Shown piece by piece: positions 1 to 44,785 of a stretch of 44,785 nucleotides of DNA. The notes below the pieces were generated by a model. The model had not been told where the DNA came from. It ran no database searches and worked only from the letters and a program-made list of their open reading frames with translations. The stretch comes from Spirochaetaceae bacterium (GTDB taxonomy: Bacteria > Spirochaetota > Spirochaetia > Treponematales > Breznakiellaceae): positions 1 through 44,785 of the forward strand of contig JAISIL010000019.1 of the NCBI GenBank assembly GCA_031262035.1. The letters run 5' to 3'. Position numbers and translations under genes: made by a program. Within the stretch, counting starts at the first letter, position 1. The number at the start of each line of letters is the position of its first letter.

Positions 1-3
1 CTA

Positions 4-74
4 GTTGAAAGTTCCGCCTTCGGCGGCGTCTTGATACTCTGCCTACCGACAAAGCGATGACAGCAACTTTCAAA
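4..74. repeat. short structured inverted repeat
   Basis: Nine-base arms TTGAAAGTT (5-13) and AACTTTCAA (65-73) enclose a small GCC-TTC-GGC hairpin. It may be the end of a dispersed repeat or the 3' end of a gene outside the window. No open frame in it is convincing. Confidence 0.4.
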
Positions 75-152
75 TGCCCTCACAAAAGATTGTCCTGCTC
101 CCCCTGCCCCACGCATTGCATTTGTAATTCTGAATTCCAGCAGAGAGAGGCA

Positions 153-349
153 GGGAAGGAGAGGAAAAGGGCGGCGTAAGCACTCATATCGTGTTGGGGG
201 TGCCGGGTATTTTGCCTTTGAACGATTTATGAGGAGTGTTCAAGAAGGTCAGACGGGGAAGCTTCGATTCAAGTGAAAAGGTAAAATACCCGGCACCCCC
301 TACGCAGAGATAGGTTAGTGAGATAAGCCGCTCTTTTCCTCTCCTCCCC
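153..349. repeat. nested long inverted repeat, MITE-like
   Basis: Two pairs of inverted arms are nested. The outer pair is 153-175 with 327-349 (21 of 23 positions match). The inner pair is 196-219 with 277-300 (23 of 24 match, beginning GGGGGTGCCGGG). The pairs lie in register, so the whole 197 bp can fold as one interrupted hairpin. There is no gene inside; the open frame on the minus strand is a by-product of the repeat. This covers most of the gene-free stretch 1-432. A miniature inverted-repeat element is the simplest reading. Confidence 0.6.
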
Positions 350-395
350 GTACGCTATGCTCGGATTTTTAATTACTGTGTTTTGACATTTTCCA

Positions 396-424
396 TTGCA
401 AAATAAAAGAAAATTCATTATACT
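396..424 (+). promoter_or_regulatory. promoter of the CdiA_C-like gene, leaderless
   Basis: TTGCAA (396-401), a 17-bp spacer and TATACT (419-424) form a good sigma70-type promoter. Only 8 nt separate the -10 box from the ATG at 433, so the predicted start of transcription falls on or just before the start codon. No Shine-Dalgarno is present. A perfect TTGACA at 383-388 is too far away (30 bp) to serve this -10 box. Confidence 0.55.
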
Positions 425-432
425 GATTATAG

Positions 433-1062
433 ATGACTGATACTTGGACAAGGGCAGAAAAGGCTAAGAAAGCCGCCCGGCGACTTTTTCCCGGTGCGGA
501 TTGGGAAGAACTTGATGAGCGTATTTATGTTGCAAAATCAAAACTCAAACGGGCAGAAAAAGCCCAGAAAAAACGGGATGCAAAACTGGCAAAAGGTGAA
601 GAAGCGGGTGAAGATGATTGGACAAATTTCCTCAATGAACGCGAGAATGCTGAAATTCTAAGAGATTTAGGGCATACAGTCTATTTAGTTCCTGAAACTA
701 CCCGCGGAAAAGGTTCCATACCCCAATTTGATGCTCTTGTTGATGGTAAAAAGATGGAATTCAAGAATATGACAAGTGATAATTTTGACACATTTGCGGG
801 GCATTTTCTTAAATCGAGGACACAAGCCCCAAATGTCTTTTTCAATTTAGAAAAAGCAGAGATATCCTCGTCTATGGTCAGGAATTACCTTTCAAGGGCA
901 CGATTTAGTGACAAATATCCGGTATGGCATAAAGAGGACAAAGAAAACAAAACATTTAAAGGTGGCGAAGCAATCTTTAAGATAAAAGGACATAATGGAC
1001 TTATCAGAATAAGAGTAAATAAAATAAAACAGCCGGGCTCAACAGAACCCGGCTCTACATAA
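433..1062 (+). CDS. CdiA C-terminal-type PD-(D/E)XK nuclease, stand-alone
   Basis: A 209-residue protein. Residues about 1-65 are a Lys/Ala/Glu-rich, probably helical segment. From about residue 66 the sequence resembles the CdiA C-terminal tRNase-type domain of contact-dependent inhibition toxins: NERENA (helix with Glu), FDALVDG with the catalytic Asp, then MEFKN giving the E-x-K pair. Such domains cleave RNA or DNA and are normally fused to a large secreted exoprotein; here there is no signal peptide, no carrier and no obvious immunity gene next door. The last residues repeat PGST twice, encoded by an inverted repeat that doubles as a terminator for the opposite strand. The gene is transcribed alone, probably as a leaderless mRNA. 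The family assignment is from motifs only; a housekeeping endonuclease of the same fold is the alternative. Confidence 0.6.
   Translation: MTDTWTRAEKAKKAARRLFPGADWEELDERIYVAKSKLKRAEKAQKKRDAKLAKGEEAGEDDWTNFLNERENAEILRDLGHTVYLVPETTRGKGSIPQFDALVDGKKMEFKNMTSDNFDTFAGHFLKSRTQAPNVFFNLEKAEISSSMVRNYLSRARFSDKYPVWHKEDKENKTFKGGEAIFKIKGHNGLIRIRVNKIKQPGSTEPGST
1014..1054 (-). terminator. intrinsic terminator for the minus-strand lipoprotein gene
   Basis: Read on the minus strand, AGCCGGG, a 10-nt loop and CCCGGCT (1054-1031) are followed by GTTTTATTTTATTT. That is a standard Rho-independent layout and lies about 185 nt beyond the stop of the lipoprotein gene. It sits inside the last codons of the plus-strand nuclease gene. 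Confidence 0.6.
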
Positions 1063-1216
1063 ACAGTTACCTGTCTACGGTGGGTGACCAAGCGGTGCGC
1101 TTTTAATCACACGGCCTCGCTATTTATAGTATACCCCATCTTTCAGAAAATGTCAAGCATTTTTTTCACTTTTCCGGAAAAAAATTTGTAGAAAATATCA
1201 AGCATCTCCCTCTTTG

Positions 1217-1234
1217 CTAAAACTCCGATAAAAT
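1217..1234. repeat. 18-bp repeat, left copy
   Basis: CTAAAACTCCGATAAAAT occurs here and, identical and in the same orientation, at 37301-37318. Both copies lie downstream of a TTTTCCGG-containing AT-rich stretch. The rest of 1063-1239 holds no gene I can support. Confidence 0.5.
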
Positions 1235-1239
1235 GTTAT

Positions 1240-2598
1240 CTATCTCATCCTATCCAGCGTAATCTCACCCCCAATAAGCCCAATCTTCAGCCGCATCACC
1301 CTTGATGAATCACGGTTAATATCACCTCTGCCCTGATAGTCATCACATTCAAATTTGGCATGGGTATTACTGTCGGGGATATATACGCCTCGCAATTCTA
1401 CTTCTTCCAATTCGCCGCCCACCAGTTCTTTCGTCCTTAAAGTCCAGGCACTGCCTTCCAGTCTGAGGGTCACCAGCATTATGACATCCTGCATTTTATC
1501 ATCAATTCTCGTCCTCCCAGCCTTCCATTCACCTCGCCAGAGGCCCTCAAAAGGATTAGTCACATGGACGATGAATATATCGCTCTGACCACCAACTGTC
1601 ACCGTAATTCTCTGTTCCCCGGCCCTTAGAGGGTCATATCCGGTAATCCGCAGCCGGGAATTATTGACAATCGCAAGGCTATGTCCCGGCCAGGTGCCCA
1701 AAACCCGAAGGCCGGCCATATCAAGGTCTTCGCCCAACTCATAAGCAGTCTTTGTAGGCAGCCTGTCTATCGAGACTGCCTCAAATGCAAGATAAGTTAC
1801 CGGAAAACTGGTGGTCTTACCGGAATAGGAAACCAGAACATCCTGCTTGCCCCCACGGGTGATATCATAGCCGGAAAGATTATCCTTGGTAATATTCACA
1901 TTTGCCCTTGAACCATCGCTCCAGAGGCCCTGCACGGCAAGGCCGGATAAATCGAGCTCTTCCCCGGTGTAGTATTCAGTTTTGAGAGGCAGGGAGGTGA
2001 CGGCGATACTTTCAAGGCCCATTACCGTCACATTAAACGATGCCTGTTTTCGATAATAATTAACTGTTATCCTCTGTTCCCCGGCCTTATCCTTATCATA
2101 ACCGCCAATTGCCAATGCGCCATTTTTCGATGTTACAATTTCAGGAGGCACTGCATTATTTGCAAAACTGACCCTGATGCTCAAAGCGCCCCAATTTGCC
2201 GCATCGCCCTGCTTAAAACTTGTTGTGCCGACCTGCGAAATGCTTATATTCTCCACCGGAATCACCGTTACGGTAAAGGTATTGCTTGCCTCTGAATTAA
2301 CCAACCCATCTTGGGCATGCATGGTGACGGTAACCGTCTGCACCCCCGGCCTGCTCTTATCGTAGCCACTAATCTGCAACCCCCCGGTGCCGCTCACCGT
2401 TTCGCTATTCTTTTTATAATTGGCAGTAATCATCAGCCCCGATGTATCCAGTTCCTGCCCTTGCCCAAGTATCGTTTTGTTGGGAGGTCGAATGTCGATT
2501 GACTCGAGCGTATTACACCCGGCCAGTAGAGTAAGGAGTAAAGCTCCGAGTAAAGTCCCGAAGGCAGCAAGGCCACACCGTTTCGTAATAGTCTTCAT
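1240..2598 (-). CDS. lipoprotein with four bacterial Ig-like repeats
   Basis: A 452-residue exported lipoprotein. The N-terminus has basic residues, a hydrophobic stretch and a lipobox Leu-Ala-Gly-Cys with Cys28 as the lipidated residue. Four repeats of about 75-80 residues follow, each with the pattern (L/I)xISGYDxxxxGxQxxTV after a 'G.ELD.SGL' stretch; this is the bacterial Ig-like group 3 (Big_3) signature. The last 100 residues (from NPFEGLWRGEW) are a separate beta-rich domain of unknown role. The protein is probably anchored at the cell surface or periplasm and may bind carbohydrate or matrix, but no ligand can be read from sequence. It is transcribed alone: its own TATAAT box lies 8 nt before the ATG, and a terminator follows. 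Base use is like the right-hand chromosomal genes and unlike the AT-rich operon upstream. Confidence 0.8.
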   Translation of the reverse strand: MKTITKRCGLAAFGTLLGALLLTLLAGCNTLESIDIRPPNKTILGQGQELDTSGLMITANYKKNSETVSGTGGLQISGYDKSRPGVQTVTVTMHAQDGLVNSEASNTFTVTVIPVENISISQVGTTSFKQGDAANWGALSIRVSFANNAVPPEIVTSKNGALAIGGYDKDKAGEQRITVNYYRKQASFNVTVMGLESIAVTSLPLKTEYYTGEELDLSGLAVQGLWSDGSRANVNITKDNLSGYDITRGGKQDVLVSYSGKTTSFPVTYLAFEAVSIDRLPTKTAYELGEDLDMAGLRVLGTWPGHSLAIVNNSRLRITGYDPLRAGEQRITVTVGGQSDIFIVHVTNPFEGLWRGEWKAGRTRIDDKMQDVIMLVTLRLEGSAWTLRTKELVGGELEEVELRGVYIPDSNTHAKFECDDYQGRGDINRDSSRVMRLKIGLIGGEITLDRMR

Positions 2599-2606
2599 AA
2601 TTGCGT

Positions 2607-2612
2607 ATTATA
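2607..2612 (-). promoter_or_regulatory. -10 box of the lipoprotein gene, leaderless
   Basis: Perfect TATAAT on the minus strand, 8 nt before the ATG. An AGGAG lies 17 nt before the ATG, too far to act as a normal Shine-Dalgarno and upstream of the predicted transcript start. The -35 region is not clear. The rest of 2613-2768 holds nothing I can name and no GC-rich terminator for the operon that ends at 2769. Confidence 0.5.
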
Positions 2613-2768
2613 TCACTCCTATCATAGAAAAAGTCGCTGGCCTGATAGAATATTCAAATTTAGCAGAGGAGGAAAGAAAAATGATAGACCTAATAGCATA
2701 TTTTTTATGCTTATGCTGCCGAAAAAATTTTTCATTTTGAATGTTTCTTACAGTATTCATTAACATCA

Positions 2769-3545
2769 TCACATGTAATGCGTTGTTGCTAATGGTTTAG
2801 TAAATATTCGTCTTATAAGATGTATAAAATCTACAGTACTTTTTTCTCTATAGTAATGCGTTGTTGCCACTGGTTTAGCAAATATTTGTCTTATAAGACT
2901 TAAAAAATCTCCATTACCTTTTTCTCTATAATGGTTTATTTTATATAATATTCCACGCAAACAGAGTCTATTTGTGCCATGTATGTCAAGACTGATTGCT
3001 TTAGAAAAATCAGAAATTGCTTCATCAATTTTTTCCAACATCAAGTATGCCATGCCGCGTTTTATATAAAGCACCGGATCTTCGGTTTCAACTTTTATTA
3101 CTTTGTTAAAATCAACTATTGCCTTTTCCCATTGATGCGAAATTCCGTATCCGGCGCCACGTCCTGCATAATAATCCAAATTTTCCGGGTCCAAGCTGAT
3201 AGCCTTTTCAAAATCACCGAGTGCCTTAAAACTGTAAGATGTAAATAAATACAAATATGCTGTTCCTCTACTGTAATAATATTTTGCCACATTTGGGTTA
3301 ATCTCTATCGCTTTCCGAAATGAAATCTCCATTGTATAATACCTTTTCAAATGCATTGCTGCCATTCCGTGCTGATACCAATATTCTGTATTGTTAGTGT
3401 CTCCATAAAGAGCGGAAGTATAATTGTCAAAAGCTTCTTGAAATTTTCCGTCTTCAAAATACAGAGAACCTTGTTTAAAAAACCATTCTGTTTCTTCCGA
3501 AGTTTGAGGTAATGTTCTTGAAATATCTTCAAGAAAAATGGACAT
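2769..3545 (-). CDS. TPR protein with duplicated C-terminal tail
   Basis: 258 residues. Residues about 20-200 hold five tetratricopeptide repeats with the usual W/Y-x-x-x-G and A/P spacing (for example the units ending AIEINPN, AISLDPE and AISLDIH). TPR domains bind other proteins, so this is likely a scaffold or adaptor. The last 52 residues are a tandem pair of a 26-residue unit, HY-REK...DF..LIR.IF.KP.ATT, encoded by a 78-bp direct repeat. It is the last recognisable gene of the leftward operon. A Shine-Dalgarno AGGAG lies 7 nt before the ATG. There is no signal peptide, so it is cytoplasmic. Confidence 0.75.
   Translation of the reverse strand: MSIFLEDISRTLPQTSEETEWFFKQGSLYFEDGKFQEAFDNYTSALYGDTNNTEYWYQHGMAAMHLKRYYTMEISFRKAIEINPNVAKYYYSRGTAYLYLFTSYSFKALGDFEKAISLDPENLDYYAGRGAGYGISHQWEKAIVDFNKVIKVETEDPVLYIKRGMAYLMLEKIDEAISDFSKAISLDIHGTNRLCLRGILYKINHYREKGNGDFLSLIRQIFAKPVATTHYYREKSTVDFIHLIRRIFTKPLATTHYM
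2775..2930. repeat. 78-bp tandem direct repeat
   Basis: Two copies, 2775-2852 and 2853-2930, each beginning GTAATGCGTTGTTG and ending TTTTTCTCTATA. They lie in frame and encode the duplicated tail of the TPR protein. Confidence 0.85.
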
Positions 3546-3585
3546 TGCTATACTCCTTATGATTTATTATATGTGAATGATTAGT

Positions 3586-4524
3586 TTACCAATTTAATTT
3601 TTCTTCATTTTTGATATTGTTATCACAATCCTCATTATTTTCATCACCTTCATTAATGTTTTCAGTTTTTTCATAACCTCCAGTCATGAGTTTTGTGATA
3701 AATTCCATAGTTTTCTGGTCACCATGCATCGATTTATTCACCATTTTATCTACACGGTCTTTAAGTCTATTGTAACCACGCGATTCTCTCTGCGAATTTG
3801 TTGAAACTAGCCTATCTGCTTCTGATTCTTGCAGTTTCGTCCTATCTTCTTGTTCGCTTTTGTAATGTATTTCTCTTTCATTTCTATTTCTTTCTTCTAG
3901 TTCATATTGCCCCTTTTCTTTTCCACAGAATGTGCATCTTTTTCGAAGAAAGCCAGCATATTCTCCACCGCAATAGGGGCAACGTCCTTGCTTTCGCCAT
4001 GCACTAATTTGTTGTTTCTTAAATTCTTCTTCTAATTGTAGTTGTCTTTCTAATTTTTCTTCCTTTTCTTTTTGTTCTTTTGCTTCTTGTATTAGTTTTA
4101 CATTTTCTTCCGCTAGAATAGTTTTGACTTCATCATCTGGATTTGGCGAATTAAATATTCTTTTCACTCTAGGACATTTACTTAACAATGTAACACGGAA
4201 GGGAAATCCAATATCTTCTTTTACATGCTTTAACGAATATCCATTTTCACAATCATATTCTGTGATACGATCTCTACATTGCTTATTACAATAAATATTT
4301 ATAGTTGCGATTAAATTTCTTAGACGCTTTTCTTCTGCTATTGCTTTAGCATAGTCTTCTTCTCCTTTTTTTCTAAAACTTTTCTTTGTGACATTACCAT
4401 ACAAATGATTGTTTTCTTCAGACCAACTTCTGTTTATTTCAGAAATGGGCATCCCGCATTTTGGACATTTCTCAGCATATTCGCTAAGCATATTACCACA
4501 ATCAAAACATTCAATAAGTGCCAT
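3586..4524 (-). CDS. double zinc-ribbon coiled-coil protein
   Basis: 312 residues, cytoplasmic. The N-terminus carries a zinc ribbon CFDCG...CPKCG (about residues 6-23). A charged, Glu/Lys-rich coiled coil runs over about residues 135-175. A second ribbon, CPYCG...CTFCG, lies at about residues 180-200. The rest is low-complexity and charged. Zinc ribbons at the start of proteins recur through this operon (119-, 366-, 359-, 189-, 932- and 988-residue products), which suggests a shared docking or assembly surface. Shine-Dalgarno GAGGGA precedes the ATG. I do not recognise a family beyond the ribbons. Confidence 0.7.
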   Translation of the reverse strand: MALIECFDCGNMLSEYAEKCPKCGMPISEINRSWSEENNHLYGNVTKKSFRKKGEEDYAKAIAEEKRLRNLIATINIYCNKQCRDRITEYDCENGYSLKHVKEDIGFPFRVTLLSKCPRVKRIFNSPNPDDEVKTILAEENVKLIQEAKEQKEKEEKLERQLQLEEEFKKQQISAWRKQGRCPYCGGEYAGFLRKRCTFCGKEKGQYELEERNRNEREIHYKSEQEDRTKLQESEADRLVSTNSQRESRGYNRLKDRVDKMVNKSMHGDQKTMEFITKLMTGGYEKTENINEGDENNEDCDNNIKNEEKLNW

Positions 4525-4575
4525 GTCAAGTTCCCTCTTTATGAAGATTTCCTCTCATAAGCATACTAACAAAAC

Positions 4576-4935
4576 TTACTCTTGATGACCGTTCTTAACA
4601 GTAAGCAGTGTTCCTGAATTATGCTGTTGAAATTTATTTATTGCTTCTTCGCGTGTATTGGCATGAATATATTCAGTCAATGCAACCGCTGTATTACGCG
4701 CAATAAAAGGGCGATAATAAATAGTATATTCCGGCAATGTTTGTTCACGCCTATGTTCATCTTCCTGTCTTTTCTTTTCTTGTAACTTTAAGACTTCCTC
4801 TTCGGCTTTCCGTCTTTCTTTTTCCTGCTTTCTGATTTGGTCCATGTATACAGACATTTCATAATCGCAATAGGGACAAGTAACAACAGAATCAGATATA
4901 GGTCCGCCGCATTTGGGACATTGTGTTAGTGCCAT
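4576..4935 (-). CDS. small zinc-ribbon protein with coiled coil
   Basis: 119 residues. It starts with MALTQCPKCGG and a second CPYCD, forming one zinc ribbon at residues 6-24. A Glu/Arg/Lys-rich helix follows (about 30-65), then a compact C-terminal domain (YTIYYRPFIARNTAVALTEY...TREEAINKFQ) with an alpha/beta look. It shares its N-terminus (MAL...C..CG) with the 312-residue neighbour, from which it is 51 bp away. Shine-Dalgarno AGGAG lies 9 nt before the ATG. Function unknown. Confidence 0.7.
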   Translation of the reverse strand: MALTQCPKCGGPISDSVVTCPYCDYEMSVYMDQIRKQEKERRKAEEEVLKLQEKKRQEDEHRREQTLPEYTIYYRPFIARNTAVALTEYIHANTREEAINKFQQHNSGTLLTVKNGHQE

Positions 4936-4951
4936 TTTAAAATGCTCCTAT

Positions 4952-5152
4952 TTATTGTGACAATTTTCTTTTTAAGAAAACAGCAAGAATGTAGATTGTA
5001 CCATCTCGCATTATTGGTAGTGTTGAAATTACTTCCCATCCATCGATACCTAATTTGTTAAACATAGCTACTACACCTTTTTCATCTATTGTCCAACGAT
5101 AGGCATCTCCGCTTTCCTCGATATTAATAATTTTATATTCCCACTTATCCAT
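4952..5152 (-). CDS. DUF4177-like small protein
   Basis: 66 residues. The pattern WEYKIINIEE...LNxLGxxGWEVIS...ILAVFLKRK (here FNKLGIDGWEVIS) matches the DUF4177 type: a small alpha/beta fold with a central GWE. Two other operon proteins (201 and 87 residues) have the same GGW core. No biochemical role is known for this family. It has a strong Shine-Dalgarno GGAGGAG and sits behind a copy of the type 1 leader. Confidence 0.7.
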   Translation of the reverse strand: MDKWEYKIINIEESGDAYRWTIDEKGVVAMFNKLGIDGWEVISTLPIMRDGTIYILAVFLKRKLSQ

Positions 5153-5207
5153 AACTTTCTCCTCCTTTTATAGTTTTACTTCATTATAAATCTTGTAAAT
5201 TATGTGT

Positions 5208-5257
5208 TTCAATGCTTCGCCTGGTATATCCATAATATCTATTCCATGCGACGCATG
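5208..5257 (-). promoter_or_regulatory. type 1 structured leader, copy H
   Basis: Hairpin CCATGCGTCGCATGG (5257-5243 on the minus strand: 6 bp, GTC loop) is followed by a diverged core with ATTATGGATAT and GCATTG. The core ends 55 nt before the ATG of the DUF4177-like gene. Every base pair of the stem is kept although the stem sequence differs from the GC-rich copies. Confidence 0.6.
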
Positions 5258-5328
5258 GTTTTATTCATTTTCTTATGCAAAAAGGCTTCTGATGTTGGAA
5301 AACACTATGTCGGTAAAAAGTGGTACGA

Positions 5329-5355
5329 TTATATATCTAATGATTAGATATATAA
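5329..5355. repeat. 27-bp perfect AT-rich palindrome
   Basis: A perfect palindrome centred on G5342 (half-site ATTAGATATATAA). It lies in the 271-bp gap between the membrane GTPase gene and the DUF4177-like gene. No T-tract follows, so it is not a typical terminator. It could be a protein-binding site or a transcript-processing hairpin. Confidence 0.6.
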
Positions 5356-5423
5356 GATAAATAGCATTAAAAAAAGCAATCACATAACCCATTTTGTTAT
5401 AGTCTCTCTTTTATGACATATAT

Positions 5424-8222
5424 TTATTTTGGATCTGGAGTCCCGAGGATAATATTATCAATAATCCAATCTGGATTAGGATCTGTTTCAACATACTTTA
5501 AACGTTTTGAAGTAACATCTTTAAAAGTGATAATATAAGCTCCTGTATTTGAATCCCATTGAGGTGCTTTTATAGCACTGTATCTCTTTGACGGATTGTC
5601 TAAGTCTTGTAGAATAAGTGTTGATGGTGATCCAAAAGATAAAGCTGAACTTGAACCTTTTCCATTGGAGCTACTTGAAATATACAAACTAAAATTATCG
5701 TTTTGTTTTACTACTTTAACTAGCCAGCCACCTGCTCCTCTGCCGCCTTTTGTTCCCAGTAAACGTGGGCTAAAGGTATAGGTTCCATCATACAATATCT
5801 GTTCTAAAGCCATAGCTTTAGCCCATCCTACTTCTTCTAGTGAAGGATGTCGTATATTACCGGCAGCAGTTTTTACATAATCTTCCACAGTTATATTTGA
5901 ATTTTTTAATTGATTTTCATGAGTGGACCAGTCATATGGGTTTTCAATACTTCCATAAGCATGCATTGGCCTTTCATTATTATTTACTAAATTTGTATTA
6001 AAAATTAATTCTCTATGAATAATCATAGGACTAAAATAACTGAAAATTAGAGTATATCCTCTTACCTCAATTTGATTGAAATCTTCATTGACGGTTGTTG
6101 TCTTTGTTTTCTTCTTTAATTCTAGCCTTCCTAACTGTTCTAATTCCGATGTATTGAATGTAAAACTTTGAATAACATCCGTTTCAATCCTTCCTACCTC
6201 AACACTCCCATCTGATTGTATTTGATCTAATATTGAGTTAGCAAAAATCATCATAACTTCAGAATTTGCGACATTAAAATCAAAATTTCCTGACACATAA
6301 TACAAACCTGAGACTTGATCAAACGCATAGGTAATTATTCCTTTAATGCCATCTCTGTTATAATTAATTGTATATATATTATCACTGCTATTTTTTCTAC
6401 TGAGAATTGGAATGCTTAACGCTAAATCATCTTTTGTTATTCCGTATTCAGGAAAAAGACAAACCTCAATAGCGGGAGTAGGTAATGGTTTATTTGCCTC
6501 CCAGAAAGATACCAGAGAATTACCGGCAGGGATAGCCATCGCAATCATTGAACCAACAATAATACCCCAATATAGTATACTAACAAACAAGAAAGTGATA
6601 CAAGTTAAAAGAAATTTTCCATGCTTTCTCTCGTTTGTCTTTTCGGTTTCTTTGTCATAATTGTCTAATATCCATGACATTGGCGCCATTACACCCCAAG
6701 GCTTGTAGCTTTCATTATTAATTGTAGTTTCGTGTCCTATTGCGCTTACTGGGAAATAATGTATTGTACTGAACTGTGCTTCAAGATTATCCAGGCCATC
6801 TTGTAATCCTATCTTTGAAAGATATTCATAACAAACCTTATCCCGTGCTTGCATATTAGTTTGTATCTTCGCCAAATATAAACTCTGGCTTATTACATCA
6901 ATATCAGATTTAGTAATAATCACACATACCGGCACATTGCTTAACTTTCCGGTCTTTATATAACCAATCCTTTGAAATTCATTTATAAAACCGGTCACCA
7001 CATTGTTAAAATCTGATTGAGAATAATTATCAGGTGTTTGTCCATTGTGTGTTTTAGTATAAGCCTCTCTTACGACAGGGCTACAAAGTGGATCTACTAT
7101 CAGCAAAATTGCCTCACAGTAGCGGTAATGCGTCTGCTCCATTTCCGCTGATTGGTCTTCAAATGTTTCACCGGCGATGTCATATATCGCCAATTGATGG
7201 GAAAATTTTGAGCCTGTCCTCGTTTGTATTATGCTATACATTGTTGCATTCATATCGCCAGTGGATTCAGCCCTCCCTGTTATAAACCAATCTTCAAGCT
7301 TTTCAAATTCAAATTCTGGTTGTAAAGCATAAGTAAGTTTAGATTGTTTCTTTAGTGTATCTAAATATTCGTGGATAAAAGCGGCAAGAAATGCTGTTTT
7401 GCCCGAGCTTTTTCCTCCAACCATTATAACTCCAAACTGACTCGCACTGCTTGACGCAATGCTTGCATCACAGTGAGGACAATGTGCTTCAAGTCTGGAA
7501 CGTCCATTCAAGAAAGTGCAAGGTATTTTTGTGCCACAAGTGCATTTCCTATATAAAACTCCATAAGGCCCAGGCGTTAAATGGCTGTGTATTTTACCAC
7601 AGGCTGGACAAATAAAATTTGGAATTATGTAATGTCTTTTGCAGTTTGGACACCGAGAGCTTATTGAATGAATCAATAGTATTATCCGATCCAATAACCA
7701 AAGATAGCAGAACCAAATATAGAATAAGAACATGAAAAGAAAAATGCTAACAGCATGTATTGAAGAAAAAAGGATGGTCCAAATACTTCCTATTATACCC
7801 ATACAAATTGCAAAGAAGATACCGTAAATTGTGCCAACAATTTTTCTTGGCAGTTCTCCACCATCTCTCCATTCCCATGCTTTCTCTATTGACTCTTTGT
7901 TTTTTAACCATGCGTTTTTTACAATCTGACTTATCTGATGATATCCAGGCCCAAAAAAATAATTACGTTTTACATCCATGGGCTTATTTTTGGATTTATC
8001 TACATAAGTAGCATAGGCATCTTTGTTTTCATTAATTGATTCAATGTAGTTTTTTATTGAAAAAATAAATGCTCCGACAGCGCCTATACTTCCTGCTATT
8101 ACAGCTACAACGCCGCTAGCTACACCTGCTGCCTTAAGTAAAAAAGGCAAAGCCACAGTAAAAAACCATTTTAGAAGTAACCAGAGAAGATAAATAACAA
8201 TGATAGCAATAATAATTTCCAT
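5424..8222 (-). CDS. membrane-anchored DO-GTPase-type P-loop protein
   Basis: 932 residues. There are two hydrophobic N-terminal segments (about 1-55), two or three more at about 125-190, then zinc ribbons CPNC...CPAC and CTC...CPHC (about 193-250). The P-loop NTPase domain follows: Walker A GGKSSGKT near residue 268, switch/Walker B-like DIAGE about 80 residues later, and TKSD as the guanine-specificity motif. This order fits the TRAFAC-type 'DO-GTPase' families. After the GTPase comes one more TM helix (about 530-560) and a 370-residue C-terminal beta-rich region of unknown kind, presumably on the other side of the membrane. Its ATG directly follows the GAP1-like gene's stop. Likely role: a nucleotide-controlled switch that ties the system to the inner membrane. 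The C-terminal region could be a sensor or effector; nothing recognisable. Confidence 0.7.
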   Translation of the reverse strand: MEIIIAIIVIYLLWLLLKWFFTVALPFLLKAAGVASGVVAVIAGSIGAVGAFIFSIKNYIESINENKDAYATYVDKSKNKPMDVKRNYFFGPGYHQISQIVKNAWLKNKESIEKAWEWRDGGELPRKIVGTIYGIFFAICMGIIGSIWTILFSSIHAVSIFLFMFLFYIWFCYLWLLDRIILLIHSISSRCPNCKRHYIIPNFICPACGKIHSHLTPGPYGVLYRKCTCGTKIPCTFLNGRSRLEAHCPHCDASIASSSASQFGVIMVGGKSSGKTAFLAAFIHEYLDTLKKQSKLTYALQPEFEFEKLEDWFITGRAESTGDMNATMYSIIQTRTGSKFSHQLAIYDIAGETFEDQSAEMEQTHYRYCEAILLIVDPLCSPVVREAYTKTHNGQTPDNYSQSDFNNVVTGFINEFQRIGYIKTGKLSNVPVCVIITKSDIDVISQSLYLAKIQTNMQARDKVCYEYLSKIGLQDGLDNLEAQFSTIHYFPVSAIGHETTINNESYKPWGVMAPMSWILDNYDKETEKTNERKHGKFLLTCITFLFVSILYWGIIVGSMIAMAIPAGNSLVSFWEANKPLPTPAIEVCLFPEYGITKDDLALSIPILSRKNSSDNIYTINYNRDGIKGIITYAFDQVSGLYYVSGNFDFNVANSEVMMIFANSILDQIQSDGSVEVGRIETDVIQSFTFNTSELEQLGRLELKKKTKTTTVNEDFNQIEVRGYTLIFSYFSPMIIHRELIFNTNLVNNNERPMHAYGSIENPYDWSTHENQLKNSNITVEDYVKTAAGNIRHPSLEEVGWAKAMALEQILYDGTYTFSPRLLGTKGGRGAGGWLVKVVKQNDNFSLYISSSSNGKGSSSALSFGSPSTLILQDLDNPSKRYSAIKAPQWDSNTGAYIITFKDVTSKRLKYVETDPNPDWIIDNIILGTPDPK

Positions 8223-10724
8223 TTATGACTTTTTCCCAAAAAGTTTTCCAAAAAGTGTCTTCGGCTTTTGTGGACTATCCGCGCCAATAACCATTTCCAT
8301 AATCTGTTTGAAGTAGAGAATAGAATCCTCTACCTGTAATAGATTGTTCAATGCTTGCATTTCTTTCTGCGAATGTTTTAGTTTGGAACAATACATCACA
8401 ATTGCATTAGTTATAGCATCATCTTGCTTGTTTGCCGCTGTAGCAATTAATGTAATCCAGGCACCATTCTGCTTCGGTGTTGTTGCCTTCATAATTTCAG
8501 CAATAAGCTCATTAATATATGGCGGAATGGATGCAAATAGTTCTATAACATACTTCAGTTCATTTTTACTTAACTGTGCAGAAAGGAGCTTTGAAATCAA
8601 AATATAGATATAGTCACTGTTAACATCGGAGGGGAATCCTTGTTTTGTCAAGTCCGTATAGATTTCAACAAAACGTTCTCTTCTATCTTTATTATCTAGT
8701 GCTTCCAATGCAGAAATGTGCGCGGATTCAATGCAAGCCATGTCCTTTGGCCGTTCTTTTTGTATGGTCAGTGCCGTTTTCATAAAGATCTTATCTGTGA
8801 TAATAAGTTTGTTGTCCAATGCCGTGAAAATATTGATTAACTCATTATCGCTTAGCCCATCTATTTTCTTGAGTGTTAATATGAATTGTTCTATATCATC
8901 AGGACCGGATATGGATTTTAGGCGGATGTCAATAATAAATTTACACAGATTATTTATACCTTGTGTTTTAAGCTTTTGTAAGAAATTCAGCATAGAACTA
9001 TCAGAAGAAGAAATACCAGGATGCAATTCGATGATAAAACTGATGATGAATTTCGTATAGCCTTCCGTATCATTCTTTAGACTCTTGATACTGGCCAATA
9101 GCATGCCTTCCAGATTAATATATGGAAAAGCTGATATTACTTTACTGATATTACGAAGAGTATTGATGTCTTTTTTACCAATACATTTTACAAGAATAAT
9201 ATGTGTGAGACTTCTTACTTGATCTTCACTTTTCAACTCAGATGCTTTGGCGCATTCAAGATAGAGACAGAAGAAGTGGATTAGATCTGTATATTCCAGG
9301 TGATTAATGTAATCAGTATTGGCATTTTTAAGGAAGACATTGGCGGATGCTTTTGCAAATTCTGTTAGCTTGACTTTTTGCCAAAATTTTATAGCAGCAT
9401 CAAGATTAACTTTTTCATAGACCTTTGTCGCAAATGTCTCGCTTACTGTGCCTGTGAATTTTTTAAACCAAGTGCTATCCTTCATTATACCAGAAGCACC
9501 CTTTAGGTGATTAACTACCTTGAGAGTATTATCAAAATCCTCCTGTAGATAGGTAGGAAGTTCGGCACAAATACGGGAATATATTTCCTGCATATAACTG
9601 GAATCAGCCAATTTGTATTTTGCCAAAACTGAGAGCGTTTCGAGTAATTCTTGAGCCTTGGGCAGTTTTGGTTTTCCAAAGGTCATATATATATCAAGCA
9701 GTTTATATATTTCTTCATCGGGCTTGGTTATATCAAACATCTGCAAGAATTTACGACAAAACGCATCACGGGTTTCATCAAAGTTTGTAATGAATTGATA
9801 ATATGCATTTGATACCTCAGCTTCAAACATCGCTTTTTTCTCTTTGCCGTCAAGCAAAACAAATGGAGAATTTGGCAAAGGCCTGGCATTTGCGCTGTTA
9901 TTTTTATCACGTTCATCCACGCCGACTATCATTGCACGAAGCCTGAGTTCCTGGTTTTCATCCTGGAGATTAATCTGGGTTTGATAGATGCCTAATTTGT
10001 TTACTGTATACCTGTTTGTCATTACAAATTTATCCATACGGGTTGCAAAGGGAATAGCTGCTGCCATTTTTGGTGAGAAAGCATATTCGATTGCTGCTAT
10101 CCACATTTCGATATTTTCAGATGACTCATCGCGAATAAGCAAAAACTTCCGATCTTTTGGAGGCAGTTTGTACTGGGAAATAAGGAAAGAAACAGCGTGC
10201 ATTAATGCATCTTTACGCCCATCATTGATAAAAGCTTTCACTTTATCAATGAATGTTTGACTAAATATAGGCTGTATCTCTCTCTGCGGAAGATTTTCGG
10301 GCGCATTCTCATAGTAGTAAGCAACTTCGCGGTTTTTTGCATACCAGACATTCTTGTCACCGAACAATTCAAATAGGTAAAAATGAGAAAAATCACCAAT
10401 AAGAATCTGATTAACAAAATTTCCGGGGCGATGTGGAAAATCACCTCTTGCGTTCGGGTCAAATGGAACCGGGTGAAAATCATCCATAAAGCTGCTTCCA
10501 TTGTTCGGAACATAATATAAATAGGCATCGTCCATGAACGAAGGGTCGTTGTAAGACTGTTTGGCTTGTGCTGCGCCAACCAGGAAAGGGAGATCATTTT
10601 TTTCACTGGTCATAATATTATGCGAACAAGCATATATTTTATACCCATCACCCATTACTTGCTTCCCGTCCTTTAAAATATCGATACCTTGCCGACAATG
10701 TGTATAAATAAGATCTAAAAACAT
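8223..10724 (-). CDS. GAP1-like GTPase-associated protein
   Basis: 833 residues, cytoplasmic, mostly helical after residue 300. The first 120 residues (IYTHCRQGID...GDGYKIYACSHNI) resemble the GAP1 N-terminal domain. Residues about 165-280 (FLLIRDESSENIEMWIAAIEYAFSPKMAAAIPFATRM) resemble the GAP1 middle domain, in which a WI.AI..L/F.P..A....F.T stretch recurs. The C-terminal 500 residues form an alpha-helical repeat solenoid. GAP1 proteins are named for their constant genomic pairing with DO-GTPases; no enzyme activity is established. The gene is tightly packed between two such GTPase genes (15-bp gap upstream, contact downstream), which supports the call. Shine-Dalgarno GGTGG precedes ATG 10724. 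Confidence 0.7.
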   Translation of the reverse strand: MFLDLIYTHCRQGIDILKDGKQVMGDGYKIYACSHNIMTSEKNDLPFLVGAAQAKQSYNDPSFMDDAYLYYVPNNGSSFMDDFHPVPFDPNARGDFPHRPGNFVNQILIGDFSHFYLFELFGDKNVWYAKNREVAYYYENAPENLPQREIQPIFSQTFIDKVKAFINDGRKDALMHAVSFLISQYKLPPKDRKFLLIRDESSENIEMWIAAIEYAFSPKMAAAIPFATRMDKFVMTNRYTVNKLGIYQTQINLQDENQELRLRAMIVGVDERDKNNSANARPLPNSPFVLLDGKEKKAMFEAEVSNAYYQFITNFDETRDAFCRKFLQMFDITKPDEEIYKLLDIYMTFGKPKLPKAQELLETLSVLAKYKLADSSYMQEIYSRICAELPTYLQEDFDNTLKVVNHLKGASGIMKDSTWFKKFTGTVSETFATKVYEKVNLDAAIKFWQKVKLTEFAKASANVFLKNANTDYINHLEYTDLIHFFCLYLECAKASELKSEDQVRSLTHIILVKCIGKKDINTLRNISKVISAFPYINLEGMLLASIKSLKNDTEGYTKFIISFIIELHPGISSSDSSMLNFLQKLKTQGINNLCKFIIDIRLKSISGPDDIEQFILTLKKIDGLSDNELINIFTALDNKLIITDKIFMKTALTIQKERPKDMACIESAHISALEALDNKDRRERFVEIYTDLTKQGFPSDVNSDYIYILISKLLSAQLSKNELKYVIELFASIPPYINELIAEIMKATTPKQNGAWITLIATAANKQDDAITNAIVMYCSKLKHSQKEMQALNNLLQVEDSILYFKQIMEMVIGADSPQKPKTLFGKLFGKKS

Positions 10725-10739
10725 ACAGAACCACCTATT

Positions 10740-11840
10740 CTAGTCAATAAACTTAGATTTCTTGAAAAGCCATAAAATCGGGTCCAGCACACGATGTGGA
10801 TGAATTTCATCTGCCAAATTATAAGCATCCTTTGGAGGGGAACCATAACTTGATACTCCAAAGAAGTAGAACTCTTTGAACTGGCTTTGAATAGCGTTTA
10901 TAAATGCACTTTCATCAATTTCAGTTAGCCAGTTTCGGATTTCCTCATCAACCTGCTGTATTTCTGTGAGGTCTACTTTACCATTCCTAATATTAAGGCT
11001 GGGACTTCGCACCAAAGCCTGGGGACCAAATGCCTTGTGATTGAGTATTGCATCAAATTTCGTGAGAACGACAGCTACAGGGACATCCAAAAGTTTATTG
11101 GCGCTTATTCCCCTTGCCGCCTTAATATACATTGCAACACTGTTAATGACATCTTCCGCATTCTTTGTTACACCTTCACTGCCTGCAAGCGAATTCTTCA
11201 TTACTTCAGGGTCAACCACACCTCCTCGCCGCACCCGCGACAATACCAATGGATCAATGGTGAGAATGATGGCTTTTGAAACATTAATATAACGGCATAC
11301 AGTGGAGGCAGGGTCAAGGTTATTCTCATAATCTTCTCCTGCTCCGTCAAATACTGTAAAAGTATAAGTGGGCACATTATTCCCGCTTTTCTTCTGAAGA
11401 TTTCTGATATACCAAATCTGTGGTGTATTGGCGCCAGCCTCCGTACTCTCAGGGCGTGTATGACTTTCATAGATATACTGATAATTCTCATTCTGGTGGT
11501 CCCGCGTTTCCTTATTTTGAGCGCCTAATGCCAAACGTAATCCGCTGGCCTTGCCCAGTTCATGAAGCATCACCGTTATATAGTTCGTTTTTCCCGAGTT
11601 TGACACACCGACGATGCTGAAAGGCAGGTTTGGTGTTTCAAGAGCCATTCTGGGAAGTTCCTGTCCGCATTTTGGACATTTTCTCAAAGTGGCTAGGCCA
11701 CCACACCCACTGTTCTTACACTTGATTGGTTCACGCTCGGCAAACTTCGGTGTTGAAGATTGGCCACAATCCGGACAGACATACAATACTTCATTCAGGT
11801 TATACTCCCTGATACAGTAGGGGCAAGTAAATTTTGCCAT
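10740..11840 (-). CDS. DO-GTPase-type protein with zinc ribbons (1)
   Basis: 366 residues from ATG 11840, chosen because GGAGG lies 7 nt upstream; an in-frame ATG at 11903 would overlap the preceding gene. The N-terminus carries several Cys pairs (CPYC, CPDC, CKNSGC, CPKC), then the GTPase: Walker A GVSNSGKT (about 77-84), FDGAGED as switch/Walker B, and TKFD. It lacks TM segments. It is about 40% similar by eye to the 359-residue paralog at 15205-16284, with conserved blocks around ETPNL.FSIVGV and HPHRVLDPILWLF. The C-terminus is a short conserved motif HRVLDPILWLFKK. Probably the soluble GTPase partner of the GAP1-like protein encoded next. Confidence 0.75.
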   Translation of the reverse strand: MAKFTCPYCIREYNLNEVLYVCPDCGQSSTPKFAEREPIKCKNSGCGGLATLRKCPKCGQELPRMALETPNLPFSIVGVSNSGKTNYITVMLHELGKASGLRLALGAQNKETRDHQNENYQYIYESHTRPESTEAGANTPQIWYIRNLQKKSGNNVPTYTFTVFDGAGEDYENNLDPASTVCRYINVSKAIILTIDPLVLSRVRRGGVVDPEVMKNSLAGSEGVTKNAEDVINSVAMYIKAARGISANKLLDVPVAVVLTKFDAILNHKAFGPQALVRSPSLNIRNGKVDLTEIQQVDEEIRNWLTEIDESAFINAIQSQFKEFYFFGVSSYGSPPKDAYNLADEIHPHRVLDPILWLFKKSKFID

Positions 11841-11853
11841 ATTAAATTCCTCC

Positions 11854-14820
11854 TTATATTTTTCCATTAAAATCTTTAGCCCAATGAAGGACATAGTTTT
11901 CATTTGCTACCGGAGCCGATTCAAATAGAAACAACTTCATTCCTTTCAACATTCTGCTTTGCACATTTGATTTAATATCATAACTATTGCTATAAGTTCT
12001 TTCCTCGCTAAGCATTTTTAATTCGGGAATGGTTTCTATCTTTTGGCCTTTTGGATCATTTGCAGAGAGAAGATGCATACCATCAGGGCATGCACACAAA
12101 ACAAGCTCCGGTATACGCTCAAAAGAACGGTTTGAGCGTATTTCTATGTATAATTTTAATCCGCCAAATAAATTTTTGCCCACTCTCCAAAATATATCAG
12201 CATTGAGGGGGCGGTCAAAGCGGCACTTGGAAGCACCTGATACCACTTCTTTTCCGTTAAAATTATAAATCGTAAAGAGAGAAACATAGTAAGAATACGC
12301 ATTGCCGGATCTTTCCGTATAGATAATCTTTCCTTCGTTTTGATAGGCAGAAACGACCATTTTGTGAATATCAGCGGCTATACCTATTTCATCCTGACTT
12401 GCCCAGGGAGCTTTTTCACCGACAGATGACTTTGTCCTTGCTGTATAATAAAAGCCTGTTACATTTTTTGGTATTGCACCGGTAATTTTTATATGCAAAG
12501 AGACATTATATGCGGCGCCTTGTATACCGACAATTGCTTCATCTCTGAGCTGGGATGCAGACTTGTCTATTATCAATGGAGAATAGGTATTAATCTGTAA
12601 ATCGTTGAGGCTGCGGAGCCATTCGCCACCTGAATGGGCTAAAACTGCAACAGTCTTGAACCCGTCAGCCGCTAAAGTTATCTCACAACTGCGTGTATCC
12701 GATTTCACTTCACGGGCTAATTTTTCATCGACAAGAATCCTCAAAGCAATTCCGCTCTGCGCTATATCCCATGATATTTTGCAGGTGGTGTTACTTAATT
12801 GTTCTGCTTGTATGCTGAAAGATTTTATCTGTATTGTTGGGGTTATGACCATGCTAAGGCCCATTGATGGAGGAAGGTCCGTGTAATTCGCACATAACCG
12901 GTAAGTATATGCAACACCAAATTTTATGCTGGTGTCTTCATAGCTACCAGTTGCACAATTTGTTAGCGTTTCCGTTTTTCCCTCTGATGTACGGGTAATG
13001 CTTACACCAGTACAATTTCGTGGCGTATCCCAAGTGAGCCGAATAGTTTTATCAAGCTGTTCACCATGCAGATTGGTAATATCTGCCAGCAAAAATACTG
13101 CTTTGCCAACAATACTGGAAAATATACCATATCGTATAGCGCATACTGCATAACTATAGTATCGTCCGGGCTGTATAGTTTTATCCCTGAACGAAATATC
13201 ATTGCTATTGTCAAGCAAAATCTCTCCGTCCATCCCATTGACAGGCAGGTCTTTCCCCGGCTTTCGTAATATCCGGTAAGTAACTCCTTTTTCTCCTGAA
13301 GGCGGCCAGCTGAGATTAGCATTCCCTGCAATTGTATCAAGCCCAATAGTAAAACTTTTGCATGGTTCCGGCGGCGTTGCACGCAAAAAGTCGCCGGCCG
13401 GCTGGAAGTTTGGTGATTCTTTTAGAATATCTATACAGATATCAGCCTTTTTTGAAGAAGAAAGATTCTTTGCACCGTCGAATTTTGCCTGGATTTTGGC
13501 CAGAGATGCCTTGGTCTCAAACTTCTTTTCTTCAGATGCAATGCGGGCTTCAAGTTCTGCGATTCTGGCTTTTTCACTTGGGTCGGCAGTTTGGGCGTCA
13601 AACAAATTCTTGCGCGCGCTTTCAAAATTATTCTGACGCAATGCCTGCTCAGCCGCCGCATAATATTTGGCAAACAAGGCAGCGCTGGCAAAAACAAAGC
13701 CACATTCAGGACATTTATCAAGGGAAACGAGCACCAGTTTATGGCATTTGCTACATTGTTTGTAAAGGGATTTATGGCAAAAGGCACATTCATTGATTTT
13801 TTTAGCTTCACTCTCATCTTCAAATTCAACTATATTTTGGCAATTTGAGCACTTAACAGGAAATATTGCCTTTTGTGGAAGATAGGGTGAGTTTTGAAGT
13901 CCTGCTTCTGAGTTATAAACATTAAGCGCAATTTCGTAGTTATTAAATATAGAAAATATTTCTTTAATACAAGCATCAGCAAATTCATTATCCAATAAAC
14001 TTGATTGTGGGAGTTGTTTCAGTGTATTAAATAGTTTTGTTAATTCTGGTGATTTGTATTTTAGATATGTATCGTATCCTTCACGATGTTTCTCTGAGTC
14101 AAAGACATGAGATGCCCCAAGCTGTGTGAGGTCTACAAAAAAAGCCGAAATATTCGGAGGCATCTCAGTGGCATCTTTATAAAAACCTTTAAGCATATTT
14201 TTAAGCTCAATTGCAGGTTTACTTCTGTATTCCTCACTATTTTCTGGCTCTTTCGCCATATATGCTGTTAGCGAATACAAGTCAGTAACAACAGCTAGAC
14301 TCGTATTATAACCAGGTTTTTTATTAGTTTCTTTGCTCAATGCCTCTATCTTTTCAAATATAGTATCCGCATTATTTGGGAATTCAAGTTTTGTTTTGAG
14401 AGGCTCAATTTTAGTAATTGTGAAGTCTAGATTGAGGTAAATTTGCTCGACATGCTGTTTGGATAATTTCGTTCTATTACTCTGAGAATTAATTTCTCCG
14501 ATAGTGGCAATATGTCTCCCATGTTGTTTTAATATTCTTACAGCTTCTGTTAAGTTATTAATACCTTTTTTTGTCCGAGCCTCTGCTAATTCAGTGTAAA
14601 TTGCCGTTATTTTGTTTTCTTTAATAATTTCTAATAGTTTATCTTTGAGAAAATCTTTCTGTTCAGCCCATATTGCTTTTTTTAGTGGCTGAGATTCGCT
14701 ATTAAAAAGACCCTCCAATCCTGTTTTCTTTTTGCCTACTGCTTCTAGTATTTCATCTACCTTTTTTGTTGGCGGGTCAAAGGGGAGGCCGGTTAGTTCA
14801 AAAAAATCGTAGTCTGACAT
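11854..14820 (-). CDS. zinc-ribbon and fibronectin-III repeat protein with J-like N-terminus
   Basis: 988 residues, cytoplasmic. The first 70 residues (YDFFELTGLPFDPP...DEILEAV) look like the start of a J domain but lack the HPD motif that activates Hsp70. A helical region runs to about 320, then zinc ribbons CSNC...CAFC and CSKC...CPEC (about 323-375), a helical linker of TPR-like character (about 380-470), and two to three fibronectin type III-like domains (about 490-760; motifs LSWPP, LTWDTP, YTYRLCANY). The remaining 230 residues are beta-rich and unassigned. Next to a GrpE/Hsp70 cluster, a degenerate J-like domain could serve as a non-catalytic Hsp70 docking module. The overall plan suggests a large adaptor. 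13 bp separate it from the GTPase gene downstream. Confidence 0.65.
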   Translation of the reverse strand: MSDYDFFELTGLPFDPPTKKVDEILEAVGKKKTGLEGLFNSESQPLKKAIWAEQKDFLKDKLLEIIKENKITAIYTELAEARTKKGINNLTEAVRILKQHGRHIATIGEINSQSNRTKLSKQHVEQIYLNLDFTITKIEPLKTKLEFPNNADTIFEKIEALSKETNKKPGYNTSLAVVTDLYSLTAYMAKEPENSEEYRSKPAIELKNMLKGFYKDATEMPPNISAFFVDLTQLGASHVFDSEKHREGYDTYLKYKSPELTKLFNTLKQLPQSSLLDNEFADACIKEIFSIFNNYEIALNVYNSEAGLQNSPYLPQKAIFPVKCSNCQNIVEFEDESEAKKINECAFCHKSLYKQCSKCHKLVLVSLDKCPECGFVFASAALFAKYYAAAEQALRQNNFESARKNLFDAQTADPSEKARIAELEARIASEEKKFETKASLAKIQAKFDGAKNLSSSKKADICIDILKESPNFQPAGDFLRATPPEPCKSFTIGLDTIAGNANLSWPPSGEKGVTYRILRKPGKDLPVNGMDGEILLDNSNDISFRDKTIQPGRYYSYAVCAIRYGIFSSIVGKAVFLLADITNLHGEQLDKTIRLTWDTPRNCTGVSITRTSEGKTETLTNCATGSYEDTSIKFGVAYTYRLCANYTDLPPSMGLSMVITPTIQIKSFSIQAEQLSNTTCKISWDIAQSGIALRILVDEKLAREVKSDTRSCEITLAADGFKTVAVLAHSGGEWLRSLNDLQINTYSPLIIDKSASQLRDEAIVGIQGAAYNVSLHIKITGAIPKNVTGFYYTARTKSSVGEKAPWASQDEIGIAADIHKMVVSAYQNEGKIIYTERSGNAYSYYVSLFTIYNFNGKEVVSGASKCRFDRPLNADIFWRVGKNLFGGLKLYIEIRSNRSFERIPELVLCACPDGMHLLSANDPKGQKIETIPELKMLSEERTYSNSYDIKSNVQSRMLKGMKLFLFESAPVANENYVLHWAKDFNGKI

Positions 14821-14836
14821 ATTATGCTACTCTTCC

Positions 14837-15208
14837 TTACACACTTATTTCCATCTCTTCATCTTGAGACTGGCTTTGCTCAACATATTCACCAGTCACA
14901 TTAACATTTATGGGACGGTTCAATTCCCGCGAAGCGGCAACACGATGGGCACCATCTCCAACTAGTTCATATTTATCACCGCATTTATTAACCTCTATTG
15001 ACTCTGCTTCTTCTGGTTTTCTATAACATTCAACATCCATATATTGCTCTTTACTCCGACCATGATGTTCCCAAAAACCGGGAGTATCAGGATTCCAGTC
15101 TTTTTCAAACATAACATCATGAGGGCTTATTTCTTCTTTATAGGGAGAACACTTCTCCCATCGCAATTCGCCTGAATTTCGCTTTTGCTCAAATTCATTT
15201 CTGTTCAT
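14837..15208 (-). CDS. ParB-like domain protein
   Basis: 123 residues. The core YELVGDGAHRVAASRELNRPINVNV (about 80-105) matches the ParB/sulfiredoxin-fold motif G-D/N-x-R/H-R-x-x-A, here G-D-G-A-H-R-V-A-A. ParB-type folds include CTPases that load on DNA, and nucleases. There is no helix-turn-helix, so this is not a partition protein. The upstream part (PHDVMFEKDWNPDTPGFWEHHGRSKEQYMDVECYRKPEEAE) is unassigned. The ATG overlaps the stop of the 359-residue GTPase (TAATGA), so the two are translationally coupled, and 16 bp separate it from the 988-residue gene. A nucleotide-binding accessory or a small effector are both possible. Confidence 0.55.
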   Translation of the reverse strand: MNRNEFEQKRNSGELRWEKCSPYKEEISPHDVMFEKDWNPDTPGFWEHHGRSKEQYMDVECYRKPEEAESIEVNKCGDKYELVGDGAHRVAASRELNRPINVNVTGEYVEQSQSQDEEMEISV

Positions 15209-16284
15209 TTATTTTTCCTCAAAAGATTAAAAATTTTCTGTTTTAATTTCTTTGGGGAAGGGTCAAACCTTTCTTCTGAGGTATCAATGAAACCCTTCTG
15301 TGTAAATAGCCAGAGAATCGGGTCCAAAATGCGATGCGGACGCACAGCATCAAGCTCTGATTTGTTTTCCAAATCTATACCGTAGCTTGATACACCAAAA
15401 TAGGCATGTCGGGCAAAGTCAGCCTCGATTGCGTCTATGAAAGAATTTTCGTTATGGGATGCAAGCCATGCCTTTATGTCTGTTTCTACCGCTCCTGAAT
15501 CAATATGTTGAAAGACTCCTTTTTCTGAATGCGGGCTTTTCTGTAAAATCATACAATCAGTAAAATCTTCTGCCAGGGCATCCATTTTGGTAAATATAAC
15601 CGCTACCGGGATTTTTACCTTCTGATTTGCAGGCAAGCCAAAAATGGCTTTGATATAGGCAGCTACATTGTTTACTACCTCTGCAGAATTTTTATATTCT
15701 GTATCATTGATATCAGCAACGGATTTCTTGAAAATATCTTTGCTAACTCTGTCCCTCACGCTCTTGAGAATTATTGGGTCAAAGATAAGCATAATAGCGT
15801 CAGAAGCTGTAATATATTTGCAATTCACAGAGTCAATACCAAGATCATGATGATCCTTTCCGGAACCATCGAAAATGGTGAATGTATTTGTTTCAACCTT
15901 ATATTTACTTGACCTGTTTAGGTTCTTAACACGCCATATTTGCGGGCGTAATTCTCCAGGCTCTGTGGCCTGAAGTTTTTGATGACTGTCATAAAGAAGC
16001 CTGGCATTATTATGATGAACTGTCTTTGTTTCATGATTCTGTGGCGAGGAAACCAAATGCAGTTTATCACTGTTATTTATCATTTCTTCCAGCATTGCGG
16101 TGATATAATTAGTTTTACCCGCTCCCTTTACCCCAACAATACTAAAAATTAAGTTTGGCGTTTCCAGCATATCAGCAGGTAACTCTTCATTGCACTTGAC
16201 ACAGTAAAGCCTCGAATCCCGTTTCTCAATAGCCTTCTCATTAAGTTCAGCTAAACAGTAGGGACAAATTCTTTTAGTTGCCAT
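15205..16284 (-). CDS. DO-GTPase-type protein with zinc ribbon (2)
   Basis: 359 residues. The N-terminal ribbon is CPYC...CVKC (about 7-33). Walker A GVKGAGKT is near residue 50, FDGSGKD replaces the usual D-x-A-G-E switch, and FTKMD is the guanine motif. It is a paralog of the 366-residue GTPase, sharing HRILDPILWLF at the C-terminus, and is followed by a basic tail. The Ala-to-Ser and Glu-to-Lys changes in the switch may alter hydrolysis. It follows the Hsp70-vWA gene by 20 bp and overlaps the ParB-like gene. Two soluble paralogs plus one membrane form suggest a hetero-oligomeric GTPase switch. Confidence 0.75.
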   Translation of the reverse strand: MATKRICPYCLAELNEKAIEKRDSRLYCVKCNEELPADMLETPNLIFSIVGVKGAGKTNYITAMLEEMINNSDKLHLVSSPQNHETKTVHHNNARLLYDSHQKLQATEPGELRPQIWRVKNLNRSSKYKVETNTFTIFDGSGKDHHDLGIDSVNCKYITASDAIMLIFDPIILKSVRDRVSKDIFKKSVADINDTEYKNSAEVVNNVAAYIKAIFGLPANQKVKIPVAVIFTKMDALAEDFTDCMILQKSPHSEKGVFQHIDSGAVETDIKAWLASHNENSFIDAIEADFARHAYFGVSSYGIDLENKSELDAVRPHRILDPILWLFTQKGFIDTSEERFDPSPKKLKQKIFNLLRKNK

Positions 16285-16304
16285 ATTATCAGTTCTCCTT
16301 TTAT

Positions 16305-18503
16305 CTATTCTTCCCAGGTATCTACATCGGTCACCGTGCCGTCGGCTCCGCTTCTTGCACTACCGCCTCCGCCCAAGCTCTGCGCGATGGTACCAAAGGC
16401 ACTGCTCAGTTCCGACTGTGCAACCAGCATGGCGTTAGCATCGTTTGATGAAATATCCCGAAGGAATGCTTCATCAGCACCACCGAAACCAATTGCGGCG
16501 GTTTCAATATTTACCGCATTGCAATCTTTTGCCGCAGATACCGCCAATGACTGGTCATCCCAAACACCATCGGCAAGCACCAGAGCAAATAAACGACCAT
16601 CTTCACGCAAGAGCATTTGCTTGATAGTATCAAAAGGATGAGCAGAATTTCCATAGCCTGTCTGTCCGCAAGTAATAGACTGAATTGCCCATATACAAGC
16701 ACTTTCGTTGTCTGTCAATTCGCAAACAATCTCGCTGCTATCCGACACGGCAACAATGCCCACTTTTGTATACGAGAAATCCATTGCCTGGACAAAGTTA
16801 CACATTGCTCTTTGCGCATCAGCAAGAGGATCTCCAGACATGCTTCCCGACACATCAACAGCCATAACCACATTGAGGGGTTCAGGCTGCGCCTTAAATA
16901 GTTCCGGGTCTATTGGTATACCATACTGCGACATATCCTCCGGGACAGGTTCTGTGCGGATTGACAGGTTTTTCCGCTCGTTTTCCTGCCTGGCTTCCAC
17001 ATGAATAATGCCGTTGTTGTCATAACTGTATTGAACTTTTATTGTTGTTTGCCCTTTTTGTTCCCTGATGTGGCGGATGCCTGACACTACATACTTATAG
17101 GGGATCAAGCAGTCAAGCGGAGCTTCTTTGTCACCCTGCAAAACATATATTTCCATATCATTTGGATTGCGGGCTGATGTATAGAAGCTAAAGGCTTTGG
17201 CAACCCGAACTGGGCGTGGATGGTTTGCAGGGATGATAATGTCATTGATGTAGCGCGTCCTGTCTGTACTCATAGCAATCATTCCCATTGCGTGGGCGGT
17301 GGTCTCGCGAAGGGACAGCATACCGATACCGGCCAGTTTTTTTGATGGCTGCACTACCGCTCTGTTTGCCAGTCCGCTCTCTTTTCTGTTGGTTACTTTC
17401 TTACCGTCCGGCATTACCTGCATGGAGAGTTTTGCATATTGCTCATTTTCCTTGGTGGTCTGAATAGCCGCACCCAGGGCGACCGCTTCGTCAGGATTAA
17501 CATGCGCAATAGGCTTTTTGCCGAACTGATTTTGTATATACTCCGACACCTGCGGCATTCGCGTGGAGCCGCCCACCAGTAATATATCGGTAACATCGCC
17601 CTTGGTCAAACCTGCTTCATCCAGAACCGCCTGGCAGAGGCTGCCGGTCCGGTCCATGAGGTCAGCGCTGTTTTCTTCGAAGTCCTGCCGGGTAACAGTT
17701 ACCGATGCAGAGCCAAAACCGGGAATGGTGGCGCTAACCTTGGCGTTATCCATAGAAGATAGTTTCTTTTTAACGCCTTCGGTCATTCCCCGTAGCATTG
17801 ATTTTATTGCCGGGTCTCCATTGGTATCAACGCCGGTTTCAGCAGCAAATTTATCGATCAGCATATTTTCCAGACGGTCATCCCAGTCGCGTCCGCCCAG
17901 GTAGTGATCGCCACGTGTGGTGATTGTGGTAAGGTTGCCATCATGCCCCATGCGGACAAGCGTTACATCAAAAGTGCCGCCGCCCAGGTCAAAGACGAGG
18001 ATGTTGGCATTTTCGCGCCAGTTATTCAAACCATAGGCCATCGCCGCTGCATTGGGCTCGTCAATAATTTTCTTGACCTTAAGCCCTGCCGCCGTTGCTG
18101 CGCGTAGTGTTGCTTCACGCTCAGGCGAGTAGAAGTAAGCGGGCACCGTGATAACGGCGTCCTGTATGCTGTCTCCCAATTCCGCCTCCGCGTCTTCTTT
18201 CAGATGGCGCAGTAGCAATGCCGATAAATCTTCCGCCGTATAGGAGACGTTATCTATGGTGCAATATACTTCCTGCCTGCCCATGCTGCGCTTGAATGTC
18301 GCGGCACAGCCGCTTTCACCCGCGTTAAAGGCGCTCTCCGCCTCCGAACCGAAAATAGGCTTTCCGTCAATAAACTGAATTATTGACGGAGTAATCTGTT
18401 TGCCCTCGGAATTTGGAATTATCTTTGGCATCTTTGTCTGCGGATCAATATACGCAACTGCAGAAAAAGTTGTGCCCAAATCAATGCCAACTGAAACAGC
18501 CAT
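16305..18503 (-). CDS. Hsp70-like ATPase fused to a vWA domain
   Basis: 732 residues. The N-terminal actin-fold ATPase is intact by motif: GIDLGTTFSAVAY (phosphate 1), VFDLGGGTFDVTLV (phosphate 2) and LLVGGSTRMPQV (adenosine). A shortened beta domain follows (about 380-530); the normal alpha-helical lid is absent. In its place is a von Willebrand A domain (about 545-720) with the metal site DVSGSMS and, further on, a T/N loop and LADGVWDD. vWA domains bind protein partners through a metal ion, so this looks like an Hsp70 whose lid has been swapped for an adhesion or adaptor module. Hsp70-vWA pairings occur in predicted NTP-dependent conflict systems. It lies 21 bp after the second Hsp70 gene. 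Confidence 0.85.
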   Translation of the reverse strand: MAVSVGIDLGTTFSAVAYIDPQTKMPKIIPNSEGKQITPSIIQFIDGKPIFGSEAESAFNAGESGCAATFKRSMGRQEVYCTIDNVSYTAEDLSALLLRHLKEDAEAELGDSIQDAVITVPAYFYSPEREATLRAATAAGLKVKKIIDEPNAAAMAYGLNNWRENANILVFDLGGGTFDVTLVRMGHDGNLTTITTRGDHYLGGRDWDDRLENMLIDKFAAETGVDTNGDPAIKSMLRGMTEGVKKKLSSMDNAKVSATIPGFGSASVTVTRQDFEENSADLMDRTGSLCQAVLDEAGLTKGDVTDILLVGGSTRMPQVSEYIQNQFGKKPIAHVNPDEAVALGAAIQTTKENEQYAKLSMQVMPDGKKVTNRKESGLANRAVVQPSKKLAGIGMLSLRETTAHAMGMIAMSTDRTRYINDIIIPANHPRPVRVAKAFSFYTSARNPNDMEIYVLQGDKEAPLDCLIPYKYVVSGIRHIREQKGQTTIKVQYSYDNNGIIHVEARQENERKNLSIRTEPVPEDMSQYGIPIDPELFKAQPEPLNVVMAVDVSGSMSGDPLADAQRAMCNFVQAMDFSYTKVGIVAVSDSSEIVCELTDNESACIWAIQSITCGQTGYGNSAHPFDTIKQMLLREDGRLFALVLADGVWDDQSLAVSAAKDCNAVNIETAAIGFGGADEAFLRDISSNDANAMLVAQSELSSAFGTIAQSLGGGGSARSGADGTVTDVDTWEE

Positions 18504-18524
18504 ATTCTTAAGCCTCCTTTTGCC

Positions 18525-20228
18525 TTACAAATTACCGCTGGTATGCACAGTGGCCATGTGTTTCACAGCTTCGGTAAGCTCTTCCTGTGACATGGTATTT
18601 TCTGAGGTGATAACCGTGTTGACCGTTTCACCTGTTGTCATATTAGTGGCACGAACTTCCAGGCCGATTGCACTGCAACGGAAGAAAACTTCAATTGGTG
18701 TACCCTTTGGAGTTCCAGGGGGCAGTTCAAGACGTACATTACCGAGACTCTTTACTTTAAGTGCAGGATCGGTGTATTGTTCGTTTCCATTTTCATCGAT
18801 TGAAGGTGTCACATGCTTATTCACGCGGTCTTTGGCAAAATTTTCAAACACGGTAAACTCAACCGCAGCCTGATTGTCCGCCATTGTTCCATATTGCCCA
18901 GTGGCTTCTGACGGCATTTCATCACCATCAAAGAGAAGGTTGTCAATCATGTAATGTGATTCATCGACAAAGACTGCCGGTCCGAAGGAGCGAGAAAGTT
19001 TGTCGTTAAATGTGCTTACCTGTTGAGGTATACCTATTCGTAATTTGGATGCCTCTTCTTCCGTTATTGGCTGGGTAGGTGCCTGAGTATTTTCAATATC
19101 ATTTATTTCACTAAATTGATCAGTTTCTCCACGAACGCGCTTATCTATGATTTCGTTCCATTCGATAGCTGCGGCAAGTGCTGCGCCTTTGGCAACAGCC
19201 AGGTTGGGGTCTTCAACACGGACTTTGCTGTGAAACATGCCTTCTACTGCATTCTTTATCATCGGCATAAAAGTAGAACCACCGACCAAGAGAACCACAT
19301 CAATGTTCTCCGGCGCTAGAGAGTTATTAGAAAGAAGCTGGCGGACAAAGTCCATTGTACGTTCAACTAAGTCCTGTGTAAGTTCCTCAAATTTTTCTGC
19401 TGAAACTTCAATTCTAGTAGTATCCCCGCTGTAAGATACATTGAAACTGTGGGTCGCTTTTTTCGAGAGTAGTTTCTTGATTCCCTCCACCTGATTTTTA
19501 ATATTAACACGCAGTTCATTGTCAATCTGATCGGTGCTTAAACCATTTTCATTGCAATACTGTTCGGCAATATAATCATATAAACGTGCGTCCCAGTCAA
19601 TACCACCAAGCCTGTCATCACCCCCTTTGTCAATAATGTCAATCGTGGCTTTTCCTGCTTCGTCAACGGCGAAGTTAAACAGCGTAATATCAAAGGTGCC
19701 GCCGCCCAGGTCGTAGACCATGATTTTTCGGTTCTCCTTGAATTCACGACAGCAATAATTCAGTGCGGCTGCTGTTGGCTCATTTACAATGTTCAGTACA
19801 TTCAATCCTGCGACAATGCCCGCCTGCTTGGTTGCGGCGCGTTCTTCGTTGCCAAAATATGCAGGGCAGGTAATGACAACATCTTTCACATCCTCTCCCT
19901 GCTCATTTGCATACTCTTTCATGCGTTTAAGAATAAGAGACGAGATAGTAATAGGGTCATATGTTATACCGTCAAACTCCCTTTTCTGTGCGTCACTCTT
20001 GCCAATTTCGCGCTTCACATACTGCACAACCCTTTCCGGTTCTACCTCCGCCTGCGATTTTGCTACCTCACCCACAACGGGGTCGCCGCCTTCCTGGAAG
20101 TACACAGCCGAAGCGAGTGTTCGCGTGCCTTCGTCCTGGTTTTCAATAACAATCGGCATGCCGTTGTCATCCAGTGTGGCAATTACCGAATAGGTAGTGC
20201 CCAAATCAATTCCATAAACCTTTGCCAT
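18525..20228 (-). CDS. DnaK-family Hsp70 chaperone paralog
   Basis: 567 residues from ATG 20228, which has AGGAG 8 nt upstream; a start at 20264 would overlap the GrpE-like gene. ATPase motifs are present: GIDLGTTYSVIATLD, MVYDLGGGTFDITLF and VVLLVGGSTFMPMI. About 60 residues shorter than standard DnaK, it has a beta domain (LGNVRLELPPGTPKGTPIEVFF) and only a short C-terminal helix, and no acidic EEVD-like tail. It is a dedicated paralog, not the housekeeping dnaK, which is normally next to dnaJ. With the GrpE-like factor 4 bp upstream it should form a self-sufficient ATPase cycle that handles operon proteins. Confidence 0.85.
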   Translation of the reverse strand: MAKVYGIDLGTTYSVIATLDDNGMPIVIENQDEGTRTLASAVYFQEGGDPVVGEVAKSQAEVEPERVVQYVKREIGKSDAQKREFDGITYDPITISSLILKRMKEYANEQGEDVKDVVITCPAYFGNEERAATKQAGIVAGLNVLNIVNEPTAAALNYCCREFKENRKIMVYDLGGGTFDITLFNFAVDEAGKATIDIIDKGGDDRLGGIDWDARLYDYIAEQYCNENGLSTDQIDNELRVNIKNQVEGIKKLLSKKATHSFNVSYSGDTTRIEVSAEKFEELTQDLVERTMDFVRQLLSNNSLAPENIDVVLLVGGSTFMPMIKNAVEGMFHSKVRVEDPNLAVAKGAALAAAIEWNEIIDKRVRGETDQFSEINDIENTQAPTQPITEEEASKLRIGIPQQVSTFNDKLSRSFGPAVFVDESHYMIDNLLFDGDEMPSEATGQYGTMADNQAAVEFTVFENFAKDRVNKHVTPSIDENGNEQYTDPALKVKSLGNVRLELPPGTPKGTPIEVFFRCSAIGLEVRATNMTTGETVNTVITSENTMSQEELTEAVKHMATVHTSGNL

Positions 20229-20232
20229 TATT

Positions 20233-20868
20233 TTACTCCTTCTCTGAATATAGATATATGTCAACCATTTCCTTTATTATTGGTCTGACATCTTTATAAA
20301 AACCTGTGTTGCGGCTTTTCACAACCGTGTCATGCAAAGCCGGCTTATCAGTTGTAATACGTTCAACAACCTGACAAAATTTTGGGTTCCTTTTGTCTCC
20401 AGCTTTGCTTTTTTGGCGAGATACTCCATTAGCCTCCATAATCTGTACCATATCTTCAAGCATATAGCGGACTTTCTTCGCAATCTTTTCATCGACTATT
20501 CCATCCGAAACCGTTTCGTTATCGCTGTAAAGTTTCGCAATATCACCCAGAATTCCGTCAAAAACACGGCCTTTTTCGATTTCGTGATACCGCTCCAGTT
20601 CATCCTGCTGTGTTTTTAGACGGCTGGCAAACTCATTGTGATAAAGCTTGTGCATCTCCCGGACTTCGTTTGCCATTTTTGCCGACGAGTCTGAAATCAT
20701 TCCAAGATCAGCTTCAATCTTGCTGATGCTGGAGCGAATTTCAGAATATTCGTCCACTTGGCTTTCCGTTTCAAGCGTTTCTGTTGCAGCGGCAGGTACT
20801 TCTACCTCGGTAACACCTGATTCTTCTGTCTGCTCTGGTTTTGCAGCAGTAATTTCATCATCTTCCAT
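20233..20868 (-). CDS. GrpE-like nucleotide exchange factor
   Basis: 211 residues from ATG 20868 (AGGAG 9 nt upstream; an in-frame TTG lies two codons earlier). The plan is that of GrpE: an acidic disordered start, a long coiled coil (about 40-110), a helical bundle (LEDMVQIMEANGVSR), then the small beta wing CQVVERITTDKPALHDTVVKSRNTGFY and a closing segment DVRPIIKEMVDIYLY. GrpE releases ADP from Hsp70. Sequence similarity is weak except for the wing, as expected for a partner tuned to the paralogous Hsp70s encoded directly after it. Confidence 0.7.
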   Translation of the reverse strand: MEDDEITAAKPEQTEESGVTEVEVPAAATETLETESQVDEYSEIRSSISKIEADLGMISDSSAKMANEVREMHKLYHNEFASRLKTQQDELERYHEIEKGRVFDGILGDIAKLYSDNETVSDGIVDEKIAKKVRYMLEDMVQIMEANGVSRQKSKAGDKRNPKFCQVVERITTDKPALHDTVVKSRNTGFYKDVRPIIKEMVDIYLYSEKE

Positions 20869-20891
20869 TGTCAATTTCTCCTCTTATATAC

Positions 20892-22220
20892 CTATATTTC
20901 TGCGAAGAGTATTCCTTCGCTATTTTGAATACATGCCAATGATCCTGACAGTTTTCCAATGCTTTCCGCCCTGACACGCGGCACATCTTTTTCCTCAACC
21001 GAAATGGAGCGATTATCACCATCTGTCATCATATCGTTATACTTATTGAACTGTGCTATACTCTGCTTCACCTGTATCTTGTGGTATTGCCCGAAATGGT
21101 TTGACCATTTATGACATGAGGTGCCTGAGGTATGTTTTAATAGCACAATGGTGTTCACATTGCCGGTAATTTCAGAAAATAACTCATCTGAACTTTTCTC
21201 TCCTCCTGATATGTCAGATATAAAATCGCGTGAACTTATTGAGTATGTGCGGCCTCGAATCAAATCTCTTGCTTTTGAAAATCGTGAAAGAGGTAACTCA
21301 TCAAGCAAAATCGAAAAATTTCTTCCCTGAGATTGCAATAACATCAGATGAGATACTACGAGGTCAAATACTAAGTCATTATTCACGTTGCCGACATCAA
21401 TTGCAATAACGCCATGATGATTAAGTATCTTCTTGATATTACAAGTAGTTGCTCTTGGTTTCCCAAAAACACTTTCAGCTTGCCGGCTTAGTTTATTCAA
21501 GAAGATGCGCACACTGTCCAATTCAGAAGATCCTGACATGTAGTAATGATCTATTTCACGATATTCAGCAAGAGGCAGAACGCCTGTTGTTTGAAGGCTG
21601 TCAAGCTTGTCCTTTAAATCGTGAATGGGAAAAGCAGCCAGATTAGAAAAAGTTATTGTCCCATCTGTTCTAAGCACCACTTCCAACAAAGCATGAAGCA
21701 ATGACTCGGCAGCAGGCTTTGTATCTTTTGGCATTGCATCGTAGAGATAATAGGCCATATCTTCAACAGACATACCCCGGAATACATCATAATAGAGCCC
21801 AGACTGCGAGACAAATTCGGACTCGATGCTATTATCTTGTATCATAGCCTCCAAATCTTTGTCGCTATTATGGAGTGCTATTACCGAAACATTCTCCTGC
21901 TGTGATTTACGAACAAAAGGCATCAACGCTCTCACTCTCGCATCGTTTTCACCGCCTGACACAATCATACATTCAGGCTCTTTGTTGTCTCCCCAGATAT
22001 AGTCAACTCCCGGCGTTTTACTCTCAAAGCTCATTGTGTAAACATCGTCATCATTAGGGTCATTTGAGACAAGCAAGAGTTGTTGCTTGCTTATATTTTG
22101 TGCCACAAAGACAGAGCGGGCTTTGTAATTAGAGTCTGCTGCCTGGTTGTATGTCCCCTGTATTTCCTTTCTGGTTTTGCGATTATTGATATAAGTAAAA
22201 ATAGTATCAGTTAAGCCCAT
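20892..22220 (-). CDS. TraG/HerA-like protein with degenerate P-loop
   Basis: 442 residues. It begins 3 bp after the stop of the P-loop ATPase gene. The last half resembles the C-terminal half of VirD4/TraG/HerA ATPases (GVIAIDVGNVNNDLVFDLVVSHLM, then FSILLDELPL as a Walker B-like strand, and a strand ending TIVLLKHTSGTSC). Where a Walker A should be, MIVSGGENDARVRALMPF has glycines but no GK(S/T). I infer a catalytically dead or weak subunit that pairs with the active ATPase, as happens in hetero-oligomeric pumps. A separate unknown family cannot be excluded. There are no TM segments. Confidence 0.5.
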   Translation of the reverse strand: MGLTDTIFTYINNRKTRKEIQGTYNQAADSNYKARSVFVAQNISKQQLLLVSNDPNDDDVYTMSFESKTPGVDYIWGDNKEPECMIVSGGENDARVRALMPFVRKSQQENVSVIALHNSDKDLEAMIQDNSIESEFVSQSGLYYDVFRGMSVEDMAYYLYDAMPKDTKPAAESLLHALLEVVLRTDGTITFSNLAAFPIHDLKDKLDSLQTTGVLPLAEYREIDHYYMSGSSELDSVRIFLNKLSRQAESVFGKPRATTCNIKKILNHHGVIAIDVGNVNNDLVFDLVVSHLMLLQSQGRNFSILLDELPLSRFSKARDLIRGRTYSISSRDFISDISGGEKSSDELFSEITGNVNTIVLLKHTSGTSCHKWSNHFGQYHKIQVKQSIAQFNKYNDMMTDGDNRSISVEEKDVPRVRAESIGKLSGSLACIQNSEGILFAEI

Positions 22221-22223
22221 TTG

Positions 22224-23531
22224 TTATGCTCCATCCTTAAAAAGATCAAATTTATATTTAAAAGGCGGAACAGCAGGAAGGCCCACAACCGCTTCGCCAA
22301 CTCCCAATTCGGCTAAATCCCAATCTTCAACCATAAAACCCTCGCGTTTTTCGTAATGCCGCGAGCCGTTTGCCTCGGCAAAAGTTTCCAGAATCATATT
22401 TTTTCCAAAGAGCTCACTCACATATTTGCGTGTGTTAAAATCGTTGCAGTGAAATGCAAAAATAGATGAAAAGCCAACCACGGCATTACGCGCTTTTGCT
22501 TCATTGTCATAATTAGCGTTTAGCTGATCGATACTCTGCAATCCAGCAAGTATCTTTACACCCAAACTCCGGCCAAAATTGATTCCATCCTCCAGATGCC
22601 GCAGGTTCGGGAGCAGTTTCAACTCGTCAGCCACTAAATACACATTTCCCTGTGTTGCCGTTCTTCCTAAGGCTTCCTTGAGAGCGAGATCAAACAATAG
22701 TGTATATATGGGTGAAAGAATATCACCAATAGCCAAATCATATTCAAGAAAAGCAGTCTTTCCGCCTTTATTTCTGATAAACTTTCGCATCGAAAAGTTC
22801 CCGACACCTGCAAATACACCGGTGAGTACATCACGGGTTACCGCATACATTTCTGAAAGAACACCCTGTGCCTGGGAGCCCGACTTACCGCCAATATACG
22901 CAGCAACCGAAGCAAGATCACGCTGACCGTCCAGCATAGTACGCAGTTCATCAATAGAAGTCGAATCAATAGTATCCTTCAAATCTGCATTACTGAAAGC
23001 AACACCATCGCGCACCATAGTCACCAGAATCGAGGCCAAAAGATCGCGAGCCGCATTGGGAAAGAAGGGATTATTGCTATTCTTTTCAACATGCTCAGCA
23101 AACAAGGACTTGCATATCTCCTGCGCATTCTGCCCAACAGACACCCTGTCTTTTCCATCGGCTGTTATCTCCTCAAAGATGCTCCACTTTTCAGAAGTCT
23201 TCCGGTATTGTATGGAGTTTCCTATTACTATATCGTTTGCCGCGAAAAATTTCTTATGAAAATCCCCCTTGCTGTCAAAAATGAGCATTACATCATCCTT
23301 AGTCAGTTTATTCTTTAACTGCTTGACGATGTGATAAAAGAGATTTGTCTTGCCGCTCCCCGTCCCTCCAACAAGTAGGATATGCTTACTCAACATATCA
23401 CTGCTTATACCGAAAGCCTGCACCTTCCCCTTGAATACACCGGGGACACGCAAAAGTGCCCCTGGTACATCAGGCGGAGGAGAGTTGTTTTCAACAAGTT
23501 TGCCGTATACGATTTCATGTGTAATAGGCAT
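22224..23531 (-). CDS. TraG/VirD4/HerA-type P-loop ATPase
   Basis: 435 residues. Walker A VGGTGSGKTN is near residue 53, followed by VMLIFDSKGDF (a conserved FD-x-KGD stretch of coupling-protein ATPases), Walker B VYLVADELKLLP, and FGRSLGVKILAGLQSIDQL with the sensor Gln typical of VirD4/TraG. Such hexameric ATPases move DNA or protein. There is no N-terminal TM pair, no relaxase and no type IV secretion gene nearby, so it is not a conjugation coupling protein; a HerA-like DNA motor in a defence setting is more likely. It is followed immediately by a P-loop-lacking relative. The preceding 66-residue gene ends 3 bp upstream. Confidence 0.75.
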   Translation of the reverse strand: MPITHEIVYGKLVENNSPPPDVPGALLRVPGVFKGKVQAFGISSDMLSKHILLVGGTGSGKTNLFYHIVKQLKNKLTKDDVMLIFDSKGDFHKKFFAANDIVIGNSIQYRKTSEKWSIFEEITADGKDRVSVGQNAQEICKSLFAEHVEKNSNNPFFPNAARDLLASILVTMVRDGVAFSNADLKDTIDSTSIDELRTMLDGQRDLASVAAYIGGKSGSQAQGVLSEMYAVTRDVLTGVFAGVGNFSMRKFIRNKGGKTAFLEYDLAIGDILSPIYTLLFDLALKEALGRTATQGNVYLVADELKLLPNLRHLEDGINFGRSLGVKILAGLQSIDQLNANYDNEAKARNAVVGFSSIFAFHCNDFNTRKYVSELFGKNMILETFAEANGSRHYEKREGFMVEDWDLAELGVGEAVVGLPAVPPFKYKFDLFKDGA

Positions 23532-23534
23532 GTC

Positions 23535-23735
23535 CTACATTTCCATCCCTTCGTCTTGTTCCTGCATCTGATATGAGGCTTCCGCTTCTTCGTTTTCCAG
23601 GCTTTTAAGGTATGCTTCGTAGTGGCCTTTGTCGCCAAACTTCGGGCCGCCTTCTTCTTCAATCTTGGTTCTCTGCTGGTATTCATCAAATACCTTTTGA
23701 CGTTCATTATCGATTTCTTCAATTGTTCTTGGCAT
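23535..23735 (-). CDS. small acidic helical protein
   Basis: 66 residues, rich in Glu, Gln and Lys, predicted helical through most of its length (IEEIDNERQKVFDEYQQ), ending EQDEGMEM. Shine-Dalgarno GGAG lies 7 nt before ATG 23735, and the stop is 3 bp from the ATPase start, so it is probably translated with it. Likely a small adaptor of the ATPase. No family recognised. Confidence 0.6.
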   Translation of the reverse strand: MPRTIEEIDNERQKVFDEYQQRTKIEEEGGPKFGDKGHYEAYLKSLENEEAEASYQMQEQDEGMEM

Positions 23736-23754
23736 AGTTATTCTCCTACAATGC

Positions 23755-24360
23755 TTAGTTTATCTTAATACCTTTATTAGTTGGGATGAATTGCAAATAT
23801 ATATCATTGCCATTTGCATTGAATTCTTTCTTTTCACTCTCATATTCATTCCCAAGCCATGCAGATATTATATGTGTTCCATTGTCAATACTGGTTTCTT
23901 CTGTAGTATTATTCTCAAGTTCGATTACTTTTTTCCCATCGATATAAATTTCCATCAATATTACAGATGAAAACTCTGTATTACGCTCAAGTATTAACCT
24001 GGTTTTATTATTTCCATTTTTGTTCACAGACGATGTATCTAATGAGGCCACTTTTGGTTCATCATTGTCTATATCATCTATACTAACCACGCTACTACTT
24101 TCCTTTACCTCCATTTTCTTTCTAAAGATAAGGAGTTTGTAGTTTACTTCTTCATCGCTTTTGCCTAACAGACCTGCAAGGCAACCAGCTTTCTGATATG
24201 AAGTGACTGTATCAGTCCTATCAAATTCCCATCCCCCTTTTGCAGCATCGCGAATAATTCTCTCATATACGCTAACTGCTGCCTCATGTGAAGCCTTACC
24301 AGCTTTCCCAATCATAATGCTTCTTGGAACTGGAACGCATTTGTAATCATACTCTACCAT
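23755..24360 (-). CDS. two-domain protein, DUF4177-like plus beta domain
   Basis: 201 residues. Residues 1-85 (YDYKCVPVPRSIMIGKAG...IIRDAAKGGWEFDR...LLIFRKK) share the EYKCVPAP...GGW...LLIF.K pattern with the 87-residue protein upstream and, more distantly, with DUF4177. Residues about 115-200 (RLILERNTEFSSVILMEIYIDGKKVIEL...DNGTHIISAWLG) look like a small beta-sandwich of the kind that caps other operon proteins, compare the tail of the 680-residue protein. Cytoplasmic. Function unknown. GGAG lies 7 nt before the ATG. Confidence 0.6.
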   Translation of the reverse strand: MVEYDYKCVPVPRSIMIGKAGKASHEAAVSVYERIIRDAAKGGWEFDRTDTVTSYQKAGCLAGLLGKSDEEVNYKLLIFRKKMEVKESSSVVSIDDIDNDEPKVASLDTSSVNKNGNNKTRLILERNTEFSSVILMEIYIDGKKVIELENNTTEETSIDNGTHIISAWLGNEYESEKKEFNANGNDIYLQFIPTNKGIKIN

Positions 24361-24443
24361 AATAATCTCCTTTTTATGTATTTAATAAATCTTCATCAAT
24401 CATGTTACTAAAAATGTGTTGCAGACATCATCACCAAACCGAT

Positions 24444-24707
24444 TTACTCCTTTGAGAAAATCAGCATATTGAATTCTATCGTTGTAGGCATTGGCTGACT
24501 CTTTAGTCCAATAAGAACAAGCAGTCCGCCTAAACATCCAGACTTTGGCGGCATCTGTGTTACAGATACCTGTTCCATTGAATAGAACTTCCAACCACCC
24601 TGAGCTTCGTTATTGATCAGCTCTGCAAATGAACGAACTGCATCACTATGATTGCCAGTGCTATCAATGACCAGATTCTGGGGAGCCGGTACGCATTTGT
24701 ATTCCAT
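24444..24707 (-). CDS. small DUF4177-like protein with Gly/Cys loop
   Basis: 87 residues from ATG 24707, chosen for the AAAGGAGG 5 nt upstream. Core: MEYKCVPAPQN, AQGGWKFYS, then CLGGLL(V) and FNMLIFSKE. It is a close relative of the N-terminal half of the 201-residue protein that follows, so probably a duplication. 83 bp separate them. Function unknown. Confidence 0.65.
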   Translation of the reverse strand: MEYKCVPAPQNLVIDSTGNHSDAVRSFAELINNEAQGGWKFYSMEQVSVTQMPPKSGCLGGLLVLIGLKSQPMPTTIEFNMLIFSKE

Positions 24708-24726
24708 AATAACCTCCTTTCCTAAT

Positions 24727-25005
24727 TTAGGGATAGTCAATCCCTCCATTAGGGTAATGGCACCGGATTATCCGATGCAAACCTTTCATAATTCCACTAA
24801 AAGTCCCATACTTCTGTATAGCAAGTATCATGTAGTTTGAACATGATGGTTCAAACCTGCAACTTGCTCGCAGTTCTGCGGGTGCCTTACTTTGGTAGAG
24901 CCTTATCAGCGAAATGACTAAATTCTCTTTATCAGTCTGCAACACATTAAATCTCACTTTATTCAGCGGAAGAATGTCCGCTGACATATCCATCAAGCGT
25001 ATCAC
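24727..25005 (-). CDS. yidD: YidD membrane-protein insertion efficiency factor
   Basis: Up to 92 residues. The core ISLIRLYQSKAPAEL..SCRFEPSCSNYMILAIQKYG...GLHRIIRCHYPNGGIDYP carries the YidD signature: R-Y-Q-x-x-x(S), C-R-x-x-P-(S/T)-C-S-x-Y and RC.P...GG.D.P. YidD helps YidC insert membrane proteins; housekeeping copies sit in the rnpA-yidC cluster, so this is an accessory copy. It may help the operon's own membrane GTPase or 4-TM protein. The start is uncertain: GTG 25005 overlaps the stop of a possible 22-codon frame upstream, and ATGs at 24993 and 24987 are alternatives; none has a good Shine-Dalgarno. Confidence 0.8.
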   Translation of the reverse strand: MIRLMDMSADILPLNKVRFNVLQTDKENLVISLIRLYQSKAPAELRASCRFEPSCSNYMILAIQKYGTFSGIMKGLHRIIRCHYPNGGIDYP

Positions 25006-25080
25006 CAGCCAAGTTTGCCGGGCTCGGCGGATTTTTCAATCATTTCCATTGCTACTGCAATTCGAAGCACTGGTGGAATA

Positions 25081-25311
25081 CTAATTTTGCAGTAGCGAAA
25101 AAATATTATCGCCATTAACATCACCAATGCGGCTACCGTACATGTCATAGATGCCGTTACTTCTTAATTCGCCAACTTTGGTACCGTAGGTGTTAATAAT
25201 ATCGTTTATACCATTAATCCAACCTAGTCGGCTACCAGATCTGTCCATAATAACATACTCACTACCATCTTGGTATCCAAGCTCGTTACCATACGAATCC
25301 ACAATCTTCAT
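25081..25311 (-). CDS. 4-fold beta-flower-like protein (copy 1)
   Basis: 76 residues from ATG 25311 (GGAAGG 5 nt upstream). Four repeats of about 17-19 residues share the pattern (I/V)-x-D/T-x-x-G-x-x-(L/V/I)-G-(x)n-(I/V): MKIVDSYGNELGY, VIMDRSGSRLGWI, INTYGTKVGEL, MYGSRIGDV. This is the layout of small proteins annotated as 4-fold beta flower. It is about 95% identical to the copy at 26335-26562. Role unknown; such proteins are thought to bind partners or ligands through their toroidal face. Confidence 0.65.
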   Translation of the reverse strand: MKIVDSYGNELGYQDGSEYVIMDRSGSRLGWINGINDIINTYGTKVGELRSNGIYDMYGSRIGDVNGDNIFSLLQN

Positions 25312-25400
25312 AGTTTCCTTCCTTTTGCCCATTCAGTTTAGGCCACATTTCACATAGAATGGTATACCCGAACAATTTTCGCATACACCACCTTGCGGTT

Positions 25401-25447
25401 CCAATGCCCGCCCGCATATCCAATATTCCAATCCGCGCAACACGCGG
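25401..25447 (-). promoter_or_regulatory. type 1 structured leader, copy G
   Basis: Hairpin CCGCGTGTTGCGCGG (25447-25433: 6 bp including one U-G pair, GTT loop), then the core with GGAATATTGGATATGCGGGC and GGCATTGG. It lies 89 nt before the ATG of beta-flower copy 1, further than in other copies (49-58 nt). A 38-codon frame and a 'WICGRALEP' reading cross it but are not supported. Confidence 0.7.
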
Positions 25448-25547
25448 TGTTTCCCTTGTTCATTTTGTAACTTACATCACAAATTCCAGTTTTGTACCCT
25501 CTCCATAATATATCATAGGAAGCTACCTTTTCTCATATACTGTGATA

Positions 25548-26117
25548 TCATTTTAAAAATTTGAATCCTGGTTTTAATCCAGAAAATTTTTTACTCGTCG
25601 CCGTTACCCCATCTAAAATAGCTGCCCCAACCTTTTTTGCTTCATCAATGGGTTTCCGCATTTTGAATCCGCATTTATCACATTTAACAACAGTTTGTAT
25701 ATCACCATTTTTGGGAAACCGTACTACCTGCTTGCAGTTAACGCATTCAATATAATAATTATTGCATTGCGGACAGATGCCGCCGTGCCTTGCAGTAGGG
25801 ATGCTATCCGTTATTGTTTTGACAGCTCCCAAAATATCGCTAACCCCATGGTGAAGCGCGCCCTTTAATGCAATCTTTCCTACATTGAGCGCAACTTGAG
25901 ACCACGAATATTCGCCGAACCCAACTTTTTCATGACAATCAGGGCAAGTTCCAAAGAATACAACATGCGTATGCATTTTACATTGCGGGCATTCATAGTC
26001 CGCATCAAATTTAATATTCTCGCCCATTACATAAAAATCATTTCCACATCCAGTACATTTGACCTTATAACCTTGTGCAGAAGTTTCCATAATGCCCTTT
26101 TTTTCTTCGTCAGTCAT
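25548..26117 (-). CDS. multi-zinc-ribbon protein
   Basis: 189 residues, cytoplasmic. Cys pairs in order: CTGC (about 17), CPQC (about 40), CPDC (about 56), CPQC (about 113), CVNC (about 125) and CDKC (about 145), giving three zinc-ribbon units. A Gly/Ala-rich helical stretch (ALNVGKIALKGALHHGVSDILGAVK) separates the first pair of units from the last. It ends in a basic stretch. Function unknown; the ribbons link it with the GTPases and other ribbon proteins of the operon. GAGGAG lies 8 nt before ATG 26117. Confidence 0.7.
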   Translation of the reverse strand: MTDEEKKGIMETSAQGYKVKCTGCGNDFYVMGENIKFDADYECPQCKMHTHVVFFGTCPDCHEKVGFGEYSWSQVALNVGKIALKGALHHGVSDILGAVKTITDSIPTARHGGICPQCNNYYIECVNCKQVVRFPKNGDIQTVVKCDKCGFKMRKPIDEAKKVGAAILDGVTATSKKFSGLKPGFKFLK

Positions 26118-26166
26118 ATTTATTTCTCCTCGATTGATTGTTTATGTGTAACATTTATTGGCAGCT

Positions 26167-26214
26167 CCAATATCCGTCAGCATATCCGTAATATCCAATC
26201 CACGCAACGTGCGC
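26167..26214 (-). promoter_or_regulatory. type 1 structured leader, copy F
   Basis: GCGCACGTTGCGTGG (26214-26200), an imperfect hairpin (four of six pairs, one of them G-U), then ATTGGATATTACGGATATGC. The core ends 49 nt before the ATG of the zinc-ribbon gene. The most AT-rich proximal part differs from other copies. Confidence 0.55.
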
Positions 26215-26334
26215 TGTTACCATTCTGCAACACGGGACTGGGACGTTGCTGAGTATGTGCGGCAAAAGAAAAAGATGAAGCCAGAAAGGAGATCAGAGAA
26301 GACCCGCTACTTTCTGCCTTCGACTCATAGTATT

Positions 26335-26562
26335 TTATTGCAACAACGAAAAGATATTATAGCCATCAATGTCTCCGATGCGGCTACCATACATGTCATA
26401 GATGCCGTTGCTTCTTAATTCGCCAACTTTGGTACCGTAGGTGTTAATAATATCGTTTATACCGTTAATCCAACCTAGTCGGTTACCAGATCTGTCCATA
26501 ATAACATACTCGCTACCGTTTTGATACCCAAGCTCATTACCATAAGAATCTACAATTTTCAT
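26335..26562 (-). CDS. 4-fold beta-flower-like protein (copy 2)
   Basis: 75 residues from ATG 26562 (AAGGAAGG 5 nt upstream). It is nearly identical to copy 1 about 1.2 kb downstream, and the 5' flanks of the two genes match for another 50 bp (CCTTCCTT...CAGTTTAGG). The zinc-ribbon gene lies between the copies, so a recent duplication with insertion or a longer ancestral unit are both possible. Confidence 0.65.
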   Translation of the reverse strand: MKIVDSYGNELGYQNGSEYVIMDRSGNRLGWINGINDIINTYGTKVGELRSNGIYDMYGSRIGDIDGYNIFSLLQ

Positions 26563-26780
26563 CATTCCCTTCCTTCTGCCCTTTCAGTTTAGGGCACATT
26601 TCGTATAAAGAATTATATCGCGTGATTTTACCGTTTTCTGTCCTTCGGAATATTTATTGTCAAAAGATAATTCACCCGAAGTATATCTTTTCAATATTTC
26701 GTCATTGGTCATTTAGTTATCCTGGTTCCAAGCGGCACAGCACCTCGCATTGCTTTGTACCGTGCCGCTTATCTTGCTTG

Positions 26781-26966
26781 CTAGCCGATAACCCAATTTG
26801 TGTAGTTACTTCCTCTTTGCCAAGCCTCATAGTTGCCGCAAGCCCTGCAGCTTGCCTCGTTCTCGCACTGGCTTTCTTCTTGACTACTTGATTGTGACTC
26901 TCCCGAAAGACAGCAACTACCCCCTGTCCAGAACGGACAGCAACCTGGAATCTGATGATTCGTCAT
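26781..26966 (-). CDS. Cys-rich mini-protein, copy 4
   Basis: 61 residues. The pattern is Gly-CC-x7-CC-x14-C-x5-C-x2-C with the conserved start IPGCCPFWTG and end NYTNWVIG. Seven cysteines in a cytosolic small protein suggest metal or Fe-S binding. It is the most diverged of the four copies in the middle (SSSQEESQCENEASCRAC). This copy has a type 1 leader, whereas the other three have type 2. It lies 14-115 bp downstream of the 680-residue gene. No known family comes to mind. Confidence 0.7.
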   Translation of the reverse strand: MTNHQIPGCCPFWTGGSCCLSGESQSSSQEESQCENEASCRACGNYEAWQRGSNYTNWVIG

Positions 26967-27024
26967 ACTCTATTCTCCTCTCGTAGTTTATCCTCATCGC
27001 GGCACCTTCATTTCTTTGACGGCG

Positions 27025-27071
27025 CGAATGCCCGCCTTCATGTTCAATATTCAAATCCGTACAATGCGCAG
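27025..27071 (-). promoter_or_regulatory. type 1 structured leader, copy E
   Basis: CTGCGCATTGTACGG (27071-27057; pairs with one mismatch and wobbles, ATT loop), then TTGAATATTGAACATGAAGGCGG and GGCATTCG. The core ends 58 nt before ATG 26966 and only 14 nt after the stop of the preceding gene. The proximal GATAAACTACGA-AGGAG box is kept. Confidence 0.55.
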
Positions 27072-27085
27072 GTTTTCCCCTTTTA

Positions 27086-29128
27086 TTATTTAGGCATCTG
27101 TTCTTTTGCCAAAATTTTACCAGATGAAAAAAAACCTTGCTTTACAACAAGATGTATCACTTTCATGTCCGATGAAAGTGTCAAATTAATAGGTTCAAAT
27201 ATTTTTAATTTGAGACTCTCTTGACATTTAAATGATATATTATATTGTTCATGTTTTGGCAGTATAATTTCGCAATCTTCACCGCCTTTTATACTGCCAA
27301 CATCTTTATCATTAATTCGTATTGTGCAATACTCTTTATCCTGATAAGAATTATCTAAGCCCCTTATAAATTTTATTTTTGTAAATTCTTTCTGCTTTTC
27401 TTGACATTCTTTCAAGCGTTTCGCGCATTCATCTATCTGTTCTTGCAATGCATATCTTTCGGGGAAAGATTTCAATGTTGGTAATAATTCCGAGTATTTT
27501 TCAACCAAAGAAAAAAAAGCGCCATATTGATCGACCTTATGGAAAGTATTTATTGATGCTTGCTTATCTTGAGATGTTTTTAATTCTGCTAGTGTTACTT
27601 CTTTCTTTGCACTTAACACCCGTTCCTTCTGTTCTACTTTTGCTAAATCACTTTGAACAATTGTTAGAATTCCTTTGAGATCTTTATTAAAATCAAGGCT
27701 TTCAAAATATGAAAGTTTATCAGAAAAGTTTGGGGGAATTCTAGCCTTAGTCCGCCCGCCGAGTAACACAATATTTGTGTGCATAGCATTGATAGAATCA
27801 TAGTCTCGTTTAGCAGATTGCAACAGGTTTTCTCTTAACGTCTTAATAAAGGCGGTAAATTCTTTTTCAATACTTGAAAAATCATTGTCAAAACAAACTT
27901 TTACACAATAATTTTTTTCTCTTGACACCAGTGTTTCTAAGTCTGTAATTGCCCCGGCACTATTACCGGTCAGCGCCCTACATCGCGCCCGGTTATACAG
28001 GGATTCCAACATTTTCTCAGAGAAGGCATAAGCATTTCCAAATGATACTTCTGCATTTTTCAAGAGCTTTTCATTTTCAGATGTATTGCCCTTTACAAAC
28101 ATCTCATTTGCTTTTGAATAATATGCCAGACCAAGATAAAACCATATTTCTGCAGCAAGATTTCTTGCATGAATTGTAACCCGCTCATCACCGATGCTAT
28201 ACTCTATATTGAAAGATTTAAACACCTTCTCAATAGCGTCAGTTTCTTTCTTTGTAAAAAGTTTATCAGGGAATTGATAGGTTACATTAACTTTAAAGCA
28301 TTGTGTTGAAAAACCAATTATAGTTAGAAGTTCTTCATATTCAAATCTATCAACTCTAACCCCCAGACGCTGCAATTCTGCTGCTGCCTTCTCTAAGTTC
28401 TGATATTCAGCATTACTCTTATCCGTTTTGCTACGGCCACTACCTATATCTACTTCTTTTGTATATGATACATACCCTGTATTTATAAGAAACCGAAAGC
28501 CTTGTTCAATGTCATTTGCCTCTGCGAACGGTTTGATATACTTCGCTGCATTTTGTAAAGCGGAAATAGCATCGTCAAGATTTATTACATTACAGAATTC
28601 CCCCACACCAAACAGGTAAATTTCTCCCATCAAAAACTGTGAAATATAATCAGTTTTATTTTTTTCAAGCGCTTGCTTTACATCTTCCAATGCTTTTTCG
28701 TAGAAACCTTTTTTATAATTTGTTGATGCGCGTTTGTATAATACCCTTGCCTGTGTTTGCAAGGGATTTTCCAAGGTATCATTTATTGCATCAAGACGCT
28801 CACAAATTTCATTGCTCAAACGGCTAATCGCCGTTTCTGTCCTTGCAAAACCTATCTGCATTCCAACACCCATTTCACCAAGTTGATTTGATACTTGCGA
28901 AAATCCTTGAGACAGTGTCTTGTTTAGTACTGCTTGGGAAGCAACGAGAGCAAGGGTTTGATTGTTTACAGTATTCTGAATATCCGAGCGCATTATATCA
29001 ATAGTACTGGTAATTTTATCGCCAATCTTTTCCTCTGCTCTGGTTCGCTCCTCCATGTAAGTGCGATAATCTGACAATGCGGCCATATCCCTGTTATAAT
29101 AAAAACTCTGCAACTGATTTTCTGTCAT
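27086..29128 (-). CDS. large TPR/coiled-coil protein with beta-sandwich tail
   Basis: 680 residues from ATG 29128 (GAGGAG 7 nt upstream; a longer frame begins at 29194 but has no ribosome site). Residues about 20-115 are a helical, heptad-like region (GDKITSTIDIMRSDIQNTVNNQ...LSNEICERLDAIND). TPR-like units follow (about 130-200 and 330-390). Another coiled coil runs over about 480-580. The last 85 residues (IRINDKDVGSIKGGEDCEIILPKHEQYNISF) look like a small beta-sandwich also seen at the end of the 201-residue protein. No TM segment or catalytic motif. Probably a scaffold or sensor of the system. Confidence 0.65.
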   Translation of the reverse strand: MTENQLQSFYYNRDMAALSDYRTYMEERTRAEEKIGDKITSTIDIMRSDIQNTVNNQTLALVASQAVLNKTLSQGFSQVSNQLGEMGVGMQIGFARTETAISRLSNEICERLDAINDTLENPLQTQARVLYKRASTNYKKGFYEKALEDVKQALEKNKTDYISQFLMGEIYLFGVGEFCNVINLDDAISALQNAAKYIKPFAEANDIEQGFRFLINTGYVSYTKEVDIGSGRSKTDKSNAEYQNLEKAAAELQRLGVRVDRFEYEELLTIIGFSTQCFKVNVTYQFPDKLFTKKETDAIEKVFKSFNIEYSIGDERVTIHARNLAAEIWFYLGLAYYSKANEMFVKGNTSENEKLLKNAEVSFGNAYAFSEKMLESLYNRARCRALTGNSAGAITDLETLVSREKNYCVKVCFDNDFSSIEKEFTAFIKTLRENLLQSAKRDYDSINAMHTNIVLLGGRTKARIPPNFSDKLSYFESLDFNKDLKGILTIVQSDLAKVEQKERVLSAKKEVTLAELKTSQDKQASINTFHKVDQYGAFFSLVEKYSELLPTLKSFPERYALQEQIDECAKRLKECQEKQKEFTKIKFIRGLDNSYQDKEYCTIRINDKDVGSIKGGEDCEIILPKHEQYNISFKCQESLKLKIFEPINLTLSSDMKVIHLVVKQGFFSSGKILAKEQMPK

Positions 29129-29184
29129 AACTTTTCTCCTCGATAGTTTTATCTCTTTTCGGAGCATACTTTTTTTGCACAAGG

Positions 29185-29218
29185 CGGCAGACAAAAGCGC
29201 GACATGTCTTGTCTGCCG
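29185..29218. repeat. 10-bp-stem hairpin between genes
   Basis: CGGCAGACAA (29185-29194) and TTGTCTGCCG (29209-29218) form a perfect 10-bp stem with a 14-nt loop. It lies between Cys-rich copy 3 and the 680-residue gene. No T-tract follows on the transcribed strand, so it is a processing or attenuation candidate rather than a clear terminator. Confidence 0.6.
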
Positions 29219-29241
29219 TCCTGATTAGTCGCAATTTGCGG

Positions 29242-29427
29242 CTACCTAATTACCCAGTCAGTATAATTACTGCCTCTTTGCCATGCTTCGTAGTTTCCAC
29301 AAGTCTTGCAATTTGACTCGTTCTTGCATTGGCTTTCTTCGTGACCGCTTGACTGCGACTCACCCGAAAGACAGCAACTACCTCCTGTCCAGAACGGACA
29401 GCAACCTGGAATCTGATTATTTGTCAT
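29242..29427 (-). CDS. Cys-rich mini-protein, copy 3
   Basis: 61 residues, IPGCCPFWTGGSCCLSGES...CKNESNCKTCGNYEAW...WVIR. All seven cysteines of the family are present. No signal peptide, so it should act in the reducing cytosol, where CC and C-x2-C pairs favour metal or iron-sulfur ligation. GGAGG lies 6 nt before the ATG. A type 2 pseudoknot leader lies directly upstream. Confidence 0.75.
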   Translation of the reverse strand: MTNNQIPGCCPFWTGGSCCLSGESQSSGHEESQCKNESNCKTCGNYEAWQRGSNYTDWVIR

Positions 29428-29441
29428 ATATTTCCTCCTTC

Positions 29442-29489
29442 CCTGTATTTAGCACCAATCAACAGGTTTATTTTGCGTGGTGTGGGTGC
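29442..29489 (-). promoter_or_regulatory. type 2 leader, H-type pseudoknot candidate (copy 3)
   Basis: In transcript order: GCACC (29489-29485), CCTGT (29466-29462), GGTGC (29456-29452), ACAGG (29446-29442). The first pairs with the third and the second with the fourth, which is the interleaved order of an H-type pseudoknot. The last strand touches the Shine-Dalgarno (ACAGGGAAGGAGG). Loops between b-a' and a'-b' are 5 nt each. Confidence 0.6.
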
Positions 29490-29561
29490 ATTACATATAA
29501 TTTTTTTTTGCTTATTCACAAGAACATCTTTTATTACTATACAAACTTAGTTTTTTACACT

Positions 29562-30287
29562 TTACCATCCATGCCGATCTCTGAGTCTTATTACAAATCT
29601 ATCAAGAATACATCTTACTAATCGATTAATTATAACAGTATTTCTCAAAGAATTCGCTATCTGCGGGCTTAGCTTGTAATATATAGAAATAAACAGCCTT
29701 CCTAATAACGATTTTGCCAGATATTCATCACGGAAATGCCGCAATGTCATTACTGAAGGTGCGTCGTAGGAACCATAAACGGCGGTAGCTATATAACAGC
29801 CTCCAGAGTTGGACTCTTTTTTTGGCCAACTATTTGGGAAATATTTCATCAATAGGCTCTGTGCCGGTTTATTTCCCTGTTCTGCTGCTTTTAGCCACCA
29901 ACGGATTGCTTTCCAATCTTCTTTTTTTGTTCCGTCGCCATCAAAATAACAACATCCAAGCCATAATTGAGCATCCGCATTCCCTTGTTCGGCTGATTTC
30001 TCGTACCAATACTTTCCTTTTTTTAGGGGGTATTTTTCATTTCCTATACCGTAGCCGTTAAAATAACATTCAGCAAGAAAATCTTGCGCATCTGCGTCTC
30101 CTTGCTCTGCAGCTTTAGTATACCAGTATACGGCTTTTTCTAGATCTTGGGCAACTCCTTCCCCAAGCTTAAGCATTAATCCTAGATGTAATTGTGAGAT
30201 ACTATCTCCGCCATCTGCCTTTTTTTCAAGTTCTCCTACTTCGCATTGTTCCATTTGCGATAGTTTTTCTCGTTCTAATGTACTCAT
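29562..30287 (-). CDS. Sel1-repeat protein with CFI-box C-terminus
   Basis: 241 residues. Three Sel1-like repeats (about 30-150) have the pattern A..WY.KAAEQG.A.AQ..L..CY..G.G. After a linker, the C-terminus carries [50 protein letters not shown], which matches the CFI-box-CTERM region: C-(F/Y)-I-A-T-A-x-Y-G-S, then LR.FRD..L, then YY..SP..A. The Cys at its start is conserved in the family. Sel1 repeats bind partners. The CFI-box is of unknown function and is common in spirochaetes and deltaproteobacteria. GGAGG lies 7 nt before the ATG. A weak remnant of the type 1 core lies at about 30352-30384. Confidence 0.75.
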
Positions 30288-30443
30288 AGTTTATCCTCCA
30301 TTTAACTTAGTCTCGAAAAGAAATCAAATCTTTAAAGACTTATACCTAACGGCTACAATGTGCTCGTCAGCATATTTACATCTTCATCAATGCAATATTT
30401 GGTTCTTTCACATTTATTTTATTACTCTTATACTTGACCTACT

Positions 30444-31070
30444 TCAATTCTGGGAATAAAGTCCTAATAGGTTAGTTACTACTTCTCTAAGACCATCTTC
30501 AGGATTTAATTGCAATACTTTCTGATAATCAGTAATTGCCTTATTATTTTCTTGGTTGTTGCTATATGCTTCTGTGCGTAAATAATAATTTTTGGGTTCG
30601 TTGGGGTCAAGCGATATTGCTTTGCTGTAATCAGTAATTGCTGTTTCATAGTCTTCTAGATCAGAATATAACAAACCTCGTCGTTGATAGTAAGCGGAAT
30701 CATCTGGATTGTTCTTGATAGCATTGTTGAAGTCATTAAGTGCAGCATTGTTATCATTAAAATAATTTGCATACAACAAGCCTCGGTTCCAACAATAAGC
30801 AGCAGAATCTGGTTGTAATTCTATTGCTTTTGTCCAGTCTGCAAGCACCTCGTCCAATTTTTGCAGATTCAAATACACCATCCCTCTTTTACTGTACGAA
30901 TACGCATCGGTTTTATCTAGTTCAAGAGCTGTTGTAAAATCTTGTAGTGCAGCATCATAATTTGCTGAATCAAGAAACACATCCCTTCGGTCAACATAAG
31001 CCGAAGCATCATTTGGATTATTGATAATCCTTTTATTGCACTCATCAATTTTAAGAGCAATATCGTCCAT
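30444..31070 (-). CDS. TPR protein, short paralog
   Basis: 208 residues from ATG 31070; AGGAG lies 6 nt upstream, and the in-frame codons further up belong to the leader. It has five to six TPR units (YVDRRDVFLDSANYDAALQDFTTALELDK, then YSKRGMVYLNLQKLDEVLADWTKAIELQP and so on). The first 140 residues and the 5' leader are nearly identical at DNA level to the 275-residue paralog at 32923-33750. The two then diverge: this copy ends YQKVLQLNPEDGLREVVTNLLGL. Predicted cytosolic scaffold. Confidence 0.75.
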   Translation of the reverse strand: MDDIALKIDECNKRIINNPNDASAYVDRRDVFLDSANYDAALQDFTTALELDKTDAYSYSKRGMVYLNLQKLDEVLADWTKAIELQPDSAAYCWNRGLLYANYFNDNNAALNDFNNAIKNNPDDSAYYQRRGLLYSDLEDYETAITDYSKAISLDPNEPKNYYLRTEAYSNNQENNKAITDYQKVLQLNPEDGLREVVTNLLGLYSQN

Positions 31071-31126
31071 AGACATCTCCTTTCGTAGTTTACTCTCATT
31101 GCAGAGCTTCCATTTCTTCGGTAGTT

Positions 31127-31173
31127 CCAATGCCCGCCCGCATATCCAATATCCCAATCTGCGCAACGCGCGG
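31127..31173 (-). promoter_or_regulatory. type 1 structured leader, copy A
   Basis: CCGCGCGTTGCGCAG (31173-31159: five of six pairs, GTT loop), then ATTGGGATATTGGATATGCGG and GGCATTGG. The core ends 56 nt before ATG 31070. The proximal box CTCTGCAATGAGA-TAAACTACGA-AGGAG is shared with copies B, C and D. Confidence 0.65.
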
Positions 31174-31225
31174 TTTTCCCCTGGCGCTAGCGTTCTAACT
31201 CTATATTTTTTCTTTCATTTCTGAA

Positions 31226-31525
31226 TCATTTTGAAAATAAGATATCAAAAGCTTCACGTGTTGCTTGTAACTCCGGCTCTTTAAGGTATTCAAGCATTAG
31301 ATTTTCATCTATATTCTTAACTTCGGTTAAGAGGCTAGACCATATATCGAAGTTTTGCATCTTAAGCGCTATATTTGCGGCGTTCATCATTGCCATAACA
31401 TGCAAAGGTTTATTATTAGTTTCCTTACCAATACTGCTTAATTCCATAAACTTTTCAAAACCATCCTGGTTATATAAACCATGCAAACCGGAAATTTCTT
31501 TTAACACCTCGTCCATTGTACGCAT
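31226..31525 (-). CDS. small helical protein
   Basis: 99 residues from ATG 31525 (GGAGG 5 nt upstream). It is predicted all-helical: TMDEVLKEISGLHGLYNQDGFEKFMELSSIGKE...PLHVMAMMNAANIALKMQNFDIWSSLLTEVKN. No Cys, no TM segment. It could be a small adaptor or an immunity-type protein, but nothing recognisable supports that. Confidence 0.6.
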   Translation of the reverse strand: MRTMDEVLKEISGLHGLYNQDGFEKFMELSSIGKETNNKPLHVMAMMNAANIALKMQNFDIWSSLLTEVKNIDENLMLEYLKEPELQATREAFDILFSK

Positions 31526-31592
31526 TTTATCCTCCAATCTCTCTAATTTTATTTGACCCAAACAAAATTGATTTTGTTATGGGATGAACTTA

Positions 31593-31826
31593 TTACATAA
31601 GACCTGCTACCGGACATCTTCCATCTCTCTTGAAGCAAAAACAATCTATCATTTTTTGTTGAAAAACGTATGCGTATCTAGCCCATTCCGCGCGATACCC
31701 ATATTTTTCGCAATTCACCTTTTCATAATTATTGCTATTGAGCATCAAAGAATCACAGCATATTGCGCGCATCTCTGATTTTAGTGCGTCACAATCCTTA
31801 GCCAGAATATAATCTGATCTATCCAT
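31593..31826 (-). CDS. Cys-containing small protein
   Basis: 77 residues, MDRSDYILAKDCDALKSEMRA..., with seven cysteines (one at 12, a CC pair, one at about 39, C-F-C and a C-P near the end: CFCFKRDGRCPVAG). The spacing differs from the CCPFW family. Type 1 leader copy B precedes it and GAGGAG lies 7 nt before the ATG. Probably metal-binding; no family recognised. Confidence 0.55.
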   Translation of the reverse strand: MDRSDYILAKDCDALKSEMRAICCDSLMLNSNNYEKVNCEKYGYRAEWARYAYVFQQKMIDCFCFKRDGRCPVAGLM

Positions 31827-31880
31827 ACAAAATCTCCTCGTAGTTTAATCTCATTGCAGAGTTTTAATTCATGGTGTATC

Positions 31881-31928
31881 CCAATGCCCGCTCGCATATC
31901 CATAATATCCATTCCGCACAACGTGCGG
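31881..31928 (-). promoter_or_regulatory. type 1 structured leader, copy B
   Basis: Perfect hairpin CCGCACGTTGTGCGG (31928-31914: 6 bp, GTT loop), then AATGGATATTATGGATATGCG and GGCATTGG. The core ends 54 nt before ATG 31826. Compared with copy A, the fifth base pair is A-U instead of G-C and the second pair is restored. Confidence 0.7.
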
Positions 31929-31973
31929 TTTTTCCTGTTTTATTCTGGCCTTTGTAGTCTACATCCTGAATGC

Positions 31974-32159
31974 CTATCCGATAACCCAATATGTGTAGTT
32001 ACTGCCTCTTTCCCATGCCTCGTAGTTGCCGCAAGTCTTACAGTTTGACTGGTTCTTGCACTGGCTTTCTTCTTGACCGCTTGACTGCGACTCGCCCGAA
32101 AGACAGCAGCTACCCCCTGTCCAGAACGGACAACAACCCGGAATCTGATTGTTTGTCAT
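31974..32159 (-). CDS. Cys-rich mini-protein, copy 2
   Basis: 61 residues from ATG 32159 (GGAGG 6 nt upstream). It is 90% or more identical to copy 3 and has all seven cysteines. Its type 2 leader carries the compensatory GCGCC/GGCGC helix. It is followed 45 bp later by a type 1 leader. Confidence 0.75.
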   Translation of the reverse strand: MTNNQIPGCCPFWTGGSCCLSGESQSSGQEESQCKNQSNCKTCGNYEAWERGSNYTYWVIG

Positions 32160-32174
32160 ATTTATTCCTCCTCT

Positions 32175-32222
32175 CCTGTGTTTAGCGCCGATCAACAGGT
32201 TTATTTTATATGATGTAGGCGC
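32175..32222 (-). promoter_or_regulatory. type 2 leader, pseudoknot candidate (copy 2)
   Basis: GCGCC (32222-32218), CCTGT (32199-32195), GGCGC (32189-32185), ACAGG (32179-32175), followed by AGAGGAGG. The first helix is GCGCC/GGCGC here and GCACC/GGTGC in copies 1 and 3, a compensatory A-U to G-C change. Confidence 0.65.
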
Positions 32223-32257
32223 ACTTTTGTACATTGTATTTTCTCTTAAATAAAATT

Positions 32258-32749
32258 CTACATGTCCTTCATGCTGTCATACAAATCTTGGAGGGCACCA
32301 TGCCCTGATTCATACTCCTTTCGTCTTTCCCATGATTTATAATCAGTTCCAGTCAAGTCTAACGAGTTATTCTTGCTTTCTTTTTCTGTTCTAGTTGTAT
32401 GTATTAACGATGGTCCCATGATACAGAACCCGGTTATTACTATGCCCAGAAAACCAAAAAACCAATTTTCATAATAGTAATCCATAACTGAAAAACTCTC
32501 TATGACTGTTATAACCCATTGTATTATCATAAAGATTTCACTCATTTTTCCAGTATTAATATTAACTACACCCATAATTATTGTTCCTGTTAATACGCCA
32601 ATAATTATTATTGCTATTTGAGTATTCCATTCGAGATCAATATTATGGTACCCATAAATCCAAGTTCCAATGATGATTGATGTAGTTCCTAAGAAAGTTA
32701 TTATCAATATTAATTTCGCGTATGTTTCCTTCAATTTTATTTTTTCCAT
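32258..32749 (-). CDS. four-TM membrane protein
   Basis: 163 residues. Four hydrophobic helices at about 11-30, 43-62, 70-88 and 95-113; the N-terminus (EKIKLKETYAK) is basic, so it lies inside. A charged cytosolic tail of about 45 residues follows (TRTEKESKNNSLDLTGTDYKSWERRKEYESGHG). No transport signature or catalytic residue seen. Type 1 leader copy D precedes it, with GGAG before the ATG. Together with the 932-residue GTPase it is one of two clear membrane proteins in the operon. Confidence 0.65.
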   Translation of the reverse strand: MEKIKLKETYAKLILIITFLGTTSIIIGTWIYGYHNIDLEWNTQIAIIIIGVLTGTIIMGVVNINTGKMSEIFMIIQWVITVIESFSVMDYYYENWFFGFLGIVITGFCIMGPSLIHTTRTEKESKNNSLDLTGTDYKSWERRKEYESGHGALQDLYDSMKDM

Positions 32750-32805
32750 TATGTATCTCCTTCTATAGTTTAATCTCCTTGCAGAGTGTTATACCTTTGA
32801 CGGTT

Positions 32806-32851
32806 CGAATACTAGCCTACATATCCAATAACCCACCCATGTAACGCATAG
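32806..32851 (-). promoter_or_regulatory. type 1 structured leader, copy D
   Basis: CTATGCGTTACATGG (32851-32837: five of six pairs, GTT loop), then GTTATTGGATATGTAGGC and AGTATTCG. The core ends 56 nt before ATG 32749. The AU-rich stem keeps its pairing although it shares few bases with copies A and B. Confidence 0.6.
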
Positions 32852-32874
32852 GCTTCCTCTACATCAACTTACTC

Positions 32875-32905
32875 CTGTGTCTAGTGACAATCGACTAGTT
32901 CTCTC
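32875..32905 (-). promoter_or_regulatory. decayed type 2 leader without its gene
   Basis: On the minus strand this reads AACTAGTCGATTGTCACTAG then ACACAGGAG. It aligns with the end of the type 2 leaders (AACCTGTTGATCGGCGCTAA then ACACAGGAG), but the helices are lost. No Cys-rich gene follows; type 1 leader D starts 24 nt later. Confidence 0.5.
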
Positions 32906-32922
32906 AATACTTAGTAATCAAA

Positions 32923-33750
32923 TTACATGCAATACTTAGCAACTACTTTCAGACTCGCGTTTGCCCCTCCATGCGTAGGGTCCAATTTCAAGGCTTTCTC
33001 ATATTCGATACGTGCTGCATCCCATTGACCTTTGCGGCGATAAATCTCACCACGGCGGTAGTAAGATGCTGGTTCGTTGGGATCAATTTCAATTGCCTTG
33101 TTAAACTCTGGAAGTGCATCGTCGTACTGCTGTTTAAAAAACAGTGCTTCGCCAAGTAAGTGGTGAGCAACCGAGTTATTTGGATCAAGTGAAATCATCT
33201 TCCTAAAGTCAGCGATAGCTTCATCTAGTTGTTTTTTCTCAAGGTATGCACTACCACGGCAGCTGTAAGTATTTACATCATTACAGCCAAGTTCCAATGC
33301 CTTGCTAAGGTCAGAGATAGCTTTGTCATACTCTTCCAGATCAGAATATAACAAACCTCGTCGTTGATAGTAAACAGGATCATTTGGATTGTTCTCAATA
33401 GCCTTGTTGAAATCATTAAGTGCAGCATTGTTATCATTAAAAAAATTTGCATACAACAAGCCTCGGTTCCAACAATAAGCAGCAGAATCTGGTTGTAATT
33501 CTATTGCTTTTGTCCAGTCTGCGAGCACCTCGTCCAATTTTTGCAGATTCAAATACACCATCCCTCTTTTGCTGTACGAATACGCGTCGGTTTTATCTAG
33601 TTTAAGAGCTGTTGTAAAATCTTGTAAGGCAGCATCATAATTTGCTGAATCAAGAAACACATCCCCTCGGTCAACATAAGCCGAAGCATCATTTGGATTA
33701 TTCATAATCCTTTCATTGCACTCATCAATTTTAAGAGCAATATCGTCCAT
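32923..33750 (-). CDS. TPR protein, long paralog
   Basis: 275 residues from ATG 33750 (AGGAG 6 nt upstream; codons before it lie in the leader). Seven to eight TPR units end with the canonical EFNKAIEIDPNEPASYYRRGEIYRRKGQWDAARIEYEKALKLDP. The first 140 residues match the 208-residue paralog almost base for base, after which this copy adds repeats. It follows Cys-rich copy 1 in the transcript. Scaffold or adaptor role inferred. Confidence 0.75.
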   Translation of the reverse strand: MDDIALKIDECNERIMNNPNDASAYVDRGDVFLDSANYDAALQDFTTALKLDKTDAYSYSKRGMVYLNLQKLDEVLADWTKAIELQPDSAAYCWNRGLLYANFFNDNNAALNDFNKAIENNPNDPVYYQRRGLLYSDLEEYDKAISDLSKALELGCNDVNTYSCRGSAYLEKKQLDEAIADFRKMISLDPNNSVAHHLLGEALFFKQQYDDALPEFNKAIEIDPNEPASYYRRGEIYRRKGQWDAARIEYEKALKLDPTHGGANASLKVVAKYCM

Positions 33751-33802
33751 AGACATCTCCTTTCGTAGTTTATCCTCATTGCAGAGCTTTTGTTTTTGAC
33801 GG

Positions 33803-33849
33803 CCAATGCCCGCCTGCATATCCTAAAATTTAATCTGAACAATGTGTAC
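33803..33849 (-). promoter_or_regulatory. type 1 structured leader, copy C
   Basis: The core (TAGGATATGCAGGCGG, GGCATTGG) and the proximal box are well kept, but the hairpin region GTACACATTGTTCAG (33849-33835) pairs poorly. The core ends 52 nt before ATG 33750. Confidence 0.5.
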
Positions 33850-33887
33850 GTTTTTCCTTTCTGACGTTCCGGCAGCCATGTTTTTGG

Positions 33888-34073
33888 CTATCTGATTACC
33901 CAGTCAGTGTAGTTCTTGCCGTCTCGCCAAGCTTCGTAGTTGCCACATGTCTTGCAGTTGGTGTCTGATTTGCAGTTGTACTCTTCGACACCGCTTGAAT
34001 GGCTTTGCCCGGAGAGGCAGCAGTCACTGCCTGTCCAGAAGGGGCAGCAGCCGGGGATTTGGTTGTTAGTCAT
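33888..34073 (-). CDS. Cys-rich mini-protein, copy 1
   Basis: 61 residues from ATG 34073; the ATG directly before it is at the wrong distance from GGAGG. Variant residues: SDCCLSGQSHSSGVEEYNCKSDTNCKTC. All seven cysteines and the IPGCCPFWTG and WVIR ends are kept. It is the most GC-rich copy and the first after the antiterminator gene, 143 bp downstream. Confidence 0.75.
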   Translation of the reverse strand: MTNNQIPGCCPFWTGSDCCLSGQSHSSGVEEYNCKSDTNCKTCGNYEAWRDGKNYTDWVIR

Positions 34074-34087
34074 CATCTTCCTCCTTT

Positions 34088-34136
34088 CCTGTCTTTAGCA
34101 CCAATCAACAAGTGATTTGTTCGAAGCTGTGGGTGC
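34088..34136 (-). promoter_or_regulatory. type 2 leader, pseudoknot candidate (copy 1)
   Basis: GCACC (34136-34132), CTTGT (34112-34108), GGTGC (34102-34098), ACAGG (34092-34088), then AAAGGAGG. The second helix keeps pairing through one U-G wobble although one base differs from copies 2 and 3. Confidence 0.6.
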
Positions 34137-34216
34137 ATGTTATTGCAATTGTGGCAGAAGAATGTCCGTCGACATATTCCATTATTCATATCAACCTAGT
34201 TATGGTTTATCCCTCA

Positions 34217-34729
34217 TCAACTATTTTCCATCACCTTATACGAAAGCCACACCCGGTTGTTATTCTCAAATAGCTCAAACTCTACCAGTGCACACTTCCT
34301 TTTCCGATTTACTTTTACTACTTCACCGTTAAAATCCTTTAATGATCCCTCTGTAATTGTTACCCATGAACCAACTTCTATGGCTTCGAGTAGTCCAATG
34401 ATGCCATTATTATTTATAAATAATTTTACAAATTCCAAGTCTCTTCCTCGTAATTCCTTTGTTCCATCGGAATAATTTAATAGTCTAATCATATACTCAT
34501 TACTTAAAATTTTTCTTTCATCGGTAATAGTGATCTTTTCACCTACTCCAAAAAAAACATATCCAGGCAGTAAATGCCTTATCATTTGTTTGTTATTACC
34601 CCCCTGAACTGTGTCGCGTTTTGCCATGATTGGTATTACTGTGTAGCCTTTATTACGCAAGACTTTGCTGACTGTGTTTTCATGTCTTGTGGAACAAAAT
34701 AAACAATAAATATAATCTAATCTATCCAT
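34217..34729 (-). CDS. LoaP-type NusG paralog, processive antiterminator
   Basis: 170 residues from ATG 34729. The NGN domain covers about residues 1-105 (YIYCLFCSTRHENTVSKVLRNKGYTVIPI..., RHLLPGYVFFGV, the last matching the conserved L-P-G-Y-V-F). The KOW domain follows (GSWVTITEGSLKDFNGEVVKVNRKRKCALVEFELF). NusG paralogs of the LoaP group ride RNA polymerase through terminators in long operons and are encoded at or near the operon's start, as here. It is shorter than RfaH/NusG by little and lacks the NusG-specific acidic insert. An in-frame GTG at 34750 is an alternative start; ATG 34729 is preferred (GGAG 10 nt upstream). Reading such a 32-kb operon without antitermination would be hard. 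Confidence 0.8.
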   Translation of the reverse strand: MDRLDYIYCLFCSTRHENTVSKVLRNKGYTVIPIMAKRDTVQGGNNKQMIRHLLPGYVFFGVGEKITITDERKILSNEYMIRLLNYSDGTKELRGRDLEFVKLFINNNGIIGLLEAIEVGSWVTITEGSLKDFNGEVVKVNRKRKCALVEFELFENNNRVWLSYKVMENS

Positions 34730-34807
34730 TAGGGCATGACTCCGCCTCACCCTTCAAAAAACTTTAAAGGGCTTAATAAATGTTAATATCATAGTGCAGG
34801 TAAAGTG

Positions 34808-34821
34808 CCTGCCATGGCAGG
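34808..34821. repeat. 14-bp palindrome in the operon leader
   Basis: CCTGCCATGGCAGG, perfect, 79 nt upstream of the LoaP start. Flanking GTAA...TTAC may extend it. LoaP proteins are known to recognise RNA hairpins in their operon leaders, so this and the CCCTT...AAGGG hairpin at about 34753-34774 are candidates. Confidence 0.45.
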
Positions 34822-34870
34822 ACAAATCCCTTACAATAATCTACAGCCAAACTAGTTTAGTTCAGCATCT

Positions 34871-35002
34871 TTACCTTGGAGCTTTGGGTACATATCGGCA
34901 AAAGTTATTTTTCTTCCAATTTGGGGCATTCATAGCTTGATTTTGAGACACACTAATGGCTAAGAGACAGCCTACTATGAGTTTAGAGATAAACTTTTTC
35001 AC
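34871..35002 (-). CDS. possible secreted 43-residue peptide
   Basis: From GTG 35002 with AAGGTGG 5 nt upstream: M-KKFISKLIVGCLLAISVSQNQA then MNAPNWKKNNFCRYVPKAPR. The first 23 residues have all parts of a signal peptide: two Lys, a hydrophobic core and a polar end with an A-x-A-like QNQA site. An I-V-G-C lipobox-like stretch sits too early to be the real site. The mature part is short, basic and aromatic with one Cys. It is the first gene of the operon if real. No homolog known to me; a leader or decoy peptide is possible. Confidence 0.4.
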   Translation of the reverse strand: MKKFISKLIVGCLLAISVSQNQAMNAPNWKKNNFCRYVPKAPR

Positions 35003-35107
35003 AACATCCACCTTTTTTCTTTACTACTAAGCACTCTGATAAAAGCTATATAATGACAAAACTACAAATATTGTAAAGTTTTTTGCCTTTTTTAAGCCTT
35101 TATTATA

Positions 35108-35124
35108 TATGCTTAATAAGCATA
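35108..35124. promoter_or_regulatory. palindromic operator candidate
   Basis: TATGCTTAATAAGCATA, a perfect 17-bp palindrome. It begins at the predicted start of transcription of the leftward operon. XRE regulators usually bind such sites, and the regulator is encoded divergently next to it. Confidence 0.55.
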
Positions 35125-35130
35125 ATAATA

Positions 35131-35159
35131 ACTCTATCAGATATTTAACAATATGTCAA
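35131..35159 (-). promoter_or_regulatory. promoter of the long operon
   Basis: On the minus strand TTGACA (35159-35154), a 17-bp spacer and TAGAGT (35136-35131; 4 of 6 to TATAAT). Predicted start of transcription near 35124, which gives a 120-nt leader before the small peptide. The divergent XRE promoter overlaps it. Confidence 0.45.
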
Positions 35160-35170
35160 TAGGGTATAAA
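35144..35170 (+). promoter_or_regulatory. promoter of the XRE gene
   Basis: TATAAA (35165-35170) with TTTAAC (35144-35149) 15 bp upstream. The -35 match is weak. It overlaps the -35 region of the leftward promoter, so the two should compete. Confidence 0.35.
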
Positions 35171-35187
35171 ATTTTTTTTGGGAAAAT

Positions 35188-35511
35188 ATGGAAAGAAACA
35201 AAATCCGCTTGACCTTAGCGGAAAATATCAAAAGATTTCGTTCCAGGCAGGGTTTCTCACAAGAGCAACTAGCTGAAAAAGCAGGTTTATCAACGAATTA
35301 TTTAAGTGCCATAGAAACAGCCCGAAAATGGCCGTATCCTGAAACTTTAAGCAATCTCGCAGAAGCTTTAAATGTTAATGTAGGCGATTTTTTCCAATCT
35401 GATAATGATGTAATATCAAAACTGTCTTGTATATCGAAGTATAGTACTGATGCAATGGCAAAACTTGAGATATTAAACAATAACCTTGAAAAAATGATTC
35501 TTAAATATTAG
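35188..35511 (+). CDS. XRE-family HTH regulator
   Basis: 107 residues. A helix-turn-helix of the Cro/CI type covers about residues 10-65: IKRFRSRQGFSQEQLAEKAGLSTNYLSAIETARKWPYPETLSNLAEALNV. The last 40 residues are helical and may serve dimerisation. There is no ligand or peptidase domain. It is divergent to the long operon with overlapping promoters and a palindrome at the operon's +1, so repression of the operon and of itself is the likely role. The Shine-Dalgarno (GGGAAAA) is weak. Its stop lies 15 bp from the convergent IF-2 fragment gene. Confidence 0.85.
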   Translation: MERNKIRLTLAENIKRFRSRQGFSQEQLAEKAGLSTNYLSAIETARKWPYPETLSNLAEALNVNVGDFFQSDNDVISKLSCISKYSTDAMAKLEILNNNLEKMILKY

Positions 35512-35526
35512 GAATTTAAAAACTAA

Positions 35527-36177
35527 TCATCGCATTTCTGTAAATCTAATCTCATCGCCTACCTTGATCTCATCAAATCCCTCAATACCAATACCGCACT
35601 CATACCCCTGTGCCACACTGCGAACATCATCTTTCAGCCGTTTTAGACTGCCAATTTTGCCCTTATAAATTTCCTCGCCTTTTCGTATGACATGAGCAAT
35701 AGCCGTCTGGCTTACTGTTCCCGTCAGGACATAACACCCGGCAACGGCGCCTACTTTTGGCACCTTAAATATATTTCGCACTTCTGCTGTCCCGGTTTCT
35801 TTTTCTTCAAGTTTTGGCTGGACACTACCTTTGATAATGGCTTTTATATCATCAACCACTTTATAAATGACATTATACAATTTTATGTCAATTTTTTCTT
35901 GTTTCGCCAACTGCTTTGCTCTTGGGTCAATCTTCACATTGAACCCAATAACAAGCGCTTGTGCCGCCACCGCCATATCTATATCACTCTTATTGATTAT
36001 TCCTAATGTCGCTTGAATCACTTGAACCAGAATTTCAGCGCTTGATAAGGCTTCAAGGCTCGCTTTCAAAGCCTCCGCCGTACCTGTTGTATCTGTTTTA
36101 AGAATAAGCCTGAGTTTCGGCATAGCATTGTTTTGTAGTGCCTGGGAAATAGCTTCAGATGTCGTTTTACTTTCCAT
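35527..36177 (-). CDS. stand-alone C-terminal part of translation initiation factor IF-2
   Basis: 216 residues that match only the last two domains of IF-2: the C1 domain (PKLRLILKTDTTGTAEALKASLEAL..EILVQVIQATLGIINKSDIDMA..A.VIGFNVKIDPRAKQLAKQEKIDIKLYNVIYKVVDDIKA) and the C2 domain (GTAEVRNIFKVPKVGAVAGCYVLTGTVSQTA...GYECGIGIEGFDEIKVGDEIRF), which binds fMet-tRNA. The G domain and domain 2 are missing. The frame is intact and has its own start with GAAGGG upstream, so it is not a simple broken gene. A full infB is expected elsewhere. It may be a decoy for an effector that hits initiation, a regulator, or a fixed remnant of duplication or integration. Confidence 0.8.
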   Translation of the reverse strand: MESKTTSEAISQALQNNAMPKLRLILKTDTTGTAEALKASLEALSSAEILVQVIQATLGIINKSDIDMAVAAQALVIGFNVKIDPRAKQLAKQEKIDIKLYNVIYKVVDDIKAIIKGSVQPKLEEKETGTAEVRNIFKVPKVGAVAGCYVLTGTVSQTAIAHVIRKGEEIYKGKIGSLKRLKDDVRSVAQGYECGIGIEGFDEIKVGDEIRFTEMR

Positions 36178-36389
36178 AATCTACCCTTCAGATAAAACAT
36201 TACTTAATACTCCATATATCATACAAAAATCGCATTTTTCCGTCAAGATAGCAAAAATACATAGCATGATAGAAATTTCTCTATAATGTATTTAAAGAAA
36301 AAGGTATATCATAGATGTGTGATCCGGGGATTAGGAGAATTTTGAGTATAAATCTCAAGTCTTACCGAAGTCGGCACGGCTGGAATCCA

Positions 36390-37259
36390 TTAGGCATAAG
36401 TGCGCAAGACTTCATCGGCTGACTTACCACTACGGAGCATGTCGAGGATTTCGTTTCTGCCGCGCTTTTCGCCGCGCTTTTCACCAATCTTGATACCTTC
36501 CCGCTTTGCTCCATTTATGCCGCTTACCCAGTCGGATTGGGCTTTCTCGTATTGGTCGTATGCCCGTCGTAATGCCGGGTCCCTCTGTATCTTTTCCATT
36601 ACCGATTGTGCTTTTTGTATTGCTGCATCCATCTTTATTACCTCCTCTATAACTTCCTGCGGACTGTTTTTATCAAAATAGGCAAGCCACCTGTGTAATG
36701 GGTTCTCAAAACTCGTTTTCCCCTGCTCCTGTAATGCCCTGAACTTCGGCATCTCCAGAAAATGTATCTCGCAGGCGTCTGTCAGTTTTACTTTCTTATG
36801 ATTGTCTTCCCACAGGTGAAAACTCGTGTGAAAATCTTTAATGCTCTTGAAATATTCAAAATCAATTATATTTATAGTGACAACAGGGGTAAGCTCGCTG
36901 TAATCAGAGCCAGAAGTGAATTCACGGGTGAATTTAAGCGACCAGTAATACAAGCTTCGTTTTTCCATATTATATTCGTTTTTTATCTGCACTTCCACAT
37001 TCACCTTGGTGCCGTCGGCAAGTTTTGCAAGCACATCCAGCTTGGACATCTTTCCTCCGACTACCTCTGCCGGAAGCTCTTTGTTTTCCAGGATTTCAAG
37101 CTCAACGATGTTGCCTTTCCCGGTTCGCTCCAGAACAGCATTGAGGAAGGCCATAAGCTGGGGCTCATCGCCTTTTTCGCCCATGGCTTTTTGAAAAGCA
37201 AAATCGTTCAGGGGATTGAGGCGCTCTGTTGTCTGTTCTGCTTGTGTAATATTGTCCAT
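36390..37259 (-). CDS. Rpn-family PD-(D/E)XK nuclease
   Basis: 289 residues. The start RLNPLNDFAFQKAMGEKGDEPQLMAFLNAVL and the nuclease core KLDVLAKLADGTKVNVEVQIKNE (D, then E-x-Q) are typical of the Rpn/YhgA 'recombination-promoting nuclease or putative transposase' family, abundant in Treponema. The E-x-Q replaces the E-x-K pair, as is common in the family. The C-terminus has charged repeats GEKRGEKRGRN and a closing LRSGKSADEVLR. The family makes DNA breaks and may aid recombination; copies amplify in genomes. No Shine-Dalgarno; AT-rich upstream DNA holds GATTAT. Confidence 0.85.
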   Translation of the reverse strand: MDNITQAEQTTERLNPLNDFAFQKAMGEKGDEPQLMAFLNAVLERTGKGNIVELEILENKELPAEVVGGKMSKLDVLAKLADGTKVNVEVQIKNEYNMEKRSLYYWSLKFTREFTSGSDYSELTPVVTINIIDFEYFKSIKDFHTSFHLWEDNHKKVKLTDACEIHFLEMPKFRALQEQGKTSFENPLHRWLAYFDKNSPQEVIEEVIKMDAAIQKAQSVMEKIQRDPALRRAYDQYEKAQSDWVSGINGAKREGIKIGEKRGEKRGRNEILDMLRSGKSADEVLRTYA

Positions 37260-37300
37260 ACCAATAATCTAATACATTTTTCCGGGAAAGTCAAGGGACA

Positions 37301-37318
37301 CTAAAACTCCGATAAAAT
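37301..37318. repeat. 18-bp repeat, right copy
   Basis: CTAAAACTCCGATAAAAT, identical to 1217-1234, directly upstream of the Rpn gene. It would mark the other side of a 36-kb segment holding the operon, IF-2 fragment and Rpn gene if it is an attachment-type repeat. Confidence 0.5.
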
Positions 37319-37419
37319 ATCCGGCACGAACGGTACCAGGTCTTTTCTTTATCACTTATTTTTGGCCTAATGATTTATCATAGAAACCGATATATCCATT
37401 TTCATCATTTTTTCAAAAA

Positions 37420-37704
37420 TTATTCCAGGGTATCCCGCAAATTGATTTGGGCCTCTTCGAAGCCGGGTTTTAGGGAGAGGGCTTTTTCGAAACAGGTTTT
37501 TGCTTCTGCATAGCGCTCCTCGTTAAAGCGGAGGACGCCGAGGTTGTTCCAGACCAGGGCTTCGTCTGGGTCATCTTCCAGGGCGGCCTGATAGCAGGCT
37601 TCGGCCTTATCGAATTCACCTTTTTGGTAAAATTCAAGGCCCAGGTTATTCAGGCCGGGGACCCGGGAATTGTCTTTTGCATTGTTATTATCAGTTTGTG
37701 GCAT
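37420..37704 (-). CDS. small TPR protein
   Basis: 94 residues. Two full TPR units (LNNLGLEFYQKGEFDKAEACYQAALEDDPD and VWNNLGVLRFNEERYAEAKTCFEKALSLKPG) plus a start of a third. Chromosomal style: TATAAT box (37710-37715) only 5 nt before the ATG and no Shine-Dalgarno, so a leaderless mRNA is likely. Codon use differs from the TPR genes of the operon (GC-richer). Function: protein binding. Confidence 0.75.
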   Translation of the reverse strand: MPQTDNNNAKDNSRVPGLNNLGLEFYQKGEFDKAEACYQAALEDDPDEALVWNNLGVLRFNEERYAEAKTCFEKALSLKPGFEEAQINLRDTLE

Positions 37705-37727
37705 AAGCTATTATACCCCCCACCCAA

Positions 37728-37748
37728 CCTCCCCCGCAAGGGGGGAGG
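37728..37748. terminator. GC-rich hairpin between Ogt and TPR genes
   Basis: CCTCCCCC and GGGGGAGG with a 5-nt loop, 13 nt beyond the Ogt stop on the minus strand. No T-tract follows. It overlaps the -35 region of the TPR gene. Confidence 0.4.
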
Positions 37749-37760
37749 AGTAACTTTATC

Positions 37761-38276
37761 TCAAACTGCAAATCGCTCAACCCCTTCAATCTCCAGCAAC
37801 TTTTGCTTTACGGCAAGGCCTGCTGCATAGCCGGTAAGGCTGCCGTCGACGCCGACAACACGGTGGCAGGGGATGATGATAGAGATGGGGTTATGCCCTA
37901 CCGCCCCGCCGACTGCCTGTGCGCCTGCCTTACCTGTCTGCTTGGCCAGCCTTTTTGCAATGGCCCCATAGGTTGTGACTTCACCGTAAGGGATTGTTCG
38001 CAAAATCTGCCACACGCTCTGCCTGAATGCACTGCCTGCAGGGGCAAGCGGCAATCCCGATACATCAGGCTTCCTCCCTGTAAAATAATCATCAAGCCAT
38101 CGCCTTATGCATAAAAATACCGGTATATCACTATTTACAACAGTTTCTTTAGCTTCCTTTGGCAGAGATGCAGCAAAATACTTTTGCTTAAGCCCATCGG
38201 ATGTTGTTATCCAGAGGCCAATAAGGTTCATTCCATCACTTGCCAGGGTCAATTCACCAACAGGCGATGGATACAT
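37761..38276 (-). CDS. ogt: methylated-DNA-protein cysteine methyltransferase
   Basis: 171 residues. The active-site motif IPCHRVVG (about 134-141) has the methyl-accepting Cys. The helix-turn-helix and RNA-flipping region PYGEVTTYGAIAKRLAKQTGKAGAQAVGGAVGHNPISII precedes it. It moves methyl from O6-methylguanine in DNA to its own Cys in one irreversible step. It lacks the Ada regulator domain. A TATACT box (38285-38290) lies 8 nt before the ATG, so leaderless. Confidence 0.9.
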   Translation of the reverse strand: MYPSPVGELTLASDGMNLIGLWITTSDGLKQKYFAASLPKEAKETVVNSDIPVFLCIRRWLDDYFTGRKPDVSGLPLAPAGSAFRQSVWQILRTIPYGEVTTYGAIAKRLAKQTGKAGAQAVGGAVGHNPISIIIPCHRVVGVDGSLTGYAAGLAVKQKLLEIEGVERFAV

Positions 38277-38284
38277 TGTTGAAT

Positions 38285-38290
38285 AGTATA
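38285..38290 (-). promoter_or_regulatory. -10 box of ogt, leaderless
   Basis: TATACT on the minus strand, 8 nt before the ATG. There is no AGGAG-like site between box and ATG. Confidence 0.5.
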
Positions 38291-38356
38291 TAGCACACTC
38301 CCAAAATAATATAGAGCTATCATACCATAGCCTGCATCTTCTTGTCCATACACCAC

Positions 38357-38396
38357 TATTCGTGTCGGCAAAGCCGATTCGTGAATATTCGTGGTT
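38357..38396. repeat. dispersed palindromic repeat, copy 1
   Basis: Contains CGTGTCGGC-AAA-GCCGATTCGTG and ATATTCGTGGTT. The reverse complement is near-identical to 43092-43130 (ACCACGAATA-CACGAATCGGC...GCCGACACGAATA). A hairpin CGGC/GCCG sits at the centre. It lies between ogt and the chemotaxis receptor, with no gene. Confidence 0.6.
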
Positions 38397-38427
38397 GTTT
38401 TTTATGATTTCAAAGCAGAGCTTTTAT

Positions 38428-38457
38428 TTGCATTTTTCCCCCGGAATGTACTATACT
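38428..38457 (+). promoter_or_regulatory. promoter of the chemotaxis receptor gene, leaderless
   Basis: TTGCAT (38428-38433), an 18-bp spacer and TATACT (38452-38457), then 6 nt to the ATG. The predicted transcript starts at the ATG. Confidence 0.55.
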
Positions 38458-38463
38458 TAAGGT

Positions 38464-40308
38464 ATGAAAAACATTAAAAAATCTTCTAAAAAGCTTTCTA
38501 TTCAGTTTAAGATGAATGCTCTTTCGAGCCTTCTTATCTTTGTGAGTCTTCTTATCCTCGCTTTCTTGAGCGTCTACACGATACGGGACCTTGCTCTGGA
38601 TACTACGACAAGCCTTACCAAGCGACAGCTTAAGGGCGAAATGAATGTCCTTAAGCGGGAGACCGTGGAAACCTATGGCGCTTTGAGCCTTTCGGGGGAC
38701 ATGCTTCTCGACCAAAATGGGCAGAGCCTTGAAGGCCGCTATGATATGGTCGACCAGGTTGCAAAAGACCTTGCTATTACCACCACACTTTTCAGCCATT
38801 CAAATGGGGTCTGGACGCCGGTTATCACCAGTATGGTTCAGGCCAATGGCAGCCGTTCTGTCGGCAAGGCCCACGCTCACCCGAACCCTGACCTTGACCG
38901 GGAAATGCCCAAGGGCGGTATCTTTACGATGACGCTCAACATTCACGGCAGCGATTATATTGTCGGTTACGAGCCGCTCTATGCAGCGGATGGCAAGACT
39001 ATCATCGGCGCCTATTTTATGGGTGTGCCGGTAAGCGAGGTTTTTGCCGATATTAACACAGAAACTACACAGTTTGTGTATCTGATTATTATTATTGCTC
39101 TGGCGATTCTTGCAATAACTATCTTTCTTAACATTCATGCTTTCCGCAGATTGATTATTAAACCAATTAAAAAGATTAATGCCGCTCTTGCAAAGGTTGA
39201 GCAGGGTGATATTTCGGCAAAGCTCGGACTCCCTGCAGGTGACGAGATGGGTGATATGGCTGCCGCTTTTGATGCAACACTGAGTAGTCTTTCTAACCTT
39301 GTCGCTTTAATCAAGCAGGCTGCCAATTCTATTGATGAATCAGGTGAACAATTAGCAAGGAGTATGGATTCTACCTCGGGCGCAAGTGCAGAGATTACTG
39401 CTACTATACAGAGCCTTCAGATGCGGACCGGCGAACAGGCAGCCTCTGTAGATAAAACCAACACGGCAATGAAAGCAATTACCGGTGCAATTGATACCCT
39501 CAGCAGCAATGTTGAAATAGAAAGCGCTGCATTAAGCAAGGCGCAAACAGCAATACAAACAATGATGGACAGTATAAAAGAAGCAGTAAAAGTAAGCGAT
39601 GAGAATTCAAAAAAGGTAGAGGCCCTTTCGGAATCTTCCGGGGTTGGCCGCAGTGGTTTACAGGCTGTTGCGGAAGATATAAAAGAGATTGACACTGAGT
39701 CTGCCGGCCTTATGGAAATCAATACGGTGATTCAAAAGATTGCAAGCCAGACCAATTTACTTTCGATGAATGCAGCCATTGAGGCAGCACATGCAGGTGA
39801 ATCGGGTAAAGGTTTTGCCGTTGTTGCCGATGAAATACGCAAACTTTCTGAATCCTCGGGCAAGCAGACACACACTATTAATGATATGCTGAAAAAAATA
39901 AAAGATTCTATTAACAAGATAAATCAGGCTTCGGAAAATGTGCTGCAAAAATTTGAACTGATTGATTCAGGGATACAGGCGGCAAGTGAACAGGAAGGAA
40001 AAATCCGCCTGGCAATGGAAGCACAGAATGCCGGTGTTGCCGACGCCCTTGCCGCAATGGACACCTTGCAAAAAATAAATACGACCGTTCATTCCGGCGC
40101 CGCTGCAATGAAGGAACACAGTGCACAGGTTATAAACGAAGAAGAAACCCTTGAGGCTATTACCAAAGAAATTGAAAGTAGCATGGAAGAAATGACCGGC
40201 CGTGCCAATGAGGTAAACTCAACGGTAAAAGACCTTGATGCCATCAGCCGTAAAAATCACGATAATACCGGCGCCCTCAGGGAAGCGGTTTCCAAGTTTA
40301 TATGTTGA
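38464..40308 (+). CDS. methyl-accepting chemotaxis protein with Cache-type sensor
   Basis: 614 residues. TM1 at about 19-42, then a periplasmic sensor of about 150 residues ([20 protein letters not shown]...[38 protein letters not shown]) of single-Cache type, TM2 at about 200-222, a HAMP domain ([36 protein letters not shown]) and a long coiled-coil signalling domain. The CheA/CheW-binding tip is at about 425-455: [40 protein letters not shown]. It senses a small ligand outside the cell and controls CheA. The ligand cannot be told. Promoter and leaderless start as noted. Confidence 0.9.
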
Positions 40309-40333
40309 CAGCTTGAAAAAGATATGCTATCAT
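40305..40333 (+). promoter_or_regulatory. promoter of the GPH transporter gene
   Basis: TTGACA (40305-40310), a 17-bp spacer and TATCAT (40328-40333). A mini-frame ATG...TAG (40338-40373, 11 codons) starts 4 nt after the -10 box and contains the transporter's Shine-Dalgarno AAAGGAG; it may be a leader peptide. Confidence 0.6.
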
Positions 40334-40377
40334 AGGTATGATTATAACACCATACTCAAAGGAGACAGCATAGCAAC

Positions 40378-41748
40378 GTGGAAAAATTAAAATTTAAGGA
40401 AAAATTTGGCTTTGGAGCCTATTCGGCAGCGGTAAACATCCCCTTTATGTTCAAAAACATGTATTTTCTCTTTTTTCTAACCAATGTGGTCAACCTGGAA
40501 GTGCTTGTTGCAGGAACAATTGTGTCTATCGGCACTGTTTGGGATGCAATTAATGACCCCCTTGTTGGTTACTGGGCGGTAAACAAGCGTTTTAAGTCCG
40601 GCGAACGGGTTCGGCCCATCGTTCTTGGCGGAATGATTCCCTGGTCGCTCTTTACGATACTCCTTTTTACCAATTTTGGCCTGAAGGGCCTGAGCGCTGC
40701 CATTGTAGCAGGCATCATCTATGTGCTTTTTGATATGTTCGATACACTTATCGGCATTCCCTATTACAGTATGGCAGGCCTTGCCACTAATTCTGATGAT
40801 GACCGCCGTTCAATAAATTCCTTTCGTATGTTCGGCGCAAGTATCGGGACTATGGTCGGGGCGGTTGCCTGCTTCCCCCTCCTCAATCTTTTTGGCGCCC
40901 TTGATGATGCAGGAAACCTGATACCCGGCACAGCGAGCAGAGGCTTTTTCCTCACCGCCTGTGTTATGGCACTGATATGCATTGTTGGCAGCCTTATTCA
41001 ATACTATACTACAGAAGAACGGGTTAAGTCGATTGGTGCGCAGGAAAAGCACTATAGTATTAAAACACTGTTCAACGCACTGTTTAGTAATCGTGCCTAT
41101 GTATTAAATATGTGCTATATCATCTGTTATGGTGTTATCAATACTTTTATCATGACGGTGTCTACTTACTATGCAACCTATGTGCTGGGCTCTTCGTCTA
41201 TGGCTACTACTATACAGGCGGTGTTTCTTGTCGCTAATATCATAGCAGTATTTATAGTAGGCCCCATCGATAAGAAATTCGGGCGTAAAAAAACCATGAT
41301 GATTGGCGCTCTCATATTTATTCTTGCAATGATTATCTTTCTTTTTTTACGAAGCAACCCGCTTGTAAGCGTGCTTGTTGTAGCAGTAGGCGCCGGTATC
41401 TCGGTTACCTTTGCCTATGTCATGCTCAACACTAATCGTAACGAGATATGCGACCTTGTTGAATGGAAGAGCAGTCATCGTATTGACAGCATGATAGCAA
41501 GCGCCGACAGCCTGATACAAAAACTCGCATCGGCTGCGGCTATTCAGATTATAGCATATTCACTACACAGAGCAGGTTTCAATGAAAGCCTTGCCGCACA
41601 GCCTCCAGCTGTAGCAGAAACTATAGAAAACCTGATAAGCTGGGCGCCGGGCGTTCTGGCAATTGCGATGGTGCTGGTAGCCTTCTTCCACCCGATTCAA
41701 AAAGAACTGGAGAAGATGAATACGGAGAAATCTGCTGCTGCAAAATAA
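40378..41748 (+). CDS. GPH-family (MelB-like) sugar:cation symporter
   Basis: 456 residues, about 12 TM helices. The N-terminus KLKFKEKFGFGAYSAAVNIPFMFKNMYFLFFLTNVV and IGTVWDAINDPLVGYW match the MFS_2/GPH signature (D-x-x-x-D/N-P-x-x-G). A cytoplasmic loop carries R..PI.L.G.IPW. It imports a sugar or glucuronide with Na+ or H+. Start GTG 40378 with AAAGGAG 12 nt upstream. Followed 31 bp later by a second transporter and then an M20 amidohydrolase; the three may form a nutrient-uptake operon. Confidence 0.85.
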   Translation: MEKLKFKEKFGFGAYSAAVNIPFMFKNMYFLFFLTNVVNLEVLVAGTIVSIGTVWDAINDPLVGYWAVNKRFKSGERVRPIVLGGMIPWSLFTILLFTNFGLKGLSAAIVAGIIYVLFDMFDTLIGIPYYSMAGLATNSDDDRRSINSFRMFGASIGTMVGAVACFPLLNLFGALDDAGNLIPGTASRGFFLTACVMALICIVGSLIQYYTTEERVKSIGAQEKHYSIKTLFNALFSNRAYVLNMCYIICYGVINTFIMTVSTYYATYVLGSSSMATTIQAVFLVANIIAVFIVGPIDKKFGRKKTMMIGALIFILAMIIFLFLRSNPLVSVLVVAVGAGISVTFAYVMLNTNRNEICDLVEWKSSHRIDSMIASADSLIQKLASAAAIQIIAYSLHRAGFNESLAAQPPAVAETIENLISWAPGVLAIAMVLVAFFHPIQKELEKMNTEKSAAAK

Positions 41749-41779
41749 ACAGCAGATAATTTATAACAGGAGATAGATT

Positions 41780-43093
41780 ATGACAAAAACAATGACAAAA
41801 GGAAAACTCTATGTAACACTGTTTTTCCTTGCATTCGCACAGTCGGCAATCTACACAGTGCCTTACATCAGGACATACTACGGTATAGCATTGCAGAATG
41901 TTCTTGGCGTAGGCGATTCCCAATTGGGAATGCTCCTCGGGTTTTATACTATCGTTTCAATGATTGGTTATATCCCCGGCGGAATTTTGGTGGACAAATG
42001 GGATTACAAAAAGTGCATTCTGATTGCCTGTTTTGGAACAGGCCTCCTTGCAGCATCCTACGGTGTGTGGCTTAATTATACCTGGGCAACAGTTGTCTAC
42101 ATTATCATGGGCTTTACCGGAAACGCTATTTACTGGTCGGCTACCATAAAGGCAGTGCGGCTTTTAGGTAATGCCGATAATCAGGGAAAGATGTATGGCG
42201 TCTACTATGGCTTTCAGGGCGGACTTGCCATCTTGTTTACTATTATACTACAGATTGGTTTTACCGCAATTGCAAGGCCCGATTCGGGAACACCAAATTA
42301 CCTTGCCGGTATGCAGTTTATCTTCTGGACCAATGCAGCCTGTCTTATTGTAGCCGGTATTGTGCTGGCAAAAATGCTTCAGCCGCAAAAAGAAATTGTT
42401 GAACAGATGAAGGCAGCAGGTTCGGAAGCAAGCAGTTTTAACGCAAAAATGGTAGGAAAAGTGCTGAAACAACCCCTTATCTGGCTTATTATCATTATGG
42501 TGTTCTGCTCCTATGGTATCTATTCAAATTCCTTCTATTATTCTTACTACCTTGCCTATGTGAAAGGCATCAGCCAGTTCTGGGCAACACAAACAAGTAT
42601 GATTCGTGTCAGTTACATGATGTGTATCGGCAGTTTCATCGGCGGTTTTGCAGCAACCAAATTGAAGTCTACAACAAAATGGTATATTATAGCGGCAGGG
42701 GCAAGCCTTCTTTCCCTGGTGACCTTCCTTGTTATGCGGCAATCCGGAGCAGGCATGGTGCCAATGGCAATTATGTCAATCTTCCCCTCTGCGTTTATTT
42801 TACTGATATACACTATTACTAACTCCCTGTATCAGGAATACAATATTCCCGTCTCGATGATGGGAACAGCAGTCGGTATCGTTTCGATTGTAGCCTTTAC
42901 CCCCGACCTTTTCTGGCAAACCATGCTGGGAAGCTGGCTCGACAAAACAGCCATCCAGGTTGAAGGCATCGGCACCGTCTACACCGACCCGGGCTTTACC
43001 CAGGTGTTCACCTTCTTTGCAATCGTAACAGCGGTGGGTGTTTGTGCGGCTATTGCGGCGTTGGTTATCATGAAGAAGAAGGCTAAACAATAA
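41780..43093 (+). CDS. MFS transporter
   Basis: 437 residues with 12 TM helices. The first half has the MFS motif GYIPGGILVDKWDYKK between TM2 and TM3. Conserved features elsewhere include KMYGVYYGFQGG and MMGTAVGIVSIVAFTPDLFWQ. Nitrate/oligosaccharide-type MFS members look similar; the substrate is unknown. AGGAG lies upstream of ATG 41780. Ends in KKKAKQ. It is probably co-transcribed with the GPH gene. Confidence 0.8.
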   Translation: MTKTMTKGKLYVTLFFLAFAQSAIYTVPYIRTYYGIALQNVLGVGDSQLGMLLGFYTIVSMIGYIPGGILVDKWDYKKCILIACFGTGLLAASYGVWLNYTWATVVYIIMGFTGNAIYWSATIKAVRLLGNADNQGKMYGVYYGFQGGLAILFTIILQIGFTAIARPDSGTPNYLAGMQFIFWTNAACLIVAGIVLAKMLQPQKEIVEQMKAAGSEASSFNAKMVGKVLKQPLIWLIIIMVFCSYGIYSNSFYYSYYLAYVKGISQFWATQTSMIRVSYMMCIGSFIGGFAATKLKSTTKWYIIAAGASLLSLVTFLVMRQSGAGMVPMAIMSIFPSAFILLIYTITNSLYQEYNIPVSMMGTAVGIVSIVAFTPDLFWQTMLGSWLDKTAIQVEGIGTVYTDPGFTQVFTFFAIVTAVGVCAAIAALVIMKKKAKQ

Positions 43094-43189
43094 ACCACGA
43101 ATAACACGAATCGGCTACGCCGACACGAATAATACATGATATAAATTCGTGTGCGCCTTTAGGCGCATTCGTGCTATTCGTGGTTTATT
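43089..43189. repeat. dispersed palindromic repeat, copy 2, cruciform-like
   Basis: Outer arms 43089-43111 and 43167-43189 match at 22 of 23 positions. Inside are two small hairpins, CGGC-TAC-GCCG (43112-43123 region) and GCGCC-TTTA-GGCGC. The left half matches 38357-38396 in reverse. A partial copy (ACCGCAAATAACACGAATCAC) follows the stop of the M20 gene at 44328. Confidence 0.7.
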
Positions 43190-43200
43190 ATTAATTATTT

Positions 43201-44328
43201 ATGTTAAACGATAATATAAGAAGCAATATCGATAAATATTTCGACACCGCCAAAACACTAGCCGCCTACATCACCAATAACCCGGAGCTGAGTGGCGCAG
43301 AGCATCTTGCCATTGCTGCCTATAAGCAATTGCTTAACGATGGGGGCTTTGAATTTGTCTCTCCCTTTGGCGGCCTTGAGACGGCATTTTTGGCGATTGA
43401 TGCCCGGAAAAAAGACTTTTCGAAAAAGGCCGTTTTGCTCTGTGAGTATGACGCACTGCCTATAGGACACGCCTGCGGGCATTCGATTAGTGGTACTGCA
43501 TCTGTGCTTGCCGCATTGGCCTTGCGTGATGCTTTTCCTGATATGTCTCTCCGTATTGATTTAATGGGCACGCCGGCAGAAGAAACAACAGGGGGCAAGG
43601 CAGACTTGATTAAGGCCGGTGTCTTTGAGGGCTATGACTTTGCCGCTATGGTGCACATGTCCAATGCAAACAGGCCCTTGTTTAAAGTCCTTGCCTGCAA
43701 TGACCGCTATTATACCTGGACCGGCAAGGCAGCACATGCATCTATTGCCCCCGAGGAGGGGATTAATGCCCTGAATGCCGGCCGCCTTTACCTTGATGCA
43801 ATGGACATGCAGCGCCAGCATTTAAAACCCGGCATGCAGTTCCACGGCATTATTGCACATGGCGGAGAAGCCCCGAACATTGTTCCCGAAAGATGCGAGT
43901 TAAACATGTATTTCCGTGGTTTATCCCTTGCCGATTTACACAGCCTCAACGAGACAAGCGACAGAATTGCAAAAGCTGCGGCAACGGCAATCGGCTGCAC
44001 AGTGAACATTGAACAGCGAATAAACGATTTTGCCGATATGCGCACAACTGAAAATAGTAACAAATTAGTGTGTAGTATATTTGATGACATGAAATTAAGC
44101 TACACCGAAATGAACAAACCACAAGGCTCAAGCGATGCAGGCAATGTCTCCTATGTAATCCCCACCTATCAACCAATGATAGCCATTACCGATGATGCAT
44201 CAGCAGACCTGCACACCCAAGCCTTCCTGGAATGTGTGCAAAGCGATGCCGGCAGGGAAAGGGGGCTGCGGAATGGGGCTATGGTGTTGGCGGAGTTGTG
44301 CTATAGGTTGGGGGCAGAAGAAAAGTAA
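43201..44328 (+). CDS. M20-family amidohydrolase/peptidase
   Basis: 375 residues. Metal-site motifs: PIGHACGH (His and His near residue 95), GTPAEETTGGK (the catalytic and metal Glu pair), and HGIIAHGGEAPNIVPERCELNMYFR in the lid and dimer region, typical of M20D/AbgA-like enzymes. It hydrolyses amide bonds of N-acylated amino acids or dipeptides with one or two zinc ions. The gene follows the transporters and may process what they bring in. The start ATG 43201 lacks a Shine-Dalgarno; TATTAT lies 9 nt before it, so leaderless. Confidence 0.8.
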   Translation: MLNDNIRSNIDKYFDTAKTLAAYITNNPELSGAEHLAIAAYKQLLNDGGFEFVSPFGGLETAFLAIDARKKDFSKKAVLLCEYDALPIGHACGHSISGTASVLAALALRDAFPDMSLRIDLMGTPAEETTGGKADLIKAGVFEGYDFAAMVHMSNANRPLFKVLACNDRYYTWTGKAAHASIAPEEGINALNAGRLYLDAMDMQRQHLKPGMQFHGIIAHGGEAPNIVPERCELNMYFRGLSLADLHSLNETSDRIAKAAATAIGCTVNIEQRINDFADMRTTENSNKLVCSIFDDMKLSYTEMNKPQGSSDAGNVSYVIPTYQPMIAITDDASADLHTQAFLECVQSDAGRERGLRNGAMVLAELCYRLGAEEK

Positions 44329-44371
44329 CCGCAAATAACACGAATCACTTCAGGATAAACGCATAGAAAAT

Positions 44372-44400
44372 TTGACAAAGTGAGCAAATCGTGATACACT
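44372..44400 (+). promoter_or_regulatory. promoter of the transposase gene
   Basis: TTGACA (44372-44377), a 17-bp spacer and TACACT (44395-44400). It is followed by GGAGGGGG 9 nt before the ATG, an ordinary Shine-Dalgarno leader, unlike the chromosomal neighbours. Confidence 0.65.
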
Positions 44401-44429
44401 AGAGCATCTTTTTGGAGGGGGATTATTCT

Positions 44430-44785
44430 ATGGCAAAAAAGGCCGCGAAAATCAAAGAGATTCGCGACATGATGGGACAAGTAAGGGAGTCGGCGATCGA
44501 GAAAGTGAAAATCACGCCGTTAAAAGAACTGGCTGAAGAGTTCAGCACAATACCGGACAGGAGATTTCAACCATATATCGAACACAAGTTGAGCGACATA
44601 GTGATGATAACACTGCTGGCGGTAATGAGCGAAGCGGACGAATGGATAGAAATAGGGATATTCGCTAAAAAGAAGGAAGGGTGGCTGCGCAGTTTTCTTG
44701 AACTGTCTGGAGGGATACCGTCGCATGACACAATACAGCGGGTAATGAGCCAAATAACGGGGTCGTTGCTATACAGTCTGACGAT
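44430..44785 (+). mobile_element. ISAs1-family transposase, 5' part
   Basis: At least 118 residues; the window ends inside the gene. The start TPLKELAEEFSTIPDRRFQPYIEHKLSDIVMITLLAVMSEADEWIEIGIFAKKKEGWLRSFLELSGGIPSHDTIQRVMSQI matches the N-terminal DDE-transposase-associated region of ISAs1 (H-x-L-x-D-I-x-x-I-x-L-x-A...GIPSHDT). The catalytic DDE part lies outside. No left terminal repeat could be placed with confidence upstream. Confidence 0.8.

Follow-up and report, generated by a model that had tools for sequence, protein, structure and literature searches.

A probable H-type pseudoknot leader at the ribosome sites of Cys-rich genes from a spirochaete

Introduction

In the SAM-II and SAM-V riboswitches, an H-type pseudoknot lies immediately 5' of the Shine-Dalgarno sequence and control is exerted at the level of translation (PMC6061858). 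Most triplex nucleotides of SAM-V are more than 97% conserved, and this element precedes SAM-related genes, e.g. metY (PMC6061858). The type I subgroup of the preQ1 class I riboswitches has been classed under 'indirect SDS occlusion' (PMC11625349). It has also been shown that gp32 of phage T4, a Zn(II) protein, uses a pseudoknot in its mRNA leader to repress its own translation (PMC3014915), and that the NusG paralogue LoaP works through a small leader hairpin (PMC12691694). Conflict systems of the GTPase/HSP70 type, which the operon studied here resembles, have been described by Kaur et al. 2020 (PMC7159879).

Here we analysed a leader that recurs before small Cys-rich genes in a window of DNA, by which we mean the whole stretch of 44,785 nucleotides.

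Results

The host is a spirochaete related to termite-gut bacteria. Four Cys-rich genes lie on the minus strand of the window, C1 (26781..26966, with its ATG at 26966), C2 (29242..29427) and C3 (31974..32159), each of 61 aa, and C4 (33888..34076), which has two in-frame ATGs and encodes 61-62 aa. The encoded protein contains five invariant Cys and is probably metal-binding. Pfam, NCBIfam and PDB gave no significant match for it, no RNA-binding fold could be assigned (the AlphaFold model, with a pLDDT of 52, was uninformative), and no homologue was found in the viral contigs searched. The long operon around these genes is best read as GTPase/HSP70 conflict-system-like. A NusG-paralogue gene (34217..34729, minus strand; KOW 2.5e-6, NusG 8e-5) lies 5' of the first leader, likely at the head of the operon. 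The leaders sit in intergenic spacers within a run of co-directed genes, and several are preceded by a repeated hairpin.

The initial annotation had described a leader with the strand order a-b-a'-b' at three of the four Cys-rich genes. We found it, about 56 nt long, on the minus strand before C2, C3 and C4. The C2 leader (29489..29434) reads GCACC-18nt-CCTGT-TGATT-GGTGC-TAAAT-ACAGG-GAA-GGAGG, with helix a formed by GCACC (29485..29489) and GGTGC (29452..29456), helix b by CCTGT (29462..29466) and ACAGG (29442..29446), and the Shine-Dalgarno GGAGG at 29434..29438, 3 nt past b'. The C3 leader (32222..32167) reads GCGCC-18nt-CCTGT-TGATC-GGCGC-TAAAC-ACAGG-AGA-GGAGG, its strands being a GCGCC (32222-32218), b CCTGT (32199-32195), a' GGCGC (32189-32185) and b' ACAGG (32179-32175), followed by GGAGG (32171-32167). 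The C4 leader (34136..34080) reads GCACC-19nt-CTTGT-TGATT-GGTGC-TAAAG-ACAGG-AAA-GGAGG, with a GCACC at 34136-34132, b CTTGT at 34112-34108, a' GGTGC at 34102-34098, b' ACAGG at 34092-34088 and GGAGG at 34084-34080. C1, a paralogue with an 84-85% identical protein, lacks the leader and is preceded instead by the end of a second leader type. The compensatory change reported for helix a, GCACC/GGTGC to GCGCC/GGCGC, is indeed an A-U to G-C exchange in C3, and the wobble reported for helix b is a U.G pair in C4. The annotation was mistaken in placing b' directly before GGAGG, since 3 nt separate the two and helix b excludes GGAGG.

Two further copies were obtained. One (L8, L008:437-494) lies elsewhere in the host genome and has a re-paired helix a, TGCCA/TGGCA. 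The other (L079, L079:2936-2992) comes from a Prevotellaceae MAG and was located by the Cys-rich protein alone, independently of the leader sequence. A model built on four copies matched L079, which was outside its training set, with 36.2 bits (E 1.7e-7). Both copies keep both helices, which supports the H-type topology proposed initially.

Drawn as an H-type pseudoknot, the leader has two stems of 5 bp, a and b, joined by a long, variable loop 1 (18-20 nt), a short loop 2 (TGAY) and a loop 3 that is rich in A and about 5-6 nt in length. Two sets of unpaired bases are conserved, TGA in loop 2 and TA.A in loop 3. The identity of loop 1 ranges from 5/18 (C3 vs C4) up to 14/20 (L8 vs L079). The distance from the end of b' to the start codon is 11-16 nt in all five copies, and GGAGG follows b' in four of them. 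The ribosome site of L079 is weaker; it has no clean GGAGG (GCAGGATAGAAGA), and its Shine-Dalgarno sequence may therefore overlap b'. No alternative fold that pairs GGAGG was seen in the leader. An additional helix around strand a, noticed by eye in L8 (GGTTTC/GAAACC) and L079 (GTTCCC/GGGAAC), was rejected, as C4 does not have it.

A pseudoknot scan that uses no sequence information was positive in all five leaders and in none of 20 other Cys-rich homologues. When each of the five leaders was shuffled, 0-3 of 100 shuffles were positive, and none of 2000 column shuffles of the five-sequence alignment gave a pseudoknot. When every 5-bp helix in this alignment was scanned, no helix other than a and b attained 22 paired cells out of 25. 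Together these two have 98% of their cells paired, a value that falls to 24-49% once the 3' partners are slid by 1-3 columns. Both helices occur in each of the five intact copies, three of which are close paralogues, and covariation is confined to two positions of helix a, where changes are compensated. Helix b has one wobble each in two copies, and its changes are one-sided and retain pairing. In L8, four of five pairs form in the aligned register and all five after a shift of one base.

Moreover, the segment from b to the Shine-Dalgarno sequence is 83% identical between C2 and L8 (29/35), compared with 27% (7/26) at third positions of their same-residue codons, which suggests that this segment is under selective constraint. 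At 32868..32921 (minus strand) lies a decayed copy of the leader that has no Cys-rich gene behind it. Here both helices are gone: b/b' (CTAGT/ACAGG) contains an A-A clash, the complement of a' is absent upstream, and GGAGG is lost. Before loop penalties, stacking in the two stems sums to -18 to -22.5 kcal/mol, compared with -6.5 to -11.2 for nested folds, and the pseudoknot is therefore energetically plausible. Folded without pseudoknots, the leader gains no stability over shuffled sequence. From these comparisons of sequence we consider it very likely that the H-type pseudoknot beside the ribosome site is real.

The leader was seen only before the Cys-rich gene family, in one genome and one foreign contig. 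Within the host family it is present in one of 200 genomes, and a single further contig carries it among Cys-rich homologues from the genomes of 84,980 species. Exact-pattern scans of this genome collection and of viral collections gave no matches, and blastn of the leader against plasmids and phages gave chance matches only (E >= 1). Model matches in relatives (<= 28 bits) were discarded as chance, the best of them sitting in unrelated sequence; matches of 18-24 bits in genomes with Cys-rich homologues are, judged by score, at the same level. As paralogue C1 and 19 of 20 database homologues have no leader, it is not required for the gene family.

Discussion

Our data are best explained by a lineage-restricted translational control element in a conflict-system-like operon. 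We give a probability of roughly one half to the reading that this is a real cis-acting pseudoknot leader which controls translation of the Cys-rich genes separately, with a protein as a likelier effector than a small molecule. The analysis establishes the sequence of the leader, its conserved complementarity, its position and its distribution, whereas we infer how it would fold in the cell, affect translation and respond to an effector. GGAGG would be unpaired, yet the knot would fall in the region that a bound 30S subunit covers. A folded knot would therefore hinder or trap ribosome loading, and a melted knot would permit it. Translation of the Cys-rich genes would thus be set by the knot itself, or by a trans-acting factor through the knot, and each gene could be tuned apart from the other genes of the polycistronic message. 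Such a factor would more likely be a protein, either the Cys-rich product or another product of the operon.

The Cys-rich protein may bind the pseudoknot of its own mRNA, as do T4 gp32 and ribosomal protein S15. We regard such autogenous control as possible, on the unlikely side of even. Many nucleic-acid-binding zinc proteins are small and Cys-rich, which the product resembles, and the leader is exclusive to its gene family, L079 and L8 included. Self-repression by a Zn(II) protein through a leader pseudoknot has a precedent in gp32 (PMC3014915). However, C1 and homologues in other genera do without the leader, and the structural model lends no support to an RNA-binding fold.

Alternatively, an effector-free, constitutive knot could insulate initiation from upstream ribosomes or protect an mRNA end inside the operon. 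The location in spacers of a co-directed gene run, the retention of C1 behind a different leader and the lack of any fold seen to pair the Shine-Dalgarno sequence make this a possible explanation, to which we attach well under an even chance; it leaves unexplained why the leader is restricted to one gene family and why bases of loops 2 and 3 are conserved.

An orphan translational riboswitch, in which a ligand at loop 1, 2 or 3 stabilises the knot and turns the gene off, appears improbable. It shares topology and place relative to the Shine-Dalgarno sequence with SAM-II, SAM-V and preQ1-I, and the conserved unpaired bases of loops 2 and 3 would suit it. Of the small-pseudoknot riboswitch proposed in the initial annotation, the fold and the ribosome-site position are supported and the riboswitch part is not. 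Rfam searches at gathering and permissive thresholds gave nothing usable: no riboswitch class (SAM-II, SAM-V, preQ1-I/II/III and others) reaches its gathering score, the best being preQ1-II with 13.1 bits against 47. Conserved ligand-pocket nucleotides were not found in loop 1/third strand; loop 1, which in SAM-V serves as the ligand strand, is unconserved (C3 vs C4). A riboswitch would be expected to recur across many genomes next to genes with linked functions, and this was not observed in the genome collections scanned, where the leader is nearly missing beyond one genome and precedes a single gene family that has no metabolic assignment. The suggested response to a metal or cofactor is likewise unsupported, given the absence of an Rfam match, the single gene family and the 199 leader-less genomes of the host family; the only hint of a metal, heme or cofactor in these data is how rich the product is in Cys.

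That the leader is a DNA-level element, marking where gene cassettes recombined or were duplicated, with incidental complementarity, is very improbable: the array is clearly duplicated and shuffled, with the leader swapped at C1 and the gene missing at the remnant copy, but the complementarity is interleaved rather than nested and kept through compensatory changes, all five copies occupy the same place before a start codon, and pairing is lost where the gene is gone.

If the preferred reading of a translational control element is confirmed, the leader would be an undescribed pseudoknot that provides separate translational control of repeated small genes in a long operon of the GTPase/HSP70 conflict-system type. 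It is conceivable, but in our view rather doubtful, that the leader represents a new family of regulatory RNAs, with a switch that serves an immunity-like system. In such a family the pseudoknot would be bound by the small Cys-rich protein, itself a probable metal binder, or by a metabolite, and translation of the Cys-rich components of the conflict-system operon would thereby be tuned. Five natural variants, a gene-less dead copy and a differently led paralogue form a compact set for reporter tests.

Like SAM-II and SAM-V, the leader combines an H-type knot at the ribosome site with an A-rich strand facing the first stem. It differs from them in having no Rfam match, an unconserved loop 1 and an unassigned Cys-rich family downstream. 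It resembles preQ1 class I in the very small size of its H-type knot and in the location of this knot at the ribosome site, and the free GGAGG beside the knot fits indirect occlusion; however, preQ1-II is the sole preQ1 hit in Rfam and class I gives no match, a queuosine gene is absent downstream, and loop 1 comprises 18-20 nt. T4 gene 32, which encodes a Zn protein, likewise has a leader pseudoknot, used there for autogenous repression; the product studied here is a probable metal binder. The T4 knot lies 67 nt 5' of the start codon, from which an A+U-rich tract separates it, whereas the knot described here lies 3 nt before the Shine-Dalgarno sequence and its binding by a protein is putative. 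In E. coli rpsO, the translational operator through which S15 acts on its own gene also contains a pseudoknot (PMC3014915), but sequence and protein are unrelated. Finally, the NusG paralogue encoded shortly before the first leader and the repeated hairpin at several leaders recall LoaP. LoaP targets transcription termination, whereas the pseudoknot of the Cys-rich genes is located at translation start sites.

Results

Three of the four small Cys-rich genes on the minus strand (C2, C3 and C4) share a leader of 56-57 nt. On re-reading the sequence, we found that it runs from strand a through loop 1 (18-19 nt), b, 5 nt, a', 5 nt, b', 3 nt and GGAGG to the start codon; C1 lacks it. The shared leader and its a-b-a'-b' order, reported in the initial annotation, were thus confirmed along with its other sequence facts, except that b' does not directly precede GGAGG. 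The 3 nt between them place the Shine-Dalgarno itself outside helix b. Loop 1 is unconserved (5/18 identical, C3 vs C4).

A pattern search of the same genome revealed a fourth intact copy, L8 (G000:C4:437-494), before a fifth, divergent Cys-rich gene. Its helix a forms 4/5 pairs in the aligned register (GTGCC/GGCAA) and 5/5 after a one-base shift (TGCCA/TGGCA). When the Cys-rich protein profile was searched against one genome per species (84,980 species), the leader was present at one of 20 loci, L079, on a Prevotellaceae MAG contig. L079 was located by its protein, and its match to a covariance model trained on the four remaining copies (36.2 bits, E 1.7e-7), a check proposed in the initial annotation, is an out-of-sample confirmation of the leader. 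Both helices are kept, a as GCGCC/GGCGC and b, via a U.G pair, as CCTGT/GCAGG. A clean GGAGG is missing from L079, where b' and the ribosome site may overlap (GCAGGATAGAAGA). At one end of this contig (1-4396) lies an ABC transporter and at the other a window-like Cys-rich/TPR unit, which suggests that the contig either is chimeric or records horizontal transfer.

Among all possible 5-bp helices in the five-sequence alignment, only a and b reach at least 22/25 paired cells, and column shuffles of this alignment never gave a pseudoknot (0/2000). Paired cells amount to 98% in the real, 94% in shuffled and 24-49% in slid alignments; these controls point the same way but are modest with five sequences. 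Moreover, a sequence-free scan using topology and position only detected a pseudoknot before 5/5 leader-bearing Cys-rich genes and before 0/20 others (C1 plus 19 homologues); among 100 shuffled versions of each sequence, 0-8 gave a hit.

The C2 and L8 proteins are identical at 29/61 residues. Where their codons specify the same residue, third positions match in 7/26 cases, compared with 29/35 leader positions from b through the Shine-Dalgarno, and both helices are lost in a remnant (32868-32921) whose Cys-rich gene is gone. From these comparisons, constraint on the 3' part of the leader and on its pairing looks real. The total stacking energy of the stems is -18.0 to -22.5 kcal/mol, excluding pseudoknot loop penalties, versus -6.5 to -11.2 for nested folds. 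Since such penalties are about 10 kcal/mol, the knot is competitive, not overwhelming. Nested folding of the leader is no better than that of shuffled sequence.

Among 200 family genomes, strong leader matches (70.7-81 bits) occur only in the window's own genome; the next-best (28.4 bits) lies in unrelated sequence. The Cys-rich protein is patchy, found in 15/200 family genomes, 2/395 of the window's class and 2/393 of the order of L079. The 20 loci are titled Treponema, Spirochaetaceae/Spirochaetia, Bacteroidia including Candidatus Symbiothrix, Prevotellaceae and Cloacimonadota, several of which we take, by name, to be termite-gut lineages. TPR, Sel1 and beta-flower proteins are recurrent neighbours. 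At L089, another homologue locus, the window's T4CP-like ATPase recurs at 80% identity, as does its neighbour at 59%.

Genomic context

Downstream of the Cys-rich genes (5424-23531, minus) lie genes for a T4CP-like ATPase, GrpE-like, HSP70 and HSP70-VWA proteins, and GTPases with double-GTPase similarity just under the Pfam cut-off. This set resembles GAP1-N2 GTPase-centred conflict systems with their HSP70/GrpE theme (PMC7159879). Just upstream of C4, a NusG paralogue with KOW and NusG domains (34217-34729, minus) likely heads a very long operon, as LoaP or RfaH-type factors do. From strand and spacing only, we infer that all these genes share one transcript. The TPR genes at 30447-31070 and 32926-33753 (minus) have long near-identical stretches in common and belong to a recently duplicated, shuffled array.

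Another type of leader, about 100 nt long (...CTCTGCAATGAGnnTAAACTACGAAAGGAG), stands before TPR and other genes, ending at 31077, 31832, 32757 and 33757 (minus), with a further copy at G000:C60:57219-57248. Its consensus fold pairs CTCT with GGAG; CTC could pair instead with a nearby GAG, a possible Shine-Dalgarno switch. Judged by eye, C1 seems to have re-paired the CATTG/CAATG complementarity of this leader type. A hairpin, ATGCCGGCGGACATTnTTCCGCC, recurs near Cys-rich genes (window 24965-24987 and 34153-34175, minus; L8 contig 405-427 and 779-801; L079 2903-2925 and 3201-3223). Its four matches in the window's genome all lie on the two contigs with Cys-rich genes, and in L079 the stem differs in sequence with pairing kept (GCCGGA/TCCGGC). 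It is possibly a recognition site of an operon-specific factor.

Discussion

The additional copies L8 and L079 and the shuffling results support the H-type pseudoknot of the initial annotation, and we consider it very probably real. Counted from the start codon, the knot extends from about -62 to -12 and thus overlaps the region covered by the 30S footprint on mRNA. GGAGG is free in the predicted knot, and we found no alternative fold of the leader that pairs it. The pseudoknot thus probably acts on translation, most likely through a steric effect on the 30S subunit.

Confinement to one gene family and nearly to one lineage, together with the unconserved loop 1, favours a protein as effector, which we propose tentatively. 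That the Cys-rich product itself plays this role would fit the single gene family, and is somewhat doubtful. A small-molecule ligand is improbable on the same grounds, and the metal- or cofactor-responsive riboswitch initially suggested is supported by none of our results. To the explanation as a whole, a pseudoknot leader that hinders or traps the 30S subunit and so sets translation of the Cys-rich genes, its effector left open, we assign a probability of about 0.5; the effector alternatives overlap with it. The folded knot would likely hinder or trap the 30S subunit, as with S15 and with the 'indirect' occlusion by preQ1-I type I riboswitches (PMC11625349).
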